From assembly GCF_900101815.1 (NCBI RefSeq), contig NZ_FNAO01000001.1, forward strand, positions 434,001 through 498,000: a stretch of DNA of 64,000 nt, read 5' to 3'. The notes under the pieces are model-generated. The model saw only the letters and a list, made by a program, of their open reading frames with translations. It did not search any database and had not been told where the DNA came from. Position numbers and translations under genes: made by a program. This stretch comes from Pricia antarctica. GTDB taxonomy: Bacteria > Bacteroidota > Bacteroidia > Flavobacteriales > Flavobacteriaceae. Shown here piece after piece: positions 1 through 64,000 of the stretch (the first letter of the stretch is position 1; each line of letters starts with the position of its first letter).

Positions 1-918
1 TGTTTTACCATTCTTTTCTACAATGATGGCATGTCCCGGATCCAATTCCTTGACTTCTTCGTAGGGCACATTGAACACGGTCTGTATCGCCGGTCGTTCG
101 GATGCGATGGCGACCACTTCGTCATCTTGGTAATAGTAGACCGGACGTATACCTGCAGGATCTCGCAATACAAAAGCATCGCCATGGCCCAGAAGTCCGG
201 CCATAGCATAGCCTCCGTCAAAGTTTTTGGCCGCCCTTCTCAAAATTTTGTGCACTTTGAGCCTTTCTGCAATAAGCGGGGAGGCTTCCTGTTTGGTATA
301 CCCTTCTTTTTTTATCTGTTTATAGAGCTTGGCAACAGCATCATCCAAAAAATGACCTATTTTTTCCATCACGGTGACCGTATCTGCCATTTCCTTGGGA
401 TGTTGCCCTAATTGGATCAGGTTATCGAACAACTCGTTCACATTGGTCATGTTGAAGTTTCCGGCAATGATAAGGTTCCGGTGCATCCAGTTGTTTTGGC
501 GTAGGAACGGATGTACGTTTTCGATACTATTTTTTCCAAAAGTACCATAGCGCACGTGCCCTAATAACACTTCCCCGATATATGGGATATGCTTTTTTTG
601 CATGGCGACGTCGTCAACATATTCCGGATGCTCCTTTAGTGTAGTATTGATGCGGTCGTTGATCTGGTCGAAAATATCCTGAATGGGCTGTTGTGCCACG
701 GAACGTACCCGGCTCATATAACGCTCACCGGCCTCCATATCCAATTTGATGCTAGCAAAACCCGCACCGTCCTGACCCCGGTTATGCTGCTTTTCCATCA
801 TCAGGTACATTTTGTTTACCCCATAAAAGGCTGTACCGTACTTTTTCTTATAGTATTCCAAGGGTTTCAATAACCGAATCAAAGAAATACCACATTCATG
901 TTTGATAGCGTCACTCAT
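1..918 (-). CDS. purF: Amidophosphoribosyltransferase-like protein (PurF family), 3' end outside window
   Basis: The frame is open from an ATG at 918 to the window edge, giving 306 codons of the N-terminal half. PurF transfers glutamine amide nitrogen to PRPP in the first step of purine synthesis. The Ntn-hydrolase nucleophile is C9 in HECGIS, so a short propeptide would be removed. HNRGQDGAG, GNFNMTN and RDPAGIRP are the glutaminase motifs of the family. The PRPP-binding domain should lie beyond the window. Many Bacteroidota carry a second, longer PurF paralogue beside a PfkB kinase, and this copy fits that context; whether it is the main biosynthetic enzyme or the paralogue cannot be settled from half a protein. 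A terminator separates it from the upstream kinase gene. Confidence 0.85.
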   Translation of the reverse strand, partial: MSDAIKHECGISLIRLLKPLEYYKKKYGTAFYGVNKMYLMMEKQHNRGQDGAGFASIKLDMEAGERYMSRVRSVAQQPIQDIFDQINDRINTTLKEHPEYVDDVAMQKKHIPYIGEVLLGHVRYGTFGKNSIENVHPFLRQNNWMHRNLIIAGNFNMTNVNELFDNLIQLGQHPKEMADTVTVMEKIGHFLDDAVAKLYKQIKKEGYTKQEASPLIAERLKVHKILRRAAKNFDGGYAMAGLLGHGDAFVLRDPAGIRPVYYYQDDEVVAIASERPAIQTVFNVPYEEVKELDPGHAIIVEKNGKT

Positions 919-993
919 TTTGCGTTGCGGGTTAAAAAAGGTTACGGGCTATAAAGTCATTTATTGGTTGCAATCTATATGCCAACTTGCATT

Positions 994-1016
994 AAAAAAG
1001 CCCCAAATGTTGGGGC
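994..1016 (-). terminator. Rho-independent terminator after the PfkB gene
   Basis: On the minus strand a perfect 7-bp stem (GCCCCAA/TTGGGGC) with a 3-nt loop is followed by CTTTTTT. It lies 12 bases past the stop of the kinase at 1028-1954 and before the purF-like gene, so the two co-oriented genes are probably separate transcripts. Confidence 0.8.
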
Positions 1017-1027
1017 AGATTTTATAC

Positions 1028-1954
1028 CTATTTTAATTCTATGTCGAATTGGGTCAAGGTCTTGAACTGGTGTAAGCGTTGGTTGACTTCTTCCCTTTTC
1101 AGGTCTTGCATCCGTCTTGTACCAAAACGTTCCACACAGAACGAGGCCAGGTTGGAGCCGTGAATGACAGCATTTTTCAGATTGGCGAACGAAATAGTAT
1201 CGGTAGCTGCCAAATAGCCCGAAAATCCACCGGCAAAAGTATCACCGGCGCCTGTTGGGTCAAACACTTCTTCTAAAGGCAAAGCAGGGGCAAAGAACAC
1301 CTTTTCGTTATGGAACAATAAAGCCCCATGTTCTCCCTTTTTAATAACCACATACTTGGGTCCCATTTTTTGTATTTCCTCTGCGGCCTTGACCAGTGAA
1401 TATTCATCGGTAAGTTGCCGGGCCTCTGCATCGTTTATCGTGATTACATCAATATGCTTTATGACCTGCTCTAGTTCTTCGAGGGCATTATCCATCCAAA
1501 AATTCATGGTATCAAGTACGATGAGCTTGGGGGTAGCTTTCATTTGTTCGATGACACTCATTTGAGTATTCGGGTGAAGATTGCCCAACATGACGATATC
1601 GGCATCCTTAAAATTATCGGGGACAACGGGGTTGAAATCCGCTAAGGTATTCAGCTCAGTGGCCAAGGTATCCCTAGAATTTAAATCGTTGTGGTATTTA
1701 CCTTTCCAATAAAAAGTTTTACCACCCTTGACAATTTCTACTCCCGACAGGTCGATATTTTTGTTTCTGAGAAGATCTAAATATTCTTCGGGCAGGTCGT
1801 CGCCAACAATGGAGACAATGGCCGAGTCGACTTCGAACTGTGAAGCGGCCAGCCCGATAAAAGTAGCGGCACCGCCAAGTATTTTATCCGTTTTACCGAA
1901 AGGAGTCTCTATTTCGTCAAAGGCAACAGTGCCTACGATCAGAAGTTTGCCCAT
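1028..1954 (-). CDS. PfkB-family carbohydrate/nucleoside kinase
   Basis: This 308-residue ribokinase-fold kinase would use ATP to phosphorylate a sugar or nucleoside hydroxyl in the cytoplasm. The N-terminal glycine-rich segment (KILGGAA) and the signature DPTGAGDTFAGG are present, with the catalytic base at D238. I chose the ATG at 1954 (MGKLLIVG) because the family begins at this beta strand; the upstream extension to 1999 has no family character. The purF-like neighbour makes a nucleoside substrate possible, but substrate cannot be read from sequence. A clear terminator follows. Confidence 0.85.
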   Translation of the reverse strand: MGKLLIVGTVAFDEIETPFGKTDKILGGAATFIGLAASQFEVDSAIVSIVGDDLPEEYLDLLRNKNIDLSGVEIVKGGKTFYWKGKYHNDLNSRDTLATELNTLADFNPVVPDNFKDADIVMLGNLHPNTQMSVIEQMKATPKLIVLDTMNFWMDNALEELEQVIKHIDVITINDAEARQLTDEYSLVKAAEEIQKMGPKYVVIKKGEHGALLFHNEKVFFAPALPLEEVFDPTGAGDTFAGGFSGYLAATDTISFANLKNAVIHGSNLASFCVERFGTRRMQDLKREEVNQRLHQFKTLTQFDIELK

Positions 1955-2139
1955 GTAGTATTGTGTTGAATTGGAAATGTGTACGTATCTAATTGCCACT
2001 ATTTCCGAACTTGTGCAAAGGTAAGGTTTTGGAGTACCAACAAAAATAAAATCCGCGGTCTATTTTTAATGGAAACGCCCCGGCCTTTGCATCCGGTTTT
2101 CCGGGTACAAAGTCGGGACGTATTCTTAAATGGAGAAAA

Positions 2140-4023
2140 TCAAGCCTCTACTACCTGAGTATATTTATCTTTAACATGGGCCTCTATCCACTTCAGGCAA
2201 TCCGAAAAGGTGTTAAAGATATGTTCTTCGGGAATCAAATCAGGAATAACATCGACCCGTTCCATCATATACCGCGGTTGTTTGAGCACATCGACCAACA
2301 GCACGTTGATTTCGGATTTTTTCAGGTCGATAAGCACGTCTTCCAATGTGTATAGTCCCGATTGATCCATGTATGGCATACGGTCCATTCGAATGATGAC
2401 CGTCGACGCGGTTCTCGGAATCTGGTCGGCAAGCTGTTGGAAATCACTGGTAGACCCGAAAAATAATGGTCCTTTTAGATGTTTAATAAAGACTTCCTCT
2501 TTTAGGCTTTGTGGGAAACCCGCTTCGTCGGCCCAGCCCTGTTCTTTTTCAAGCGTTTTCACATCGGAGTGCTGTGCGGTAATGTCACCCATCTTTTTCA
2601 TGAACATCAATGACGCGATTACCAGACCTACCCCTACCGCATAGACTAGATTCCACACAGAGGACAGTACCAATACGACCAACATAATCACTACCTCGGA
2701 ACTAAATTTTATGGGACCCAGGCTCATGTCTTTGGGCAGACTGGGTATGGCTTTTAATCCCTTATAATCCATTACCCCAATACCTACGGTAACCAAAATA
2801 CCCGCAAGCACGGCAGCGGGAATTTGCGATGCCACCGGTCCCAAGGCCAATAAAATGACCAATAGTAGCACTCCGGCAATCATACCCGACAACTTGCTCT
2901 TACCGCCCGCATTGATGTTCACCACTGTTCTAATCGTTGCCCCGGCACCGGGTATTCCCCCGAAAACTGCGGCAATACTGTTGCCGATACCCTGCCCGAC
3001 AAGCTCTTTATTGGGTTGGTGCTTTGTCTTGGTCATGTTATCGGCCACTACCGAGGTCAATAGTGAATCGATGGCCCCTAAAAGTGCCAAGGTCAACGCA
3101 GTAAACACGTAGGGCGTAACCGCTCCCAGCTCGAATTCCGTAAATATCCCCAGATTGGGTATCGGAAATCCGCTAGGTATTTGCTCGATGGGGCGGTAAT
3201 TCAATCCAAAACCGTAGGCGACCCCAGAAACTACCACTAAGGCCACTAGTGCGCTAGGTATCGTCGTAGTGATCCGTTTAAAACCATAAATGATGATAAT
3301 CGTGGATAACGCCAACATCAACTCCAGCCAATTAATATTGCCTAATGCCCTAGGCATTACTTTTAAAGAACCAATAACCCCTGAAGCTTCTTTCTTGGCG
3401 AGGGTTCTGGCTTCCTTTTGCATATCTTCTTCGGTGATATTCCCAGCCCTTTCGATAGTCTGCTCGAAATCTTCGAGCACCAAGATTCCTTCTCCGGCCT
3501 CATCCTTTAGAATATTGTCGAGAATAATCTCTTCGGCCATGGGCTTATACTGGCTCACGAGTTCGGCATCTTCTTTCGGATAATAACCCAACGAAGGCAA
3601 TATCTGGGTCACCAAGATAATAACCCCAATAGCAGTCATAAAGCCGGATACTACAGGGTAGGGAATATACCGGATGTATTTGCCGATACCGATCAGACCA
3701 AGTCCAATCTGCATAAGGCCGGCCAACAGAAAAACAATAAGTATGGCAGGCAATGCCTTTTCCAGACTTCCATCATTGGCTGCGACGATTCCGGCTATAA
3801 CGACCATGCTTACTGCCGTCATCGGCGCGGTTGGCCCGGAAATCTGAGTGTTGGTGCCTCCAAAAAGGGCAGCAAAAAAGCTGATAAAAATAGCTCCGTA
3901 AAGTCCGGCGCTGGGGCCCATGCCTGAACTAACGCCGAAAGCAAGGGCCAAGGGGAGAGCGACGATACCAGCGGTAATTCCGCCAAAAAGGTCACCCTTA
4001 AGGTTTGCGAATAAATTTTTCAT
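2140..4023 (-). CDS. SulP-family anion transporter with STAS domain
   Basis: A 627-residue inner-membrane transporter. The N-terminal part carries the SulP signatures (GLYGAIF, QISGPTAPM) in a series of hydrophobic spans, and a STAS domain occupies about residues 505-615 with the typical MDQSG segment. It lies 70 bases downstream of a beta-carbonic anhydrase on the same strand, an arrangement that in this family points to bicarbonate (BicA-like) rather than sulfate uptake; this is inference from context. Unusual: residues about 148-230 form a charged, Glu/Lys-rich hydrophilic insertion between two membrane spans, larger than the short loops usual in the family. Confidence 0.88.
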   Translation of the reverse strand: MKNLFANLKGDLFGGITAGIVALPLALAFGVSSGMGPSAGLYGAIFISFFAALFGGTNTQISGPTAPMTAVSMVVIAGIVAANDGSLEKALPAILIVFLLAGLMQIGLGLIGIGKYIRYIPYPVVSGFMTAIGVIILVTQILPSLGYYPKEDAELVSQYKPMAEEIILDNILKDEAGEGILVLEDFEQTIERAGNITEEDMQKEARTLAKKEASGVIGSLKVMPRALGNINWLELMLALSTIIIIYGFKRITTTIPSALVALVVVSGVAYGFGLNYRPIEQIPSGFPIPNLGIFTEFELGAVTPYVFTALTLALLGAIDSLLTSVVADNMTKTKHQPNKELVGQGIGNSIAAVFGGIPGAGATIRTVVNINAGGKSKLSGMIAGVLLLVILLALGPVASQIPAAVLAGILVTVGIGVMDYKGLKAIPSLPKDMSLGPIKFSSEVVIMLVVLVLSSVWNLVYAVGVGLVIASLMFMKKMGDITAQHSDVKTLEKEQGWADEAGFPQSLKEEVFIKHLKGPLFFGSTSDFQQLADQIPRTASTVIIRMDRMPYMDQSGLYTLEDVLIDLKKSEINVLLVDVLKQPRYMMERVDVIPDLIPEEHIFNTFSDCLKWIEAHVKDKYTQVVEA

Positions 4024-4093
4024 GTGTTGACTATTTCAAATTTTATATGGACTTTTAAACTAGTGCTGTGGTAAAGCTAAAATCGTTTTGAAA

Positions 4094-4720
4094 TCAATCT
4101 AAATGATAGATTTCCATGATATTACCGAGGATGCCCTCGAAATCGATATTTAGATCAATCAGTTTTCCAGTATGCACGTCAAATACCCAACCGTATACTT
4201 TTAGGCCTCGATCGCGATAAGCTTTTTGTACGGCCGCAGTCTTGATAAGGTTTACACATTGCTCTTGCACATTGAGTTCTACCAAACGATCATACTTCTT
4301 ATCTTCGTCTTCGATGTCGTTCAACTCATTTCTGTGGATGCGATACACATCGCGAATGTTGCGCAGCCAAGGATTAAGGATACCTAAATCTGCGGATTGC
4401 ATCGCCGCCTTTACCCCCCCGCAGGCATAGTGCCCGCAGACCACGACATGGTTCACCTTTAATTGGTTCACCGCATAGTTTATAACCGACATCACGTTCA
4501 GGTCGATGCTGATGACCATATTCGCGATATTTCGGTGAACGAACACCTCGCCAGGGCCCATGCCCATCAATTCTTCGGCGGTCACCCTACTGTCGGAACA
4601 CCCGATATACAGCAGTTCGGGATTTTGGCCCTTGCCCAACTCATCGAAGAATTCGCCATCTTCGGATAGTTTAGCTTTGATCCATTTTTCGTTGTTCTTG
4701 AAAACATTATCGAGATTCAT
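4094..4720 (-). CDS. can: Beta-class carbonic anhydrase
   Basis: A 208-residue zinc enzyme interconverting CO2 and bicarbonate in the cytoplasm. The zinc ligands C41, H97 and C100 are visible in GCSDSR and GHYACGG, with the D43/R45 dyad intact. Length and the conserved HRNIAN motif match the bacterial clade. There is no signal peptide. It is the first gene of a two-gene unit with the SulP transporter, so it probably supplies or uses the bicarbonate that the transporter moves. Confidence 0.93.
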   Translation of the reverse strand: MNLDNVFKNNEKWIKAKLSEDGEFFDELGKGQNPELLYIGCSDSRVTAEELMGMGPGEVFVHRNIANMVISIDLNVMSVINYAVNQLKVNHVVVCGHYACGGVKAAMQSADLGILNPWLRNIRDVYRIHRNELNDIEDEDKKYDRLVELNVQEQCVNLIKTAAVQKAYRDRGLKVYGWVFDVHTGKLIDLNIDFEGILGNIMEIYHLD

Positions 4721-4943
4721 ATACTATTTATTTAGATGAATAAGAGTAGACCATAGGCAATATCGGATAATTACCCTGATAAGGCTATCGATCTTTAAAA
4801 TTAGTGAAGTTGTGAGAAAAAGCGAAGCGATTCTGAGAGAGGTACCCTCGAAGGATCAAAACGGAATACATTGTTGCCTTACGTATATCTTGACACGAGT
4901 TGTTTTCGATTCCCGACGCCTATACGTTAAAGTACCACTGCTA

Positions 4944-5243
4944 TCAAATGATACGTTCCGGTGGCGGAAGTACGATTTCCGCCCTATGGTCGGAGTTTCT
5001 TAGAAGATAAGGATTGTAAAGAATAGATTCTTGCCATTGGGATAACAAGGAAAAATCGGATAGTCCGTTATTGACGACTTTTTTTTCGTCGAAACTTTTT
5101 TTTCCCTGTTCTTGGTGTTCCTCTTCATTAATATTACTGACCACAACAGGTTTATCGACGTCGATCAAAGTAATCACGCTTGGGGCAGCTATGGCAAAAA
5201 GCCAAAGACCGAGAAGAATAAAAAGCATGCGTGGTTTCGACAT
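4944..5243 (-). CDS. Small single-span membrane protein at the end of the Bat operon
   Basis: A 99-residue protein of unknown function. One hydrophobic segment lies at residues about 6-26 (MLFILLGLWLFAIAAP), followed by a polar tail rich in Glu, Lys and Asn. I used the ATG at 5243 (MSKPRML) because the hydrophobic segment then starts at the N-terminus. It begins 60 bases after batE in the same direction and is probably cotranscribed. No family recognised; its status as a real gene rests on frame, position and the plausible signal-anchor. Confidence 0.55.
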   Translation of the reverse strand: MSKPRMLFILLGLWLFAIAAPSVITLIDVDKPVVVSNINEEEHQEQGKKSFDEKKVVNNGLSDFSLLSQWQESILYNPYLLRNSDHRAEIVLPPPERII

Positions 5244-5303
5244 AGAATAATTCGGGTTTGCGTAAAAATAATGGAATCCGCTCCAAAGCACGTTAAGAAA
5301 ATA

Positions 5304-6062
5304 TTAAAAATCTTTCAAGACCTTGATGTCCTCGGAAGAAATCCATCCCGTAGTACCGTCAGCTATTCGTATTTTTTTCCAACCGTTAAGTGCGTCGAGT
5401 ATGATTACTTTGGTACCCGCGTGAAGGGCAAATGCCTCTTGGCTTTTTTTGTTGGGCTCTGATTTAACACTTGATTCCTGTGCGAAAACTATAGCAGGCC
5501 GATCGGCGTTGAAAGCATTGTATTCCAAGTAGGCGAAAACCAAGGATAGAATTGCGATAAAAAGGGAAACTATGCTCAAGACGAATGCCGAACGTTTTCG
5601 CGACGCATATCGGAAATAGTAAAACGCGATGTAGAGCAGTACAAAAAGAACGACAAAAACAACGGCAACATAGGCCCATTGATCAAAAGAGAGATAACCG
5701 AGAAGGCTATTGTAGATTTTTGCGAACCCGGTTTCCGGCATGGTTTCGATGGCATCGAGGGTCATATTACGCGCATAGGAAAGATTGTTCTTAATCTCGG
5801 AATCGTTAGGCTTCAATAAAAGGGCCTTTTCGTAATAGTAGATGCTGGGCGCAATCTGGTTCAATTTATAATACGCATTACCCAAATTATAGTAAAGCTC
5901 GGGGGAGTGCTTACCTTCTTCAAGGATTTCAAGATAACTGTCGACGGCTGCCTGGTACTCCCCACCATTGTATGACTCAGTCGCGCGATCGAATAGAGCC
6001 TTGTTTTGTGCGAAGGCCGCAATGCCGATTAGTAAGGTGACTATGAATAGAATTTTTTTCAT
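5304..6062 (-). CDS. batE: BatE: TPR and SH3 membrane protein
   Basis: 252 residues: a signal peptide ending near AFAQ, two to three TPR repeats (residues about 20-90, YYNLGNAYY), two transmembrane spans (about 128-185) and a C-terminal bacterial SH3-like domain (about 195-250, GWKKIRI and GTTGWIS). This architecture is that of BatE, the last protein of the Bat (Bacteroides aerotolerance) system. The TPR and SH3 parts probably lie on the periplasmic side and bind other Bat proteins or cell wall. It starts 35 bases after batD. Confidence 0.88.
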   Translation of the reverse strand: MKKILFIVTLLIGIAAFAQNKALFDRATESYNGGEYQAAVDSYLEILEEGKHSPELYYNLGNAYYKLNQIAPSIYYYEKALLLKPNDSEIKNNLSYARNMTLDAIETMPETGFAKIYNSLLGYLSFDQWAYVAVVFVVLFVLLYIAFYYFRYASRKRSAFVLSIVSLFIAILSLVFAYLEYNAFNADRPAIVFAQESSVKSEPNKKSQEAFALHAGTKVIILDALNGWKKIRIADGTTGWISSEDIKVLKDF

Positions 6063-6097
6063 TATTGTTTTTTGGATGTTTTATCTCATCCTGATTC

Positions 6098-7876
6098 CTA
6101 CAACTGTTTGTCCAACTGCGAGATTACCTCGCTAGCGCTGTCATAATCTTGCTGCATTTGCACTTGCGAGAACGGACTGTATCGCGCCATTTCACAATTT
6201 TTGAGCAAGGCGATAAAGCCGTCCTTGGTCGATTCGTCAACCTTTTTTTCGTCCAATAGAGATGCGATCTTTTCTTTGTTAAACTCCGAAGTCTCTATTT
6301 TGAGCTTGGCCTTTAAATAGTTGTGCAAGCCTTTTTCAAGAGCGATGTAAAACGGTTCTTTGTTGCCGAGTTCTTTACGGGCCTTCGAAAGATATTTCTT
6401 AGCTAGTTTATTGGCCCTTCGAATACGGTTACCGACAACATCGCCGGCAATCGCTTCCCGTTTTTTTCCAAAAATGATGGCAAAGGGTATCAGCAACAGG
6501 GGCAACAGCAACCACAAATAAAACTGGGTAGACCCGAAAAAATAGTTTGTACCGATAGCGGTCAGATGGGGCTTCAATTTTATAAAATTGAACTGGTTGC
6601 CGGTGACTACGGACTGCTTTCCGTTGGAATGTGATGCAGCCGATATATCGTTGGCACTCGTGGGACCTTCCTTAACATTGATAACAACTTCATCGGAAGT
6701 AAGCGTTTTGTAGTTTTCCGAAGTGGGGTCAAAATACGTGAATGAGATAGATGGCACAGGATACTTGCCTCTAAAGGAAGGCACAATCGTGTAATTGTTA
6801 CTTACCGTTCCCTGGGTGCCCGAGAGCGTGGTTCTGACGTTTTCCTCAAATTCGGGCTCGTATACCTCTAACGAGCTGGGCAAAATGGGTTTGGGAAGTT
6901 GAAAAAGTTTTAGATTGCCCTTACCACTCACCTGCACCTTGGCCTGTAGCGATTCGGAAGCGTTAAGAAGGGTCTTGCTGGTGGTTACCGAGAAATCGAA
7001 TTTACCAACGGCACCACTAAAATTGACCGGCTTGCCTTTTTCGGGCAATTCTTTTACGTCAATGGTACGGTTGCCTGCTGACACCGTTTTGACGGCCGGT
7101 GAGTAGATGCGCCCCCCGAAAAAATCGCGTTGGTTGGTCGGCACATCTACAGTGACTTCGAGGGAAAGGGGTTCGATTTCCAGTTTTCCCGATTTTTGTG
7201 GATAGAGCACTACCCTCTTTAAGATGACGTAGCGATAGGGCTTGCCATCATAGGTGCCGTTTTTTACGTCAGGTCTGGAGACGGGAATATCTTGGCTCCA
7301 AAAGTTATTGTACTTCGGATTGTCGAGAGGTTGATAGTTGGAGATACTTATTGACGGGCTGATATACATTTTGTAGACCACACTCACAGCTTCGTTAAGA
7401 TAGGGATCGGTCTTGGAGACCTCGGCTACGAGATGCAGACTTTCGTCGGCCACATCATCGGCCGTCATTTGATCGCTCGGCTTGTCAACTGCCGGAGTGA
7501 CCTCAATTTCCTTAGGGGTCGATTTATAGGTCTTACCGGCGATTTCTATGGTCGCCTGTTTGATGGTAAACTTGCCCTGTGATCGTGGAGCCAAGGTATA
7601 GGAATAGATTTTGGAATAGCTGCGCACCCCATTGACCCAAGATCTACTTATAGATTGCGAAGGCCCCATAAGCACGCGAAAACCGGTAAAATCAGGAGGA
7701 TTGAAGTTATCCCCATCCTTGTTCATGGCGAAGTCGACCCGCAGCCTTTCGTTCATTCCCAGCTTGTCTTTGCTGAGCCTCATATCGAAGGTAACGGCAT
7801 CATTGTCCTGCGCTTTTAGCACAATGGCTAAAAACAACAACGGAACCAGGGTGATATACCTCTTAAATAGTATCAT
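6098..7876 (-). CDS. batD: BatD family protein
   Basis: A 592-residue envelope protein with an N-terminal signal peptide ending near LKAQ, a long beta-rich periplasmic part made of Ig-like repeats (residues about 25-430), one transmembrane segment near 455-475 followed by KKR, and a cytoplasmic helical tail. This matches the oxygen-tolerance protein BatD. Its molecular role is not known; in Bacteroides the bat operon affects survival after oxygen exposure. It lies between batC and batE with gaps of 54 and 35 bases. Confidence 0.88.
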   Translation of the reverse strand: MILFKRYITLVPLLFLAIVLKAQDNDAVTFDMRLSKDKLGMNERLRVDFAMNKDGDNFNPPDFTGFRVLMGPSQSISRSWVNGVRSYSKIYSYTLAPRSQGKFTIKQATIEIAGKTYKSTPKEIEVTPAVDKPSDQMTADDVADESLHLVAEVSKTDPYLNEAVSVVYKMYISPSISISNYQPLDNPKYNNFWSQDIPVSRPDVKNGTYDGKPYRYVILKRVVLYPQKSGKLEIEPLSLEVTVDVPTNQRDFFGGRIYSPAVKTVSAGNRTIDVKELPEKGKPVNFSGAVGKFDFSVTTSKTLLNASESLQAKVQVSGKGNLKLFQLPKPILPSSLEVYEPEFEENVRTTLSGTQGTVSNNYTIVPSFRGKYPVPSISFTYFDPTSENYKTLTSDEVVINVKEGPTSANDISAASHSNGKQSVVTGNQFNFIKLKPHLTAIGTNYFFGSTQFYLWLLLPLLLIPFAIIFGKKREAIAGDVVGNRIRRANKLAKKYLSKARKELGNKEPFYIALEKGLHNYLKAKLKIETSEFNKEKIASLLDEKKVDESTKDGFIALLKNCEMARYSPFSQVQMQQDYDSASEVISQLDKQL

Positions 7877-7930
7877 GCTTTCGTTTACCGTTTACGGCAA
7901 TTATAATCATAGTTGTACTACAAATCCCTA

Positions 7931-8782
7931 TTACCAATCCTTTTCATTTTTGACTTTTGCGCCTTTGACTTTCTGGGCATCTATTTTTTCCTGAACTTTT
8001 TTCTCCTCGTTCTGCATGGCATCTAGAAGGTTCTGTACCTGTTGCTTGCTCAGCTGGTCGGGACGGCGCTGCTGGGGCTGATCCTGTTCCTGTTGGTCTC
8101 CTTGTTCAGGTTTTTTTTCCTGCTCTTTCTTTTCGTCGCCCTCGCCCTCTTTGTTTTCGTCTTTCTTTTCCTCGTTTTCGTCGCCCTTGTCCCCTTTATC
8201 CCCTTCGTCTTTTTTATCCTGTTCTTTGTTCTCGTCTTTGTTATCGCCCTCTTTTTTGTCCTCGTTTTTGTCTTTTTTGTCCTGATCGTCCTTTTTATCT
8301 TGGTTTTGGTCGTTCTTTTGCTGGTCTTTTTCGAGCATTTCTTTGGCGAGTGCCAAGTTGTAGCGGGTTTCTTCGTCTGTAGGGTCGTTGCGCAATGCTT
8401 CCTTATATGCCTCGACAGCCTTTTGATACTCTTTTCGCTTCATGAATACGTTGCCCATATTATGATAGGCGTCGTGCTTCTCTTCCTTATCGGTAGCAAG
8501 TTCCCCAGCCTCCTTAAAGCGTCCAAAGGCCTCACTATAGGTTTTATTATTATAGTACGCATTTCCTAAATTGTAAGGTGCAGCGGCGTTTTCACTGCTT
8601 TTGGCAATGGCGCGGCGATAATCCATCTCGGCGTCTACGAATTTATCTTCAGAAAGCTGTTTGTTGCCTTCCCACGTCAGGTCTTTGGATTGTACGAGGG
8701 CTTTTTGCTTCGCCTTTTCATCATCTTGGGCGAAAGCTAGGCATCCTATTAAAATAAAAAGATATGTTAGTTTTAGATTCAT
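7931..8782 (-). CDS. batC: BatC: TPR protein with Lys/Asp/Glu low-complexity tail
   Basis: 283 residues: a signal peptide (LIGCLAFAQ, possibly a lipoprotein with C14), three TPR units (residues about 33-148, with PYNLGNAYY and YHNMGNVF), then a very charged low-complexity stretch of Lys, Asp, Glu, Asn and Gln (about 151-245) and a short helical C-terminus. The protein probably scaffolds BatA/BatB in the envelope. The repetitive K/D/E coding is biased enough that the opposite strand stays open for over 170 codons; that opposite frame is an artefact. A 203-base gap separates it from batB. Confidence 0.85.
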   Translation of the reverse strand: MNLKLTYLFILIGCLAFAQDDEKAKQKALVQSKDLTWEGNKQLSEDKFVDAEMDYRRAIAKSSENAAAPYNLGNAYYNNKTYSEAFGRFKEAGELATDKEEKHDAYHNMGNVFMKRKEYQKAVEAYKEALRNDPTDEETRYNLALAKEMLEKDQQKNDQNQDKKDDQDKKDKNEDKKEGDNKDENKEQDKKDEGDKGDKGDENEEKKDENKEGEGDEKKEQEKKPEQGDQQEQDQPQQRRPDQLSKQQVQNLLDAMQNEEKKVQEKIDAQKVKGAKVKNEKDW

Positions 8783-8985
8783 AATTTTCTTTTAAAGGCC
8801 AAAGTTCTTGTTTTAACCTTCTCCATGTTTCGTTCAAGGTTTAATTCTACTTGTGGCAAATTCAAGGTCTACGTCTATTCAATTTTAAACTGTGAACAGC
8901 TGCGCGGCGGCGATTGAGCCATAAACTATTCGTGCACCACTTTAATTAAACATACTGCTAACCTCAACCGCAGCTGCCGACATCC

Positions 8986-10032
8986 TTATTCTAAATCCTT
9001 TTCATTGAACAGGTTTAACTTTCGCAACCACTTCGTCTTTTTTTCGAGCGTAAAAACATCCAAAAACAAAAATAAGAGTCCTAAACCCAAAAACCATTGG
9101 AACTGATCTTTGAACTCGGCGAACTGTTTGGCCTCGAATTCCTTCTTATCCATCTGCAATAATTGTTCCTTTATGAATTCTACGGCTTCCGCGGTATTAT
9201 CTCCGTTGATATATTCCCCGTTACCCTCATCGGCAATATCCTTGAGAAAAGTTTCATCTAACTTGGTGATAACAGTTTCCCCTTTATTGTCCTTTTTCAG
9301 TGTTTCGACTATCCCGTTTCTTTTAATAGGAATGGGTGCTCCCTTGGTCTTGCCAACACCAATCGTAAATATACGTATGCCCTCGTCGGTCGCTTTTTCA
9401 ACGGCTTCGAGGGTCGATTCCCCGGAATGGTCCTCGCCATCGGAAATGATGAAAAGTACCCGATTGGTCTGGTCTTGGTCATCGTAATAAGTCGTCGCCA
9501 ACTCAATCGCCTGGTCGATCGCCGTGCCCTGGGAAGTGAGCATATCGGTATTCATGCTCTGCAAAAACATCTTGGCCGCGCCATAGTCGGTCGTAATCGG
9601 CAATTGCGGAAATGCTTGGCCCGCATAGGCTATGATTCCAATACGATCGCTAGCCAATTGATTGATAATTTCGGAGACCAGTCGTTTGGACTTCTCCAAC
9701 CGGTTGGGCGCAATATCTTCCGCCAACATACTTTTGGATACATCCATAGCAAAAACGATATCGACCCCTTCGCGCTTTACCGTCTCCAGTTTCGTCCCGA
9801 TTTTCGGATTGACCAGTCCCAAGGTCAAAAAGGCGAGTCCCAGCACTAAAAAGAGCAGTTTTAGTCCCGATTTGAATTTGGATCGATCAGGCGTGAGCCG
9901 TTTCAATAACGTCTCATCGGCAAAATTGTTCCGCGTGCGTTTTCTCCAGAGTTGCAGCAGGAAGAACAAGACGACAAGTACCGGAATAATGCCTAGCAGA
10001 TAAAAATATATTTTTTCGTCGAGTTGAATCAT
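8986..10032 (-). CDS. batB: BatB: VWA-domain membrane protein
   Basis: A 348-residue protein with two N-terminal transmembrane spans (about 8-28 and 56-74), a von Willebrand A domain (about 90-290) and a C-terminal span (about 312-330). The metal-ion-dependent adhesion motif is D97-x-S99-x-S101 (DVSKS) and is intact. VWA proteins of this type act with MoxR AAA ATPases, as chaperone partners in the membrane. It follows batA by 28 bases; the two look like an old duplication. Confidence 0.9.
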   Translation of the reverse strand: MIQLDEKIYFYLLGIIPVLVVLFFLLQLWRKRTRNNFADETLLKRLTPDRSKFKSGLKLLFLVLGLAFLTLGLVNPKIGTKLETVKREGVDIVFAMDVSKSMLAEDIAPNRLEKSKRLVSEIINQLASDRIGIIAYAGQAFPQLPITTDYGAAKMFLQSMNTDMLTSQGTAIDQAIELATTYYDDQDQTNRVLFIISDGEDHSGESTLEAVEKATDEGIRIFTIGVGKTKGAPIPIKRNGIVETLKKDNKGETVITKLDETFLKDIADEGNGEYINGDNTAEAVEFIKEQLLQMDKKEFEAKQFAEFKDQFQWFLGLGLLFLFLDVFTLEKKTKWLRKLNLFNEKDLE

Positions 10033-10060
10033 TGTTTAAATTTCAAGCGCAAGTTCAAAT

Positions 10061-11059
10061 TCAAATAAAACTCCGAAACACTGTGTTCCGCAGCACCCAT
10101 TCCAACAGCAGCAATCCTCCTGCCAAAAGCACCCAAGAACGGAATTTTTCTTCGTACCTAAAGTATTTGAACTCTTCTATATCCGTTTTTTCGAGTTTGT
10201 TGATTTCCTCGTAGATCGCTTCCAACTTATCGTTGTCCGTGGCCCTAAAATATTTTCCGCCGGTCACTTTGGCGATATCTTTCAATAAAGGTTCGTCAAT
10301 CTCTACTTTGCTCATGCCATAGCGGAACGAACCATCGGCGTTATAAGCGATAGGGGTTAGGGCATTGCCGTTCGACCCAAGGCCAATGGTATACGTTTTG
10401 ATACCGTATTCGATAGCAAGGTCAGCCGCGGTCTGCGGCTCTATAAAACCGGAATTGTTGACCCCGTCGGTCAGTAATATGATAATCTTGCTCACTGCTT
10501 TGCTCTCCTTCAAACGATTGACGGCGGTAGCCAGCCCCATACCAATGGCCGTACCATCGTTAAGCTCTCCATACGTAATTTCGCGAAGCGCACTGAGCAC
10601 AATGGCCTTATCGCTCGTAATCGGCGTTTTCGTGTAGGCTTCCCCGGCATAGGCCACAAGACCGATGCGGTCGTTCGGGCGTTCTTTGATAAAATCTCCC
10701 GCCACTTCTTTCAAGGCCGCAAGACGGTTGGGTTTCAGATCACGCGCCAGCATACTTGATGACACATCGATGGCCATAACGATATCGATACCTTTTGTGG
10801 TCGTGGTCCGTGTGGAAATATCCTCCGTCTGGGGGCGTGCCATGGCCGTTATGATTGCCGCGAGCGCTAAAAGTCGAAGTACAAACAGGAAGGGTTTCAA
10901 CCGGGGAAGAAAACCAGACCCTGAAAAACCTTTGATAGTGGGCATTTTCAGCGAGGCCACCTGTTCCCTGCGTTTGTAGAAATACCACAGCACGGCCAAA
11001 GGAAGCAACAATAGCAACCAAAAGAATTCAGGATTTGCAAATGTTATATTCGTAAGCAT
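10061..11059 (-). CDS. batA: BatA: VWA-domain membrane protein
   Basis: A 332-residue homologue of BatB, with N-terminal spans (about 10-28 and 56-74), a VWA domain (about 88-285) with intact D98-x-S100-x-S102 (DVSSS), and a C-terminal span near 312-328. Its start codon directly abuts the stop of the upstream membrane protein, indicating translational coupling. Together with BatB it probably forms the VWA pair handled by the MoxR ATPase encoded upstream. Confidence 0.9.
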   Translation of the reverse strand: MLTNITFANPEFFWLLLLLPLAVLWYFYKRREQVASLKMPTIKGFSGSGFLPRLKPFLFVLRLLALAAIITAMARPQTEDISTRTTTTKGIDIVMAIDVSSSMLARDLKPNRLAALKEVAGDFIKERPNDRIGLVAYAGEAYTKTPITSDKAIVLSALREITYGELNDGTAIGMGLATAVNRLKESKAVSKIIILLTDGVNNSGFIEPQTAADLAIEYGIKTYTIGLGSNGNALTPIAYNADGSFRYGMSKVEIDEPLLKDIAKVTGGKYFRATDNDKLEAIYEEINKLEKTDIEEFKYFRYEEKFRSWVLLAGGLLLLEWVLRNTVFRSFI

Positions 11060-12757
11060 TTATACTTCCGTTTTTACTTCTACCGTGTTCAGTATGCGTT
11101 CTACGATCTGTTCGGCATAGGTGTCTCCATCCCTCCAGGTCAGCATCACTTGTTGCTGAAAACCTTTTCCGCCAAATAGCAGCAAACTGTATTTTCCCTG
11201 TACGGGTTCTTTGGAATCGGTTACGGCGAACTTTGCGCTTCCATAGACCTTGACCCCTTTTACGCCGGTCACCGTTGTAAATTCCTCATCTTTCGTGATA
11301 ATATTCTTGGCACCCCTGCTTTCCATATTTTTGACGAAGGCATCGATCGATTTCTCATAATCCGGTTCCGTATCTTGTGAAAGCAAGGTGGAGACCGCGC
11401 TGATCGAGAACAGGCCGTCTGCACTTTCATACCGAAATACCTGTAATTCATTTATGTTCGCCTTTTGCTCCGGGGGTATTTCCCTTTTCTGCCTTTTCAA
11501 AACTTTAGGCGTTTCCAAGCTTATTGGTGGATAGCCATAGGTACTTGCAATCCATTCACCTTCGAGCAAGGTCTTGGTCGGATGGCCGAATACGGAATCC
11601 TTTACCGGGGCGAAGCCGTATTGGTTCACAGCAATACCGGTCGCAATTAGCAGGAAGCCGATGACAGCAGCCGCCGCAATTATGATTTTTCGGCGCTGCT
11701 GCTTGTGCGCCTGTTCCTCTTTATATTCTTCTTGCTCCATTAGCTCTTCGAGGGTTGGTTCGGGCAGGGCATCGTGGGTCTTGGTAACGATTTCCTCTAT
11801 AGCGTTTCGGTCGTTCTGTGCAATGGATGATTCCGGTCGCGACTTTGCGAACTTGACCAAATCGGCTGTTTGCAAGATACGTTTGAACTGTTTCAAGGTG
11901 TCGTCCTCAAGCTTCAGTTCCCCGGCATCCCTGAGCATTTCCAATTTTCCGATCAGCTCGTCGGTCGTACTTTCCATTGCCGACACGTGTACATCTTCTT
12001 CGAGATACAAACGCACAATGTCGGTAAGCTCTGAATAATATTGTTTGTATTCGTCTTGGATAAGATATTTGGAATTCTCCAGTCTTTTCAGTTCCAGTAA
12101 CGCCCGATCATAGGCAGGCAATAAGGCTACTTTTTCTTCTTCGGATAAAGGCTTTTTCCGGAAGACGAACCAATAGAGAAGTCCGCCGATAACCGCTAAT
12201 CCCAAAAGGATGCCCAAAACCCACATCCAAAGTTCGGAACGGCTCTTCTGGACCTCCATCAACGGCTTGATATCGTACATTTTCTGGGCAAGGGTATCTA
12301 CCGCCACATTCGCCACATTAACCATGGCCGAATCGGTAAAAAAGCCCTTACCGTTGATTTCGATACGTTGCGTGGGGAGTTTATAGGCCCCGGAATCGAA
12401 CTGGGTGAGCGCGTAGATTTTCTGCAAGGTCATCCGGTCGTTCTTGCGGGTAGTATCCGTCGCAAAAGCTTCCACGGTTTCCAAGGGGGAAAACGTCTGT
12501 CCTTCGGGAAAAATCACCTGTGCCGTGGAGTCGGCCTCAACGGTGACTGTAAACTTGACCTGTTCCCCAATCTTGATATCTGTGGTATCGACCTTTGAGG
12601 TCACTGATGGGTTTTTTTGGGAAAAACCAATACATATAAAGAAAAGAAGGAACAAAAGCAACAGATACCTCTGGCTATTGCTCGTATCGGTGCACCGGCA
12701 TCGCAAGCATTGTGATGCTACCTTCGTACCTCGTATGTCGTACTTCGAACCTTGCAT
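11060..12757 (-). CDS. BatD-like membrane protein of the Bat operon (unnamed family)
   Basis: 565 residues: a hydrophobic leader (residues about 31-46), a beta-rich Ig-like domain resembling the first repeat of BatD (GEQVKFTV), a transmembrane span near 178-200, a helical cytoplasmic domain (YYSELTDIVRLYLEE), a second span near 362-382, and a C-terminal domain. This protein is regularly found between DUF58 and BatA in this phylum. The ATG at 12757 overlaps the DUF58 stop as TAATG, which supports coupling, but it puts 30 atypical residues before the leader; a downstream TTG start next to an AGAGG stretch is the alternative. Function unknown. Confidence 0.75.
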   Translation of the reverse strand: MQGSKYDIRGTKVASQCLRCRCTDTSNSQRYLLLLFLLFFICIGFSQKNPSVTSKVDTTDIKIGEQVKFTVTVEADSTAQVIFPEGQTFSPLETVEAFATDTTRKNDRMTLQKIYALTQFDSGAYKLPTQRIEINGKGFFTDSAMVNVANVAVDTLAQKMYDIKPLMEVQKSRSELWMWVLGILLGLAVIGGLLYWFVFRKKPLSEEEKVALLPAYDRALLELKRLENSKYLIQDEYKQYYSELTDIVRLYLEEDVHVSAMESTTDELIGKLEMLRDAGELKLEDDTLKQFKRILQTADLVKFAKSRPESSIAQNDRNAIEEIVTKTHDALPEPTLEELMEQEEYKEEQAHKQQRRKIIIAAAAVIGFLLIATGIAVNQYGFAPVKDSVFGHPTKTLLEGEWIASTYGYPPISLETPKVLKRQKREIPPEQKANINELQVFRYESADGLFSISAVSTLLSQDTEPDYEKSIDAFVKNMESRGAKNIITKDEEFTTVTGVKGVKVYGSAKFAVTDSKEPVQGKYSLLLFGGKGFQQQVMLTWRDGDTYAEQIVERILNTVEVKTEV

Positions 12758-13623
12758 TATCCTCTTCGCTTAAAATACCCCAACAATTTCTTTACATAGC
12801 TTTCGTCGACCCTACAACTCAATGTGCCACAGCCGGATTTCGTAAAGGTTTCAGTAAAATAATCGACCCGCTGGCGGTAATAATTGCCATAGGCATTACG
12901 GACGCTTTTCGATTGGGTGTTCACTAATTGCACCCTACCCGTCTCGGCATCCTGCATCTGTACCATGCCGAGATTCGGAATAGATTCTTCTCGTTCATCG
13001 TAAATCCGGATTCCCGTAACGTCGTGCTTATTCCCCGAAATTTTCAAGGCCGTTTCATAATCGTCTGCGATAAAATCGGACAGCACAAAAACAATAGCTC
13101 TTTTCTTCATCACGCTGCTCATAAATTTCAAGGCTTCCGCTAAATCGGTACGGTTGCTTTTCGGCTTGAATTCCAACAACTCCCGGATAATCCGCAGTAC
13201 ATGACTTTTTCCTTTTTTCGGAGGAATATATAATTCCACGGCATCGGAAAACAGCATCAAGCCCGCCTTATCATTATTTTGTAGCGCCGAAAACGCCAAA
13301 GTGGCCGATATTTCAATGATAATATCCTTTTTGAACTGGTTGGTAGTTCCGAACAGTTCCGAGCCGCTGACGTCGATCATCAACATCATCGTCAGTTCGC
13401 GTTCCTCCTCAAAAACCTTTATATAAGGCTCGTTGTAGCGGGCGGTAACGTTCCAATCGATACTGCGCACATCGTCGCCGAATTGATATTGCCGCACCTC
13501 GCTAAAGGTCATACCGCGACCCTTAAAAGTGGAATGGTATTCCCCACCAAAAATGTGATCGGAAAGACGGCGTGTCTTGATTTCGATCTTACGTACTTTC
13601 TTAAGTAGTTCTTTGGTATCCAT
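12757..13623 (-). CDS. DUF58 domain protein
   Basis: A 288-residue cytoplasmic protein with the DUF58 signature (FGDDVRSIDWNVTAR) followed by a VWA-like fold (LMIDVSGSE). DUF58 proteins accompany MoxR ATPases and membrane VWA proteins and are thought to be their substrates or adaptors. It sits 94 bases after the MoxR gene, and its stop codon overlaps the next start by one base. Confidence 0.92.
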   Translation of the reverse strand: MDTKELLKKVRKIEIKTRRLSDHIFGGEYHSTFKGRGMTFSEVRQYQFGDDVRSIDWNVTARYNEPYIKVFEEERELTMMLMIDVSGSELFGTTNQFKKDIIIEISATLAFSALQNNDKAGLMLFSDAVELYIPPKKGKSHVLRIIRELLEFKPKSNRTDLAEALKFMSSVMKKRAIVFVLSDFIADDYETALKISGNKHDVTGIRIYDEREESIPNLGMVQMQDAETGRVQLVNTQSKSVRNAYGNYYRQRVDYFTETFTKSGCGTLSCRVDESYVKKLLGYFKRRG

Positions 13624-13717
13624 AGGTAGGGGCAGTGTTGAGTGGGCAATCGGTAGTAGGCTCGCTCAACACTCAAAAAAAGCACTGTTAACCGGCTACT
13701 GTTTACGGCCTACTTTT

Positions 13718-14719
13718 TCACGGTACTTCAATCTCGTTGACAATCTTGTTGATGATTTCTTCGGAAGTAATGTTCTCGGCCTCTGCCTCATACGTAATGC
13801 CGATTCTGTGTCGTAATACATCATGCACAACTGCGCGTACATCTTCTGGCACTACATAGCCCCGGCGTTTGATAAAGGCGTAACACTTAGCGGCGGCGCC
13901 TAGATTAATACTCCCCCTTGGGGATGCCCCAAAACTGATAAGGGGTTTCAGATTTTCAAGATTGTATTTTTCGGGATATCGGGTAGCGAAGACCAAATCG
14001 AGAATGTATTTCTCGATTTTTTCATCCATGTAAACCTCTCGGACCGCTTTTTGGGCACTTAATATCTGGTTTATGCTTACAACTGGGTTTACCTTGTCAT
14101 AGGCACCTAACAGATTTTGGCGCATGATCAACTGCTCTTCTTTCATCTTCGGGTAATCTATGACAGTCTTGAGCATAAAACGGTCGACCTGTGCTTCCGG
14201 CAGTGGATAGGTTCCCTCTTGTTCGATAGGGTTTTGGGTGGCCATGACCAAGAAAGGTTTGTCTAGAATGAAAGTTTCGTCACCGATGGTCACCTGCTTT
14301 TCCTGCATGGCCTCCAAAAGGGCGGATTGTACTTTGGCAGGGGCACGGTTGATTTCATCGGCCAACACGAAATTGGCGAAAATGGGTCCTTTTTTAATGG
14401 AGAAGTCGCTCAGTTTCATATTGTAGATCAAGGTACCCACAACATCGGCGGGCAATAAATCCGGAGTAAACTGAATTCGGCTGAAACTACCCTTTACGGC
14501 TTTGGCCAAGGTATTTATGGCCAAGGTTTTTGCCAGTCCGGGAACCCCCTCGAGCAAAATATGGCCCTGACCGAGAAGACCGATCAACAGGCGTTCAATC
14601 ATGTGTTTTTGGCCGACGATGACCTTGTTCATTTCGGTAATCAACAGATCGATAAAGGCACTTTCCCGTTCGATTTTTTCGTTCACCGCGCTGATATCGA
14701 CAGCTGTATTTTCTTCCAT
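13718..14719 (-). CDS. MoxR-family AAA+ ATPase
   Basis: A 333-residue ATPase, first gene of the Bat operon. The Walker A motif is GVPGLAKT at residues 58-65, Walker B VLADE at 118-122, a sensor-1 asparagine lies at 163 (ATQNP) and an arginine at 180 (VDRF); all are intact. MoxR proteins act as chaperones that mature VWA-containing partners; BatA, BatB and the DUF58 protein encoded downstream are the expected clients. The region from 14720 to 14941 separates it from a divergent SDR gene and should hold both promoters. Confidence 0.93.
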   Translation of the reverse strand: MEENTAVDISAVNEKIERESAFIDLLITEMNKVIVGQKHMIERLLIGLLGQGHILLEGVPGLAKTLAINTLAKAVKGSFSRIQFTPDLLPADVVGTLIYNMKLSDFSIKKGPIFANFVLADEINRAPAKVQSALLEAMQEKQVTIGDETFILDKPFLVMATQNPIEQEGTYPLPEAQVDRFMLKTVIDYPKMKEEQLIMRQNLLGAYDKVNPVVSINQILSAQKAVREVYMDEKIEKYILDLVFATRYPEKYNLENLKPLISFGASPRGSINLGAAAKCYAFIKRRGYVVPEDVRAVVHDVLRHRIGITYEAEAENITSEEIINKIVNEIEVP

Positions 14720-14913
14720 AGAATTTTAAGGTATTTTTGGAGTAGGTTTGTTACCCTTTTAAATAGGCATGCAAATTGAAAATTTATTACTTGTCTCGCT
14801 GTTAACGATTGGTTAAATAATTTGCCAAGCCCCGATTTTTATGAAGAGTTTAAGGGATTTGTAAGACTTCTTTTCGACATTCACAGAACAAAACACGGAA
14901 CTACCAAAATAAG

Positions 14914-14921
14914 TAACTTTG
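14914..14921 (+). promoter_or_regulatory. Possible -7 element before the SDR gene
   Basis: TAACTTTG fits the Bacteroidota -7 consensus TAnnTTTG and lies 20 bases before the start codon at 14942. No good -33 TTTG is visible at the expected 19-21 base spacing, so support is weak. Confidence 0.3.
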
Positions 14922-14941
14922 GCTTAGATAAAAATTAAACT

Positions 14942-15724
14942 ATGGAACAAGAACAGAACAAAAATTCAGCAAAGAATCGAATTGCCCTTATTACAGGCGC
15001 AACTAGTGGTATAGGAAAGGCGACCGCCATACTTTTCGCAATAGAAGGCATCCACTTGGTTCTCTGTGGAAGACGTCAAGATCGGTTGGATGCGCTACAA
15101 AAAGAATTGGCCAAACAAACCAAGGTAACTTCCTTGACTTTTGACGTTCGGGATAAAGATGCCGTGTTCGAAGCCATTGATTCGCTTCCTTCGGAGTTTA
15201 CGAACATCGACATCCTTATAAACAATGCAGGCAACGCCCATGGTCTTGACCCTATCGAAGAAGGCAACACCGACGATTGGGATGCCATGCTCGATATCAA
15301 CGTCAAAGGATTGTTGTATGTTTCAAAGGCAGTTATCCCAGGAATGATCGAAAGGAAGTCCGGCCATATCATCAACATTGGGTCTACGGCTGGCAAGGAA
15401 GTCTACCCAAAAGGCAATGTCTATTGCGCCAGCAAACATGCCGTGGACGCCCTGACTACAGGTATGCGAATGGACCTCAACCCGTATAAGATAAAAGTAG
15501 GGGCGGTGAACCCCGGCGCGGTCGAAACCGAATTTAGCAACGTTCGCTTCAAGGGTGACAGCGAAAAGGCGGATGCCGTATATAATGGTTTTCAGCCTTT
15601 GGTGGCCGAGGATATCGCCGAAGCCTTGTATTTTGTGGTGACCCGTCCGCCGCATGTGAATATTGCCGACCTGACCATTACGCCCACGGCGCAGGCCTCG
15701 GCGACTGTTTGGAATAAAGATTAA
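14942..15724 (+). CDS. Short-chain dehydrogenase/reductase (YdfG-like)
   Basis: A 260-residue NAD(P)-dependent oxidoreductase. The cofactor motif TGATSGIG is at residues 18-25, NNAG at 94-97, and the catalytic set N120, S148, Y161 and K165 is complete. R44 after the second strand suggests NADP(H) preference. Overall similarity is to the YdfG / serine 3-dehydrogenase group, which acts on hydroxy-acids and 3-hydroxypropionate; actual substrate unknown. It is followed 17 bases later by the AlbA-type gene. Confidence 0.9.
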   Translation: MEQEQNKNSAKNRIALITGATSGIGKATAILFAIEGIHLVLCGRRQDRLDALQKELAKQTKVTSLTFDVRDKDAVFEAIDSLPSEFTNIDILINNAGNAHGLDPIEEGNTDDWDAMLDINVKGLLYVSKAVIPGMIERKSGHIINIGSTAGKEVYPKGNVYCASKHAVDALTTGMRMDLNPYKIKVGAVNPGAVETEFSNVRFKGDSEKADAVYNGFQPLVAEDIAEALYFVVTRPPHVNIADLTITPTAQASATVWNKD

Positions 15725-15741
15725 GCCCGAATTCGTTTAAA

Positions 15742-16878
15742 ATGATCAACAAACGCCTTCTTGTCAAAAACCTGCTCGCCCATAACGACGAGAACAGCTT
15801 TTATGACAAAAAACGTTTTATCGACATCGGACAGAAAGAAGGAAAGGCTAAATTCCTAAAACATGTCTGTGCCTTGGCGAACAGCAATCCAAAGAATCAT
15901 TCATTCATCGTGGTCGGTGTCGAGGACGAGGACAATAAAATCGTGGGCGTCGACTTTTTCGATGATAGCAAAATCCAGAATCTGGTCAATGCCTATTTGG
16001 ATAATCCGCCGCTGATATCGTATGAGAACATTCCCTTTCCGCATTTACCTGAAGGGAAAGTGGTCGGCTTGGTCACCATAAAATCAAATGGTAAAGTGTG
16101 CGCCCTACGTAAGAATATTTGGAAATATTATGGTGGCATGGTATTTTTTCGTGAAGGTAGCATCAGTATGCCGAAAGCATACGACATTGAATTAAAGAAC
16201 ATTAATTCCGAGGCCGTTGCCACTATTGAACAGCACGCCAAAAACAATATTGAACTTACCCTTAACGGCGTAATCGACTTCCTCAACCACCGCCATCCGG
16301 ATCTTGAGAGTGATTATAAGGTGTTTAAAGAGCAATTTGTGGTCTGCTGGGCCGGAAACCGCAAAAAAGTGAAGGACAAAACCTATTTTTCAAGGGTCGA
16401 TATCGAACTGATCAACGAACAGGTAAAATTATTTTATTCCACTTTAGATGAGATTACTATTGACTACGATGAGCATTCATTTACCACGAAAGAGTATGTT
16501 CAATTAGGACTTGGCAAAAAACAGAACTACCATCCTTTGGAGGAAGTTGTCATCAATTTTGAAGATAATGGTACCTATCAGATACAGAGCAAACTTCTTT
16601 TTGAGCCTCCAAACTATGATAAAAAAAGCCTGCATCATATTTTTAATGCCAACAACGCGCTGCTCCAAAAATTACAAAAGAATATCGCCTTGACCCCTTC
16701 TGAAAAAAAGGATTTGGAACATCTGCCCGACACCTATTTAATCTGCTATTTGAACAGTTTCGACGAAGCGAAGAACCGGATGGATGCTGCACGGCCCTTT
16801 TTGAAAAAGTATGACGAAAAAGTATACCGGTCGCTTAAAGAGGCGTTACGAATTTTGAGAAAGGTGCAGTATAGTTAA
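15742..16878 (+). CDS. AlbA_2/Schlafen-type protein
   Basis: A 378-residue cytoplasmic protein. The first ~130 residues look like an AlbA_2 (divergent AAA-4/Schlafen) domain, with FLKHVCALANS and SFIVVGVEDE followed by a GRST-like SISMP segment. The remainder is helical and charged, without a motif I recognise. Such proteins are common and conserved in Flavobacteriaceae but have no assigned function; roles in nucleic-acid binding or regulation are guesses. It may be cotranscribed with the SDR gene. Confidence 0.7.
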   Translation: MINKRLLVKNLLAHNDENSFYDKKRFIDIGQKEGKAKFLKHVCALANSNPKNHSFIVVGVEDEDNKIVGVDFFDDSKIQNLVNAYLDNPPLISYENIPFPHLPEGKVVGLVTIKSNGKVCALRKNIWKYYGGMVFFREGSISMPKAYDIELKNINSEAVATIEQHAKNNIELTLNGVIDFLNHRHPDLESDYKVFKEQFVVCWAGNRKKVKDKTYFSRVDIELINEQVKLFYSTLDEITIDYDEHSFTTKEYVQLGLGKKQNYHPLEEVVINFEDNGTYQIQSKLLFEPPNYDKKSLHHIFNANNALLQKLQKNIALTPSEKKDLEHLPDTYLICYLNSFDEAKNRMDAARPFLKKYDEKVYRSLKEALRILRKVQYS

Positions 16879-17193
16879 TGTAAATGAATTCAATTGCATA
16901 GCGCAGATAAATCAAGAAAAAAATAAGAGTTTGATGAAGACCTATTCTTTCGGAAGGAAAATCACGGGTTTTTTGTTTATTTTTATGCTGTATTGTTAAA
17001 TAAACAATAGAAGTCATTCAGAGATATTGTTTGGAACCGAGAATATCGGCTTTTTAGGTCTGATGAAGTCATTTTTTAAGACCATAATAGGGCTATGGTT
17101 TTAAAAAAAAGAGATCTGGCCTTACATGTGATATTGGTTGGGAAAAGAAAAAGTCTAAATGAGTTCATAGTATAAACTTTGTTAACTAAAATT
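16879..17193 (+). other. Gene-free interval before the lactonase cluster
   Basis: AT-rich, with no credible reading frame on either strand. GAAGTCATT occurs twice (at about 17009 and 17064), and a short inverted repeat ACCATA/TATGGT lies at 17081-17099. The promoter of the 17.2-27 kb cluster should be here, but no convincing -33/-7 pair was found. Confidence 0.5.
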
Positions 17194-18345
17194 ATGGGAC
17201 ATAAACCTCTAAAAAACATCGTGTTGACTTTAATTACTGTAATCGGGCCTCTTTCCAATATCATGGGTCAGGTATCTACAGCCGAAGCGTTTAACCTTCT
17301 GATCGGCACTTATACCGAGCCCGGAAAGAGCGATGGTATCTATGTTTATAAATTCGATGGTAAAACAGGGGAATTTAGCTACCGTGCCGAAGCCACAGGT
17401 GTTAAAAATCCGTCTTTCCTGACGGCTTCCAAAGATGGCAAACAGGTGTATTCCGTTAGTGAGGTTGGTGAGGGGAAAGGATCGGTCAGTGCATTTTCCT
17501 TTGATCCCACCTCGGGAAAACTTGATTTTTTAAATAGTGCAAGTTCGGGCGGTGACGGACCGTGTTATGTTTCGGTGGACGATAAAAACAAGCTTGTTTT
17601 CGTGGGCAATTATAGTGGAGGAAGTTTGTCCGCCGTTCCAGTCAAGGCCGATGGTTCATTGGGGTCTGACATTCAATCCATTCAGCACAAAGGAAACAGT
17701 ATCCTCAAAAATCAAACGAAACCGCACGTTCATTCCACAGTTTTATCCCCCGATAACAAATATCTCTACGTGCCCGATCTTGGAACGGACAAGGTGAATA
17801 TTTATAATGTAGACCTTACTAAATCCTCCCCGCTGACAACGGCGGATCCCCCTTTCGTAAGCGTTGAGGCCGGCAACGGACCACGGCATTTCACCTTTCA
17901 TCCCAACGGGAAATTTGCTTACTTGATCCAGGAGATGACGGGAAATGTGACCGTTTTCGAGTATCATGACGGAAAATTACGGGCCAAACAATCGGTCACG
18001 TTGGCGCCCCAAGGTTATAATGGGCCAATAGATGCCGCCGACATACATATTTCGCCCGATGGCAAATTTCTTTACGGATCGCTACGGGGCAATATCGATG
18101 AGGTGGTTATTTATGCCATAAACAAGAACGGAAAATTGACCTATGCAGGCCGTCAATCCACCTTGGGCAAGAACCCCCGTAATTTCGCCATAGACCCCAC
18201 GGGAAACTTTCTGCTGGTCGCAAACGGAGGCAGTGACGAAATCGTTGTGTTCAAACGGAATCGCGAAACAGGACTGCTGATGCCTGCCGGAAAGACCATA
18301 AAGGTCGGCGCACCGGTATGCCTGAAATTTGTGCCGATAAAATGA
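17194..18345 (+). CDS. Exported lactonase-family protein (6-phosphogluconolactonase type beta-propeller)
   Basis: A 383-residue seven-bladed beta-propeller of the Pgl/YbhE lactonase family, which hydrolyses sugar lactones to aldonic acids. NLLIGTYTEP opens the first blade and the repeats VKNPSFLTASKDG, RHFTFHPNGKFAY and NPRNFAIDPTGNFL are diagnostic. The first 26 residues form a signal peptide ending near IMGQ, so the enzyme is periplasmic, unlike the cytosolic pathway enzyme. I used the ATG at 17194 rather than a TTG 15 bases upstream. It opens a run of exported proteins that includes a PQQ-dehydrogenase-like protein, whose products would be lactones. Confidence 0.85.
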   Translation: MGHKPLKNIVLTLITVIGPLSNIMGQVSTAEAFNLLIGTYTEPGKSDGIYVYKFDGKTGEFSYRAEATGVKNPSFLTASKDGKQVYSVSEVGEGKGSVSAFSFDPTSGKLDFLNSASSGGDGPCYVSVDDKNKLVFVGNYSGGSLSAVPVKADGSLGSDIQSIQHKGNSILKNQTKPHVHSTVLSPDNKYLYVPDLGTDKVNIYNVDLTKSSPLTTADPPFVSVEAGNGPRHFTFHPNGKFAYLIQEMTGNVTVFEYHDGKLRAKQSVTLAPQGYNGPIDAADIHISPDGKFLYGSLRGNIDEVVIYAINKNGKLTYAGRQSTLGKNPRNFAIDPTGNFLLVANGGSDEIVVFKRNRETGLLMPAGKTIKVGAPVCLKFVPIK

Positions 18346-18420
18346 CAGGTGCTGAATTCAGATCGATGGTCAAGGTGACCAGGTGGCATATCCTATTGTA
18401 AATTATTAAAACACGTAGTA

Positions 18421-19659
18421 ATGAAACGCAGGGAAATCATTAAGTGGGCCGCGGTAACACCGGCGGTAGGCGCAATCATTGGGAGTCTTGTCCCATTCCA
18501 GTCCGTATTCGCCGCCCCGGACGTAAAATTGGGACCGAAGCGAAATCTGATCAAGGAACTTGGCCTGCGCACCTTTATCAATGCCGCGGGAACCTACACC
18601 ACGATGACCGCTTCATTAATGAACGAAGAAGTAATGGAAGCCATTGACGATTCTTCCCGGGAGTTTATTATGTTGAACGAGGTGCAGGACAAGGTCGGGG
18701 AAAAAATAGCCCAAATGGTACATTCGGAAGCGGCCATGGTTACCGCAGGCGCCTTTTCGGCCCTGACCTTGGGCATGGCAGGAATACTTACCGGCACAGA
18801 CCAAGAAAAGATAAAACAACTCCCCCATCGTTTGGATGAGGCCGGGATCAAGTCTGAGGTAATCATTCAAAAAGCACACTTCGATGGTTATGAACATGCG
18901 CTGTCAAATACGGGAATTTCATTGGTTCCCGTAGAAACAGCCAATGATGTCGACAGAGCCGTAAACCAAAAGTCGGCATCGATGCACTTTTTGAACTGCA
19001 ATACCCTGGAAGGGAAAATAAAGCATGAAGAATGGCTTCAGTTGGCGAAAAAGCACAATCTACCGGCCACTATAGACATCGCCGCCGATGTTCCCCCGGT
19101 CTCCAATCTTTGGAAGTTCAACGATATGGGCTTTAGTTTTGTTGCCCTTTCGGGCGGGAAGGCGATATGTGGTCCTCAAAGTGCCGGCGTATTGATGGGT
19201 AAAAAAAATATTGTTGCGGCCGCCAGGCTCAATGATTCCCCAAATGGGCGTACCATTGGCCGCGGAATGAAGGTCAACAAAGAAGAAATGTTGGGTATGT
19301 ACGCCGCGTTGGATAGTTACCTAAAAAGGGACCATGATAAGGAGTGGAAAATGTGGGAAGATCGTGTTGCGGCAATCAAAGGTGCCGTTACGAAAGTTAA
19401 AGGCGTAGAGGTCACTGTTACCGTTCCGCCCATCGCCAATCACTCCCCGAAAATGAATATTAAGTGGGACAGGGAACAAACAAAAATTGTTCGCAGCGAA
19501 CTAGGGGATAGATTGCGCCAAGGAAACCCCTCGATCGAGGTAATTGCTTGGGGCGATGATGAAAACAGCATCGATCTTACGGTATTTATGTTGAAGCCGG
19601 GACAAGAAAAAATCGTAGGGAAACGTATTTTCAAGGAACTTTCGAAAGCATCTTCATAA
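18421..19659 (+). CDS. Tat-exported SelA-like PLP-dependent enzyme, copy 1
   Basis: A 412-residue fold-type I PLP enzyme related to SelA and to D-glucosaminate-6-phosphate ammonia-lyase (DgaE), not a true selenocysteine synthase. The PLP lysine is K247 in SGGKAICGPQ; INAAGTYT and DIAADVPPV are family motifs. The N-terminus is a twin-arginine leader (R3-R4, then WAAVTPAVGAIIG), implying folding with cofactor before export. A periplasmic location is unusual for such enzymes. It lies 75 bases after the lactonase. The paralogue at 21570 shares the same 16-base upstream word. Confidence 0.82.
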   Translation: MKRREIIKWAAVTPAVGAIIGSLVPFQSVFAAPDVKLGPKRNLIKELGLRTFINAAGTYTTMTASLMNEEVMEAIDDSSREFIMLNEVQDKVGEKIAQMVHSEAAMVTAGAFSALTLGMAGILTGTDQEKIKQLPHRLDEAGIKSEVIIQKAHFDGYEHALSNTGISLVPVETANDVDRAVNQKSASMHFLNCNTLEGKIKHEEWLQLAKKHNLPATIDIAADVPPVSNLWKFNDMGFSFVALSGGKAICGPQSAGVLMGKKNIVAAARLNDSPNGRTIGRGMKVNKEEMLGMYAALDSYLKRDHDKEWKMWEDRVAAIKGAVTKVKGVEVTVTVPPIANHSPKMNIKWDREQTKIVRSELGDRLRQGNPSIEVIAWGDDENSIDLTVFMLKPGQEKIVGKRIFKELSKASS

Positions 19660-19773
19660 TTTAAAAGTTCGAATATTAAGTCGATTATCTTTAACCGGAA
19701 TGTATAATAATACGATTTCAAAATAATGATCAGTAGTTTTATACTCTTTTTCAATGCTTCTTACGCCACAATA

Positions 19774-21531
19774 ATGTCGGGTAAAATTTGGTCCTTATTT
19801 ATATTTCCCTTTCTAGTTTGTATAAGCTTTTGTCGGTGTTCCCCAGAATTGCCTGCCGGCGACCCGGATAATGGCGGACTCTTTTTACCGGAAGGCTTTG
19901 ATGCCTTGGTCGTGGTCGATAGCCTAGAGGGACGCGCCAGGCACTTGGCCGTAAACCACAACGGCGATATCTATGTAAAGTTGCGGTTTCCCGATTCCAT
20001 AGGGGGCAACGCTGCCCTACGCGATACCGACAACGACGGCAAGGCCGATATTATAGAGACCTTCGGCGATTACCTCGACAAAAGCAGCTACGGAACGGCA
20101 ATGCGAATTCACAACGGCTATTTATACTACAGTTCCGTAACCCGCATCCTCCGTCAGAAATTGACCGGAAAATTGGTGCCGGACTCCGAAATGGAGCTGA
20201 TAGTGACCGACACACAGCCCCCAAGGCAACATGATACCAAACCTATAGCGTTCGATAAAAAGGGAAATTTGTATACCCCGTTCGGAGCACCTTCCGACGC
20301 CTGTCAAGAAGACGACAGGGTGTTCATGTCCCCCGGCATCGACCCCTGCCCTATCCTTGAACACCGTGCCGGCATATGGAAGTTCGATGCCAATAAAAAA
20401 GGACAGTTCCAAAGGGACGGGGAAAAATTCGCTACGGGCCTGAGAAGTGTCGTTGCTTTGGAATGGAACGACCAAGATGATAACCTGTTTACCCTTGCCC
20501 ATGGCAGGGACCATATATATAATACCTGGCCGGAAATATATACGGTATGGGAAGGTTCCGTATTACCTTCCGAAGTTTTTCTAAAGCTCAAGAAAGGTTC
20601 CGATGCGGGCTGGCCGTACCATTATTACAATCAGATAAAAGAAGATTATTTTCTGAGTCCGGAATACGGCGGGGACGGAAAGAAACAGGGCGAAAACGTA
20701 GATTCATTGGTAAAGCCATTGATCGGGTTTCCAGGGCATTTTGCCCCCAATGATCTTTTGTTTTATACGGGAGACCAATTTCCAGAGCATTATAAAAACG
20801 GCGCTTTTATGGCGTTTCACGGTTCTACAAGTAGTGCCCCCTATCCGCAGACAGGATATTTTATCGCCTTCGTGCCAATGGCTAAGGGAATGCCTTCCGG
20901 ACCTTGGGAGGTTTTTGCAGACGGTTTTGCAGGGGTAGATACCATAATCAATACCAGCGATGCCAAATATCGTCCGATGGGCCTTGCGATGGGGCCGGAT
21001 GGCTCGATATATATATCCGATACGGAAAAAGGTAAAATATGGAGGGTCATGTTCAAAGGGGATAAGGGAAAATTCGGCAAGGCGCAATTGGCGAAAATGG
21101 AAGACCGAAAAAAACAAGCATCGAATATAAAAACTCCCGATGAGGTAAAGGATATCGTGGCTACGGAAGAGGATGGCTTTTTTCCAAAAACGGGAAATAT
21201 GGCGGAAGGTGCAAAATTGTACAACATCCATTGCGCACTCTGCCATCAAAAAAACGGCCGGGGCAACGACCGCTTTCCACCTTTGAACTATTCCGATTGG
21301 GTCAATGGCGACAAGGAAAGGTTGACCGACGTGGTACTGAACGGACTCGAAGGCGAGATTAGGGTGCATGGCAGGTCGTACAACAATGTAATGCCCAAGC
21401 AAGACCATCTTAAGAACGAGGATATTGCACTCATTCTAACGTACATCAGACAGAACTTTGGCAATCGTTCAAACGGTATAGTTCCCGAAGAGGTGGCCAA
21501 AGTCAGGAAAGCGACCACCAAATCCCCATGA
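19774..21531 (+). CDS. PQQ sugar-dehydrogenase-like beta-propeller fused to cytochrome c, lipoprotein
   Basis: 585 residues: a lipoprotein-type leader (SFCRCS), a beta-propeller of the soluble glucose/sorbosone dehydrogenase type (residues about 40-420, with LRDTDNDGKAD, GLRSVVALEW, SDAGWPYHYY and GPDGSIYISD), a linker, and a C-terminal class I cytochrome c domain with CALCH at 487-491. Electrons from sugar oxidation would pass to the fused haem. The start at 19774 puts the leader at the N-terminus; the upstream ATG at 19726 adds 16 atypical residues. PQQ binding is inferred from the fold and not from a diagnostic residue set I can verify. Confidence 0.78.
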   Translation: MSGKIWSLFIFPFLVCISFCRCSPELPAGDPDNGGLFLPEGFDALVVVDSLEGRARHLAVNHNGDIYVKLRFPDSIGGNAALRDTDNDGKADIIETFGDYLDKSSYGTAMRIHNGYLYYSSVTRILRQKLTGKLVPDSEMELIVTDTQPPRQHDTKPIAFDKKGNLYTPFGAPSDACQEDDRVFMSPGIDPCPILEHRAGIWKFDANKKGQFQRDGEKFATGLRSVVALEWNDQDDNLFTLAHGRDHIYNTWPEIYTVWEGSVLPSEVFLKLKKGSDAGWPYHYYNQIKEDYFLSPEYGGDGKKQGENVDSLVKPLIGFPGHFAPNDLLFYTGDQFPEHYKNGAFMAFHGSTSSAPYPQTGYFIAFVPMAKGMPSGPWEVFADGFAGVDTIINTSDAKYRPMGLAMGPDGSIYISDTEKGKIWRVMFKGDKGKFGKAQLAKMEDRKKQASNIKTPDEVKDIVATEEDGFFPKTGNMAEGAKLYNIHCALCHQKNGRGNDRFPPLNYSDWVNGDKERLTDVVLNGLEGEIRVHGRSYNNVMPKQDHLKNEDIALILTYIRQNFGNRSNGIVPEEVAKVRKATTKSP

Positions 21532-21569
21532 TTGTAAATTATTGAACCTGAACGAATAAAGAGCAACAG

Positions 21570-22823
21570 ATGAAAACCGAAAGAAGATCGGCCATCAAGA
21601 AGATATTGGCCTCGACCACTGCGTTGGTCGGTCTTGGCCCTATGGCCATGGCGAAAAATAAAGAAGCGGAAACCACCCCGGTCGCTATCCCAAAAAAACA
21701 CGATTATTTTGAGGAACTGGGCATTACCCGTGTTATTAACGCCGGGGCCACCATGACGTTTCTATCGGGTTCATTAATGATGCCCGAGACCATGGAGGCC
21801 ATCAATGCAACGGCACACGATTTTGCCGATATGTACGAACTACAGGACAAGGTCGGGGCCAAATTGGCCGAAATGCTGCACTGTGAAGCGGCCATGGTCA
21901 CCTCTGGGGCGGCAGCCGCATTGGTACTGGGTACGGCGGGCATCATTACGGGTACCGATGCAGATAAGAGAAAGCAATTACCAAACTTTCCTGGACCACG
22001 CCCCGAGGTCATCATGCAAAAAAGCCATCGCTACGTTTTCGATCAGGCCATTACCACGACCGGTGCCAAGATCATAGAGGTGGAGGGCCCGGAGGAAATG
22101 GAAATGGCCATCAACAAGAATACGGTAATGGCGCTTTTCTTTAATGCAGCTGTATCATGGTTTGGCACAGAGGATACCATAGACCATGAAGCGTTTGTTG
22201 GCATTTGTAAGCGGAATAATATTCCTTCCTTCATCGATGCCGCAGCGGATGTTCCCCCAGTGGAAAACCTCTTTAAATACCAAAAAATGGGCTTTGACCT
22301 AGTTACCTTTTCCGGTGGCAAGATGATCCGCGGTCCCCAGAGTACGGGACTGCTTTTCGGGAGAAAAGATCTTATAGAGGCCGCCAAACTGAACAATAGC
22401 CCTCACGAGGCCCCTTTAGGCCGCCCGATGAAAGTGAACAAGGAGGAAATGTTCGGTATGTACGCCGCGCTCAAATCCTATCTGGAACGCGACCATAAGA
22501 AAGAGTGGCAAGATTGGCTTGCCCGTGCCGAGAACATCAGATCGGAAATTATGGGCATTCAAAGTGTAAAGGGAAAGATCCATGTACCTGACGGACCGGC
22601 AAATGTGGTACCCAGCCTGCACGTGACCTGGGATTCAAAACAGGTCAGGACAACCCCCAAGCAAGTCCATGAGGCCCTCAAAAGTGGAACGCCCAGTATT
22701 TTTTGCGCCCTTGGGGAAAAAGACGGTGAGGCACTTTTGAGCGTCGGCGTGGTATTGCTGAGACCGGAGCAGGTCGCCATCGTAGCCGATCGGCTTAAGG
22801 CCGTTTTACGGAAGGCGGTCTGA
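21570..22823 (+). CDS. Tat-exported SelA-like PLP-dependent enzyme, copy 2
   Basis: A 417-residue paralogue of the protein at 18421, with the same framework: RVINAGATMT, DAAADVPPV and the PLP lysine K251 in SGGKMIRGPQ. A twin-arginine leader (R5-R6 followed by SAIKK and a hydrophobic run) indicates folded export. Family members act as ammonia-lyases/dehydratases on amino acids or amino-sugar acids. Keeping two copies with an oxidoreductase gene between them suggests two related substrates, stereoisomers or a heteromer. It lies 38 bases after the dehydrogenase gene. Confidence 0.82.
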   Translation: MKTERRSAIKKILASTTALVGLGPMAMAKNKEAETTPVAIPKKHDYFEELGITRVINAGATMTFLSGSLMMPETMEAINATAHDFADMYELQDKVGAKLAEMLHCEAAMVTSGAAAALVLGTAGIITGTDADKRKQLPNFPGPRPEVIMQKSHRYVFDQAITTTGAKIIEVEGPEEMEMAINKNTVMALFFNAAVSWFGTEDTIDHEAFVGICKRNNIPSFIDAAADVPPVENLFKYQKMGFDLVTFSGGKMIRGPQSTGLLFGRKDLIEAAKLNNSPHEAPLGRPMKVNKEEMFGMYAALKSYLERDHKKEWQDWLARAENIRSEIMGIQSVKGKIHVPDGPANVVPSLHVTWDSKQVRTTPKQVHEALKSGTPSIFCALGEKDGEALLSVGVVLLRPEQVAIVADRLKAVLRKAV

Positions 22824-22895
22824 TAAAGACATGCGCCCTTTTTTTAGGGATGGTTTGCTATTTAACCTATTTATATAACCAGAAACAACCTAAAT

Positions 22896-24140
22896 ATGAT
22901 ACATTTTCATCTAATACTCTTTCTGACCCTAACGCTATTTTCAAACAAAGTAGCTGCCCAAGAATTCGACATCGTTATCAAGGGCGGCCATGTCATCGAT
23001 GCCAAGAATAACATCGATACTGCAATGGACGTGGCTATCAAGGACGGCAAGATTGCCGGGGTGGCAAAGAACATCGACGGAAAAAAAGGGGTACAAGTGG
23101 TCGATGCCAAAGGGCTTTACGTCACTCCTGGCCTTATCGATATCCATGGGCATGTTTTTGCCGGTACCGAGCCTCGCCACGCCTACAGCAATGGTTTTAG
23201 TGCCCTTGCCCCCGACGGTTTTACCTTTCGGGTAGGGGTAACTACGATAGTGGACTGTGGCGGTTCAGGTTGGAAATCGTTTCCGACCTTCAAGGAAAAC
23301 GTCATCGACAGGTCGAAGACCCGGGTGCTCGCCTTTTTGAACATTGTAGGGGAAGGAATGCGCGGCGGCACTTATGAGCAGGATACCCATGATATGGATT
23401 CAAAATTAAGCGCTAGTGTAGCCAGCCAATATCCACAAGATATTGTCGGTTTCAAGGTGGCCCATTACAATGGCCCTGAATGGATCCCGGTAGACCGGGC
23501 CGTAGCCGCAGGAAATAGGTCCGATCTTCCGGTCATCATCGATTTTGGCGGCAGCAATCCCCCGTTGTCCATCGAAGCGCTTTTTATGAAACACCTTCGG
23601 CCAGGGGATATCTATACGCATGCTTTTGGGCAGCTAGATAGTAGGGAAGCGATTGTGGACTTAAAAACGAAAGAAGTAAAACCATTCGTAATCGAGGCCC
23701 AAAAAAAGGGCATTATTTTCGATGTGGGATATGGGGGCATCAGCTTTGCCTACTCCCAGGCCATTCCCGCGGTGAAAGAAGGTTTTTATCCCAACACTAT
23801 CAGCACAGATCTGCATACGGGCAGCATGAACAATGCCATGAAGGACATGCTCAACGTTATGTCCAAATTTATGTTGATGGGTATGGATCTCAAAGAGGTG
23901 ATTGCGGCCAGCACATGGCATCCCGCAAAAGCCATTAAAAGAGAAAATCTAGGGAATCTTTCGGTAGGTGCGCCCGCCGATGTAACCCTGCTTGCGGTAA
24001 GGGAGGGCAACTTCGGTTTTTTCGATTACACCGGTTATAAAATGGAGGGGGATAAAAAACTGGAGTGCGAACTCACCATACGCGACGGAAAGATCGTGTA
24101 CGACCTGAACGGCATTGCAGCACCCATCGTAGTCAGGTAA
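22896..24140 (+). CDS. Exported amidohydrolase/deacetylase of the EF_0837-like (dihydroorotase-related) group
   Basis: A 414-residue metal-dependent amidohydrolase with a Sec signal peptide ending near VAAQ. H84 and H86 in DIHGH are the first metal ligands; VVGFKVAHYN supplies the probable carboxylated lysine, THAFG a histidine, and STDLHTG the later aspartate region. Related proteins annotated as dihydroorotase-like or deacetylase sit beside SelA-like genes in Enterococcus and Gammaproteobacteria, and this pairing is repeated here. It may remove an acyl group from an N-acylated amino-sugar acid or open a cyclic amide; the substrate is not readable from sequence. Confidence 0.82.
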   Translation: MIHFHLILFLTLTLFSNKVAAQEFDIVIKGGHVIDAKNNIDTAMDVAIKDGKIAGVAKNIDGKKGVQVVDAKGLYVTPGLIDIHGHVFAGTEPRHAYSNGFSALAPDGFTFRVGVTTIVDCGGSGWKSFPTFKENVIDRSKTRVLAFLNIVGEGMRGGTYEQDTHDMDSKLSASVASQYPQDIVGFKVAHYNGPEWIPVDRAVAAGNRSDLPVIIDFGGSNPPLSIEALFMKHLRPGDIYTHAFGQLDSREAIVDLKTKEVKPFVIEAQKKGIIFDVGYGGISFAYSQAIPAVKEGFYPNTISTDLHTGSMNNAMKDMLNVMSKFMLMGMDLKEVIAASTWHPAKAIKRENLGNLSVGAPADVTLLAVREGNFGFFDYTGYKMEGDKKLECELTIRDGKIVYDLNGIAAPIVVR

Positions 24141-24161
24141 TCGCCATAAAATCCAAGGACC

Positions 24162-24192
24162 TTAAAAAGCCAACATTCGATATATGCTTCCA
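24162..24192 (+). repeat. Intergenic motif, copy 1
   Basis: A 31-base word (TTAAAAAG-CCA-C-TTC-ATATAT core) that recurs at 25818-25849 with about 26 of 32 positions equal and one gap. Both copies lie in gaps upstream of genes of this cluster (RidA here). It could be a regulatory site or a small dispersed repeat. Confidence 0.5.
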
Positions 24193-24320
24193 TTGATAAA
24201 CTAAAATCCAAAAATAAATTGGTCATCATGGCTAAAAGGCAGGAGTTACTTACATTTATAGCTTATAGAACGAAATTTTATAATTGAATCAGAAATAGGT
24301 AATCAAAAAAAACACTAAAA

Positions 24321-24797
24321 ATGGAAAACAAGACAACTAGAAGGGCTTCTTTTAAAAAAATGGGAATGGGCTTGGCAGCTATTTTCGGTATTAGTAGCGT
24401 AAATGCCATGGGGAAAGAACCGGTTAAAGCAACAAAAGAAGTGGTCGGGGATATAACGTACGATCAGGAGATACCTTTATTTTCTGGAGGTGTCAAACAC
24501 GGCAATACCTTATACATTGCCGGAAAGGGAGCTCATGTAGAACCCTATGAAATTAAGGCGCATACCGAAATCGTACTGCAAGAACTTCAAAAAGAGCTTG
24601 AAAAACACGGCAGCTCCATGGAAAAAGTACTAAAAGTCAATGTATATCTTGCCGATTTGGGCGACTATAAGGGAATGAACGAGGTATTCAGGGGCCGTTT
24701 TGGCAAAAACCCTCCCGTTAGGACTACGGTAGCCACCTATGGAGGGGTACCTGGAGATTCTTTGGTGGAAATGGATTGTATAGCCTCGTTGGACTAA
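24321..24797 (+). CDS. Tat-exported RidA-family enamine/imine deaminase
   Basis: 158 residues. The RidA (YjgF/YER057c/UK114) core starts near residue 45. The catalytic arginine is R134 in PPVRTTVATY, and VLKVNVYLADL is the typical central segment. RidA hydrolyses reactive enamines/imines released by PLP-dependent dehydratases. The N-terminus is a twin-arginine leader (R7-R8 followed by ASFKK and a hydrophobic run ending near NAMG), which is unusual because RidA is classically cytosolic. Its place behind two exported SelA-like PLP enzymes gives it an obvious job. Confidence 0.88.
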   Translation: MENKTTRRASFKKMGMGLAAIFGISSVNAMGKEPVKATKEVVGDITYDQEIPLFSGGVKHGNTLYIAGKGAHVEPYEIKAHTEIVLQELQKELEKHGSSMEKVLKVNVYLADLGDYKGMNEVFRGRFGKNPPVRTTVATYGGVPGDSLVEMDCIASLD

Positions 24798-24834
24798 TAC
24801 GTAAAATGGTATTAATCCGATATATTCCATCATA

Positions 24835-25767
24835 ATGAAGCACACGCTTAATTATATAGTATTGTCCGCCATTTGTTTTTTTCTGACCGATGGACTTTGC
24901 TCACAAACGATTCCCAAGGAAGAACTTATATTTCTTACTTCCGAATGGAAGGGGGAACGCTTCGATGACGGTCGTCCCAAATTGCCCGACGAAATTTTGG
25001 AAAGGGCAAAGAAAATCGGAATCGACGATGCATGGACCGTGTTGGAAAACCAAGGCTATACCAACCAGTTCGAAGGCAATTGGAAAATGTTGCACGACGA
25101 TGTACCCGTTGTAGGAAGAGCTCTTACGGCACTCTTCATGCCCAGTCGCCCCGATGTGGAGAAAAGCATCAAGGAAAGGGGCATTAGTTCCCAAGGGAGA
25201 AAAGGCAACACCAACTCTTGGCCCATAGAAGAGCTTACCCAGGGCGATGTATACGTGGCCGACAGTTTCGGCAAAATCGACGCGGGTACCCTTATGGGCG
25301 CCACCTTGGCGACCTCAATTTTTAGTAAATCAGGTAACGGTGTGGTTTTTAACGGCAGTGCAAGAGATCTTGAGAGCATCAGTCAAATCGAGGGGTTCAA
25401 TGCTTTCGTACGTGATTTTCATCCTTCATTTCTCGAAGGGGAGGTGCTGATGGGGCTGAATACCCCTATCCGTATCGGAGGGGCAATGGTATTACCAGGT
25501 GATCTGGTGCTGGCCAAAAGGGAGGGAGTCCTGTTTATTCCCGCGCATCTGGCAGAGCAGGTAGTCGGTACGGCGGAGTTCGTTGCCCTCAAAGATGTTT
25601 TCGGTTTCGAAATGGTCAAATCTAATCAATATACCACGGGCGAAATAGATAGCCAGTGGGCCGAAAAAATCAAGAAAGATTTTGTCAAATGGCTCGAAAA
25701 GCATCCTGAACTTGGCAAAATGACCAGTGAACAAGTGGATAACATTTTGAGCAAGCGGACGTGGTAA
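24835..25767 (+). CDS. Exported RraA-family protein (HMG/CHA-aldolase-like)
   Basis: 310 residues with a Sec signal peptide ending near LCSQ. Residues about 100-260 are the RraA fold: GDVYVADSFGKIDAGTLMG, NGSARDLESI (arginine/aspartate pair used in pyruvate-aldolase relatives for substrate and metal) and VLPGDLVLAKREGVLFIP. In most relatives the last motif reads AD-DGV; here Lys replaces Asp. Members are divalent-metal aldolases/decarboxylases of 4-hydroxy-4-methyl-2-oxoglutarate type or RNase E inhibitors; the latter role is excluded by export. About 100 N-terminal residues precede the core. It lies 37 bases after ridA. Confidence 0.8.
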   Translation: MKHTLNYIVLSAICFFLTDGLCSQTIPKEELIFLTSEWKGERFDDGRPKLPDEILERAKKIGIDDAWTVLENQGYTNQFEGNWKMLHDDVPVVGRALTALFMPSRPDVEKSIKERGISSQGRKGNTNSWPIEELTQGDVYVADSFGKIDAGTLMGATLATSIFSKSGNGVVFNGSARDLESISQIEGFNAFVRDFHPSFLEGEVLMGLNTPIRIGGAMVLPGDLVLAKREGVLFIPAHLAEQVVGTAEFVALKDVFGFEMVKSNQYTTGEIDSQWAEKIKKDFVKWLEKHPELGKMTSEQVDNILSKRTW

Positions 25768-25817
25768 TATCCCGAAGATCAGGCGTATACACTGTAAAGT
25801 TCTTGCAAAAGCTTTTT

Positions 25818-25849
25818 TTAAAAAGACCAGCGTTCAATATATCTTTCCA
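25818..25849 (+). repeat. Intergenic motif, copy 2
   Basis: Second copy of the word at 24162, 24 bases before the start of the BASS transporter. The two copies differ mainly by A/G and C/T exchanges. On the minus strand both would read as a similar short peptide (YIE-W-F), so a remnant of a dispersed element is also possible. Confidence 0.5.
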
Positions 25850-25872
25850 ACCCAGACCAAACAAGAAATACC

Positions 25873-26979
25873 ATGAAAAAAGTCAACCTATATTCCCTGA
25901 GCCTAGGACTCGCAGCCTTACTTTTACTCGTTATCATTGGCATGATCTTTACGGGAAATATTGCTAGTGCCGGGCCATTTATCTTGGTGTTTTTTGCCGT
26001 ATTGGCCGTCGGTTTTAGCGGATACAGATCCCTGAACGGCCTGGTATTTACCACTATGATCTTTGCCGGGGTATCGGCAGCCTTGTACTACCCCCAACTT
26101 TTCACTTATATCGGGGATTTTAAATTGACCATTCTGATCATTCCGCTAATCCAGATTATCATGTTCGGTATGGGCACCCAAATGGGGCTAAAAGATTTCG
26201 CCGCGGTCTTCAAGACCCCTAGGGGCGTTGTGATCGGTGTTGCCGCACAGCTGCTGATCATGCCCCTGGTCGGTTTTGCGTTGGCCAAGATGAGCAATTT
26301 TCCGCCCGAGATAGCGGCCGGCATCGTATTGATCGGATGTTCGCCCAGCGGGGTCGCCTCGAACGTCATGGCCTATCTGGCCAATGCGAATTTGGCACTC
26401 TCCATTACCATAACCTCCATTGCCACGTTATTGGCACCCTTCCTGACCCCCCTGTTGATGAAGTTGTTGGCCGGGGAATTCGTGGAAATCGATGTGCTCG
26501 ATATGATGTGGAGCATTACAAAGATGATCATTATTCCCATCGGGGCGGGATTGTTGTTCAACCGGCTCTTTAAGACCAAATGGCTCGACAAGGCCATGCC
26601 TTTAGTGTCCATGTTGGCCATTGGCATTATTATTACCATTATCACGGCCGCGGGCAGGGACAGTCTTCTGGAGATCGGGGGGATTTTGATGCTATTGGTC
26701 CTCGTACACAATGTATTCGGCTATACCCTTGGGTATTGGTTCGCCCGTCTTTTCAAGATGCCCGAACAGGATGCACGCACCATCGCCATCGAGGTGGGTA
26801 TGCAGAACGGCGGACTTGCCTCGGGCATTGCTAATTCCTTAGGGAAGATCGCCACCATGGGCCTAGCACCGGCGGTTTTCGGACCGTTAATGAACGTTAC
26901 GGGGTCGATTCTGGCTTCCTACTGGCATAAAAGGCCGCCTCTTTCCACGGCAAAAGCTAAGACGGCCGATACTTTATAG
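25873..26979 (+). CDS. BASS-family (bile acid:sodium symporter type) transporter
   Basis: A 368-residue inner-membrane protein with ten or so hydrophobic spans. Family signatures are GMGTQMGLKDF, GCSPSGVASNVMAYLANANLALS and IEVGMQNGGLA, the last two containing sodium-site residues. BASS members carry organic anions, including pyruvate and other 2-keto acids, with sodium. As the only transporter of the 17-27 kb cluster, it is the natural carrier for the end product of the exported enzymes; this is inference. It is followed by 256 bases without a gene before susC. Confidence 0.88.
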   Translation: MKKVNLYSLSLGLAALLLLVIIGMIFTGNIASAGPFILVFFAVLAVGFSGYRSLNGLVFTTMIFAGVSAALYYPQLFTYIGDFKLTILIIPLIQIIMFGMGTQMGLKDFAAVFKTPRGVVIGVAAQLLIMPLVGFALAKMSNFPPEIAAGIVLIGCSPSGVASNVMAYLANANLALSITITSIATLLAPFLTPLLMKLLAGEFVEIDVLDMMWSITKMIIIPIGAGLLFNRLFKTKWLDKAMPLVSMLAIGIIITIITAAGRDSLLEIGGILMLLVLVHNVFGYTLGYWFARLFKMPEQDARTIAIEVGMQNGGLASGIANSLGKIATMGLAPAVFGPLMNVTGSILASYWHKRPPLSTAKAKTADTL

Positions 26980-27235
26980 GAAACAATTTCCCGCCCACTA
27001 GTCATCTCCTCCAAAAAATTATAAAAGTAAATCGGCTATATCCAAATTCAAGCAGCCGGGGATTAACATTTAAATTCTGCTTTAAATAATACAAATATAA
27101 ATTTTATTAAAAATTATTTTATCAGAATATTTTGTATAATTTTAACTATATTCAAAGTAAGGTTAGAGTAGCATCTCTATTCAAAGATTCGCGTGGTAAA
27201 AATTAAAAAACCAATTAATAACTAATTCGTAAATT

Positions 27236-30200
27236 ATGAAGCAACACTACGAGAATGCAAGGTCACCTTGGTGTCTCCTAAAAATCGATTTGAAACTGAA
27301 ATTGACCGTCTTTTCCCTAATCTTTTCACTGTTTCAGGCGCAGGCCAATTCATACGCCAATAAGACCGTATTACGCATACCTCTCAAAAACGCTAGTTTT
27401 GAGAAGAAGATACCCAACGTGATATCCATTCCTTTTGACAAGAACACTAGGTTACAGCAACAGATTTCGGGAACCGTTTCCGATGCCACCGGGGTTCCTT
27501 TGGCGGGCGCTAACATCTTAGAAAAAGGCACTACCAATGGTACCCAGACCGATTTTGACGGTAATTTTACCCTCGAAGTGGGCGACGACGCCATTTTGGT
27601 CATTTCCTATATCGGTTTTACCACTAAAGAAGTGAGCGTTGACGGCCAATCGAATATCTCGGTAAGTTTGGACGAAAATGCCGCAGGTCTGGATGAAGTG
27701 GTCGTGGTCGGATATGGAACGCAAAGTAGGGCAAAGGTCACCGGGGCAATTAGTACGGTTCCCACCGATCAAATTGCGCAAAGGCCCGTAACCAACACTG
27801 CAAATGCCTTGCAGGGCCAAGTTCCTGGTCTAACCGTCTTTAATTCGGGAGGAGCACCGGGAGTTGAAGACGTTAAAATACGCATTCGAGGGGTTGGTAC
27901 CCTTAACAATTCCAACCCTTTAGTTTTGGTAGATGGTATTGAGCAGTCTCTTGGCACCGTTGAACCTCAGAATATAGAATCAATTTCAGTGTTAAAAGAT
28001 GCCGCTTCCGCCGCTATTTACGGATCGAGAGCTGCAAACGGAGTTATTCTTGTGACTACAAAACGTGGAGCTTCAACTGGGGTAAAGTTATCCTACAATG
28101 CTTTATTTGGTGTTCAGCACCCTAGTTTCTTTCCGGAAAAAGCGGATGATGAGTCATGGATGAGGCTGGAAAATACGGCTCAGGTAAATGCGGGTGGCAC
28201 TCCCACCTATTCCGAGGAATATATTTCAAATGTACTTGCCGGCACCAAGCCCTTAGAATTCCCATTTGCCAATTGGGAAGAAGGGATTTTCAGAAATGGG
28301 GCTCTAATGAACCAACACAGTTTTTCAATATCGGCAGGTAGTGAAATCGGAAAAATATTTACGTCTGTAAATTACAACGATACAGACGGTGTCATTAAAA
28401 ACTTTAATAATAAAAGAACTACCGTGCTTGTCAATGCAGACTTGTATGCCAACGATAAACTTACTTTTAAGGTAGGGCTTATGTACCGGAACGGGAATTT
28501 TAGCGGACCAGGACATGCCATAAATTCTTCAGGAATAGCGGGACAACAGATTGTTCAGGCCCTTCTTCATATGAATAGAAATGTCGTGATGGAATACCCT
28601 GATGGAACCTACGATTTAATTTCAGGACAGTGGAATGCCGATGCGATGGCGACCGAGGGAGAAACGAATAGGATTTCAAATGATGTTGTGGCACAGGGAG
28701 GAATTGATTATTCAATCAGTGATGCACTGACGCTTAGAGGCAATGTTACCTATAAATCGAATAATCAAGGTACCGATACCTTTATGAATAGTTTGGCAGG
28801 TATGAAAAATTACGTTACCGGTGAGCCCGTAACCGTATCGGGGTGGTTTGCGACAAATAAGTTGACCGAGGCAACCTTTACTGAAAAGGAATTAAGCCAA
28901 AGATTATATCTGGATTATGAGAAGGATTTTGGTTCCCACGACCTTGGTGGGCTCTTGGGATACGAAGAAATCCATTACAATAACAAAATCGTTTCGGCTT
29001 CTCGGGAAGGTTTTTTTAACAATGACCTAAGAGATTTAGACGCAGGAGGAGTCGATAATCAACAGATAAGTGGACATCGGGAAGAATGGCGGCTTCGCTC
29101 CGTGTTTGGAAGGCTTAATTATTCCTTTGATGACAGATATTTGCTTCAAGCCAATTTAAGAATTGATGGTTCCTCCCGGTTTGGGGACGGTAATAGATAT
29201 GGTTATTTTCCTTCGGTCTCTGCCGGGTGGAATATAACCAATGAGTCGTTCATGGAAAACGTTTCTGATGGTGCAGTGCTCAGTAACCTTAAATTAAGGG
29301 CATCTTGGGGGCAGTTGGGGAATCAGGATATCGGACTCAATAAGTTTAGAAGCACATACAACCTGAACCAAAACTATCAATTTGCTGGGAACCCCGTTTC
29401 CGGGTCAGCTATAACCCAGGCTGGAAATCCAAATATTACCTGGGAAACGGCAACAATAACCAATATTGGACTAGATGCTTCTTTTTTGAATGACCGATTA
29501 TCATTTGTAGCTGAGTACTTTTGGAAGTATACCGATGATATCTTATTAGAATTACCCATTTCAAGCACCATTGGCGTAGACGCACCTGTTCAAAATGCGG
29601 CAGCAGTTTCAAATAATGGGTATGAACTTAGTCTAAGTTATAACAGTGTTTATAAACCCGATAACGGCTTCAATTACTCCATAGGTGTTAACTTTTCCGA
29701 TGTAATCAACAAGATTGAAGATTTGAAGGGTGCAGGGCCTTACTTCAACGATGGTTTTACGGTTTGGCAAGAGGGGTATTCTATTAACACACTTAGAGGA
29801 TTGGATTCACCGGGTCTGTACCGTACCCAAGCCGATTTAGATCAATACCCGGTACGTTTAAGTTCCAGTGCAACAATTGGCGATATCATTTACAAAGACG
29901 TGAACGGCGACGGGGTCATATCACAATCCCTTGCTCCCGGAGGAGATCAGATTATCATTGGCAATGAGGATCCTAGATATGAATTTGGTATAAGGGCCAG
30001 TGCTTCCTTTAAAGGTTTTGACCTATCCATGTTTTGGCAGGGTGTGGGAAAACAATATCATACTCTAGATGGTGCATTGGTGGAAGGACCTGCTTATCAG
30101 AACTTCATACCCAGTGAAATGACCGCAAACGCTTATGACCCGGTTCAAAATCCTGATGGAACATGGCCTAGGGCAATAGCTGGTGGTAATTGGAATATTG

Positions 30201-30430
30201 TAAAATCGAATTTCTGGTTAGTCGACACTAAATATATCAGGTTAAAAAACTTTCAAGTGGGCTATACTATAGATCAGAAAGTGTTTTCTAACTTTAGAAT
30301 TTATGTTTCCGGAGAAAACATGGTGACATTTACCCCCCAGAATCTTTTTGATCCTGAAACCCCAAGAGGTAGAAGTCAGTTCTTTCCACAAACAAAGACT
30401 ATGAGTTTAGGTTTAAACATCGAATTTTAA
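27236..30430 (+). CDS. SusC/RagA-type TonB-linked outer-membrane transporter
   Basis: A 1064-residue beta-barrel protein: leader (about 20-40), a carboxypeptidase-D-regulatory-like domain (about 78-145, SGTVSDATG), a TonB-box-like DEVVVVGYG, plug domain (about 160-280) and a 22-strand barrel ending in the aromatic-terminated LGLNIEF. It imports oligosaccharides with its SusD partner. Ten bases separate it from susD. The barrel coding is AT-richer and less codon-biased than the flanking cluster genes, as is common for exchanged SusC genes. Confidence 0.95.
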   Translation: MKQHYENARSPWCLLKIDLKLKLTVFSLIFSLFQAQANSYANKTVLRIPLKNASFEKKIPNVISIPFDKNTRLQQQISGTVSDATGVPLAGANILEKGTTNGTQTDFDGNFTLEVGDDAILVISYIGFTTKEVSVDGQSNISVSLDENAAGLDEVVVVGYGTQSRAKVTGAISTVPTDQIAQRPVTNTANALQGQVPGLTVFNSGGAPGVEDVKIRIRGVGTLNNSNPLVLVDGIEQSLGTVEPQNIESISVLKDAASAAIYGSRAANGVILVTTKRGASTGVKLSYNALFGVQHPSFFPEKADDESWMRLENTAQVNAGGTPTYSEEYISNVLAGTKPLEFPFANWEEGIFRNGALMNQHSFSISAGSEIGKIFTSVNYNDTDGVIKNFNNKRTTVLVNADLYANDKLTFKVGLMYRNGNFSGPGHAINSSGIAGQQIVQALLHMNRNVVMEYPDGTYDLISGQWNADAMATEGETNRISNDVVAQGGIDYSISDALTLRGNVTYKSNNQGTDTFMNSLAGMKNYVTGEPVTVSGWFATNKLTEATFTEKELSQRLYLDYEKDFGSHDLGGLLGYEEIHYNNKIVSASREGFFNNDLRDLDAGGVDNQQISGHREEWRLRSVFGRLNYSFDDRYLLQANLRIDGSSRFGDGNRYGYFPSVSAGWNITNESFMENVSDGAVLSNLKLRASWGQLGNQDIGLNKFRSTYNLNQNYQFAGNPVSGSAITQAGNPNITWETATITNIGLDASFLNDRLSFVAEYFWKYTDDILLELPISSTIGVDAPVQNAAAVSNNGYELSLSYNSVYKPDNGFNYSIGVNFSDVINKIEDLKGAGPYFNDGFTVWQEGYSINTLRGLDSPGLYRTQADLDQYPVRLSSSATIGDIIYKDVNGDGVISQSLAPGGDQIIIGNEDPRYEFGIRASASFKGFDLSMFWQGVGKQYHTLDGALVEGPAYQNFIPSEMTANAYDPVQNPDGTWPRAIAGGNWNIVKSNFWLVDTKYIRLKNFQVGYTIDQKVFSNFRIYVSGENMVTFTPQNLFDPETPRGRSQFFPQTKTMSLGLNIEF

Positions 30431-30439
30431 AAAAACATT

Positions 30440-31999
30440 ATGAAAAGATATACATATATAAAAGGTTTATTCTTCTTCGTTGTTACTGTCTCGTTAACGG
30501 GATGTAGTGATAGTCTGGATATAGCCCCAACGGGCGCGGTTTCTGACGACACCTATTGGAATACCGTAAGGGATGCAGAGTTAGCGGTTAATGCCGTATA
30601 TGCCGAAATGGATGGTACACAAATGGTAATTGCGTTGGATGGCGTTACCGATATCGGATATCACAAGTATTCTAATGTTCCTACTTTTAATGATGTCCGT
30701 TTTGGTGAAATCGATCCCTCCAACGCTACGATTACCGGCATTTGGAACCGGTACTATATCGGTATCAGAAGGGCAAACGATGTTGTTGCAAATATTGATA
30801 AAATAGTAGATAGTGATCAAGCTAAAATTGCAAGAATAACTGCGGAAGCCAGATTTCTCAGGGCGTATTACTATGCGCAACTTTCTAGTTTATGGTGCAA
30901 TGTACCTTTAATAACAGAACTTGTTGATATAAATGATAATCGTCCTACAAATTCCAAAGAAGAGATAGTCGCCTTTGTGATGAATGAACTGAATGATATT
31001 ATTAATTCCAATGCTTTGCCAGTAAGCTATTCAGGAGATGACATAGGCAGGGTCACTCAGGGAGCCGCCTTAACCTTAAAAGCGAGAGTGGCGATCCGAA
31101 ATAACGATTTTCAGGTGGCCCGCGATGCTTCCAAGGCTGTGATGGATTTGGGTGTTTACAGCCTCTACCCTAATTATCCAGAGTTGTTCCAAGTCGCAGG
31201 TCAAAATTCCAGTGAGGTAATTTTTGACAGACAATTCGCAGTCGGTGGTGATACGTATAATGCATTTGGTTATTCTGCAGCTTCCTTGGGAGGTAGTTCG
31301 GGAGTAGAGCCCATGAACGGTCTTTTTGAAAAGTATGAGTACACCGGCCCTGTGAATCCAAACAATCCATTTGAAAATAAAGACCCAAGATGGAATTATG
31401 TTACTTATTATACCGGGCAGCCGGCAGGAAATGATATCTATAACTCTTGGCCAGATAGTCCTACCGCGGATAAGATCAGTAGTACTGAATTTGCCACGAC
31501 AAATGGTTACAATTTAAAGAAGTGGGTGGACTTTGAGTCTTTTTCTGCTAATTCAAATCTTGGTGACATAAATATGATTTTGATGCGCTATGCTGATGTT
31601 TTGCTGATGTATGCAGAATCTAAAATAGAGTTGAACGAGATCGATCAATCGGTTTATGATGCCATAAATGCCATAAGACAAAGACCAACCGTTGATATGC
31701 CTGCAATTACCGAAGGAAAGTCGCAGGCGGAACTAAGGCAAATCGTCAGGGATGAAAGAGCCAGGGAATTGGCCTTCGAAGGCCTGCGGTTGTTTGATAT
31801 CAATCGTTGGAAAATAGGTGAAGTAAAGGCCGGGGCGGTCAAAGGAATGTATTACATTGACGATTCTGGTCAATGGACTCTTATAGATAAGGGAAGGGTC
31901 GCTACTTTCAATGAAAATAGAGACTATTGCTGGCCTGTTCCCCAAGAAGAAATGGATATTAATGATATAATTACCCAGAATCCGGGGTATGTAAAATAA
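30440..31999 (+). CDS. SusD/RagB-family glycan-binding lipoprotein
   Basis: A 519-residue outer-membrane lipoprotein: lipobox LTGC with C22, then the SusD helical TPR-like framework (RRANDVVANIDKI, AEARFLRAYYYAQL, ERARELAFEGLRLFDINRW) and the C-terminal NPGY segment typical of the family. It binds the glycan and caps the SusC barrel. No glycoside hydrolase or polysaccharide lyase is encoded nearby, so the substrate is probably small or already cleaved. Confidence 0.95.
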   Translation: MKRYTYIKGLFFFVVTVSLTGCSDSLDIAPTGAVSDDTYWNTVRDAELAVNAVYAEMDGTQMVIALDGVTDIGYHKYSNVPTFNDVRFGEIDPSNATITGIWNRYYIGIRRANDVVANIDKIVDSDQAKIARITAEARFLRAYYYAQLSSLWCNVPLITELVDINDNRPTNSKEEIVAFVMNELNDIINSNALPVSYSGDDIGRVTQGAALTLKARVAIRNNDFQVARDASKAVMDLGVYSLYPNYPELFQVAGQNSSEVIFDRQFAVGGDTYNAFGYSAASLGGSSGVEPMNGLFEKYEYTGPVNPNNPFENKDPRWNYVTYYTGQPAGNDIYNSWPDSPTADKISSTEFATTNGYNLKKWVDFESFSANSNLGDINMILMRYADVLLMYAESKIELNEIDQSVYDAINAIRQRPTVDMPAITEGKSQAELRQIVRDERARELAFEGLRLFDINRWKIGEVKAGAVKGMYYIDDSGQWTLIDKGRVATFNENRDYCWPVPQEEMDINDIITQNPGYVK

Positions 32000-32005
32000 A
32001 AAATT

Positions 32006-33304
32006 ATGGCGAAGAAAGATATTGTAATTGGAGAAGGAACAGACCGCAGAACCTTTATAAAAACCACCGGCGCCGCAACGATCTACAGTGCCGCCACTTT
32101 GAACATGGGCTTTGCGAACCCTCTGTTTTCAGGAAGTAAAGAAACTTTGAAAGTAGGTTTAGTTGGCTGCGGCGGCAGAGGTACCGGAGCTGCATCACAA
32201 GCGATTTCCGCAGATCCCGATACGGTCTTGTACGCCATGGCAGACATCTTTGAAGACCGGCTTAACAGTTCTTTGGAGATACTTAAAAAAACGCACGCAG
32301 AAAAGGTGCAAGTGGACAAAGAACGGCAGTTCATCGGTTTCGACGCTTTCCAAAAACTAATCGATTCAGGTGTTGATGTGGTATTGTTAGCCTGCCCGCC
32401 CGGGTTTAGGCCTGATCATCTTACCGCGGCCATCGATGCGGGCAAACACGTATTCTATGAAAAACCGGTAGCAGTCGATGCCCCTGGGGTCCGTAAAGTG
32501 CTGGCTGCTGCAAAAAAGGCAAAGGAAAAAAACCTATCGATGGTATCGGGATTTTGTTTTCGGTACGATTTGCCCAAACAGGCGCTGTATGGAAAAGTGT
32601 TGGCCGGGGACATTGGGGAGATTAAAGCGGTTTCGACTACCCGAAACGGTGGCGAGCTTTGGTACAAAGAAAGACAGCCCGATTGGAACGATATGGAATA
32701 CCATATGCGTAATTGGTATTACTACAACTGGCTTTCTGGAGATTTTTTAGTGGAGATGTTCGTGCATAGCCTCGATATGATTACTTGGGCCATGGGCGAT
32801 AAAATGCCGAAAACGGCAACCGGAACCGGAGGCCGACAGTGGAGAACGGATGAAAAATACGGTAATATTTACGATCATTTCGCACTGGAGTATGAATACG
32901 ATAACGGGGTCAAAGGCTACGCCTTTACCCGGCAGCAAAACGGGGGCTCCTCCAAAAACTCCGTCGAAATAATGGGCACCGATGGCAATGCCTTATACGA
33001 AGGCACAAGACATGAGATTACAGGCAAAAACCCATGGCGGTACCAGGGGGAGGAGAACGATATGTACCAGTCGGAACACGATGCACTGTTTAAATCTATC
33101 CGGCAGGGTAATGGAATCAATGATGGTGAAATGGCAGCCAATAGCACATTAATGGGAGTTATGAGTAGAACGGCTGCCTACACCGGACAGACAGTTACAT
33201 GGGAAGAGGTCATGAATTCAACAAATGTATTGGGGCCCGATAGCTATAGTTGGGATTTAGAATATCAGGGGCCAAAAATAGCGGTTCCAGGGGTTACAAG
33301 GTAA
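32006..33304 (+). CDS. Tat-exported Gfo/Idh/MocA-family oxidoreductase
   Basis: A 432-residue NAD(P)-type sugar oxidoreductase. The twin-arginine motif DRRTFIKTTGA is at residues 13-23, followed by a Rossmann fold (GLVGCGGRGTG), the catalytic EKPVAVD lysine and a C-terminal alpha/beta domain. Exported members hold their nucleotide tightly and may act as glycoside 3-dehydrogenases, oxidoreductases or nucleotide-recycling glycosidases. Seven bases separate it from susD, so it is part of the same operon. The DUF1080 gene downstream suggests a 3-keto-glycoside pathway. Confidence 0.9.
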   Translation: MAKKDIVIGEGTDRRTFIKTTGAATIYSAATLNMGFANPLFSGSKETLKVGLVGCGGRGTGAASQAISADPDTVLYAMADIFEDRLNSSLEILKKTHAEKVQVDKERQFIGFDAFQKLIDSGVDVVLLACPPGFRPDHLTAAIDAGKHVFYEKPVAVDAPGVRKVLAAAKKAKEKNLSMVSGFCFRYDLPKQALYGKVLAGDIGEIKAVSTTRNGGELWYKERQPDWNDMEYHMRNWYYYNWLSGDFLVEMFVHSLDMITWAMGDKMPKTATGTGGRQWRTDEKYGNIYDHFALEYEYDNGVKGYAFTRQQNGGSSKNSVEIMGTDGNALYEGTRHEITGKNPWRYQGEENDMYQSEHDALFKSIRQGNGINDGEMAANSTLMGVMSRTAAYTGQTVTWEEVMNSTNVLGPDSYSWDLEYQGPKIAVPGVTR

Positions 33305-33378
33305 TAAGTTGTTACGTTAAACCATAATTGCCGCTAAATCCAATGTGTCTGCGTTAATTGTGGCTTAACATAACTTAT
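33304..33378 (+). repeat. Imperfect palindrome between the MocA and DUF1080 genes
   Basis: A stem of ATAAGTT (33304-33310) with AACTTAT (33372-33378) is extended inward by imperfect pairing of GTTAA-CC with GG-TTAAC and AATT with AATT. It would form a long stem-loop in the mRNA between two co-oriented genes. There is no T-run, so it is not a standard terminator; processing or stability control, or a small repeat element, are possible. Confidence 0.5.
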
Positions 33379-33406
33379 GGCATTTTCCAACTATTGAATT
33401 TGAAAA

Positions 33407-34177
33407 ATGAAAAAATCATTAAAAACTATCAGTACCCATCTGTCCATTTTCTTCATTGTAGCGGCCTATAGCCTTTGCAACGCCCAACACGAAGCTTTTG
33501 AGTTCGAGTTCGGCACATCAACTACGTTAGAAAACTCATTATCTGGCAATACAGACAACGACTCTACGCTCAAATGGATCAATGTCAACACGGTTAAAAA
33601 AGGATGGACCGTCAACGACGATGGAGTCTTAGTTAATTTGGGACTTCCTATAGGTGTTGTACGTTCGGAAAAACAATATGAAAATTTCATTCTGCACGTA
33701 GAGTGGATGCATATGGAGGCGGGCGGAAACTCGGGGGTTTTCGCATGGAGCGGCGCCAATCCCCCGGCGGACTCCCCTTTGCCTGACGGTGTGGAAATCC
33801 AGATGCTCGAACTCGATTGGGTGAACATCAACGCCAAGAATGGTGTGCAGCAACCTATAGCCTATGTTCATGGCGAGGTCTGGGGTGTTGGCGGTGTTGT
33901 GACCGATCCAGATAATCCCAGGGGGGAGCGAAGTAAATCCATCGAAAACCGCGCCAAGGGAAAAGGAGTATGGAATACCTACGACGTAGTGGCCGTAGAT
34001 GGCGTCATCAAACTATCGGTCAATGGGAAATTTGTAAACGGTATTTCGAAATCGACACAAAAGAAAGGATATTTCTGCCTTGAATCCGAGGGAGCGGAAA
34101 TCCATTTTAGGAATTTTAAGATTATTGAACTGCCTCCGGGTGTAACTTCCGAAGAGCAAACGGCGCCTAAGTTATAA
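33407..34177 (+). CDS. DUF1080 protein (3-keto-disaccharide hydrolase family)
   Basis: A 256-residue secreted protein with signal peptide ending near LCNAQ and a concanavalin-like jelly-roll of family DUF1080 (PF06439), seen in [22 protein letters not shown], split here as HVEWMHME and GGNSGVF, plus VEIQMLE and [10 protein letters not shown]. Characterised members cleave 3-keto-glucosides. The upstream MocA-type oxidoreductase could make that 3-keto group. It is followed 42 bases later by an amidohydrolase. Confidence 0.85.
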
Positions 34178-34219
34178 AAGTTCGCACAGGCATCAATGCA
34201 GCAAAACAGGTAAAAGGCC

Positions 34220-35296
34220 ATGAAAACATTATGGATTGTCATCATAATATCCCTTTCTTTCTTGTTTATGGATGAGGAGGAGTTTTATACCTTAGAAGAT
34301 TTTGGCAAGGTAGAAAAAATTGATGTGCATACCCATATTTGGACCGACCGCAAGACCTTTGTAGATCAAGCCAAAAAAGATAATTTCCGTATGCTCAATA
34401 TTGTAGTAGACCTTTCTAAAGGGCAGGAATACGTTGAAAAACAATTTGATTATTGCGCCGTTCAGAAAAAGGCGCATCCCGATGAATTTGAGATCGCTGC
34501 CTCATTTTCGATAGCCGATTGGGACGACCCCGATTTTACTAAAAACACGATTGTCTATCTCGACAAGTGTTTCGCAGATGGGGCGATTGCGGTAAAGGTT
34601 TGGAAGAACATCGGGATGGTCTTTAGGGATAAGAACAACGAACTTGTTATGGTCGATAATCCCAAGCTTGACCCAATTTTCGACCATCTCGCAAAACGGA
34701 AAATACCCTTGTTGGGGCATTTGGGCGAACCGCAAAACTGTTGGCTTCCCTTGGATGAAATGACAGTAAACAATGACCGGGAGTATTTTAAGGAACATCC
34801 CGAATACCACATGTATAAACATCCCGAACTACCGTCGTATCAAGAACAGATCGCTGCCCGCGACCGGATGCTAGAAAAACACCCTGATCTTGTCTTTATG
34901 GGCGCGCATATGGGCAGTCTCGAATGGAGCGTGGACGAGCTGGCAAAGCGTTTGGACAAGTTTCCCAATATGAGCGTGGACCTCGCCGCTAGACTGGGAC
35001 AAGTATTTTATCAGACCATTCAGGACCGCAGAAAGGTGCGCGATTTTTTTATTAAATACCAAGACCGCATCCTATATGCCACAGACAAGGCCGATGATGG
35101 CGATGAAAATCCTGTTGCCCTTCAAAAAGATATCCACGACAGATGGTTACAGGATTGGCGTTTTTTTGTGACCGATGATACGATGCGTAGTGAACGGGTA
35201 AACGGAGAGTTCGCGGGGCTAAAGCTCCCAAAAGAGGCCGTAGACAAAATCTTCTCGCAAAACGCTAAAAAGTGGCTCGGAATGTTTGCCGATTAA
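34220..35296 (+). CDS. Amidohydrolase_2-family TIM-barrel metallohydrolase
   Basis: 358 residues with a short hydrophobic N-terminus (residues 1-17, no clear cleavage site). The metal motif IDVHTHIW is near residues 35-42; GHLGEP and FMGAHMGSLEW supply later histidines and YATDKAD the aspartate. Family members include decarboxylases and lactonases such as 2-pyrone-4,6-dicarboxylate hydrolase. Context with DUF1080 and MocA proteins suggests a sugar-derived acid or lactone. Its stop codon overlaps that of the convergent kinase gene. Confidence 0.78.
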   Translation: MKTLWIVIIISLSFLFMDEEEFYTLEDFGKVEKIDVHTHIWTDRKTFVDQAKKDNFRMLNIVVDLSKGQEYVEKQFDYCAVQKKAHPDEFEIAASFSIADWDDPDFTKNTIVYLDKCFADGAIAVKVWKNIGMVFRDKNNELVMVDNPKLDPIFDHLAKRKIPLLGHLGEPQNCWLPLDEMTVNNDREYFKEHPEYHMYKHPELPSYQEQIAARDRMLEKHPDLVFMGAHMGSLEWSVDELAKRLDKFPNMSVDLAARLGQVFYQTIQDRRKVRDFFIKYQDRILYATDKADDGDENPVALQKDIHDRWLQDWRFFVTDDTMRSERVNGEFAGLKLPKEAVDKIFSQNAKKWLGMFAD

Positions 35297-36234
35297 AAAA
35301 TAGCGTCATGCCCCGGCAAGGCCGGTATGGCACCAAATTTCTTAGTGGTTAAAGCTCCTGCCTTGTTAGCCTTCTCTACCATTTCAACAAATCGTTCGTT
35401 ATCGTCCAAAATTAAGTGGGGGTCGTTTAGTAGGGAAATCTGATAGAGCAAACATCCAATAAAAGCATCTCCGGCACCGGTGGTATCAATAGGATCTACC
35501 TTAATAGTTGCGACCATTTGTTTGAGGCTTGGGGTGCTGATCAATGTACCTTTTTCCCCAAGGGTTATGGTTATGATTTGCGTACCGATTTCGTGGAGAA
35601 TGGCGCAGGCTTTTTCCAACTCCTTTTCCCCGGATAACAATTGGGCTTCCTCCAAACTGAACTTGCACAAATGTGCCTTTTCAATAAAATGCATACATTT
35701 TTTGACGAAGATTTTTTCCTCCCCCTTCCAGAGATCACCCCGAAAGTTGGGGTCAAAGCTGATAAAAGCCTTTTGGGTCAGGGCATCGAACAGGTAACGG
35801 CAATAAGCCTCTTCAAGCCCACCTCCCAATAATGCGGTCGCCGCACCAAAATGCACCATATTTTCTTCGAAACCCTTCTTAATCGCGGAATCGTATTTGA
35901 GTTTTTTATCGGCTCCACGACTGAAGACGAAATCTCGCTCGCCATCCGCGGCAATGGAGACATAAGCTAATGTGGTAAAGGTCTTCGAACGTTGCGCCAA
36001 AGAGGTGTCCACCTTGTTTTGTTCCAACACATCCAACAAAAAAGTTCCGAAAGGATCAAGGCCAACGCAGCCTATAAATTTACTATCACCGCCCAGTTTG
36101 GCAATGGCACAAGCGACATTTGCGGGAGCACCACCCGGTTTCTTTGTAAATACCTCCGCTTTTGATAGGTCACTGCCCTGATTTTCGGCAACGAAATCGA
36201 TGAGTAATTCGCCGATACAGTAGATAGTCTTCAT
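35293..36234 (-). CDS. PfkB-family fructokinase-like sugar kinase
   Basis: A 313-residue kinase with ELLIDFV and KKPGGAPANVA at the N-terminus (fructokinase-type sugar site), FIGCVGLDPFG, and the catalytic signature DTTGAGDAFIGC. It most resembles bacterial fructokinases. It is convergent with the SusCD-MocA-DUF1080 operon, and the two gene ends overlap by four bases. It may phosphorylate the monosaccharide released by that system, but this is inference. Confidence 0.88.
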   Translation of the reverse strand: MKTIYCIGELLIDFVAENQGSDLSKAEVFTKKPGGAPANVACAIAKLGGDSKFIGCVGLDPFGTFLLDVLEQNKVDTSLAQRSKTFTTLAYVSIAADGERDFVFSRGADKKLKYDSAIKKGFEENMVHFGAATALLGGGLEEAYCRYLFDALTQKAFISFDPNFRGDLWKGEEKIFVKKCMHFIEKAHLCKFSLEEAQLLSGEKELEKACAILHEIGTQIITITLGEKGTLISTPSLKQMVATIKVDPIDTTGAGDAFIGCLLYQISLLNDPHLILDDNERFVEMVEKANKAGALTTKKFGAIPALPGHDAIF

Positions 36235-36339
36235 TTCTAGAATTTTTCAATCGCTTAAAAGTAAGCACAAATCTGTGATGATACCCTATTTTTGTATGTT
36301 TTGCTAGAAAATGGGAATTATAGTAGAGTGCCTGTTCGA

Positions 36340-36363
36340 TATTCCAAGCCTAAGTTTGGAATA
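36340..36363 (+). promoter_or_regulatory. Perfect 8-bp inverted repeat between divergent genes
   Basis: TATTCCAA and TTGGAATA flank an 8-base spacer in the 206-base divergent gap between the fructokinase (start 36234) and the phosphoesterase (start 36441). The symmetry suits a dimeric regulator site. No regulator gene is nearby. Confidence 0.4.
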
Positions 36364-36440
36364 ATTCAAGTTTCTCTGCAATGACAATAAAATATAGCCT
36401 GTACCTCCAATAATCCTGTAATCCTGTTTATTTTTGCGCT

Positions 36441-37175
36441 ATGAATACAAAAAGGACTCTTGTTATCGGGGACATCCATTCGGGACTAAAGGCGTTAAAA
36501 CAGGTTTTGGAAAGGGCGGAGGTTTCTTCGGACGATCTGTTGATTTTTTTGGGGGATTATGTTGACGGATGGTCAGAAGCCGTCGAAACCGTCGATTATT
36601 TGATAGGCCTGCGAAAAACGCACAACTGTATTTACATCCGCGGAAACCACGACGAACTTTGCTTGGAATGGCTCCGGGGCGGAAAGGATAATCCACTTTG
36701 GTTGCAGCATGGCGGGGTTGCCACCTTGGCTTCCTATAGCAAGGCGGATCCAAAAACCAAGGAAGAACACATCCTCTTTTACGAAAATCTGCAAAACACG
36801 CATCTCGATGCGGAAAATAGGCTCTTTTTACATGCCGGTTTTACAAACTTGAAAGGCATAGATTATGAGTATTTTCCGGAAAACTTCTATTGGGACCGTA
36901 CGCTTTGGGAACTGGCGCAATCTTTAAACCCCGACTTACAGCAAGGAAACTCTTTTTATCCTAAAAGATTATCCCATTATAGAGCGATATTTATCGGCCA
37001 TACGCCTCTTTCAAAAACAGGTGTTGTCGAACCGAAACAAATCGCCAACGTTTGGAACATCGACACCGGGGCAGCATTCAAAGGGGCGTTGTCATTACTA
37101 GATGTAGACACCAAAGAGGTATGGCAGAGCGATCCGGTGCATACGCTATATCCGAACGAACGCGGAAGGAATTAA
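36441..37175 (+). CDS. Calcineurin-like metallophosphoesterase (PrpE/ApaH/PP1-like)
   Basis: A 244-residue cytoplasmic phosphoesterase. All five metal motifs are visible: GDIH near residue 11, GDYVDGW, GNHDE, LFLHAGF and GHTP. The layout is that of bacterial PPP-type serine/threonine phosphatases and symmetrical Ap4A hydrolases; which activity applies is not decided by the motifs. It stands alone between a divergent kinase and a desaturase gene 89 bases downstream. Confidence 0.87.
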   Translation: MNTKRTLVIGDIHSGLKALKQVLERAEVSSDDLLIFLGDYVDGWSEAVETVDYLIGLRKTHNCIYIRGNHDELCLEWLRGGKDNPLWLQHGGVATLASYSKADPKTKEEHILFYENLQNTHLDAENRLFLHAGFTNLKGIDYEYFPENFYWDRTLWELAQSLNPDLQQGNSFYPKRLSHYRAIFIGHTPLSKTGVVEPKQIANVWNIDTGAAFKGALSLLDVDTKEVWQSDPVHTLYPNERGRN

Positions 37176-37264
37176 AATCGTCTTAAAATTGACTCCATTA
37201 TTGTTTAAATTCCTTATATTATTGACGAACTTTGTAAAAAAAGATTCAGAAAAAAACTAAGACC

Positions 37265-38263
37265 ATGGCTGAAAAGAACATACGATTAGAAGTGATGCAG
37301 GCCATAGAGCCGCAGGTGGAGGGATTCATGGATTCTTTTCTAATCCCCATCGAAGATATTTGGCAACCTTCGGATTTTTTGCCCGATTCTGAAAATGACA
37401 ATTTTTTGGAGTCTGTTCGCGAACTGCGGGGAGAATCGAAAGAATTGGGTTATGATTTTTGGGTGACCATGGTCGCCGATACCATTACCGAAGAAGCCCT
37501 ACCAACCTACGAATCTTGGTTGATGGATGTCGAAGGTATCGATCAGCATGGCGATAATAAGACCAACGGTTGGGCGAAATGGGTACGTGCTTGGACTGGT
37601 GAAGAAAACCGGCACGGCGACGTGCTCAACAAATATCTCTACCTCTCTGGAAGGGTAAATATGCGGGAAATCGAGATTACCACGCAACATTTGATAGCCG
37701 ACGGATTCGATATCGGCACCGATCGAGACCCCTATAAAAATTTTGTCTATACCACATTTCAGGAACTGGCCACCAACATTTCCCATAAACGCGTAGGGCA
37801 GATGGCCAAGAAGAAAGGAAATGCGCTTTTAGGAAAGATGTGTACCATCATCGCAGGCGACGAAATGCGGCACCATTTGGCCTATCGGGAATTCGTAAAG
37901 ACCATTTTAGGCGAAGACCCATCGGGCATGGTACTTGCCTTTGCCGATATGATGAAAAAGAAAATCGTAATGCCCGCCCATTTTTTAAGGGAATCGGGCG
38001 GAACCATTGGAACGGCCTTCGAAAATTTCTCGAACTGTGCCCAACGTCTCGGGGTCTATACGGCTCAAGATTATGTGGATATCCTAAGAAAACTCAACAG
38101 CTATTGGGAAATCGACAAGGTAAGAAGCCTTAATGACGAAGCCGAAAAAGCCCGCGATTACCTCGTAAGACTCCCTGAAAGGTTAGAACGTATCTCGGAG
38201 CGCATGAAATTCCCCGAAGATCAATATCGATTTAAGTGGGTAGAGGCCAATGGAATGGTTTAA
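37265..38263 (+). CDS. Acyl-ACP desaturase (soluble di-iron, ferritin-like)
   Basis: A 332-residue soluble desaturase introducing a double bond into acyl-ACP. The two iron-binding motifs EENRH (residues 113-117) and DEMRH (199-203) are intact, with FQELATNISH supplying further ligands. There is no transit or signal peptide. In Flavobacteria this enzyme contributes to unsaturated fatty acids in membranes. Its stop overlaps that of the convergent 38260 gene. Confidence 0.92.
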   Translation: MAEKNIRLEVMQAIEPQVEGFMDSFLIPIEDIWQPSDFLPDSENDNFLESVRELRGESKELGYDFWVTMVADTITEEALPTYESWLMDVEGIDQHGDNKTNGWAKWVRAWTGEENRHGDVLNKYLYLSGRVNMREIEITTQHLIADGFDIGTDRDPYKNFVYTTFQELATNISHKRVGQMAKKKGNALLGKMCTIIAGDEMRHHLAYREFVKTILGEDPSGMVLAFADMMKKKIVMPAHFLRESGGTIGTAFENFSNCAQRLGVYTAQDYVDILRKLNSYWEIDKVRSLNDEAEKARDYLVRLPERLERISERMKFPEDQYRFKWVEANGMV

Positions 38264-38823
38264 AGTTTCCCATGACGATGCTCATCTTGCCACCTGAACA
38301 GTTCTTTCCACTTGCCTTCATAGCACATTTTGGCCTGCATGGGCCATGAGGCTGATTCATGTACTTTGTAGCGATCCCCGCCGCTGTTCACGATGTCTTG
38401 GCAGCTGGCGACCGAGGTTTCCGATAGCGCTTTCCAGGTTGTGATGCCGGCACCATGAAACATTTCTGCGATTTTCGGGCCGATTCCTTCTACAACCTTT
38501 AAATCATCCTGAATAATTGTTTTCCCAAAAGCAGTTTTTGCCGCGGCCGCATCGAAGGCGGTTAACATAGCTTTTGTTGTCGGAGCAGCCGCTAAAGAGG
38601 AAGATACATTGCCGCTGCCGCTAGGTTTAGCGATTAATTTTTTATTGCATACATCCAGATCGGATTGTAATTTGGAATTCTTATCGTGCAAAGCCTGTAA
38701 TTCTGCCGAATTATCGATGGCGTCGACATTTCCTTTGCCCATCGAATACCCTATAATTCCACAGATGACTCCTACTACTATGGGAATCAACCAGTACCAA
38801 ACGTTTATATTTTCGTAATCCAT
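38260..38823 (-). CDS. Membrane-anchored helix-hairpin-helix-like protein
   Basis: 187 residues: one N-terminal transmembrane span (about 9-27), a short coiled region (SAELQALHDKNSKLQSD), a Ser/Ala linker, and a C-terminal domain with an HhH-type core (VEGIGPKIAEMF and GITTWKAL, about residues 110-140) as in DUF4332-like proteins. HhH motifs bind DNA non-specifically when cytoplasmic. Function unknown; it stands alone at the end of the desaturase gene. Confidence 0.72.
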   Translation of the reverse strand: MDYENINVWYWLIPIVVGVICGIIGYSMGKGNVDAIDNSAELQALHDKNSKLQSDLDVCNKKLIAKPSGSGNVSSSLAAAPTTKAMLTAFDAAAAKTAFGKTIIQDDLKVVEGIGPKIAEMFHGAGITTWKALSETSVASCQDIVNSGGDRYKVHESASWPMQAKMCYEGKWKELFRWQDEHRHGKL

Positions 38824-39551
38824 AGTATTCGTATTTAAAGATTATAGTTTTGATTGAAATTTCAATTCTTCGCCCTGCCCTCTTCAGTATCGTTACTAGC
38901 CCAACCATGACAATGCCGCAAAAACTACAACGGGTTATTTAAAAACAAGTGTCGTGCACGATGGCAATGATGATACCCTACAAATAATTGCTTTTCCCTT
39001 TTAACGATTATCTGGTGTTACCTAATACAATGTATTAAAAAATCGTAAGCAATGTTAAAATTACTCTATTAAATCCTAACAATCAATGTGGTAAAGCAAA
39101 CAATAAATTAACTAAAGGAAGCCAGATATACACTTTTCGGTGCCATTGGTAAAAAAGGGTTTGCTCGATGAACAACTATTGTAGAGATTGCGGAAGAGTT
39201 GATAACCTAATTGGATAGAACCGAATATCATCCCTCCCGACAAAGTTCCGGCATTGGGTTGATTTTTAATAAAGTTTGGTTTGGGAGCCCGCTGACGGTT
39301 TGAGCCAGTGTTGACGCAAGTTCGGCATGAAGGAGCTAAGCGGTCAGCGGATTCTTTATCGGGAAAAGGCCTGTTGTATTTACAGTTAAAAAGGTCAATG
39401 TGATTTGTTATCCATTTTTGATTTCACGACACTACTATTTGAGCATCCGATGTAAGACCGTTCTCCAACTATACGTCAAAAATAACCATCCATACAAAAG
39501 GATTGGACTATCGAGAATAATCATATTACATTTAGACAGAATTTAGAACCT
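38824..39551 (+). other. 728-base gene-free interval
   Basis: No credible gene on either strand. The minus strand is open for about 100 codons (39113-39423) but has no start near its beginning, and its composition is not protein-like. A perfect inverted repeat CCGCTGAC/GTCAGCGG (39289-39296 and 39343-39350) encloses a 46-base loop. The interval may hold a degenerate or dispersed element. Confidence 0.45.
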
Positions 39552-39686
39552 ATGAAAACCGAAATCATCAAAATAGCAACTTTCACCTGTATGGTCATCG
39601 TTCTTGGAACACAGGCCCTACTAAGAGGAAGTTGGAGAATCCGACAAACGGAACCTGTAAAAGGGACCCTAGAGAAAATAACATAA
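39552..39686 (+). CDS. Possible 44-residue membrane-type small protein
   Basis: An ATG at 39552 opens a 44-codon frame with a hydrophobic N-terminal half (IATFTCMVIVLGTQALL) and a basic, polar tail, ending in TAA at 39686. It is preceded by an A/T-rich leader and followed by a weak 5-bp hairpin (GAAGG/CCTTC) and then the strong structured terminator at 39749, the only plus-strand gene that could use it. Size makes the call uncertain. Confidence 0.4.
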   Translation: MKTEIIKIATFTCMVIVLGTQALLRGSWRIRQTEPVKGTLEKIT

Positions 39687-39748
39687 GAAGGCATTTTATC
39701 CTTCCTTTTGTAAAATAGTTGTTTGAGTTAGTTAGTTTAGTGTTCAAT

Positions 39749-39815
39749 ACCCGCTGTATTTTTTGCTTGCCCATTCGGGGGAAGAGCAAGTAGAAGGAAA
39801 ACAGCGGGTTTTTTT
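39749..39815 (+). terminator. Large nested hairpin with T-run
   Basis: ACCCGCTGT (39749-39757) pairs perfectly with ACAGCGGGT (39801-39809) and is followed by seven T. The 43-base loop holds a second stem CTTGC/GCAAG with an inner CCC/GGG. The direction (plus) fits the small frame at 39552 and not the convergent aldehyde dehydrogenase. The loop size is large for a simple terminator, so a small structured RNA ending here is also possible. Confidence 0.6.
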
Positions 39816-39819
39816 CATT

Positions 39820-39985
39820 CTACAAATCAAATTTTATCCCCTGCGCTCCTGCAACCGACGAGCGACCGGAGGAGCGAGAGGATTGCATCCTTAAAAACTA
39901 AATTGTATGCCTTGTGCCCCTGCAACCGACGAGCGACCAGAGGAGCGAGAGGATTGCACCTTTACAGTTTGAATGTTATTCCTTG
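39820..39985 (-). repeat. 71-bp tandem repeat containing duplicated gene-end of the aldehyde dehydrogenase
   Basis: Two units (39820-39890 and 39891-39961) align without gaps over 71 bases with high identity, and a third, partial copy is the last ~24 bases of the aldehyde dehydrogenase gene. Stop codons fall at 39820, 39891 and 39962, exactly 71 apart. On the minus strand the tails read AQGIKFDL, AQGIQFSF and AQGITFKL before the stop. Between the tails is an almost invariant ~42-base GC-rich block (TCGCTC repeated). Confidence 0.8.
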
Positions 39986-41515
39986 GGCTAGAGGGAGTTT
40001 ATCAGTGTAATTTATCGTATTCGTCTGCCGCCGCATATACACCTTCCAAGCATCCGAACCACTTTCACGGCCGCCACCGGTTTCTTTTTCACCTCCAAAA
40101 GCCCCGCCGATCTCAGCACCCGACGTTCCGATATTGACGTTGGCGATACCGCAATCGCTTCCTCCTACGGACAGAAAATGTTCGGCTTCACGAAGGTTGT
40201 TCGTCATTATTGCGGAGGACAACCCTTGAACCACCCCATTCTGAATACCGATAGCATTCTCGACATCTCCTGAATATTTCAAAAGATAAAGTACGGGAGC
40301 AAAGGTTTCGTGCTGCACAATTTCAAAACCGGGCTTGGCCTCGGCGATGGCGGGTTGCACGTAGCAGCCACTTTCATAGCCTTCACCTTCAAGAACTCCG
40401 CCCTCAACGATGACTTTCCCACCCTCTTCGACGACTTTTTGCAATGCTTTATTATACATGTCGACAGCATCGGTATCGATTAAGGGACCGACATGGTTGT
40501 TCTCGTCCAAAGGGTTCCCAATGCGCAATTGATTGTAAGCGTCGACCACGGCATTCTTTACTTTGTCATAGATGGAATCGTGAATGATCAATCTTCTTGT
40601 CGAGGTACACCTTTGGCCCGCAGTACCTACCGCTCCGAATACCGCACCGATGACAGTCATTTTGATGTCGGCGTCGGGGGTTACGATTATGGCGTTGTTG
40701 CCGCCGAGTTCCAATAGGGACTTTCCCAACCTTGCGGCAACGACCTGAGCCACTATTTTTCCCATTCGTATAGAACCAGTTGCGGAAACCAGGGGGATTC
40801 GGGAATCCGTGGTCATCATCTCCCCTACTTTATAATCCCCATTGATCAAACAGGAGATACCCTCCGGAAGTCCGTTCGTCTTAAAAACCTCAGCTGCGAT
40901 ATTTTGACAGGCTACTCCGCACAAAGGCGTCTTTTCTGAAGGCTTCCAAACGCAAACATCGCCACAGACCCACGCCAAAGCGGTATTCCAGGCCCAAACG
41001 GCCACGGGAAAATTAAAGGCGGAAATTATGCCGACTACCCCAAGCGGATGATACTGTTCATACATACGGTGCCCGGGCCGCTCGGAATGCATGGTAAGTC
41101 CGTGTAGCTGCCTTGAAAGACCGACCGCAAAATCGCAGATATCGATCATTTCCTGAACCTCGCCCAAGCCTTCCTGATAACTTTTTCCCATTTCATAGGA
41201 AACCAACTTTCCTAAAGGTTCCTTTAGTTCGCGGAGTTTGTTGCCAAATTGACGAACGATTTCGCCACGCTGCGGTGCGGGCATGGTCCGCCAGGTTGTA
41301 AAGGCCGCAGTGGCAGTGGCCATTACTTTGTAGTAATCTTCCTCAGTCGTCGTTTTTACTTTAGCAATCAAGGCGCCGTCTACGGGCGAATGCGATACTA
41401 AGATTTCTCCAGAACCAAAATTCTTAGACCCCGTTGAGGTTCCATTATTTAACGCTTCTATTCCTAATGCTTTTAAGGCGGTATCAATACCAAATTGCGT
41501 TGCTATTTTTGACAT
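39962..41515 (-). CDS. Aldehyde dehydrogenase, ALDH7/antiquitin-like
   Basis: A 517-residue NAD-dependent aldehyde dehydrogenase. The catalytic cysteine is C303 in AGQRCTSTRR and the general base E269 in LLELGGNN; FNFPVAVWAW and the GQRCTSTRRL wording are typical of the ALDH7 (alpha-aminoadipic semialdehyde) group. It probably oxidises an amino-acid-derived semialdehyde. The divergent-gene distance is small (153 bases to the histidine kinase, same strand). Its 3' end is duplicated downstream in a 71-bp repeat. Confidence 0.92.
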   Translation of the reverse strand: MSKIATQFGIDTALKALGIEALNNGTSTGSKNFGSGEILVSHSPVDGALIAKVKTTTEEDYYKVMATATAAFTTWRTMPAPQRGEIVRQFGNKLRELKEPLGKLVSYEMGKSYQEGLGEVQEMIDICDFAVGLSRQLHGLTMHSERPGHRMYEQYHPLGVVGIISAFNFPVAVWAWNTALAWVCGDVCVWKPSEKTPLCGVACQNIAAEVFKTNGLPEGISCLINGDYKVGEMMTTDSRIPLVSATGSIRMGKIVAQVVAARLGKSLLELGGNNAIIVTPDADIKMTVIGAVFGAVGTAGQRCTSTRRLIIHDSIYDKVKNAVVDAYNQLRIGNPLDENNHVGPLIDTDAVDMYNKALQKVVEEGGKVIVEGGVLEGEGYESGCYVQPAIAEAKPGFEIVQHETFAPVLYLLKYSGDVENAIGIQNGVVQGLSSAIMTNNLREAEHFLSVGGSDCGIANVNIGTSGAEIGGAFGGEKETGGGRESGSDAWKVYMRRQTNTINYTDKLPLAQGITFKL

Positions 41516-41668
41516 TTTATAACTTTTTGAGTATGTAATGTGATAATTTGATGCGAAGATAAACCTTATAAATCAGAAAACGCCCAAATCAAAACTCAGG
41601 CCAAGAATCCGTGTAAAGCCATTGATTGACGGTCATAGGCGTTATACCTACTTATCACGGATCCTGTT

Positions 41669-43276
41669 CTACACTATGTTCCTAAAAACAAGATTGAACT
41701 GGGTACCTTTTCCGTTCGATGCATAAGTGAGTTTTGCAGAAATCTGCCTGCATAAGGCCCGTATGATTTCAAAACCGATACCCTCGGCATTTTCGATATC
41801 AAAATCGTCGGGGAGCCCTTGTCCATTGTCGAGCATTGTCAAAGAGACCTCTTGGTTGTTCGAACGTTCGACGTTTACAAGTAGTTCATTGTATTTAGTA
41901 GCATCGGGGTACGCATGCTTTACCGCGTTCGTCGCCAGTTCTGAAATGATAAGTGCAAGCGGTACGGCCCGATCTAGGTCTATGGATATATCGGGACAAT
42001 CGATTTTATAACTGAAGGATGACGAAATTTTCTTAGTATGTTCCATCAGGTCATTTAGATATTCGGAGAGGTTGACAGCCTTCGAATCTTTATCCTGATA
42101 AATTTTTTGATGGGTCAGCGCAATGGCCATTATGCGGGCCTGGCTATCTTCAAGGGCAGTAATGGCCTCCTGGCTGTTCAGCTTGCGCTTTTGCATGTTC
42201 ATCAAGCTCGATGTAATCTGCAGGTTGTTCTTGACCCTGTGGTGTATTTCGCGCAGCAGGTTTTCCTTCAACGCGTTGGAAGCTTCCAGTTCTGCGGTTC
42301 GCAATCGTACCCTTGCTTCTAACCGGTCGTTGTATCCGTCTCTTTTTTTGATGGTATAGGTTAATAATAGCGTAGATATCAGCCCCAGTACAAGAACTAC
42401 ATACGATTCGAACGCATGGGGGAAGGATAGATACTTCGGTTTTGGTATAAAATGGATATCCCAAAGACGATCGGCCGCCTTTATACGCTTATTGATGGAA
42501 TTATTGAAAAAATCTTCGGTTTTCCCCTTGTCGAAACTTGAATATAATAATTCACTCTCGGAGGTTTCGTCGTGGATACAGATGCTGAGAACCTTCAGTT
42601 CGGAGTCAAGGGTGTTGCCGATGAGAGCATCCATGCGATATACGGCTGCCACGACCCCCTTTGTTCTGTTCTTGATAGTATCGGATACCGATTTTACCGC
42701 CATCACACCTGGTATACCATCATTGTTCAGCACAAGAGCCATTGGCCCGCTCAGTGAGATGGCTTGAGTTTCGATGGCCCTATCTATAGCCCTCCTTCTC
42801 GTATCATCGGAATAAAGATCATAGCCGACCGCTTTTTGTAAGGATTTTAAGGGGTTCAAAACTTGAATGGGATAATGTATTCCCTTTGTCGTTGAAACCA
42901 CCAAACTGTCGGTAGCGTTGGCCTTGGTAATGATGGTCAACCTTTCAAAATCTTTTTCGAGGGAATCTTCGACCTTTGGCGCCCATTCCAGAGCCCCGAT
43001 TCCGTTCAATTCCTTTAGAAAGGGATTAGTAAAACGTTCAAAGAGCTGCTGAGAAACTTCCGATGTATTCTCGTAAAAAAAAGCCATCGACTCAATGACC
43101 AGGTTTATTTTGTTCAGCTCCTCACCTAGCTTAAGTTCCGCCTTGGCCACAGCATTGTCGACCGTGGCCTTGTTTCTGTCTTGATAGGTTTTGTTAATGG
43201 AATAGAAAATGAAGACCGAGATAGCGGTTCCTAAAATTGAGACTGCCGCATATTTAACTATTTGGGACTTCGTCAT
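41669..43276 (-). CDS. CHASE-domain sensor histidine kinase (HisKA_2 type)
   Basis: A 535-residue membrane kinase: span at about 10-27, periplasmic CHASE-like sensor domain (about 40-280, with FERFTNPFL and GALEWAPKV), a second span near 293-312, a coiled stretch, then the HisKA_2 dimerisation domain with H345 in EIHHRVKNNLQ, and an HATPase_c domain (ELATNAVKHA, DNGQGLP, GIGFEI). No response regulator is adjacent. It begins 12 bases after the 3-hydroxyanthranilate dioxygenase gene, so the two are probably cotranscribed. Confidence 0.9.
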   Translation of the reverse strand: MTKSQIVKYAAVSILGTAISVFIFYSINKTYQDRNKATVDNAVAKAELKLGEELNKINLVIESMAFFYENTSEVSQQLFERFTNPFLKELNGIGALEWAPKVEDSLEKDFERLTIITKANATDSLVVSTTKGIHYPIQVLNPLKSLQKAVGYDLYSDDTRRRAIDRAIETQAISLSGPMALVLNNDGIPGVMAVKSVSDTIKNRTKGVVAAVYRMDALIGNTLDSELKVLSICIHDETSESELLYSSFDKGKTEDFFNNSINKRIKAADRLWDIHFIPKPKYLSFPHAFESYVVLVLGLISTLLLTYTIKKRDGYNDRLEARVRLRTAELEASNALKENLLREIHHRVKNNLQITSSLMNMQKRKLNSQEAITALEDSQARIMAIALTHQKIYQDKDSKAVNLSEYLNDLMEHTKKISSSFSYKIDCPDISIDLDRAVPLALIISELATNAVKHAYPDATKYNELLVNVERSNNQEVSLTMLDNGQGLPDDFDIENAEGIGFEIIRALCRQISAKLTYASNGKGTQFNLVFRNIV

Positions 43277-43288
43277 AAGTACCGCAAG

Positions 43289-43828
43289 TTAGGGAATTGC
43301 AACGAAACGCTCATCAACGGGCATCACCGTGCCACAATTATCACAAGTTCGCAATTGCTTCGAGCCGTAGAAATGTTTAAAGTGCCCTAAAAAGTCCTTT
43401 TCAATGTCGTTCAGCGTAAAATAGACTTCGTAGAGTTTATGGTTACAATTATCACAAAACCAGAGGAGTCCGTCGTCGACATTCATATCGGCACGTTTTC
43501 GTTCGATCACCAGACCTATACTGCCCTCATGGCGAACAGGCGAATGCGGTACTTTTGCGGGATGCAGATACATATCGCCGGGACCGAGTTCAAAGGTCCT
43601 TTTGCGCCCGTCTTCTTGAATGTGGACTATAATCGTGCCCTCCAATTGAAAGAAAAGCTCTTCGGTTTCGTTGTAGTGATAGTCTTTTCGGGCATTCGGG
43701 CCGGCCACGACCATTACGATATAATCTCCGGCATCTTTATACAGGTTTCTATTGCCAACGGGCGGTTTTAATGTGTCGCGGTTTTCGGAGATCCATTTTG
43801 TGAGATTGAATGGGGGGGCTATCGGCAT
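43289..43828 (-). CDS. nbaC: 3-hydroxyanthranilate 3,4-dioxygenase
   Basis: A 179-residue cupin dioxygenase opening the ring of 3-hydroxyanthranilate in tryptophan catabolism or quinolinate synthesis. The iron ligands H51, E57 and H95 and substrate residues R47, R99 and E110 fall at the positions known from the Cupriavidus enzyme. The C-terminal rubredoxin-like iron site (C125, C128, C162, C165) is complete. It heads a unit with the histidine kinase downstream. Confidence 0.95.
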   Translation of the reverse strand: MPIAPPFNLTKWISENRDTLKPPVGNRNLYKDAGDYIVMVVAGPNARKDYHYNETEELFFQLEGTIIVHIQEDGRKRTFELGPGDMYLHPAKVPHSPVRHEGSIGLVIERKRADMNVDDGLLWFCDNCNHKLYEVYFTLNDIEKDFLGHFKHFYGSKQLRTCDNCGTVMPVDERFVAIP

Positions 43829-43921
43829 GGGGGGAAAGTTTGTTACTTAATACAGTTAGGTGTTTATCAGATGCATGGAAAAACACCAAATCATAAACAG
43901 TTTTTTCAAATGTATAAAAAT

Positions 43922-44082
43922 ATACTCGTCCCATTTAGTAATTCGGGAATTTTGAGAAATTTATTTTTTCCTTTTCCAAGGCAAAATTTTCAAGCATAGT
44001 TGTAGCTATGGTTGCTAAATTTAACGACGGAGAAGGTAAAAAGATAGACACAAAAACTCGAATTACCAAATGGCAGGAGTAT
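43922..44082 (+). repeat. 160-bp imperfect palindrome (MITE- or hairpin-like element)
   Basis: Two arms of nearly 80 bases (43922-43999 and 44006-44082) are inverted copies at roughly 70% identity around a 6-base centre. The outer ends match best: ATACTC, CCATTT and GTAATTCG recur in inverted order. It fills the gap between the CAP-domain gene (stop 44088) and nbaC. It could be a small non-autonomous element, or a long transcript hairpin that ends or protects the upstream message. Confidence 0.7.
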
Positions 44083-44087
44083 GTCCC

Positions 44088-44564
44088 CTACCGATAAAAA
44101 ATCTGGGTAAAGTAAAGTTTGCCATCCGCGTCTTTCTTAACACTGACGGCGGTATAGGTGAAATCGTCTTCCATGGTGCGTTTGTGCTTGGTGCTGGCTA
44201 GCCAACCTTGAAAAGCTTGCGTAGCGGTCGAATAGTCTTTCGCAACGTTCTCTGCCACGAATACCGCATCTGTTTCAGCAGAAATATCGGTGGCCCTGGC
44301 CGTGAAATTGTCGTGATTGATGGCGCCCTTGGCAATCATATAGTCGGTATGGGCATTGGCGTGCCGATAGGCGGCCGAGTTGAACTGAAGTCCGTTCTTT
44401 CCCAACGAAATCCGATGGTCATTGACGGTGTTCAGTAATTCCTGTTCTACTTCAGTTACGTTTTCGCTCTCGGCGATATTCAATGCTGCTTCAGATTCTT
44501 TAGTACAAGAGGCCAAAGTACATGTAAATACGGCGAATGCGACTAGGTGCATCCTCATTTTCAT
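44088..44564 (-). CDS. CAP/SCP-domain lipoprotein
   Basis: A 158-residue lipoprotein (lipobox LASC, C20) with a cysteine-rich-secretory-protein/SCP domain: LLNTVNDHRISLG, AAYRHANAHTDYM, NHDNF, VAENVAKDY and GWLASTKHKRTME follow the CAP1-CAP4 signature order. Bacterial CAP proteins are surface proteins of mostly unknown function. It stands alone; a large palindrome follows its stop. Confidence 0.87.
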   Translation of the reverse strand: MKMRMHLVAFAVFTCTLASCTKESEAALNIAESENVTEVEQELLNTVNDHRISLGKNGLQFNSAAYRHANAHTDYMIAKGAINHDNFTARATDISAETDAVFVAENVAKDYSTATQAFQGWLASTKHKRTMEDDFTYTAVSVKKDADGKLYFTQIFYR

Positions 44565-44897
44565 ACAAAGTTCTATTTTGTAAGTAGGCGTGTTCCGAAA
44601 AGTAGGTGCGTAGAATGGGGATTCTCGTGTTCTTGATGTCGATGCGGGGAAACATCCACAAGGCTAATATTGAAAAAATTCTGCGGACTCTCATTTTATA
44701 TTGTTTCTTTTCGATGAAATACTTATTTCTTGGATTTAGTGATAACCCGATTCAAATATTAATCCCGTTTCATCTTCGTTCTTATTTGATATCGGGGTTT
44801 GCTTGAGGTTCAACTTCAATCGAAATCGTGTCCGTTTGTATTTTAAACTCCATTGTTTTTGTAAACGAATTCGCTCAATCAGATTTCTACATGAATA
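44565..44897 (+). other. Gene-free interval upstream of the alpha-2-macroglobulin relic
   Basis: AT-rich sequence with stops in all frames and no recognisable gene. It should contain the promoter of the CAP-domain gene on the minus strand. It may include further decayed sequence of the macroglobulin locus, but I could not recognise any. Confidence 0.45.
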
Positions 44898-45314
44898 CCA
44901 GACATCTATGGTTCGTCCGATAGAAACCGTGCGATGGCCCTTGAAACGTATATCCTATTAAAAGATAAGACCAAGGCGCAGGATATGGCCAAGTCTATCG
45001 CCAAACGTCTATCCGAAAAATAGTGGATGAGTACCCAAAGTACGGCCTTCACCCTATTGGCGATGGCTAATTTCGCCGAAATGGTCGGTGGAAAGGGTAT
45101 CAACGCTAGTATAACGGTCAACGGTACATCAGAAAGCCTGAGCACGTCCAAGACTCTAGCGAACCGAGAGCTGGCTACCAAGACCTTTAGGATTTTGTTG
45201 CATGCGTCTTACCTGGGACGGTACTATCTGCCTGGAATTCAAGTCGAGGCCATGTACGACAATGATTACATGGTACGGACGCAAGGGCAGTGGGTTGAGG
45301 TCGTTCAGGAATAA
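44898..45314 (+). pseudogene. Relic of the C-terminus of a bacterial alpha-2-macroglobulin gene
   Basis: One frame reads YGSSDRNRAMALETYILL and AKSIAKRLSEK, then TAG at 45021, then WMSTQSTAFTLLAMA, TSKTLA, and finally ASYLGRYYLPGI and EAMYDNDY up to TGA/TAA at 45314. These are the order and wording of the C-terminal part of Bacteroidota alpha-2-macroglobulin-like proteins. Two lesions are visible: the in-frame TAG, and a missing segment between TSKTLANREL and ASYLGRYY, where intact proteins have well over 100 further residues. All upstream domains are gone. It cannot encode a working protease trap. Confidence 0.72.
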
Positions 45315-45407
45315 AGGCAAGTTCCGCTGTGAGGTATGCCTGTCGACGGATAGGCTTGTAACTGATGCCTTATCCAATCCCCATTTATTTCCCTACTTTT
45401 GAGGGTT

Positions 45408-46367
45408 ATGGAAAAAATGGTTCAAATCCCCGACAATTTTATAAACGAAAATACAGATTTTCGAGAGCTGATAGCGGCCCTGAAAACGGGTTTTGCATCC
45501 GAGGAAATCTTGGTGCCTATGCGACACCACCACGATTTTCCGAATCCGAAAGTGGGGGCAGATTCCACCCTTTTACTGATGCCGGCTTGGCATTCGGGCA
45601 AAATGGCAGGTGTTAAGATCGCTACGGTAAGTCCAAAAAACGGACAGTTTGGTTTGCCCTCGATCCAAGCGGTCTATGTTTTGATGGATGCCTTAAAGGG
45701 TACGATGAAAGCCATACTTCAGGCAAAGAGCCTAACCGCTAAACGAACGGCCGCCGCCTCTGCACTGGCTTCTTCATTTCTGTCCCGTGAGGACTCGTCA
45801 TCTTTGTTGATGATCGGCACGGGCGCACTCTCCACGAATTTAATCCGTGCGCATGCCAGTGTCCGGCCCATCAAAAACGTTTATGTCTGGGGGCGGAATT
45901 TCGAGAAAGCCCAAGCGGTCTGCGATAGCTTAAAAAGGGAAGCCTTCAAATGTCAAGCCGTGAAAACCATTTCAGAAAAAATCGGCGAAGTCGATATCAT
46001 ATCCGCTGCGACGCTCTCCAAAACGCCCTTAGTTTTAGGAAAATATCTGAAAGCAGGCCAACATGTCGATTTGGTCGGCGCCTATCGAAAAGATATGCGC
46101 GAGGCCGATGATGCTACTGTATCAAAGGCATCCGTTTATATCGATACTTTTCAAGGCGGACTCAAAGAAAGTGGTGATATCGCGATTCCCTTAAAAAGTG
46201 GTGTTTTAAAGGAGGAAAACATAAAAGGAGATCTCTTCGGCCTGTGTACCGATACCGTAAAGGGAAGAAGCCATCCCGAAGAAATCACGTACTTTAAATC
46301 CGTCGGGCATGCGCTCGAAGATTTGATGGCCGCATCCTATTATTATGAACTATTTATCAATGGATAA
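45408..46367 (+). CDS. Ornithine cyclodeaminase/mu-crystallin family protein, probable ketimine reductase
   Basis: A 319-residue Rossmann-fold protein with GVKIATVSPKNG, LMIGTGALSTNLIRAHASV (nucleotide loop), VDIISAATLS and HVDLVGAYRKDMREADD. The family includes ornithine cyclodeaminase and NAD(P)H-dependent delta1-pyrroline-2-carboxylate reductases. Its overlap with a trans-3-hydroxyproline dehydratase gene argues for the latter: the dehydratase product is delta1-pyrroline-2-carboxylate, which this enzyme would reduce to proline. The ATG at 45408 is preferred to a TTG nine bases upstream. Confidence 0.83.
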   Translation: MEKMVQIPDNFINENTDFRELIAALKTGFASEEILVPMRHHHDFPNPKVGADSTLLLMPAWHSGKMAGVKIATVSPKNGQFGLPSIQAVYVLMDALKGTMKAILQAKSLTAKRTAAASALASSFLSREDSSSLLMIGTGALSTNLIRAHASVRPIKNVYVWGRNFEKAQAVCDSLKREAFKCQAVKTISEKIGEVDIISAATLSKTPLVLGKYLKAGQHVDLVGAYRKDMREADDATVSKASVYIDTFQGGLKESGDIAIPLKSGVLKEENIKGDLFGLCTDTVKGRSHPEEITYFKSVGHALEDLMAASYYYELFING

Positions 46368-47421
46368 GGTTTTCCAACACATAAAGCAGATGACGGATTT
46401 CAATCCGCCTAAAAACTGGATACAGATCAAGACCATCGATATGCATACCGGCGGCGAACCTTTACGGGTGATTGTTGAAGGTTTTCCAGAACTGCAGGGA
46501 AATTCCGTTTTAGAGTACCGCAGGTACTGTAAGGCTAATTTCGACCACCTACGCACCGCTCTTATGTTCGAACCCCGCGGCCATGCGGATATGTACGGCT
46601 GTATTTTGACGCCCCCCAACGATAACGACGGCGATTTCGGAGTCATTTTTCTGCACAATGAAGGCTATAGTACCATGTGCGGCCATGCCATCATCGCCCT
46701 TTCGACCTTGGCCGTTGAAATGGGATGGATAGACGTTCAGGAGGGCGAAAATTTCTTAAAAATCGACACCCCTTGCGGACGGATAACCTCTTTTGCGAAT
46801 GTACACGAAGGCAAAGTAACTGGCGTACGCTTTCACGGTGTACCCAGTTTCGTGGTCGGTCTCGATAGAACGCTAGAGGTCGAAAATTTAGGAAAAGTGA
46901 CCTATGACCTAGCCTATGGAGGTGCGTTTTACGCCTATGTCGATATGGTAAAGAATCATTTCAATTTTGATTTGACTCCCAATTCGTACCGCACCTTGAT
47001 TTCCGCTGGAATGGACATCAAACGTGCCGTAATGCAACAGGATAGGGAAATCATCCATCCTTTTGAAGATGATCTCAGTTTTCTCTATGGGACCATTTTC
47101 ATCGGTGATTCCGCCCATCCCAATATCGATAGTAGAAACGTCTGCATTTTCGCAGAGGGAGAAGTAGACCGCTGCCCGACGGGTTCTGGCGTTTCGGGAA
47201 GGATGGCCATCCACAGGGCAAGAAAAGAAATCGAAATCGGTGAGACTTTAGCCATTGAGAGCATCACAGGTTCGGTATTCAAGGGTTCGGTGGTATCCGA
47301 GGCGGATTATGGGCCTTTTCGGTCAGTCATTCCTCAAGTGGAGGGTTCCGCTTATATTACAGGGGTGCACACCTTTCTTATCGACCCCAAAGACCCAACT
47401 AAAGATGGGTTTATTCTATGA
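46360..47421 (+). CDS. Trans-3-hydroxy-L-proline dehydratase (proline racemase family)
   Basis: A 353-residue cytoplasmic enzyme. The first catalytic cysteine is C107 in TMCGHA. At the second site racemases have Cys; here it is T274 in CPTGSG, the change that marks trans-3-hydroxy-L-proline dehydratases. DMHTGGEPLR at the start and GYSTMCG are family wording. The start overlaps the reductase gene by eight bases (ATGGATAA); an in-frame ATG at 46345 is an alternative. The two genes form a route from 3-hydroxyproline (collagen-type material) to proline. Confidence 0.9.
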   Translation: MDKVFQHIKQMTDFNPPKNWIQIKTIDMHTGGEPLRVIVEGFPELQGNSVLEYRRYCKANFDHLRTALMFEPRGHADMYGCILTPPNDNDGDFGVIFLHNEGYSTMCGHAIIALSTLAVEMGWIDVQEGENFLKIDTPCGRITSFANVHEGKVTGVRFHGVPSFVVGLDRTLEVENLGKVTYDLAYGGAFYAYVDMVKNHFNFDLTPNSYRTLISAGMDIKRAVMQQDREIIHPFEDDLSFLYGTIFIGDSAHPNIDSRNVCIFAEGEVDRCPTGSGVSGRMAIHRARKEIEIGETLAIESITGSVFKGSVVSEADYGPFRSVIPQVEGSAYITGVHTFLIDPKDPTKDGFIL

Positions 47422-47564
47422 AAAGTTAATGGCCCGTTTAGAAAGTAGAAAAAACTTGGTTTTCATGGGTGCATTATTACATATTGGAAAGTTAAATGGC
47501 ACATACTAAGTAAGCAAAAACTAACGGGTCAGTAAGACTTTAAAATATGTGAGAAATAGTTCCT

Positions 47565-48077
47565 TTAGATCCGAATACGTTCTTTCTCAACGACTGGCTC
47601 CTTTAAAACATAATCGAATATCAAGGCCCCGATTTCCTTGATAGGCCCATACAGCACGGACTGCTCCATATTTTCGTCTTTGACCAAACCAGCGGAGGTG
47701 TTGACGCGGTCGAAGAACACCAACAGCGCCCCGAGTATGACCGCTACTTTGACCACTCCGAAGATACCACCGGCCAATCGGTTCAGCCACCCGAGCATGG
47801 CGAAATTAGCGATTTTGGTCAGTAGGTTGGCCAAAATATGCACGACCAGTACAATTAGGATAAATGTGATGACAAAAGCGGTCAGGTTGATGTACCGCTC
47901 TTCCCAATCCATACTTTGGGACAGATAATCCCCCGCATAATAGGAAAAATGGATAGCACCGAAGATACCTGCAATCAAGGCAAAAATCGAAGCGAGTTCG
48001 ATGATAAGTCCGTTTTTAAGGCCTCTCCATAGTCCCCATACTAGCAATAATCCTAAAATGATATCCAAGAAGCTCAT
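47565..48077 (-). CDS. cvpA: CvpA family membrane protein
   Basis: A 170-residue inner-membrane protein with four hydrophobic spans and the CvpA wording FLDIILGLLLVWGLWRGLKNG near the N-terminus, and NRLAGGIFGVVKVAVIL in the third span. CvpA is linked to envelope functions; its biochemical role is unclear. I set the start at 48077 (MSFLDI), because the 38 upstream residues are not family-like and would run into the divergent gene at 48174. Confidence 0.88.
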   Translation of the reverse strand: MSFLDIILGLLLVWGLWRGLKNGLIIELASIFALIAGIFGAIHFSYYAGDYLSQSMDWEERYINLTAFVITFILIVLVVHILANLLTKIANFAMLGWLNRLAGGIFGVVKVAVILGALLVFFDRVNTSAGLVKDENMEQSVLYGPIKEIGALIFDYVLKEPVVEKERIRI

Positions 48078-48173
48078 CGGTGATGTGTTTGAACAAAAGT
48101 AGCATTTTGATTTGTACCTTTGATGCTTTTCTAAGGCACCGGAAATTGCAACGCGTAAAGAAAGGGTAATACC

Positions 48174-48530
48174 ATGGCAAGAGACGAACAACTAAAAAGA
48201 TACTGGGAAGAATTGGTGGAAAAACTTTCCGCGCAATTCGCCGATGGCGACCCTTTGGAACTTGATGCGATTATCTATTTAGTCGGTGTTCAAGAACTCG
48301 GCCAACACCATAGAACATTCAAAAAAGATCAAAAGCTCGATTTGATGCATATCGCCATCTGCCGACTGTTGGAGCCTTACGGATACTACGAATTCGAGTT
48401 TTTTGATGAAGAGGGATGGCCACATTATACGACCAAGGAAGAATTGCCGGCCTTAAAGGCGGGCGAACAATCGGTGCTGATGAAAGAGGCAATCGTGGGA
48501 TATTTTTTGGAAAGGGAGTATATCGTTTGA
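48174..48530 (+). CDS. Conserved hypothetical protein, 118 residues
   Basis: An acidic, helical cytoplasmic protein with no signal or membrane segment. Notable wording: LDAIIYLVGVQELG, KLDLMHIAICRLL and EGWPHY. I know it only as a small conserved flavobacterial protein without assigned function. It is divergent from cvpA and is followed by a strong terminator, so it is a single-gene unit. Confidence 0.7.
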   Translation: MARDEQLKRYWEELVEKLSAQFADGDPLELDAIIYLVGVQELGQHHRTFKKDQKLDLMHIAICRLLEPYGYYEFEFFDEEGWPHYTTKEELPALKAGEQSVLMKEAIVGYFLEREYIV

Positions 48531-48533
48531 CGT

Positions 48534-48581
48534 GATTCCGAGCTCCAGTGCCGAAGGCCAACGGAGCGAAGGAATCTTTTT
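48534..48581 (+). terminator. Rho-independent terminator
   Basis: GATTCC-GA-GCTCC pairs with GGAGC-GAA-GGAATC across a 16-base loop that can fold further, followed by TTTTT. It begins three bases after the stop of the 48174 gene. Confidence 0.75.
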
Positions 48582-48646
48582 GTTTTCGACTACGTAGCCC
48601 TTAGTAAAAAGCCCTTTGATCAATCATACGAACCACTTGCAACAGA

Positions 48647-48892
48647 ATGCTCGGAATGACACCATACTACGTTGTAATCTTTACTTCCACTCGTACCGAT
48701 GGTGACAACGGTTACGCGAAAATGGCCGATGAAATGGAAAAACTGGCCAAACAACAACAGGGTTACTTGGGCATCGAAAGCGCAAGGGACGAAGTAGGCA
48801 TCACGGTCAGCTATTGGGAAAGTTTAGAAGCCATTGCCTCCCATGAGATTTATCTATCCCAAGAACGGAAGCCGTATCGGCCTGACCAATAA
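48647..48892 (+). pseudogene. 3'-truncated antibiotic-biosynthesis-monooxygenase (ABM) family gene
   Basis: The first ~63 residues are a normal ABM-fold protein: YYVVIFTSTRT, MADEMEKLAKQQQGYLGIESARD and ITVSYWESLEAIA. Family members continue with a helix and a last strand to about 100 residues. Here the homology stops at about 48841 and the frame runs on for 18 residues through the pbpC relic in another frame, ending at 48892. A deletion has joined this gene to pbpC. The product lacks the last strand of the dimeric barrel and is probably not functional. Confidence 0.7.
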
Positions 48893-49097
48893 CTTCGAGG
48901 GCAAGACCAATGAAATGGTAATCAAACTGGCCCACACCCAACCCGAAATCGGAGTCTTTTGGTATCTCAATGAGAAGTTTCTTCGCCAGACCCAGAATTT
49001 TCATGAAATCGGGACCATCCCATCCCAAGGGAAACACAGCATCACCGCCATCGACGCACTGGGCAACGAAGTTTCGGTTACGATTACCATCGAGTAG
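48834..49097 (+). pseudogene. Relic of the C-terminus of pbpC (penicillin-binding protein 1C)
   Basis: The 87-codon frame encodes only the BiPBP_C domain of PBP1C: MRFIYPKNGSRI, VIKLAHTQPEIGVFWYLNEK, and GKHSITAIDALGNEV to the natural stop. The transglycosylase and transpeptidase domains (about 690 residues) are missing. It has no leader or start region of its own and overlaps the end of the truncated ABM gene, so it is a deletion remnant. In many bacteria pbpC follows the alpha-2-macroglobulin gene; that gene is also a relic here, 3.5 kb upstream on the same strand. Confidence 0.75.
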
Positions 49098-49182
49098 TGC
49101 CCGTGCTTTGAATTCGGAAGTTTAAGCCTTATATTTAACGGTCAAGCAAGAAAAGAAAGCCAGACGAAGAAATGGAAAACCA

Positions 49183-49656
49183 ATGAAATCGTCAAAATCA
49201 ATAGAATTCGTTAAAGTTAGGGGAGAAATAAAATCCGGACATGGTGTTGCTTCAGGAAAAGGCGGGGATAATAGATATCCAGAAGGAACCCTAAACCAAC
49301 AATGCAGACATTTTTTAGCACGAGGTCTGGATTTAAGCAACTATTTCATGGGCACTATCAATTTGGATATTTCACCTCATGCCTATGAAATAAGGGAACC
49401 AAAATATTTTTTTAAGAACATTGCCTGGTCTGCTCATATTCCGCCGGAGAATTTTTATTTTTTTGACGTTTTACTTTACCACAAGGCCCTCACCTATGAA
49501 GGATTGATTTATATGCCCGACCCGGAAACCAAAGAAGATCATGTTCAACTACCAAATATACTTGAACTCATCCTTCCAAAGATAAAGGGTTTGGAATATG
49601 GTCTTAGCGTGGATATAGTGATAAATAAAAATCAACTTAAAATAATCAACAATTAA
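49183..49656 (+). CDS. Uncharacterised protein with RibK-like (CTP-dependent riboflavin kinase) wording
   Basis: A 157-residue cytoplasmic protein. VRGEIKSGHGVASG near the N-terminus and GTINLDISP near residue 58 recall the cradle-loop barrel of archaeal RibK (G-V-SG-GE/A and GTLNV), and GLIYMPDPETKEDH resembles no motif I can name. I did not recognise a named family. If the resemblance is real it may bind a nucleotide or flavin. It lies beyond the pbpC relic and 123 bases before glpK, with lower GC than both. Confidence 0.6.
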   Translation: MKSSKSIEFVKVRGEIKSGHGVASGKGGDNRYPEGTLNQQCRHFLARGLDLSNYFMGTINLDISPHAYEIREPKYFFKNIAWSAHIPPENFYFFDVLLYHKALTYEGLIYMPDPETKEDHVQLPNILELILPKIKGLEYGLSVDIVINKNQLKIINN

Positions 49657-49764
49657 ACCACGGAAATAGAGACCAAACATAGGGCAGGGGCAAGATCCAT
49701 CCACATAGAACGGATGAAAACCCGAATTTTAGTCTTAGTTTTAAGCGTTTCCAATATAAATTAA

Positions 49765-51261
<1,497 letters not shown>

Positions 51262-51352
51262 TATCGTATTAAATGATATCCTTACAGGTATAGCATCAAA
51301 AATGAAATCTAAAATGACCCGCTTTTTAAGTGGGTTTTACTATTTTCACACT

Positions 51353-52546
51353 ATGTACGGAAAAATAAAAAAACATCTACAAAACGAGCTGGACCAGATC
51401 AAAGAAGACGGTCTCTATAAAACGGAACGCATCATCACCTCTCCCCAAGATGCGGTCATCAAAATTTCAACCGGAGAAGAAGTCATCAATTTTTGTGCAA
51501 ACAATTATTTGGGACTATCATCGCATCCCGAAGTCATTCAAGCGGCCAAGGATACGATGGACACCCATGGTTTCGGTATGTCTTCGGTACGCTTTATCTG
51601 TGGCACGCAGGATATCCATAAGGAACTGGAAAAAAAGATAGCCGATTTTTATGGCACCGAAGACACCATATTATACGCCGCCGCATTCGATGCCAATGGC
51701 GGGGTATTCGAGCCCCTACTCAGCAAGGAGGATGCGATTATCTCGGATTCGCTGAACCATGCCTCTATTATAGACGGGGTTCGCCTGTGTAAGGCTATGC
51801 GCTATCGCTATGCAAACAGCGATATGGCCGACCTCGAAAAACAATTGAAACAAGCCAATGATGACAACGCCCGGTTCAAAGTAATTGTCACGGACGGCGT
51901 TTTCTCTATGGATGGCCTCATAGCACCATTGGACAAAATTTGCGACTTGGCCGAGAAATACGATGCCATGGTCTTAATCGACGACTGCCATGCCACCGGC
52001 TTCATCGGTGAGACTGGGCGGGGTACTTTGGAGGAAAAAGGGGTAATGGACCGTATAGATATCATTACCGGCACCCTAGGAAAGGCAATGGGCGGCGCAA
52101 TGGGCGGCTATACCACGGGGAAAAGGGAAATTATCGAAATACTGCGCCAACGTTCGCGCCCGTATCTTTTTTCGAATTCTTTAGCGCCTGCCATAGTCGG
52201 GGCATCTATTAAGGTATTCGAACTATTGGAAAAGGATACCTCGTTGCGCGATACCCTTAAAAAAAATACAACCTACTTTAGAAAAGGCCTAAAAGAGGCC
52301 GGTTTCGATATTATCGACGGCGAATCGGCCATTGTACCCGTGATGCTCTATGATGCCAAGCTTGCGCAAGAAATGGCAAACCGACTGTTGGAAAAGGGAA
52401 TCTATGTCATTGGTTTCTTCTATCCGGTAGTACCGAAAGACAAAGCTCGAATACGCGTACAATTGTCCGCAGCGCATGAGATGGTTCATTTAAATAAGGC
52501 CATTGAAGCCTTTATCGAGGTCGGAAAAGCATTAAAAATCGTTTAA
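51353..52546 (+). CDS. kbl: Glycine C-acetyltransferase (2-amino-3-ketobutyrate CoA ligase)
   Basis: A 397-residue PLP enzyme cleaving 2-amino-3-ketobutyrate with CoA to glycine and acetyl-CoA in threonine breakdown. The PLP lysine is K244 ([10 protein letters not shown]), the same number as in the E. coli enzyme; [14 protein letters not shown] and [11 protein letters not shown] are typical. The start at 51353 ([10 protein letters not shown]) fits the family; the frame extends upstream into the end of glpK but without homology. The threonine dehydrogenase partner is not adjacent. Confidence 0.95.
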
Positions 52547-52593
52547 ATGCATTCTTTTTTCCATAAAAGACGTTAAAAAAATTAAAGATTGAT

Positions 52594-52624
52594 TTTGTTA
52601 ATAATGTTTAACAAGTTACATTTG
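52594..52624 (+). promoter_or_regulatory. Flavobacterial vegetative promoter of ompA
   Basis: TTTG at 52594-52597 and TACATTTG at 52617-52624 are 19 bases apart, a full match to the Bacteroidota consensus TTTG-N19-TAnnTTTG. The ompA start codon lies 35 bases downstream after an A-rich leader without a Shine-Dalgarno site. Confidence 0.75.
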
Positions 52625-52658
52625 CACCTAATAAACACTTAAACTTAAAAATTTGAAC

Positions 52659-54017
52659 ATGAAACATCTTAGCAAATTATTGGTTGTCACCCTACTATTA
52701 GTAGGTGCTGTCAGCATGCAAGCGCAAGACGAGAACAACCCTTGGCAGGTTAGTTTTGGGGTCAATGCCATTGACGTTTATCCGACGAGCGATGACAATT
52801 TTCCTACACAGACCAGCTCTTTTGGTAACGAGTTGTTCAACGCTAGCGACCATTGGAACATTCTTCCTTCCATTTCTTACATTGGCGTATCTCGTTCCGT
52901 TGGCGACAATTTGTCCGTTGGTGTTAGAGGTTCGTTGAACAAAATCGACAAATTGGGCGATGTAGGCGTTGACGATCTTTCGCATTATGCTTTAGATGGA
53001 ACTATAAAATATGCTTTCGCACCTAATTTCGTATTAGACCCCTTCATTGAAATCGGAGGTGGTTATACTTGGGTAGATGAAATTGGAGCAGGTACCGTTA
53101 ACGGTGGCTTAGGTTTCAACCTATGGTTTACCGAAAATATTGGTCTTACCGTTCAGACTTCCTACAAACATGCCTTTGAAGATTACGGGCGTAAGCACTG
53201 GCAACATATGGCCGGTATCGCCGTTAAATTTGGCGGAACCGATACCGATGGTGACGGCATCTACGATAAAGACGATGCTTGTCCAGAGGTTGCTGGTCTA
53301 GAAGAGTTCAACGGTTGCCCTGATTCTGATGGTGACGGTATCGAAGACAGCAAGGATGAATGTCCTAACGAAGCTGGCTCAAAAGAAATGAACGGTTGTC
53401 CTGATGCCGATGGTGATGGAGTTGCCGATAAAGATGACAAGTGTCCTAACGAAGCTGGTTTGGCTAATTTAGCTGGATGTCCTGATGCTGACGGTGACGG
53501 AGTTGCCGATGGTGACGATGAGTGCCCCAACGAAGCAGGTCCTGCTGAAAACAAAGGATGCCCATGGCCTGATACTGATGGCGACGGTGTATTGGATAAA
53601 GATGATAAATGCGTTGACGTAGCCGGTACTGTTGCTAATGACGGTTGCCCAGAGGTTACCGAAGAAGTTCAGAAGCAATTGAACGAATATGCACGAACTA
53701 TCAACTTTGACACTGGTAAATCTTCCATCAAAGCAGAATCTACTTCTGTAATGGTCGATATCATCCAGATCTTGAACGAGTATCCTAACGCTAAGTTTAC
53801 CGTTGAAGGTCACACCGATAGCGTAGGTAGCGACCAATTGAACAAAACCCTTTCCGAATCTAGAGCACTTTCAGTGAAAGAATTCTTGGTCGATAAAGGT
53901 ATTCAAGAGTTCAGATTGTCGGCCATTGGTTTTGGTGAAGAGAAGCCTATCGCCACTAACAACACTAGGGCTGGTAGAGCTGAAAACAGAAGGGTTGAAA
54001 TCAACTTGGTAAAATAA
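52659..54017 (+). CDS. OmpA-family protein with thrombospondin type 3 repeats
   Basis: A 452-residue outer-membrane protein: signal peptide ending near MQAQ, an eight-strand barrel (about 22-190), five calcium-binding TSP3 repeats rich in DGDG and CP (about 195-330), and a C-terminal OmpA domain that binds peptidoglycan ([29 protein letters not shown]). It is expected to be abundant: a consensus promoter precedes it and a strong terminator follows. The ATG at 52659 is chosen over a TTG six bases upstream. Confidence 0.94.
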
Positions 54018-54046
54018 GTAAGTTTCACTCAACATATAAATGAAAA

Positions 54047-54076
54047 AGCCCTGGCAAAATTGTCAGGGCTTTTTTT
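54047..54076 (+). terminator. Rho-independent terminator of ompA
   Basis: AGCCCTG (54047-54053) pairs with CAGGGCT (54064-54070) over a 10-base loop, followed by seven T. It starts 30 bases after the ompA stop. Confidence 0.88.
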
Positions 54077-54214
54077 ATGGGTATACGCGTACAACTTAGA
54101 AAATCAGGTTTTCATATCCTTTTCTATTGCTAAGAGAGCGTTGAAACTCCTATTTTTGAATTTCGTACGCTGCAAGCACTATTCACGTCCAAGCAATAAT
54201 CAGGTATTTGTATC

Positions 54215-56968
54215 ATGAAAAGTTTTCTAGAGGAAGTAGTCGAAGAAATTGGACACGAATACGGTTCGTTCGAAGATCTTATTTTTGTACTGCCCAGTAA
54301 ACGAGCCGGAACGTTTTTGAAAAATGCTCTGGCCAAAAGTTCGGATAAAACCTTTTTCGCTCCTGATATTTTAAGTATTGAACGATTTATCGAAAAGATT
54401 TCAGGACTGGCTTACGCCACCCAAACGCAACAACTTTTTTTCCTTTACGAAATATACCTAAAAAGCAAACCTGCCGAACAGGATAACTTCTATACCTTTT
54501 CGAAGTGGGGACAGACTTTGTTACAAGACATCAATGAAATAGACCGTTATTTAATAGACGCCGAAAAACTGTTTGCCAGCCTTTCCGCCATTCAAGAACT
54601 AGATCACTGGTCATTGCGCGCCGAAAAGACGACAATGATGGAAGACTACCTCCAATTTTGGAACAATCTGGAATCGCTTTACCACAACTTCAACGGAGCA
54701 TTATTGGAAAAGGGTCTGGGTCATCAAGGACTGGTCTACCGAACAGCCTGCCAAAAACTCGAAGGATTTCTAGCGGAACACTCGGAGAAGACCTTTATTT
54801 TTTTGGGTTTTAACGCCCTTAATACGGCAGAGAGCGAAATCATCCAGCATATACTTCACAATTGCTCCTCCGAAATCTACTGGGATATTGACAGTTACTT
54901 TTTACAGGACAACGTTCATGACGCCGGATATTTCATTCGTCAGCACCTGAAAACATGGCCCTATTTAACAAAAAACGGACTGAAGGGTAAAAGCGAAAAT
55001 TATAGCACCAAAAAATATATAAAGATTGTCGGGGTACCCAAAAACGTCTCGCAAGCCAAATATACGGGACAATTATTACATGACCTCCATCTGGAGGATT
55101 CTGAAAGATTACGAAAAACGGCGGTGGTACTCGGCGATGAAACGCTTTTGAATCCCCTCCTGAATTCCGTTCCGCCAGAAATCGAGCGAGTCAATATCAC
55201 TATGGGCTACCCCTTGGTCAAAACCTCTTTGGCCGCCTTTTTCGATAAGTTCATTGCGCTCTATCTACAACGAAATACCCAAGGATGGTTTTATCGTGAT
55301 TTGCTTGAGTTTTTGGCGCAACCAAGCGTGAACTCATTGCTAAACGTAGGTAAAACAAATATAGTTGGTACTATCGAAGAGGCTATAAAAACAAAGAACT
55401 GGACCTATATAAACGTTTCTGAACTAGTAGGTATATCTCGGCAGCATACTGATTCGATAGAACTACTGTTCTTCGAAAATACGCCAACCCCTAAAGAATT
55501 CACTACCATCGTACTGAAAATTATCGCAGAACTTAAAACTAGGCCCCAAAGCGCAGAAAACCCTTTGGCGTTAGAGTACTTATACCGATTTTACGAACTT
55601 TTCAATCAGCTTGATGAGCTCATCAAAGCCTACGATTTTATCAAAGACCTAAAATCGTTGCAAAGCCTATATCGGGAACTTTTATCCTCAGAAACCCTTG
55701 ATTTCCAAGGTGAACCTTTAGAAGGACTACAGATTATGGGAATGCTCGAAAGCCGTAATCTCGATTTCGAGACGGTTATCATAACTTCAGTGAACGAGGG
55801 CATTCTACCCTCGGGAAAATCGAACAACTCATTTATACCGTTCGATTTGAAAATCTATTCCAATCTGCCTACTTACAAGGAGAAAGATGCCGTCTACACC
55901 TATCACTTCTACCGGTTATTGCAACGCGCCAAGCACGTGTACATCCTTTATAGCACAGAACCGGATGACGGACTGGGAGGTGGCGAACGCAGTAGATTGA
56001 TCAACCAGCTGCTGACCGATGAAAACAAGCTTTCCGATATCGTCGAGACCTATGCTTCGCCCACGATTTTCCCTACACTAAGAACATTGGAACACATCGC
56101 AAAGGATACGGGCTTGATGGACCTTATAAAAAGTCATGCGGCCCAGGGGTTTTCGCCGACTTCCTTAAGCAATTACATACGGAATCCAATCGATTTTTAT
56201 CGCCGTAACCTCCTGGGTATCGACAATGTTATGGAGGTTGAAGAAACGGTTGCCGCCAACACCTTTGGCACTATTGTACACGATACTCTTGAAGATCTTT
56301 ACCGGCCATTCATCGGGGAATATTTGACCGAAAATGTCTTGCAAACGGCAAAAGGTAACATCAAAGGCCTAGTGAAACATCATTTTTTGAAAAGCTATGG
56401 CGATGGGGATATTTCAAGAGGGAAAAACCTTATCGCTTTCCATGTGGCAATGCGCTATATAGAAAATTTTATCGCCCTAGAAATCGAGGATGTTAAGCAA
56501 CATCGCATCAAACTCATTGGGCTAGAAAAAAAATTACAGGTCGAACTGGATGTTCCGGAACTTAATTTCCCTATCCATATCAAGGGAAAACTGGACCGTA
56601 TAGATGAAATGGACGGCACATTGCGGATTATTGACTACAAAACAGGACGGGTTACGTCAACACAGGTAGAAATTGTGGACTGGGATGAAATCACTTCGAA
56701 TTACGACTATAGCAAAGCTTTTCAATTGCTTTGTTATGCTTTTATGTACCAAAAGGAAGCCCCCGGTTCAACGGTAGAAGCTGGTATAATTAGCTTTAAA
56801 AATCTAAATGCCGGCCTTATGCGATTTGCGACCAAGCCTAAAAAAGGAAGCCGCGCCAAAGACAGTGCCATCACTCAACAAACCTTAAGCCACTTCGCAC
56901 ACAAGCTTCATAACCTAATTTTGGAAATCTGTAATCGGGATATTCCATTTATAGAGAAAGAGGTATAG
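54215..56968 (+). CDS. AddB-like PD-(D/E)XK nuclease/inactivated helicase
   Basis: A 917-residue cytoplasmic protein. The C-terminal quarter is a RecB-type nuclease: GTIVHDTLEDLY, KGKLDRID and IIDYKTG with D807 and K809. The N-terminal part has a weak helicase fold (FVLPSKRAGTFLKN near residues 26-39 in place of a Walker A), as in AddB, which binds but need not hydrolyse ATP. It should act with an AddA/UvrD-type helicase in double-strand break processing; that partner is not in the window. The four-cysteine iron-sulfur motif of classical AddB was not seen. Confidence 0.85.
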   Translation: MKSFLEEVVEEIGHEYGSFEDLIFVLPSKRAGTFLKNALAKSSDKTFFAPDILSIERFIEKISGLAYATQTQQLFFLYEIYLKSKPAEQDNFYTFSKWGQTLLQDINEIDRYLIDAEKLFASLSAIQELDHWSLRAEKTTMMEDYLQFWNNLESLYHNFNGALLEKGLGHQGLVYRTACQKLEGFLAEHSEKTFIFLGFNALNTAESEIIQHILHNCSSEIYWDIDSYFLQDNVHDAGYFIRQHLKTWPYLTKNGLKGKSENYSTKKYIKIVGVPKNVSQAKYTGQLLHDLHLEDSERLRKTAVVLGDETLLNPLLNSVPPEIERVNITMGYPLVKTSLAAFFDKFIALYLQRNTQGWFYRDLLEFLAQPSVNSLLNVGKTNIVGTIEEAIKTKNWTYINVSELVGISRQHTDSIELLFFENTPTPKEFTTIVLKIIAELKTRPQSAENPLALEYLYRFYELFNQLDELIKAYDFIKDLKSLQSLYRELLSSETLDFQGEPLEGLQIMGMLESRNLDFETVIITSVNEGILPSGKSNNSFIPFDLKIYSNLPTYKEKDAVYTYHFYRLLQRAKHVYILYSTEPDDGLGGGERSRLINQLLTDENKLSDIVETYASPTIFPTLRTLEHIAKDTGLMDLIKSHAAQGFSPTSLSNYIRNPIDFYRRNLLGIDNVMEVEETVAANTFGTIVHDTLEDLYRPFIGEYLTENVLQTAKGNIKGLVKHHFLKSYGDGDISRGKNLIAFHVAMRYIENFIALEIEDVKQHRIKLIGLEKKLQVELDVPELNFPIHIKGKLDRIDEMDGTLRIIDYKTGRVTSTQVEIVDWDEITSNYDYSKAFQLLCYAFMYQKEAPGSTVEAGIISFKNLNAGLMRFATKPKKGSRAKDSAITQQTLSHFAHKLHNLILEICNRDIPFIEKEV

Positions 56969-57118
56969 GAAAGTTATGCGTTTTAACAATATGCTTTTCG
57001 GAGCGAACCACGTTAAACGCCTTGCAATTTCCTATACCCTTTTAGTCAAATAGACATTGACGGATCCAGCATTGATATAACCTTCAGAAGTCTGGACCCT
57101 TTCCTCCTTTTAAAACCC

Positions 57119-57832
57119 CTATTTCTTGTCAGGTCTGCTTGGCCGCACCTCGATTTTACTAGGCAATGTTCTAGGGTGCATTTTTAGAAGATCAACTACC
57201 AATTCACCGATATCCTCGGGCTGAATTTTCCAATCATCCGAAGCATCGGGTTCGTTGCCCGCAAAGTGGGTCGCTACAGATCCGGGCATGATGGTAGAAA
57301 CCTTGATATCATGTTTTCTCAAATCGAGCATCGCCGCTTGCGTAAAGCCTACTACCCCGAATTTAGTGGCATTGTATCCTGCTCCGGTTGCGAAAAAATT
57401 ACAACCTGCTAAACTGGCTAAGGTCATGTAATACCCTTTCGACTTTTTCAAGGCTTCGACAGAGGCCTTCAAGGTATGAAAAACTCCATTCAGGTTGGTG
57501 TCGATCATCTCGTGCCAGTCTTTATCCGACATTTCATCTATGGGAGCAAAATTCCCCACTCCTGCATTGGCCAAGACCACGTCTATCTGTCCCCATTTAT
57601 CCAAAATCCGCTGAACGGCCCTTTTCTCGTCGTCGTGTTTGGTGACGTCAGATTCGATCGCGAGCACTTGGCTGTCGTCGCCCAGATACTCGGCGGCTTT
57701 TTCAACCGATTTCAAAGTGCGCCCGCTAATAGCGACTTTCATGCCCGCTTCGATGAGTTTTTGGGCTACCCCATGTCCGATTCCTTTTGATCCCCCGGTA
57801 ATATAAGCTACTTTATCCTTCAAATTTTTCAT
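57119..57832 (-). CDS. Short-chain dehydrogenase/reductase
   Basis: A 237-residue NAD(P)-dependent oxidoreductase with TGGSKGIG at the cofactor site, LANAGVGN, the conserved N in DTNLNGVFH, and YNATKFGV carrying the catalytic Tyr and Lys. SGRTLKS after strand two suggests NADP(H). The serine before the Tyr lies in LASLAG. Substrate unknown. It is divergent from the uxaC-TRAP operon 269 bases away and need not be related to it. Confidence 0.88.
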   Translation of the reverse strand: MKNLKDKVAYITGGSKGIGHGVAQKLIEAGMKVAISGRTLKSVEKAAEYLGDDSQVLAIESDVTKHDDEKRAVQRILDKWGQIDVVLANAGVGNFAPIDEMSDKDWHEMIDTNLNGVFHTLKASVEALKKSKGYYMTLASLAGCNFFATGAGYNATKFGVVGFTQAAMLDLRKHDIKVSTIMPGSVATHFAGNEPDASDDWKIQPEDIGELVVDLLKMHPRTLPSKIEVRPSRPDKK

Positions 57833-57983
57833 CTGTACATTTTTAAGTTTAAAAAGCGAAGATATTACATAACGGCCAACATTATTGTTGGTATCGACAT
57901 TTGTCTTGGCTCATATCGAACTCATGTTGAAATATTATTTGTAACTGCTCCAGACGAGTCCATGATATCTTTACTCCTTTTTC

Positions 57984-58014
57984 TTGTTTATACGGGAATA
58001 GAAAACTATTTTTA
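57984..58014 (+). promoter_or_regulatory. Possible promoter of the uxaC-TRAP operon
   Basis: TTG at 57984-57986 and TATTTTTA at 58007-58014 are 20 bases apart; the -7 box differs from TAnnTTTG at its last base. It would leave an ~80-base leader before uxaC. Confidence 0.35.
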
Positions 58015-58101
58015 AGATTCATACCTGTTACACATCCTAATTTAAATCCCGAATCATTACATCGACAAATCCATCCTGTCTTTCAATCCCTTAGTCATAG
58101 A

Positions 58102-59508
58102 ATGAAGAACGAAAATCCATTCCTAAAAAACAATTTTTTACTGGAAAGCAAATATGCCGAGACCCTGTATCATGACTTTGCGGCCAAAATGCCCATAATC
58201 GATTACCACAATCACCTGCCTCCCAAAGCTTTGGCTGATGATGTGGTCTTTGATAACATTACCCAGGCCTGGATTGACGGCGACCACTACAAATGGCGAG
58301 CCATGAGAAATCTGGGCATCAACGAAAAATTCATCACAGGAAACGCATCCGACGCCGAAAAATTCGGGAAATGGGCCTACACCGTGCCTTTAACAATGCG
58401 AAATCCTTTGTATCATTGGACGCATATGGAGCTTTCGCGTTACTTTGACTGTACCGAGCTACTCTCGGAGAAAAATGCATCATCCGTATACACATCGGTT
58501 TCGGATAGGCTCAATACCCCCGAATTCAGTTGCCGTAACCTGATGTCAAAAATGAACGTAGAAGTGCTATGTACGACAGAAGATCCGACAGATACCCTAG
58601 AACATCACCAAAAATTGGCCAAAAGTGATTTTGGCACCCAGGTCAGCACCGCATTCAGACCGGACAAGGCCATTCTTATTAACAGTAATAGCTATAATAC
58701 GTACATAAATACTTTAGGGGATGTTTCGGGCACTTCTATCGATACCTATGATGCTTTGTGCGATGCCCTTAAAAAACGTATTTCATTCTTTCACGATAAC
58801 GGTTGCCGGCTCTGCGATCATGGTCTGAACCAGCTGTATGCCGATGATTTTACCGAGGCAGAGGTCAAATCCATATTCAAAAAACGCCGGGAAGGGAATA
58901 CGCTGTCGCAAGAGGAGGGAAACAAATTCCAAAGTGCCTTGCTACTTTTTCTATCGGAAACCTATCACGATTTCGGTTGGGTACAGCAGTTCCACTTGGG
59001 CGCTTTACGCAACAATAACGGCCGTATGCTCGAAAAATTAGGTCCGGATACTGGATGGGATTCCATCGGCGATTACCAACAGGCCGAAAGTTTATCGAAG
59101 TTTTTGGACAATTTGGACGGCAAGGACAAACTGACCAAGACCATTCTCTATAATGTCAACCCTACTTTTAATGCGGTCATGGCTACTATGATCGGTAATT
59201 TCAACGATGGTAGTGTAAAAGGCAAAGTACAGTGGGGCTCGAGCTGGTGGTTCTTAGACCAAAAAGATGGAATGACCGATCAGATGAACACGCTTTCGAA
59301 TATGGGGCTTATAAGTTGCTTCATAGGAATGCTGACCGATTCGAGAAGTTTTCTATCCTTCCCGCGACATGAATATTTTCGCCGTATTTTGTGCAATCTT
59401 TTCGGGAATGATATCAAAAATGGGGAACTGCCCAACGATATAAACTGGATCGGCAAAATAGTGCAGGATATTTGTTATACTAACGCTAAGGAATACTTTG
59501 ATTTTTAA
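58102..59508 (+). CDS. uxaC: Glucuronate isomerase
   Basis: A 468-residue amidohydrolase-fold isomerase converting D-glucuronate to fructuronate and D-galacturonate to tagaturonate. Metal motif IDYHNHLPP with H36 and H38, plus WTHMELSRYF, FHLGALRNNN and WWFLDQKDGM; length matches UxaC. It is translationally coupled (TAATG) to a TRAP substrate-binding protein, which suggests that the transporter imports uronates. Other steps (uxuB, kdgK, kdgA) are not in the window. Confidence 0.95.
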   Translation: MKNENPFLKNNFLLESKYAETLYHDFAAKMPIIDYHNHLPPKALADDVVFDNITQAWIDGDHYKWRAMRNLGINEKFITGNASDAEKFGKWAYTVPLTMRNPLYHWTHMELSRYFDCTELLSEKNASSVYTSVSDRLNTPEFSCRNLMSKMNVEVLCTTEDPTDTLEHHQKLAKSDFGTQVSTAFRPDKAILINSNSYNTYINTLGDVSGTSIDTYDALCDALKKRISFFHDNGCRLCDHGLNQLYADDFTEAEVKSIFKKRREGNTLSQEEGNKFQSALLLFLSETYHDFGWVQQFHLGALRNNNGRMLEKLGPDTGWDSIGDYQQAESLSKFLDNLDGKDKLTKTILYNVNPTFNAVMATMIGNFNDGSVKGKVQWGSSWWFLDQKDGMTDQMNTLSNMGLISCFIGMLTDSRSFLSFPRHEYFRRILCNLFGNDIKNGELPNDINWIGKIVQDICYTNAKEYFDF

Positions 59509-60488
59509 TGAAATCGTATCTAAAATATATCGTTTGTCTTGTATTAGTATCGGGGTCATACTCCTGCAATGAATTAGCTGGAACGCGAACCATACGTTTG
59601 GGGCATGGTCTCGATACCAGCCACTCGGTACATAAGGCCATGGTAAAGATGGGAGAGAACCTTAACGAGCTCTCCGGCGGAAAAATGGTCTTGAAAATCT
59701 ATCCCAGCCAACAATTGGGTACCGAACGGCAGTGTCTTGAGCTGTTACAGATCGGAAGTTTGGATATGACCAAAGTTTCGGTGGGTACACTAGAAAACTT
59801 CGCGCCCAAAATGAAAGTGTTGGGCCTTCCTTTTTTGTTTCGGGACAGACAACATTCCTTCGACGTTCTTGACGGCCCCATCGGGCAAAGCTTATTGAAC
59901 GAAGGCGAACAATATTGGCTCAAAGGCCTTGGTTATTACGATGCCGGTAGCCGTAGTTTTTACACCAAAGACCGGCCCATAAATACTCCTGAGGATTTGA
60001 AAGGCTTGAAAATTAGAGTGATGGAAAGCGTTACCGCCGTGAACATGGTCAAAGATCTCGGCGGATCACCAACACCTATTTCCTGGGGCGAACTCTACAC
60101 GGCCTTGCAACAGGGTGTCGTAGACGGTGCGGAGAACAATCCGCCTAGTTTTTACCTTTCCAGACATTACGAAGTTTGTAAATTTTACACTTTGGATGAG
60201 CATACGGTCCTGCCCGACGTATTGCTGGCCGGCACCCACTTCTGGAACAGGCTTTCCGAAGAAGAGCAAGGCTGGTTAAAACAAGCCGTTGATAATTCCA
60301 TCGGATATCAAAGAAAATTATGGTTAGAATCTGAAGAAGAGGCCCTAGCGGAAGTCCAGAAAGCCGGTGTTGAAATCATTAGGCCCGATAAGAGTCTATT
60401 TTCTGAAGAAGTAAATGAAATCTACGACAAGTATAAGGACGATACCGAAATGTATCAATTGATACAGGATATACGGGCGACCAAGTAA
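59508..60488 (+). CDS. dctP: TRAP transporter substrate-binding protein (DctP type)
   Basis: A 326-residue lipoprotein (C20 after GSYS) of the DctP family. GHGLDTSHSVHKA opens the fold; SRSFYTKDRPINTPEDLKG and LKIRVMES carry the conserved arginine that binds the substrate carboxylate, and GVVDGAENN is typical. It captures an organic acid for the DctQM membrane pair. Being lipid-anchored rather than free is common in Bacteroidota. Context with uxaC suggests a hexuronate ligand. Confidence 0.93.
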   Translation: MKSYLKYIVCLVLVSGSYSCNELAGTRTIRLGHGLDTSHSVHKAMVKMGENLNELSGGKMVLKIYPSQQLGTERQCLELLQIGSLDMTKVSVGTLENFAPKMKVLGLPFLFRDRQHSFDVLDGPIGQSLLNEGEQYWLKGLGYYDAGSRSFYTKDRPINTPEDLKGLKIRVMESVTAVNMVKDLGGSPTPISWGELYTALQQGVVDGAENNPPSFYLSRHYEVCKFYTLDEHTVLPDVLLAGTHFWNRLSEEEQGWLKQAVDNSIGYQRKLWLESEEEALAEVQKAGVEIIRPDKSLFSEEVNEIYDKYKDDTEMYQLIQDIRATK

Positions 60489-60504
60489 CCAATCTATATT
60501 ACAA

Positions 60505-60963
60505 ATGCAACTACGAAAAACAATCGATAATGTACTGGCAAATGCTTTGGTCGTGATTATGGCCGTCATGGTGCTGAACGTATTATGGCAGGTAGCCAGC
60601 CGATTTCTTTTGGGCTCCCCAAGTTCGTTTACCGACGAGCTGGCCAGATATCTTTTGATTTGGATTGGTATCTTAGGTGCGGCCTACGTTTCAGGGCAAA
60701 ACTTGCATGTGGCCATCGATGTACTGCCGAAGCGTTTCAGTGAAAGAACGCAAAAAAGGTTACGGCTCGTTGTTACTTGGCTGATCATCTTATTCAGCCT
60801 ATGCGCCTTTGTCATTGGTGGCGCTAGGCTCGTATATATAGTGTATGTGCTCGACCAACATTCCCCCGCGCTTCAAGTTCCGTTAGCCTTGGTATATTTG
60901 GTCATTCCCATTAGCGGACTTCTGATTATCTACTACAAAATTTCCGATATCCTTAATAAATAA
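60505..60963 (+). CDS. dctQ: TRAP transporter small permease (DctQ type)
   Basis: A 152-residue protein with four transmembrane spans; SSFTDELARYLLIWIGILGAAYV is the DctQ signature region (split: FTDELARYL and WIGILGAA). It joins with DctM to form the sodium-driven transporter. It lies 16 bases after dctP and five bases before dctM. Confidence 0.92.
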   Translation: MQLRKTIDNVLANALVVIMAVMVLNVLWQVASRFLLGSPSSFTDELARYLLIWIGILGAAYVSGQNLHVAIDVLPKRFSERTQKRLRLVVTWLIILFSLCAFVIGGARLVYIVYVLDQHSPALQVPLALVYLVIPISGLLIIYYKISDILNK

Positions 60964-60968
60964 GCCCA

Positions 60969-62264
60969 ATGGAATATTTACCTGTATTGGTTCTAGTCAT
61001 CAGTTTTATCGTCTTATTGGCTATCGGAACGCCTGTAGCATGGAGTATCGCCATCTCATCGGTATTGACCATGTTGGTCAGTATTCCTTTTTTACCGGCA
61101 TTTACAACGGTATCCCAACGTATAGGAACCGGTCTTGATAGTTTTGCGCTGTTGGCCATACCCCTTTTTATACTCTCAGGGGAGTTGATGAACAAAGGTG
61201 GTATTGCCCACCGGCTGATCGCCTTTGCCAAGACCTTGGTAGGTGCGCTCCCTGGTGGTCTTGCGTTGATCAATATTATATCCGCTATGTTAATGGGTGC
61301 CATTGCCGGCTCGGCAATGGCCGCTGCATCGGCCATGGGAAGTATTATAGGTCCGGAAATGGAAAAGGAAGGCTATTCCAGGGAATTCGGTGCGGCAGTA
61401 AATATTACGGCAGCCACAACGGGGCTGGTAATTCCCCCCAGTAATGTACTGATCGTCTATTCGCTGGCCAGTGGTGGTGCTTCTATTGCCGCGCTGTTCC
61501 TGGCCGGCTATATACCAGGGATACTTACGGGACTTTTCCTAATGATTGTAGCCTCCTTATGGGCCAGGAAAAAAGGGTTTAAACTGGGAAAGCGAAGTTC
61601 GTTCAGGGAAATATTCAAGACCTTTATTGACGCATTACCTAGTCTTTTCATGTTGGTTGTGGTCATCGGCGGTATCGTAGCCGGTATTTTTACCGCTACT
61701 GAAGCTTCGGCCATCGCCGTGCTCTACAGCCTGATACTCGGATTTATTTACAAAGAAATTACCATTCCTAAACTCCCAAAACTTTTATTGGATTCATCGG
61801 CCACCACCGCTATCGTAATGCTTCTTATCGGCACCTCGATAAGCATGTCTTGGGCACTCTCTTACGAAAATATTCCGCAGGATATCAGCGCGGGCCTTCT
61901 GAATCTAAGCGATAATAAAATCGTAATCCTGCTTATCATAAACGTCTTGTTGCTCTTTGTGGGTATTTTTATGGATATGACCCCAGCCGTGCTCATCTTT
62001 ACCCCTATTTTTCTACCGGTAGTTACCAAACTTGGAATCGATCCGGTACATTTCGGAATCATCATGGTACTTAACCTCTGTATCGGTCTCTGTACGCCAC
62101 CCGTAGGCTCAGTGCTATTCGTAGGGGTCGGTATAGCCAAAACTACGATCGAGAAGGTCGTAAAACCCCTGTTGCCACTTTTCGTGGCCATGATTATAGC
62201 ATTGATGCTAGTCACTTATATTCCGGCGTTGAGTTTGTGGTTGCCGAGTTTGTTTGATTTGTAG
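60969..62264 (+). CDS. dctM: TRAP transporter large permease (DctM type)
   Basis: A 431-residue protein with about twelve spans carrying DctM signatures: GSAMAAASAMGSI, TGLVIPPSNVLIVYS, GIVAGIFTATEASAIAVLY and GLCTPPVGSVLFVG. It forms the transport path. It ends the uxaC-dctPQM operon; a weak GCGC stem lies just after the stop. Confidence 0.94.
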   Translation: MEYLPVLVLVISFIVLLAIGTPVAWSIAISSVLTMLVSIPFLPAFTTVSQRIGTGLDSFALLAIPLFILSGELMNKGGIAHRLIAFAKTLVGALPGGLALINIISAMLMGAIAGSAMAAASAMGSIIGPEMEKEGYSREFGAAVNITAATTGLVIPPSNVLIVYSLASGGASIAALFLAGYIPGILTGLFLMIVASLWARKKGFKLGKRSSFREIFKTFIDALPSLFMLVVVIGGIVAGIFTATEASAIAVLYSLILGFIYKEITIPKLPKLLLDSSATTAIVMLLIGTSISMSWALSYENIPQDISAGLLNLSDNKIVILLIINVLLLFVGIFMDMTPAVLIFTPIFLPVVTKLGIDPVHFGIIMVLNLCIGLCTPPVGSVLFVGVGIAKTTIEKVVKPLLPLFVAMIIALMLVTYIPALSLWLPSLFDL

Positions 62265-62515
62265 AAGAGCGCTGAAAATTATTTTAAAAAGGCGCTTTAA
62301 CCCAGAACCAGAAGATACAGGAAAGTGTTAGTCCGTGGAAATATCACAATAGTTAAGGTCAATTATAAAATTATCGGCTGATAGGATATGAAAGCTACCT
62401 ACAAACCGGATTCCGTATCGGATTGGATTTTAAGGGATTTTTTTAGAACCGCAAGCCAGCGACAGAACGCAAATAGCGCATAAAATTATTTTGATGTAAG
62501 GGGGATCATATCGTG

Positions 62516-63598
62516 CTAAGGTCTCTTTTTAATACGTTCATACGTACCGTCGTCAAAAATGACCTGATAATCCGATTCGAATAATTTGCTGGGGACATAA
62601 TAGTCGGTCGTAATAATCTGGGCACCGGATTCCTTTGCCTTCTCAAATTTGGAATAGTTATTTGCACGCGCCTCCTTGGTGTCAGCGTCGGCACGGGTTC
62701 GTACCATGTATCCCAAGGCGACCAACTCTTTTATTTTATCGAAGTCGGCAATGGGGTCGTTAACAATACGAAAGGCCGCTTCAGGGTTTCCTTCGGCTTT
62801 GTTTACGAAAAGAACGGCCCCTTTGAGTGACGGAAACCGCTGGAGATAAAGGTCAAGCTTCGCATCCCCTTCGTCCAAAACGAACAGGAATTTTCCATTT
62901 ACATCCTTTAGCTTTGGCCATCCATCCTTAAGTACGGCTTCTTCTAAAGTAGTACTGCTGCCACGAACCAAATCGGGAGTTATCAGTTTTTCTTCGGAAA
63001 AGATGCTCCGAATTTCGGCATCGATGGTTTGAAGGGCTTCGGCATCGAAAATTAAGGGCTTTAGGGTATTTGGAATTTCTCCATCCTTGGCATTTATGGT
63101 TACGATAATAGGTGTGTGCCCCGGATTTTTATCGGACCACTTTTTAAGTTCGGTCAGCGCATCCTTAAAAAGGAGTTGGTTGCTTCTAAAATCGATTTCT
63201 TGAACATGGAAGACCTTCAAACCGGGAACTTTCAACTTATTGGCCTGATCAAAAGGCAAAGGTATATTACCCGAAGCTTTAACAATGTCAAGACCAGCAG
63301 GATTAGAATAGTAACTTCCTTTGGGATCATTGAAAACGTCGAGCTCCAAATTCCGTAGACCCAATTCTAACTGTTCCGTAAACGGAGGATGTTCGTATTG
63401 TAAAGATCGACCCGTCGCAGAATCGAGTTGAAAGAGATAGTCTAAAATCGGTCGTTCGATGGCCACCTTGTAACTATTGTGGCTTCCGATTATCTGGATG
63501 TCATTTATCTTAATATCCTCTAAACTATTTTTATATGCTGAATTATTGAAGAACTGTATGAACGCAATCAGTGAAAATATAGTGTATAACGTTTTCAT
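62516..63598 (-). CDS. Ca2+-dependent phosphatidylinositol-specific phospholipase C-like protein
   Basis: A 360-residue secreted protein with a signal peptide and a TIM-barrel of the PLC-like phosphodiesterase superfamily. H40 in IIGSHNSYK is the first catalytic histidine; HVQEIDFRSNQ, LELDVFND and FLFVLDEGD follow the family. Such proteins hydrolyse phosphodiester lipids or related glycerophospho compounds; the bacterial substrate is unsettled. It is 115 bases downstream of a SusD gene on the same strand and may belong to that nutrient-uptake locus. Confidence 0.85.
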   Translation of the reverse strand: MKTLYTIFSLIAFIQFFNNSAYKNSLEDIKINDIQIIGSHNSYKVAIERPILDYLFQLDSATGRSLQYEHPPFTEQLELGLRNLELDVFNDPKGSYYSNPAGLDIVKASGNIPLPFDQANKLKVPGLKVFHVQEIDFRSNQLLFKDALTELKKWSDKNPGHTPIIVTINAKDGEIPNTLKPLIFDAEALQTIDAEIRSIFSEEKLITPDLVRGSSTTLEEAVLKDGWPKLKDVNGKFLFVLDEGDAKLDLYLQRFPSLKGAVLFVNKAEGNPEAAFRIVNDPIADFDKIKELVALGYMVRTRADADTKEARANNYSKFEKAKESGAQIITTDYYVPSKLFESDYQVIFDDGTYERIKKRP

Positions 63599-63712
63599 AA
63601 GCTTAGGTTCAATTGTACTTTGACTCTTTCCTTTTATATTGTTTAACTATGTGTTGAAAAAACACGGCAAGAACAAAACTTTCTTACTGTATTTTTTAAA
63701 TTCTATATTGAT

Positions 63713-64000
63713 TTAATATCCTGGGTTTTGCACTAAAAATCCTTTTTCGCTAGAAGCTCCATCGATTGCTTGTTGCGGAATCGGGAACAATCTTTTGTTG
63801 ACATCGCTATCGGTCTTCCCCGTCCAAGAATCTTCATATTTGCCAAACCGTATTTGATAGTTTCTTCTAAAACCTTCCCAGTACAGCTCAAATCCGGTTT
63901 CACGGAACAAAATATCCATGTCAATAGAAGTCAATGCATCCGGAATCTGTGCTGGGCGGGCAGTTCTAGAAGCTCTCAACGTATTGACATCGGTCAATGC
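63713..64000 (-). CDS. SusD/RagB-family lipoprotein, C-terminal end only
   Basis: The last 95 residues of a SusD protein: DVNTLRASRTARP, RETGFELYWEGFRRNYQIRFGKY (split: ELYWEGFRR and YQIRFGKY), RLFPIPQQAID and the terminal NPGY before the stop at 63713. The gene continues beyond the window, so a second SusCD locus begins at the right edge. Confidence 0.9.
   Translation of the reverse strand, partial: ALTDVNTLRASRTARPAQIPDALTSIDMDILFRETGFELYWEGFRRNYQIRFGKYEDSWTGKTDSDVNKRLFPIPQQAIDGASSEKGFLVQNPGY

Follow-up and report, generated by a model that had tools for sequence, protein, structure and literature searches.

A candidate extracytoplasmic oxidative pathway for N-acylated amino sugars in a gene run of Pricia antarctica

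Described routes close to the locus

Among described systems, the Ong pathway of Pseudoalteromonas prydzensis, which acts on GlcNAc1A and in which growth requires a RidA protein, resembles the gene run analysed here in its amidohydrolase-superfamily deacetylation, its PLP-dependent deamination to KDG without phosphorylation, its TonB-dependent uptake and the presence of RidA in the cluster, as far as the available text of that report describes it (PMC9537276). An earlier sequence-only reading of this DNA had known of no described pathway of this form; the Ong pathway, with the same core chemistry, corrects this point. The Ong proteins differ from those of the run in that OngB belongs to the D-aminoacylase type and OngC to the fold-type III PLP enzymes, a cytoplasmic location being predicted for the two (PMC9537276), whereas the PLP enzyme SELA2 of the run is modelled with a SelA-type fold; similarly, the Ong deacetylase is described with a Cys/His/His site (PMC12017989), whereas the amidohydrolase of the run (AMH) has HxH, Lys, Asp, His and Asp. 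In the Ong pathway KdgK follows and C1 is oxidised by an LPMO on the polymer, and lactonase, RraA and BASS are not part of the pathway as described in the available text of the two reports (PMC9537276, PMC12017989). What would be new in the run is where the reactions take place, which enzyme families perform them, and the addition of a dehydrogenase, a lactonase and RraA. If the proposed function is true, oxidised amino sugars would be broken down by a second set of enzymes beside that of marine Gammaproteobacteria, found in different phyla and in a different compartment, which would bear on chitin and amino-sugar turnover.

Two further systems share parts of the run. In the GlcNAc route predicted for Natrarchaeobius, chitinase clusters contain genes for a glucose dehydrogenase and for DgaE-like and RutC-family proteins, but the route is archaeal, is proposed to phosphorylate before elimination, and is outlined in the available text with no mention of RraA or BASS (PMC12343721). 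The 3-keto-glycoside routes with PF06439 and the NagX glucosamine route, in a set that includes Bacteroidota, have proposed periplasmic sugar chemistry and PF06439 proteins such as the one encoded downstream in the run; unlike the run, they involve C3 oxidation with glycoside cleavage or glucosamine acetylation by NagX, and no periplasmic deamination figures in the available text (PMC9007349).

The gene run and its predicted enzymes

The window is a stretch of 64,000 nucleotides of P. antarctica contig NZ_FNAO01000001.1. According to the list of open reading frames, eight genes from the lactonase to the BASS carrier follow each other on the + strand in a fixed order, with intergenic gaps of 75, 66, 38, 72, 180, 37 and 105 bases (Table 1). 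The seven leader-bearing enzymes and the carrier reported in the sequence-only reading are thus all present in one direction, with leaders judged by eye, but the carrier is not the end of the run, which continues on the same strand through SusC, SusD and three more putatively exported proteins to 35296, for a total of 13 genes. Hexosaminidase and chitinase families were found in none of these 13 genes, and a single GH20 gene was found elsewhere. The PfkB gene at 35293-36234 lies on the strand opposite to the run; its best model is fructokinase (192.3, cut-off 450) and its best KDG kinase model scores only 77.0 (cut-off 400), so that the cluster shows no KDG kinase at this cut-off.

Table 1. 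Genes of the run, with coordinates in the window and candidate roles.
Feature	Coordinates	Strand	Evidence	Candidate role or remark
Exported lactonase, 7-bladed propeller	17179..18345	+	PF10282 386.7 bits; Sec-type leader by eye	True start likely ATG 17194
SELA1, Tat-type SelA/DgaE-like PLP enzyme	18421..19659	+	PF03841 27.3 bits; TIGR01437 162.8 bits; 7lc0 match	
Quinoprotein-type sugar dehydrogenase propeller + cytochrome c	19726..21531	+	GSDH 29.5, Cytochrom_C 38.5 bits	
SELA2, Tat-type SelA/DgaE-like PLP enzyme	21570..22823	+	TIGR01437 190.6 bits; 7lc0 match	Candidate amino-sugar-acid ammonia-lyase
AMH, exported amidohydrolase/deacetylase family metallohydrolase	22896..24140	+	NF006689 454.8 bits	Candidate N-deacylase
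Tat-type RidA	24321..24797	+	PF01042 63.6 bits	Candidate enamine/imine hydrolase
Exported RraA-like protein	24835..25767	+	PF03737 65.1 bits	Candidate 2-keto-3-deoxy acid aldolase
BASS/PanS-like inner-membrane carrier	25873..26979	+	PF01758 137.1 bits	Candidate keto-acid importer
SusC/RagA TonB-dependent outer-membrane transporter	27236..30430	+	TIGR04056 878 bits	
SusD-like outer-membrane lipoprotein	30440..31999	+	PF07980 154.3 bits	
Tat-type Gfo/Idh/MocA oxidoreductase	32006..33304	+	PF01408 50.9 bits; leader by eye	
Exported 3-keto-disaccharide hydrolase family protein	33407..34177	+	PF06439 93.3 bits	
Amidohydro_2 protein, hydrophobic N-terminus	34220..35296	+	PF04909 58.1 bits	

Leader types were assigned by eye from the printed N-termini. 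Twin-arginine leaders were recognized in SELA1, SELA2 and RidA and Sec-type leaders in the lactonase, the amidohydrolase and RraA, while for the dehydrogenase an internal ATG near 19774 as start codon would give a weak leader of lipoprotein or Sec type. The N-termini of relatives from conserved regions display the same leader types, a broad regular expression finds a twin-arginine-like motif among residues 1 to 40 in 72 of the 74 exported SelA sequences aligned, and the genome contains TatC. These features suggest that the enzymes of the run are exported.

Both SelA-like enzymes reach the gathering score of PF03841, and their scores (SELA1/SELA2) of 124.1/134.9 and 162.8/190.6 bits stay below the cut-offs of the NCBIfam DgaE and selA_rel models, the second pair being the TIGR01437 scores, for which the cut-off is 385.3. 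An identity as SelA proper, the L-seryl-tRNA(Sec) selenium transferase, is not supported by TIGR00474 (cut-off 267.9; 50.1 for SELA2, no match listed for SELA1). SELA2 shares with DGL (PMC9529869) its predicted fold (TM by target 0.88), 25% sequence identity and the SGxK PLP lysine; the exported enzymes differ from DGL, as presented in the available text of that report, in their probable export, in the unphosphorylated substrate expected of them and in an incomplete DGL phosphate site. The PLP lysine is retained in all 74 exported SelA sequences, in SELA1 within an SGGK motif. None of the 74 has the DGL histidine pair (His162 alone in 2, His163 alone in 1) or all three phosphate arginines Arg301/332/346 (5 sequences have one), and SELA1 and SELA2 have neither histidine and none of the arginines.

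The predicted structure of SELA2 (pLDDT 89.5) has 8t7j (Cap15) and 7lc0 as top fold matches, and the oxygenase Cap15 fits the model as well as DGL does. Together with the division of exported SelA into two sister clades in our tree, this would agree with one of the two enzymes being a Cap15-like, O2- and PLP-dependent protein whose product is not a 2-keto-3-deoxy acid. We consider this very improbable: the neighbouring RidA and RraA or BASS genes fit a keto-acid product, and the exported clade is separate from both DGL and Cap15 in the tree, which was midpoint-rooted and carries long-branch warnings.

The dehydrogenase has profile matches to quinoprotein sugar dehydrogenases, passes the PF07995 (GSDH) threshold of 25 with 29.5, and its model, a poor one (pLDDT 66.8), is best matched in Foldseek by 6jt5 and 6i1q. 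PqqE had no match over the cut-off in the same genome, and PQQ may possibly come from outside the cell. AMH exceeds the curated NF006689 cut-off of 371 and belongs to the same family as 2ogj and 8je0, also named cog3964, differing from these in its predicted export and at the beta-5 position. It retains HxH, Lys, His and Asp, with Asp in place of the beta-5 His ligand. Across 48 AMH-family sequences, HxH, the beta-6 His and the beta-8 Asp are invariant, Lys is present in 47, and beta-5 carries Asp (45 sequences) or Glu (3), against His in 2ogj and 8je0. The window RidA retains both the Arg and the Glu of the RidA enamine/imine deaminase site; this Arg is present in 38/38 RidA sequences, the window included, and replaced by Ala in 14/14 RidA2 sequences. 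The BASS carrier reaches the PF01758 gathering score and stays under the curated cut-offs (TIGR00841, 228.7 against 326.3; PanS model, 223.1 against 400).

Recurrence of the gene set and exchange of single steps

A neighbourhood search across Bacteroidota, which the sequence-only reading had proposed as a check, showed that the set recurs: we counted 20 regions around SelA-like genes in 16 genomes, one of them a paralogue locus in the P. antarctica genome itself, and found the deacylase (AMH) in 18, RidA in 16, a sugar-dehydrogenase-like protein in 15, a lactonase in 11, and RraA and BASS in 10 each. In a set of loci found by pattern, some on short contigs, AMH and RidA each occurred in 17 of 29. 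Among 392 genomes, SelA was detected in 9 (E<=1e-20), AMH in 13 and RraA in 25 (both E<=1e-30), and all 9 SelA genomes fall within the AMH and RraA sets (hypergeometric p of 1.3e-15 and 3.7e-12, relatedness being ignored). The four genomes with AMH but not SelA belong to a single genus, and a PF10282 lactonase adjoins AMH in them. Because the genes co-occur across both genomes and regions, their association exceeds chance.

At other loci single steps are carried by different proteins. A plasmid of Granulicella (Acidobacteriota) encodes in one direction RraA, SelA, RidA, a second SelA-like protein, AMH, lactonase and a flavoenzyme that is 53% identical to the N-acetyl-D-hexosamine oxidase 7zzk; a relative on record of 7zzk is described as making the C1 lactone from GlcNAc (PMC9299179). 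The Granulicella locus also has GH35. Of three haloarchaeal plasmid regions, only one carries both a D-aminoacylase and GH20: in Halomontanus SelA adjoins a D-aminoacylase-type protein and an FAA hydrolase, with GH20 near, while the Haladaptatus region has PIG-L, mannonate dehydratase and FAA hydrolase and the Halosolutus region an ABC transporter and a hydroxyacid dehydrogenase. Conservation of the neighbourhoods, together with the exchange of single steps for unrelated but fitting enzymes, supports the proposed chemical order.

A different substrate is also conceivable. Cog3964 relatives reportedly hydrolyse acetyl-(R)-mandelate. OngC deaminates D-serine and D-threonine too (PMC9537276). On these grounds the run might act, instead of on amino sugars, on N-acyl-D-amino acids or acyl esters of hydroxy acids, with the PLP enzymes as D-serine/D-threonine-type deaminases. 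We find this improbable given that the same loci hold a lactonase, a sugar-dehydrogenase-type protein and SusC/D, and that Granulicella combines GH35 with its hexosamine-oxidase relative.

Proposed pathway and the fate of the keto acid

We propose, as the rather probable function of the run, that an N-acylated amino sugar (GlcNAc or something closely related to it) is broken down oxidatively outside the cytoplasm. A glycan or glycoside would enter the periplasm through SusC/D, and there the cytochrome-linked quinoprotein-type dehydrogenase would oxidise C1 to the lactone and the lactonase would open the ring to give the N-acyl-aldosaminate. AMH would then deacylate this product, one of the Tat-type SelA-like PLP enzymes would eliminate water and release an enamine/imine, and RidA would hydrolyse the latter, yielding a 2-keto-3-deoxy acid plus ammonia. 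RraA could possibly cleave this acid to pyruvate and an aldehyde, and BASS would import the keto acid, cleaved or whole. The export, each reaction, the substrate and the imported product are inferred from sequence. Points against this reading are the loci that lack AMH, RidA or other partners, the missing PqqE match, the poor dehydrogenase model, the Asp at beta-5 of AMH, the Cap15 match of the SelA model, the differing haloarchaeal regions, the DgaE and selA_rel scores below cut-off, the run's lack of a hexosaminidase or chitinase family, and the features of RraA given below. If the pathway is real, whole exported pathways degrade sugars to small keto acids outside the cytoplasm and SelA-type PLP ammonia-lyases travel via Tat. 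Exported proteins of the SelA-like, RidA, RraA, NF006689 and lactonase families, which carry misleading names taken from relatives (selenium transferase, dihydroorotase, RNase regulator), would then have a function that can be tested.

Of the pathway as first put forward, the gene set, the likely export and the chemical order hold, but extracellular aldol cleavage by RraA is uncertain. It is the weakest step because the window RraA, although above the PF03737 gathering score of 24.5, has Ala at the position upstream of RD where 3noj has the Asp of GDLLATS, a residue with a metal role, and because 4 of the 9 genomes with SelA encode RraA at a distance from it. In 25 aligned RraA sequences this position is Asp in 17, Ser in 4, Ala in 3 and Gly in 1. 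A variant sharing all steps but this one, in which BASS imports the whole 2-keto-3-deoxy acid for breakdown in the cytoplasm and RraA has another role, is a real possibility, though not the one we favour. The loss of the Asp in the window clade and the missing linkage both speak for it, as do the absence of RraA from 10 of the 20 regions, four Pedobacter loci with SelA and BASS and no other partner, the MFS, TRAP or nucleoside-symporter-type carriers at other loci, and KdgK-like and Eda-like genes recognized by eye at another locus of the same genome. Against it, the RD motif is retained in 24 of the 25 RraA sequences, the window included, and in 5 of 6 SelA-free RraA regions examined an enolase-superfamily (MR/MLE) protein with a Tat-type leader lies beside RraA, as would be expected of an aldolase.

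Pathways with extracellular cleavage may, tentatively, be variants of a modular 'periplasmic Entner-Doudoroff' scheme in Bacteroidota, which at least one Acidobacteriota plasmid would share. It would run from aldose to lactone and, after ring opening, to 2-keto-3-deoxy acid, followed by cleavage by exported RraA outside the inner membrane and import of only small keto acids and ammonia. The keto-acid-forming enzyme would vary with the sugar: N-acyl amino sugars would be handled by a Tat-exported SelA-like PLP ammonia-lyase together with the deacylase and RidA, and neutral sugars by a dehydratase of the enolase superfamily, likewise exported by Tat. One of the regions combining MR/MLE with RraA lies in the P. 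antarctica genome itself, where RraA is 85-87% and BASS 90% identical to those of the window.

Gene run and export leaders

Eight open reading frames follow one another on the forward strand, with intergenic gaps of 37 to 180 bases from the lactonase to the BASS gene (see table). The sequence-only reading had described them as seven exported proteins followed by a BASS carrier (PanS-like, inner membrane), and inspection of the reading frames and, by eye, of their leaders indicates that this arrangement is real. A gap of 256 bases separates BASS from SusC, and the run then continues through SusD (9 and 6 bases from SusC and SusD, respectively, to the next gene) and three further genes for candidate exported proteins, namely a Gfo/Idh/MocA oxidoreductase of Tat type, a PF06439 protein and an Amidohydro_2 protein, ending at 35296. 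Scans predicted 38 promoters, which is at chance level (shuffled mean 35.5, sd 6.5), and 32 terminators, slightly above it (shuffled 24.0, sd 5.4); these predictions are of no use for operon limits.

Open reading frames of the gene run
Feature	Coordinates	Strand
Lactonase	17179-18345	+
SELA1, SelA/DgaE-like PLP enzyme	18421-19659	+
GSDH plus cytochrome c protein (dehydrogenase)	19726-21531	+
SELA2, SelA/DgaE-like PLP enzyme	21570-22823	+
AMH, amidohydrolase	22896-24140	+
RidA	24321-24797	+
RraA-like protein	24835-25767	+
BASS carrier	25873-26979	+

Leaders in the window were assigned by eye: twin-arginine for SELA1 (MKRREIIK), SELA2 (ERRSAIKK) and RidA (TRRASFKK), Sec-type for lactonase, AMH and RraA, and weak, lipoprotein-type or Sec, for the dehydrogenase. 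The N-termini of relatives, judged in the same way, displayed the same leader types, and a broad regular expression found a twin-arginine-like motif in 72 of the 74 exported SelA rows (aligned protein sequences). The 4.85-Mb genome of Pricia antarctica (Flavobacteriaceae) encodes TatC. Copies of SELA2 occur in another Pricia antarctica record (81%) and in a genome of the same genus (85%).

Elsewhere in the window, ornithine-cyclodeaminase-like, proline-racemase-like and aldehyde-dehydrogenase-like genes seen by eye at 45399-47421 and 39962-41515 are perhaps involved in hydroxyproline use. At 58102-62264 a gene that by eye resembles glucuronate isomerase precedes genes for a TRAP transporter.

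Co-occurrence of the partner genes

Searches for SelA in 149 and in 392 genomes each matched nine genomes, Pricia antarctica counted (E<=1e-20). Every listed SelA match except the window's own was fetched, the paralogue locus of the same genome included, giving 20 regions that are not all independent because they come from 16 genomes, and at least four of them are short. They contain AMH in 18 cases, RidA in 16, the dehydrogenase in 15, a second Rid-type protein in 12, a lactonase (PF10282 or SGL) in 11, and RraA and BASS in 10 each; on the same strand and within 8 kb, the counts are 18 for AMH, 16 for RidA, 13 for the dehydrogenase, 12 for the second Rid-type protein, 10 for RraA, 10 for BASS and 8 for the lactonase. 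This second Rid-type protein (L005 2666-3250 and relatives, PF14588/PF01042) is probably exported as well. Linkage was looser in 29 Bacteroidota loci found with peptide patterns of SELA2, several of them on short contigs: AMH 17, RidA 17, RraA 13, dehydrogenase 9, BASS 7 and lactonase 5.

Across the 392 genomes, SelA was found in 9, AMH in 13 and RraA in 25 (the latter two at E<=1e-30). All nine SelA genomes belong to both the AMH and the RraA sets, overlaps with a chance of 1.3e-15 and 3.7e-12, respectively, when the relatedness of the genomes is ignored. By coordinates, AMH lies near a SelA gene in all nine, and RraA in only five (Pricia antarctica, G032, G270, G314 and G442), being located elsewhere in G345, G391, G428 and G530. 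In the four genomes carrying AMH only, all of one genus (L069-L072), AMH adjoins a PF10282 lactonase without SelA.

In four Pedobacter loci (L030, L035, L036 and L039) SELA2 is directly followed by BASS, with RidA, AMH and RraA absent nearby. The recurrent neighbours of these pairs (c13-c17) looked proline-pathway-like by size; they turned out to be ATP-grasp, transglutaminase, Alpha-E and proteasome-like proteins, and a hydroxyproline link was rejected. The paralogue locus of Pricia antarctica (L066, G000:C29 84500-104000) carries a member of a third SelA-like clade (7 tree rows, one a duplicate), two AMH genes, a dehydrogenase, a CBM9-like protein and RidA. A short SelA-like ORF of 226 aa at L065 4559-5239 is perhaps a broken paralogue.

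Active sites and known systems

The SELA2 model (pLDDT 89.5) is matched equally well by the PLP-dependent oxygenase Cap15 (8t7j) and by D-glucosaminate-6-phosphate ammonia-lyase (DGL, 7lc0), with TM by target of 0.86-0.88. In a SelA tree of 81 rows, the exported proteins form a clade of 75 (one duplicate) with support of 100/98, SELA1 and SELA2 falling in sister clades within the same tree; DGL, Cap15, Rhizobium and haloarchaeal rows lie outside it in a midpoint-rooted drawing that carries long-branch warnings.

SelA rows were aligned to DGL, those of 330 residues or fewer, including the 226-residue ORF, being dropped, and residue roles follow PMC9529869, whose PLP lysine, named Lys-217, corresponds to position 213 when numbered consistently with the remaining residues of that paper. 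The SGxK lysine is kept in all 74 exported rows; at position 226, where DGL has an arginine close to the carboxylate, 40 rows have R and 29 have K. His162 and His163 never occur together (the first alone in 2 rows, the second alone in 1), no row has all three DGL phosphate arginines (one is kept in 5), and SELA1 and SELA2 possess none of these five residues. An unphosphorylated substrate is the simple reading for the exported enzymes, a phosphorylated one being unlikely from these residues; a selenium function was rejected since the equivalog cut-offs were not reached. According to PMC9529869, DGL retains activity with the H163A substitution but releases the enamine form, which by analogy suggests that an exported enzyme lacking this histidine would plausibly need RidA. 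A SelA-like protein on a Rhizobium plasmid (L047 8995-10191) retains the His pair and two of the three arginines and, on these residues, is a nearer DGL relative.

For the other alignments, AMH rows under 330, RraA rows under 200 and Rid rows under 120 residues were left out. AMH, an NF006689 amidohydrolase and candidate N-deacylase, keeps the HxH motif, the lysine (Arg in 1 of 48 rows), the beta-6 His and the beta-8 Asp; at beta-5 it has Asp (45 rows Asp, 3 Glu) as opposed to His in the family structures 2ogj and 8je0. The RD motif of RraA is present in 24 of 25 rows, window included, and the Asp of GDLLATS in the RraA-like structure 3noj is Asp in 17, Ser in four and Ala in the window protein, L015 and L049. 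The conserved arginine of RidA is found in 38/38 RidA rows; the second Rid-type protein has Ala there in 14/14 rows. Model confidence is low for the dehydrogenase (66.8), yet its best matches are PQQ pyranose dehydrogenases of fungi and PQQ sugar dehydrogenases of bacteria, in agreement with the profile search.

As described in PMC9537276, the Ong pathway of Pseudoalteromonas converts N-acetylglucosaminate to KDG and needs a RidA protein for growth. The chemistry and the involvement of RidA are thus shared, whereas the Ong deacetylase and PLP deaminase come from different families and have a predicted cytoplasmic location. By membership tests the run is neither an Ong system nor DGL nor SelA; it would work in the manner of the Ong system, a dehydrogenase carrying out the oxidation, and has apparently been moved outside. 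No exported form of such a pathway was described in the titles and abstract starts of the papers listed, from a collection with few subscription journals.

Proposed pathway and step swaps

An amino-sugar-acid pathway outside the cytoplasm is, in our judgement, somewhat probable. An N-acyl amino sugar, with GlcNAc as best guess and GalNAc or another N-acyl hexosamine as alternatives, would be oxidized at C1, the lactone opened and the product N-deacylated; PLP-dependent elimination of water, with ammonia release helped by RidA, would precede either cleavage by RraA or uptake of the uncleaved acid through BASS. We judge the complete modular plan, in which the aldol cleavage too takes place outside the cytoplasm, to be less likely than not. 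Swaps of single steps between loci, as read from sequence, are the strongest evidence on this putative chemistry.

A SelA relative occurs in 237 plasmid records, and five regions from these were examined. A Granulicella tundricola plasmid encodes, in one direction, a carboxypeptidase-regulatory-like protein (probably TonB-type), RraA, SelA, RidA, a second SelA-like protein, AMH, a lactonase, a BBE flavoenzyme, a hypothetical protein and a beta-galactosidase, presumably of GH35 type. Twin-arginine leaders are present on SelA, RidA, the second SelA-like protein and the lactonase, and Sec-type leaders on RraA and AMH; the oxidase has none as annotated. This flavoenzyme shares 256 of 479 aligned columns (53%) with the N-acetyl-D-hexosamine oxidase 7zzk, which its name suggests is the Ralstonia solanacearum enzyme described in PMC9299179 as oxidizing C1 of GlcNAc to the lactone. 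Beyond Granulicella, no HexNAc-oxidase or AMH relatives were found on plasmids (E<=1e-60). In Halomontanus, SelA adjoins an FAA hydrolase and a D-aminoacylase-type protein, which matches D-aminoacylases first and PpOngB after, with a GH20 within the same 19-kb stretch; both D-aminoacylase and GH20 are absent from two other haloarchaeal regions examined. The genes of note in the Rhizobium region are RidA and ABC-transporter genes only. Lactonase family (PF10282 or SGL) and carrier type (BASS, MFS, TRAP or nucleoside-symporter) also vary by locus.

Among 42 RraA places listed, six regions (seven places) outside SelA/AMH loci were examined, three from Pricia antarctica and three from two other genomes. 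In five of these SelA-free regions RraA has as neighbour a Tat-leader protein of the MR/MLE enolase superfamily (on the opposite strand in L075), and the sixth has a PQQ dehydrogenase; thus it seems to be the keto-acid-forming enzyme that varies between loci. L073, a Pricia antarctica locus of the MR/MLE kind, resembles the window in RraA (85-87%) and BASS (90%), and a PQQ dehydrogenase and a lactonase are encoded there too. Tat-type MR/MLE proteins accompany exported RraA in L073, L074 and L078 (Pricia antarctica) and in L079, with PQQ dehydrogenases in L073 and L078 too, and these loci are likely a neutral-sugar counterpart. At L034 9740-13394 the neighbour of a SELA2 relative shows 42% identity to a PQQ dehydrogenase of PF01011, so that the oxidation step may have been swapped here as well.
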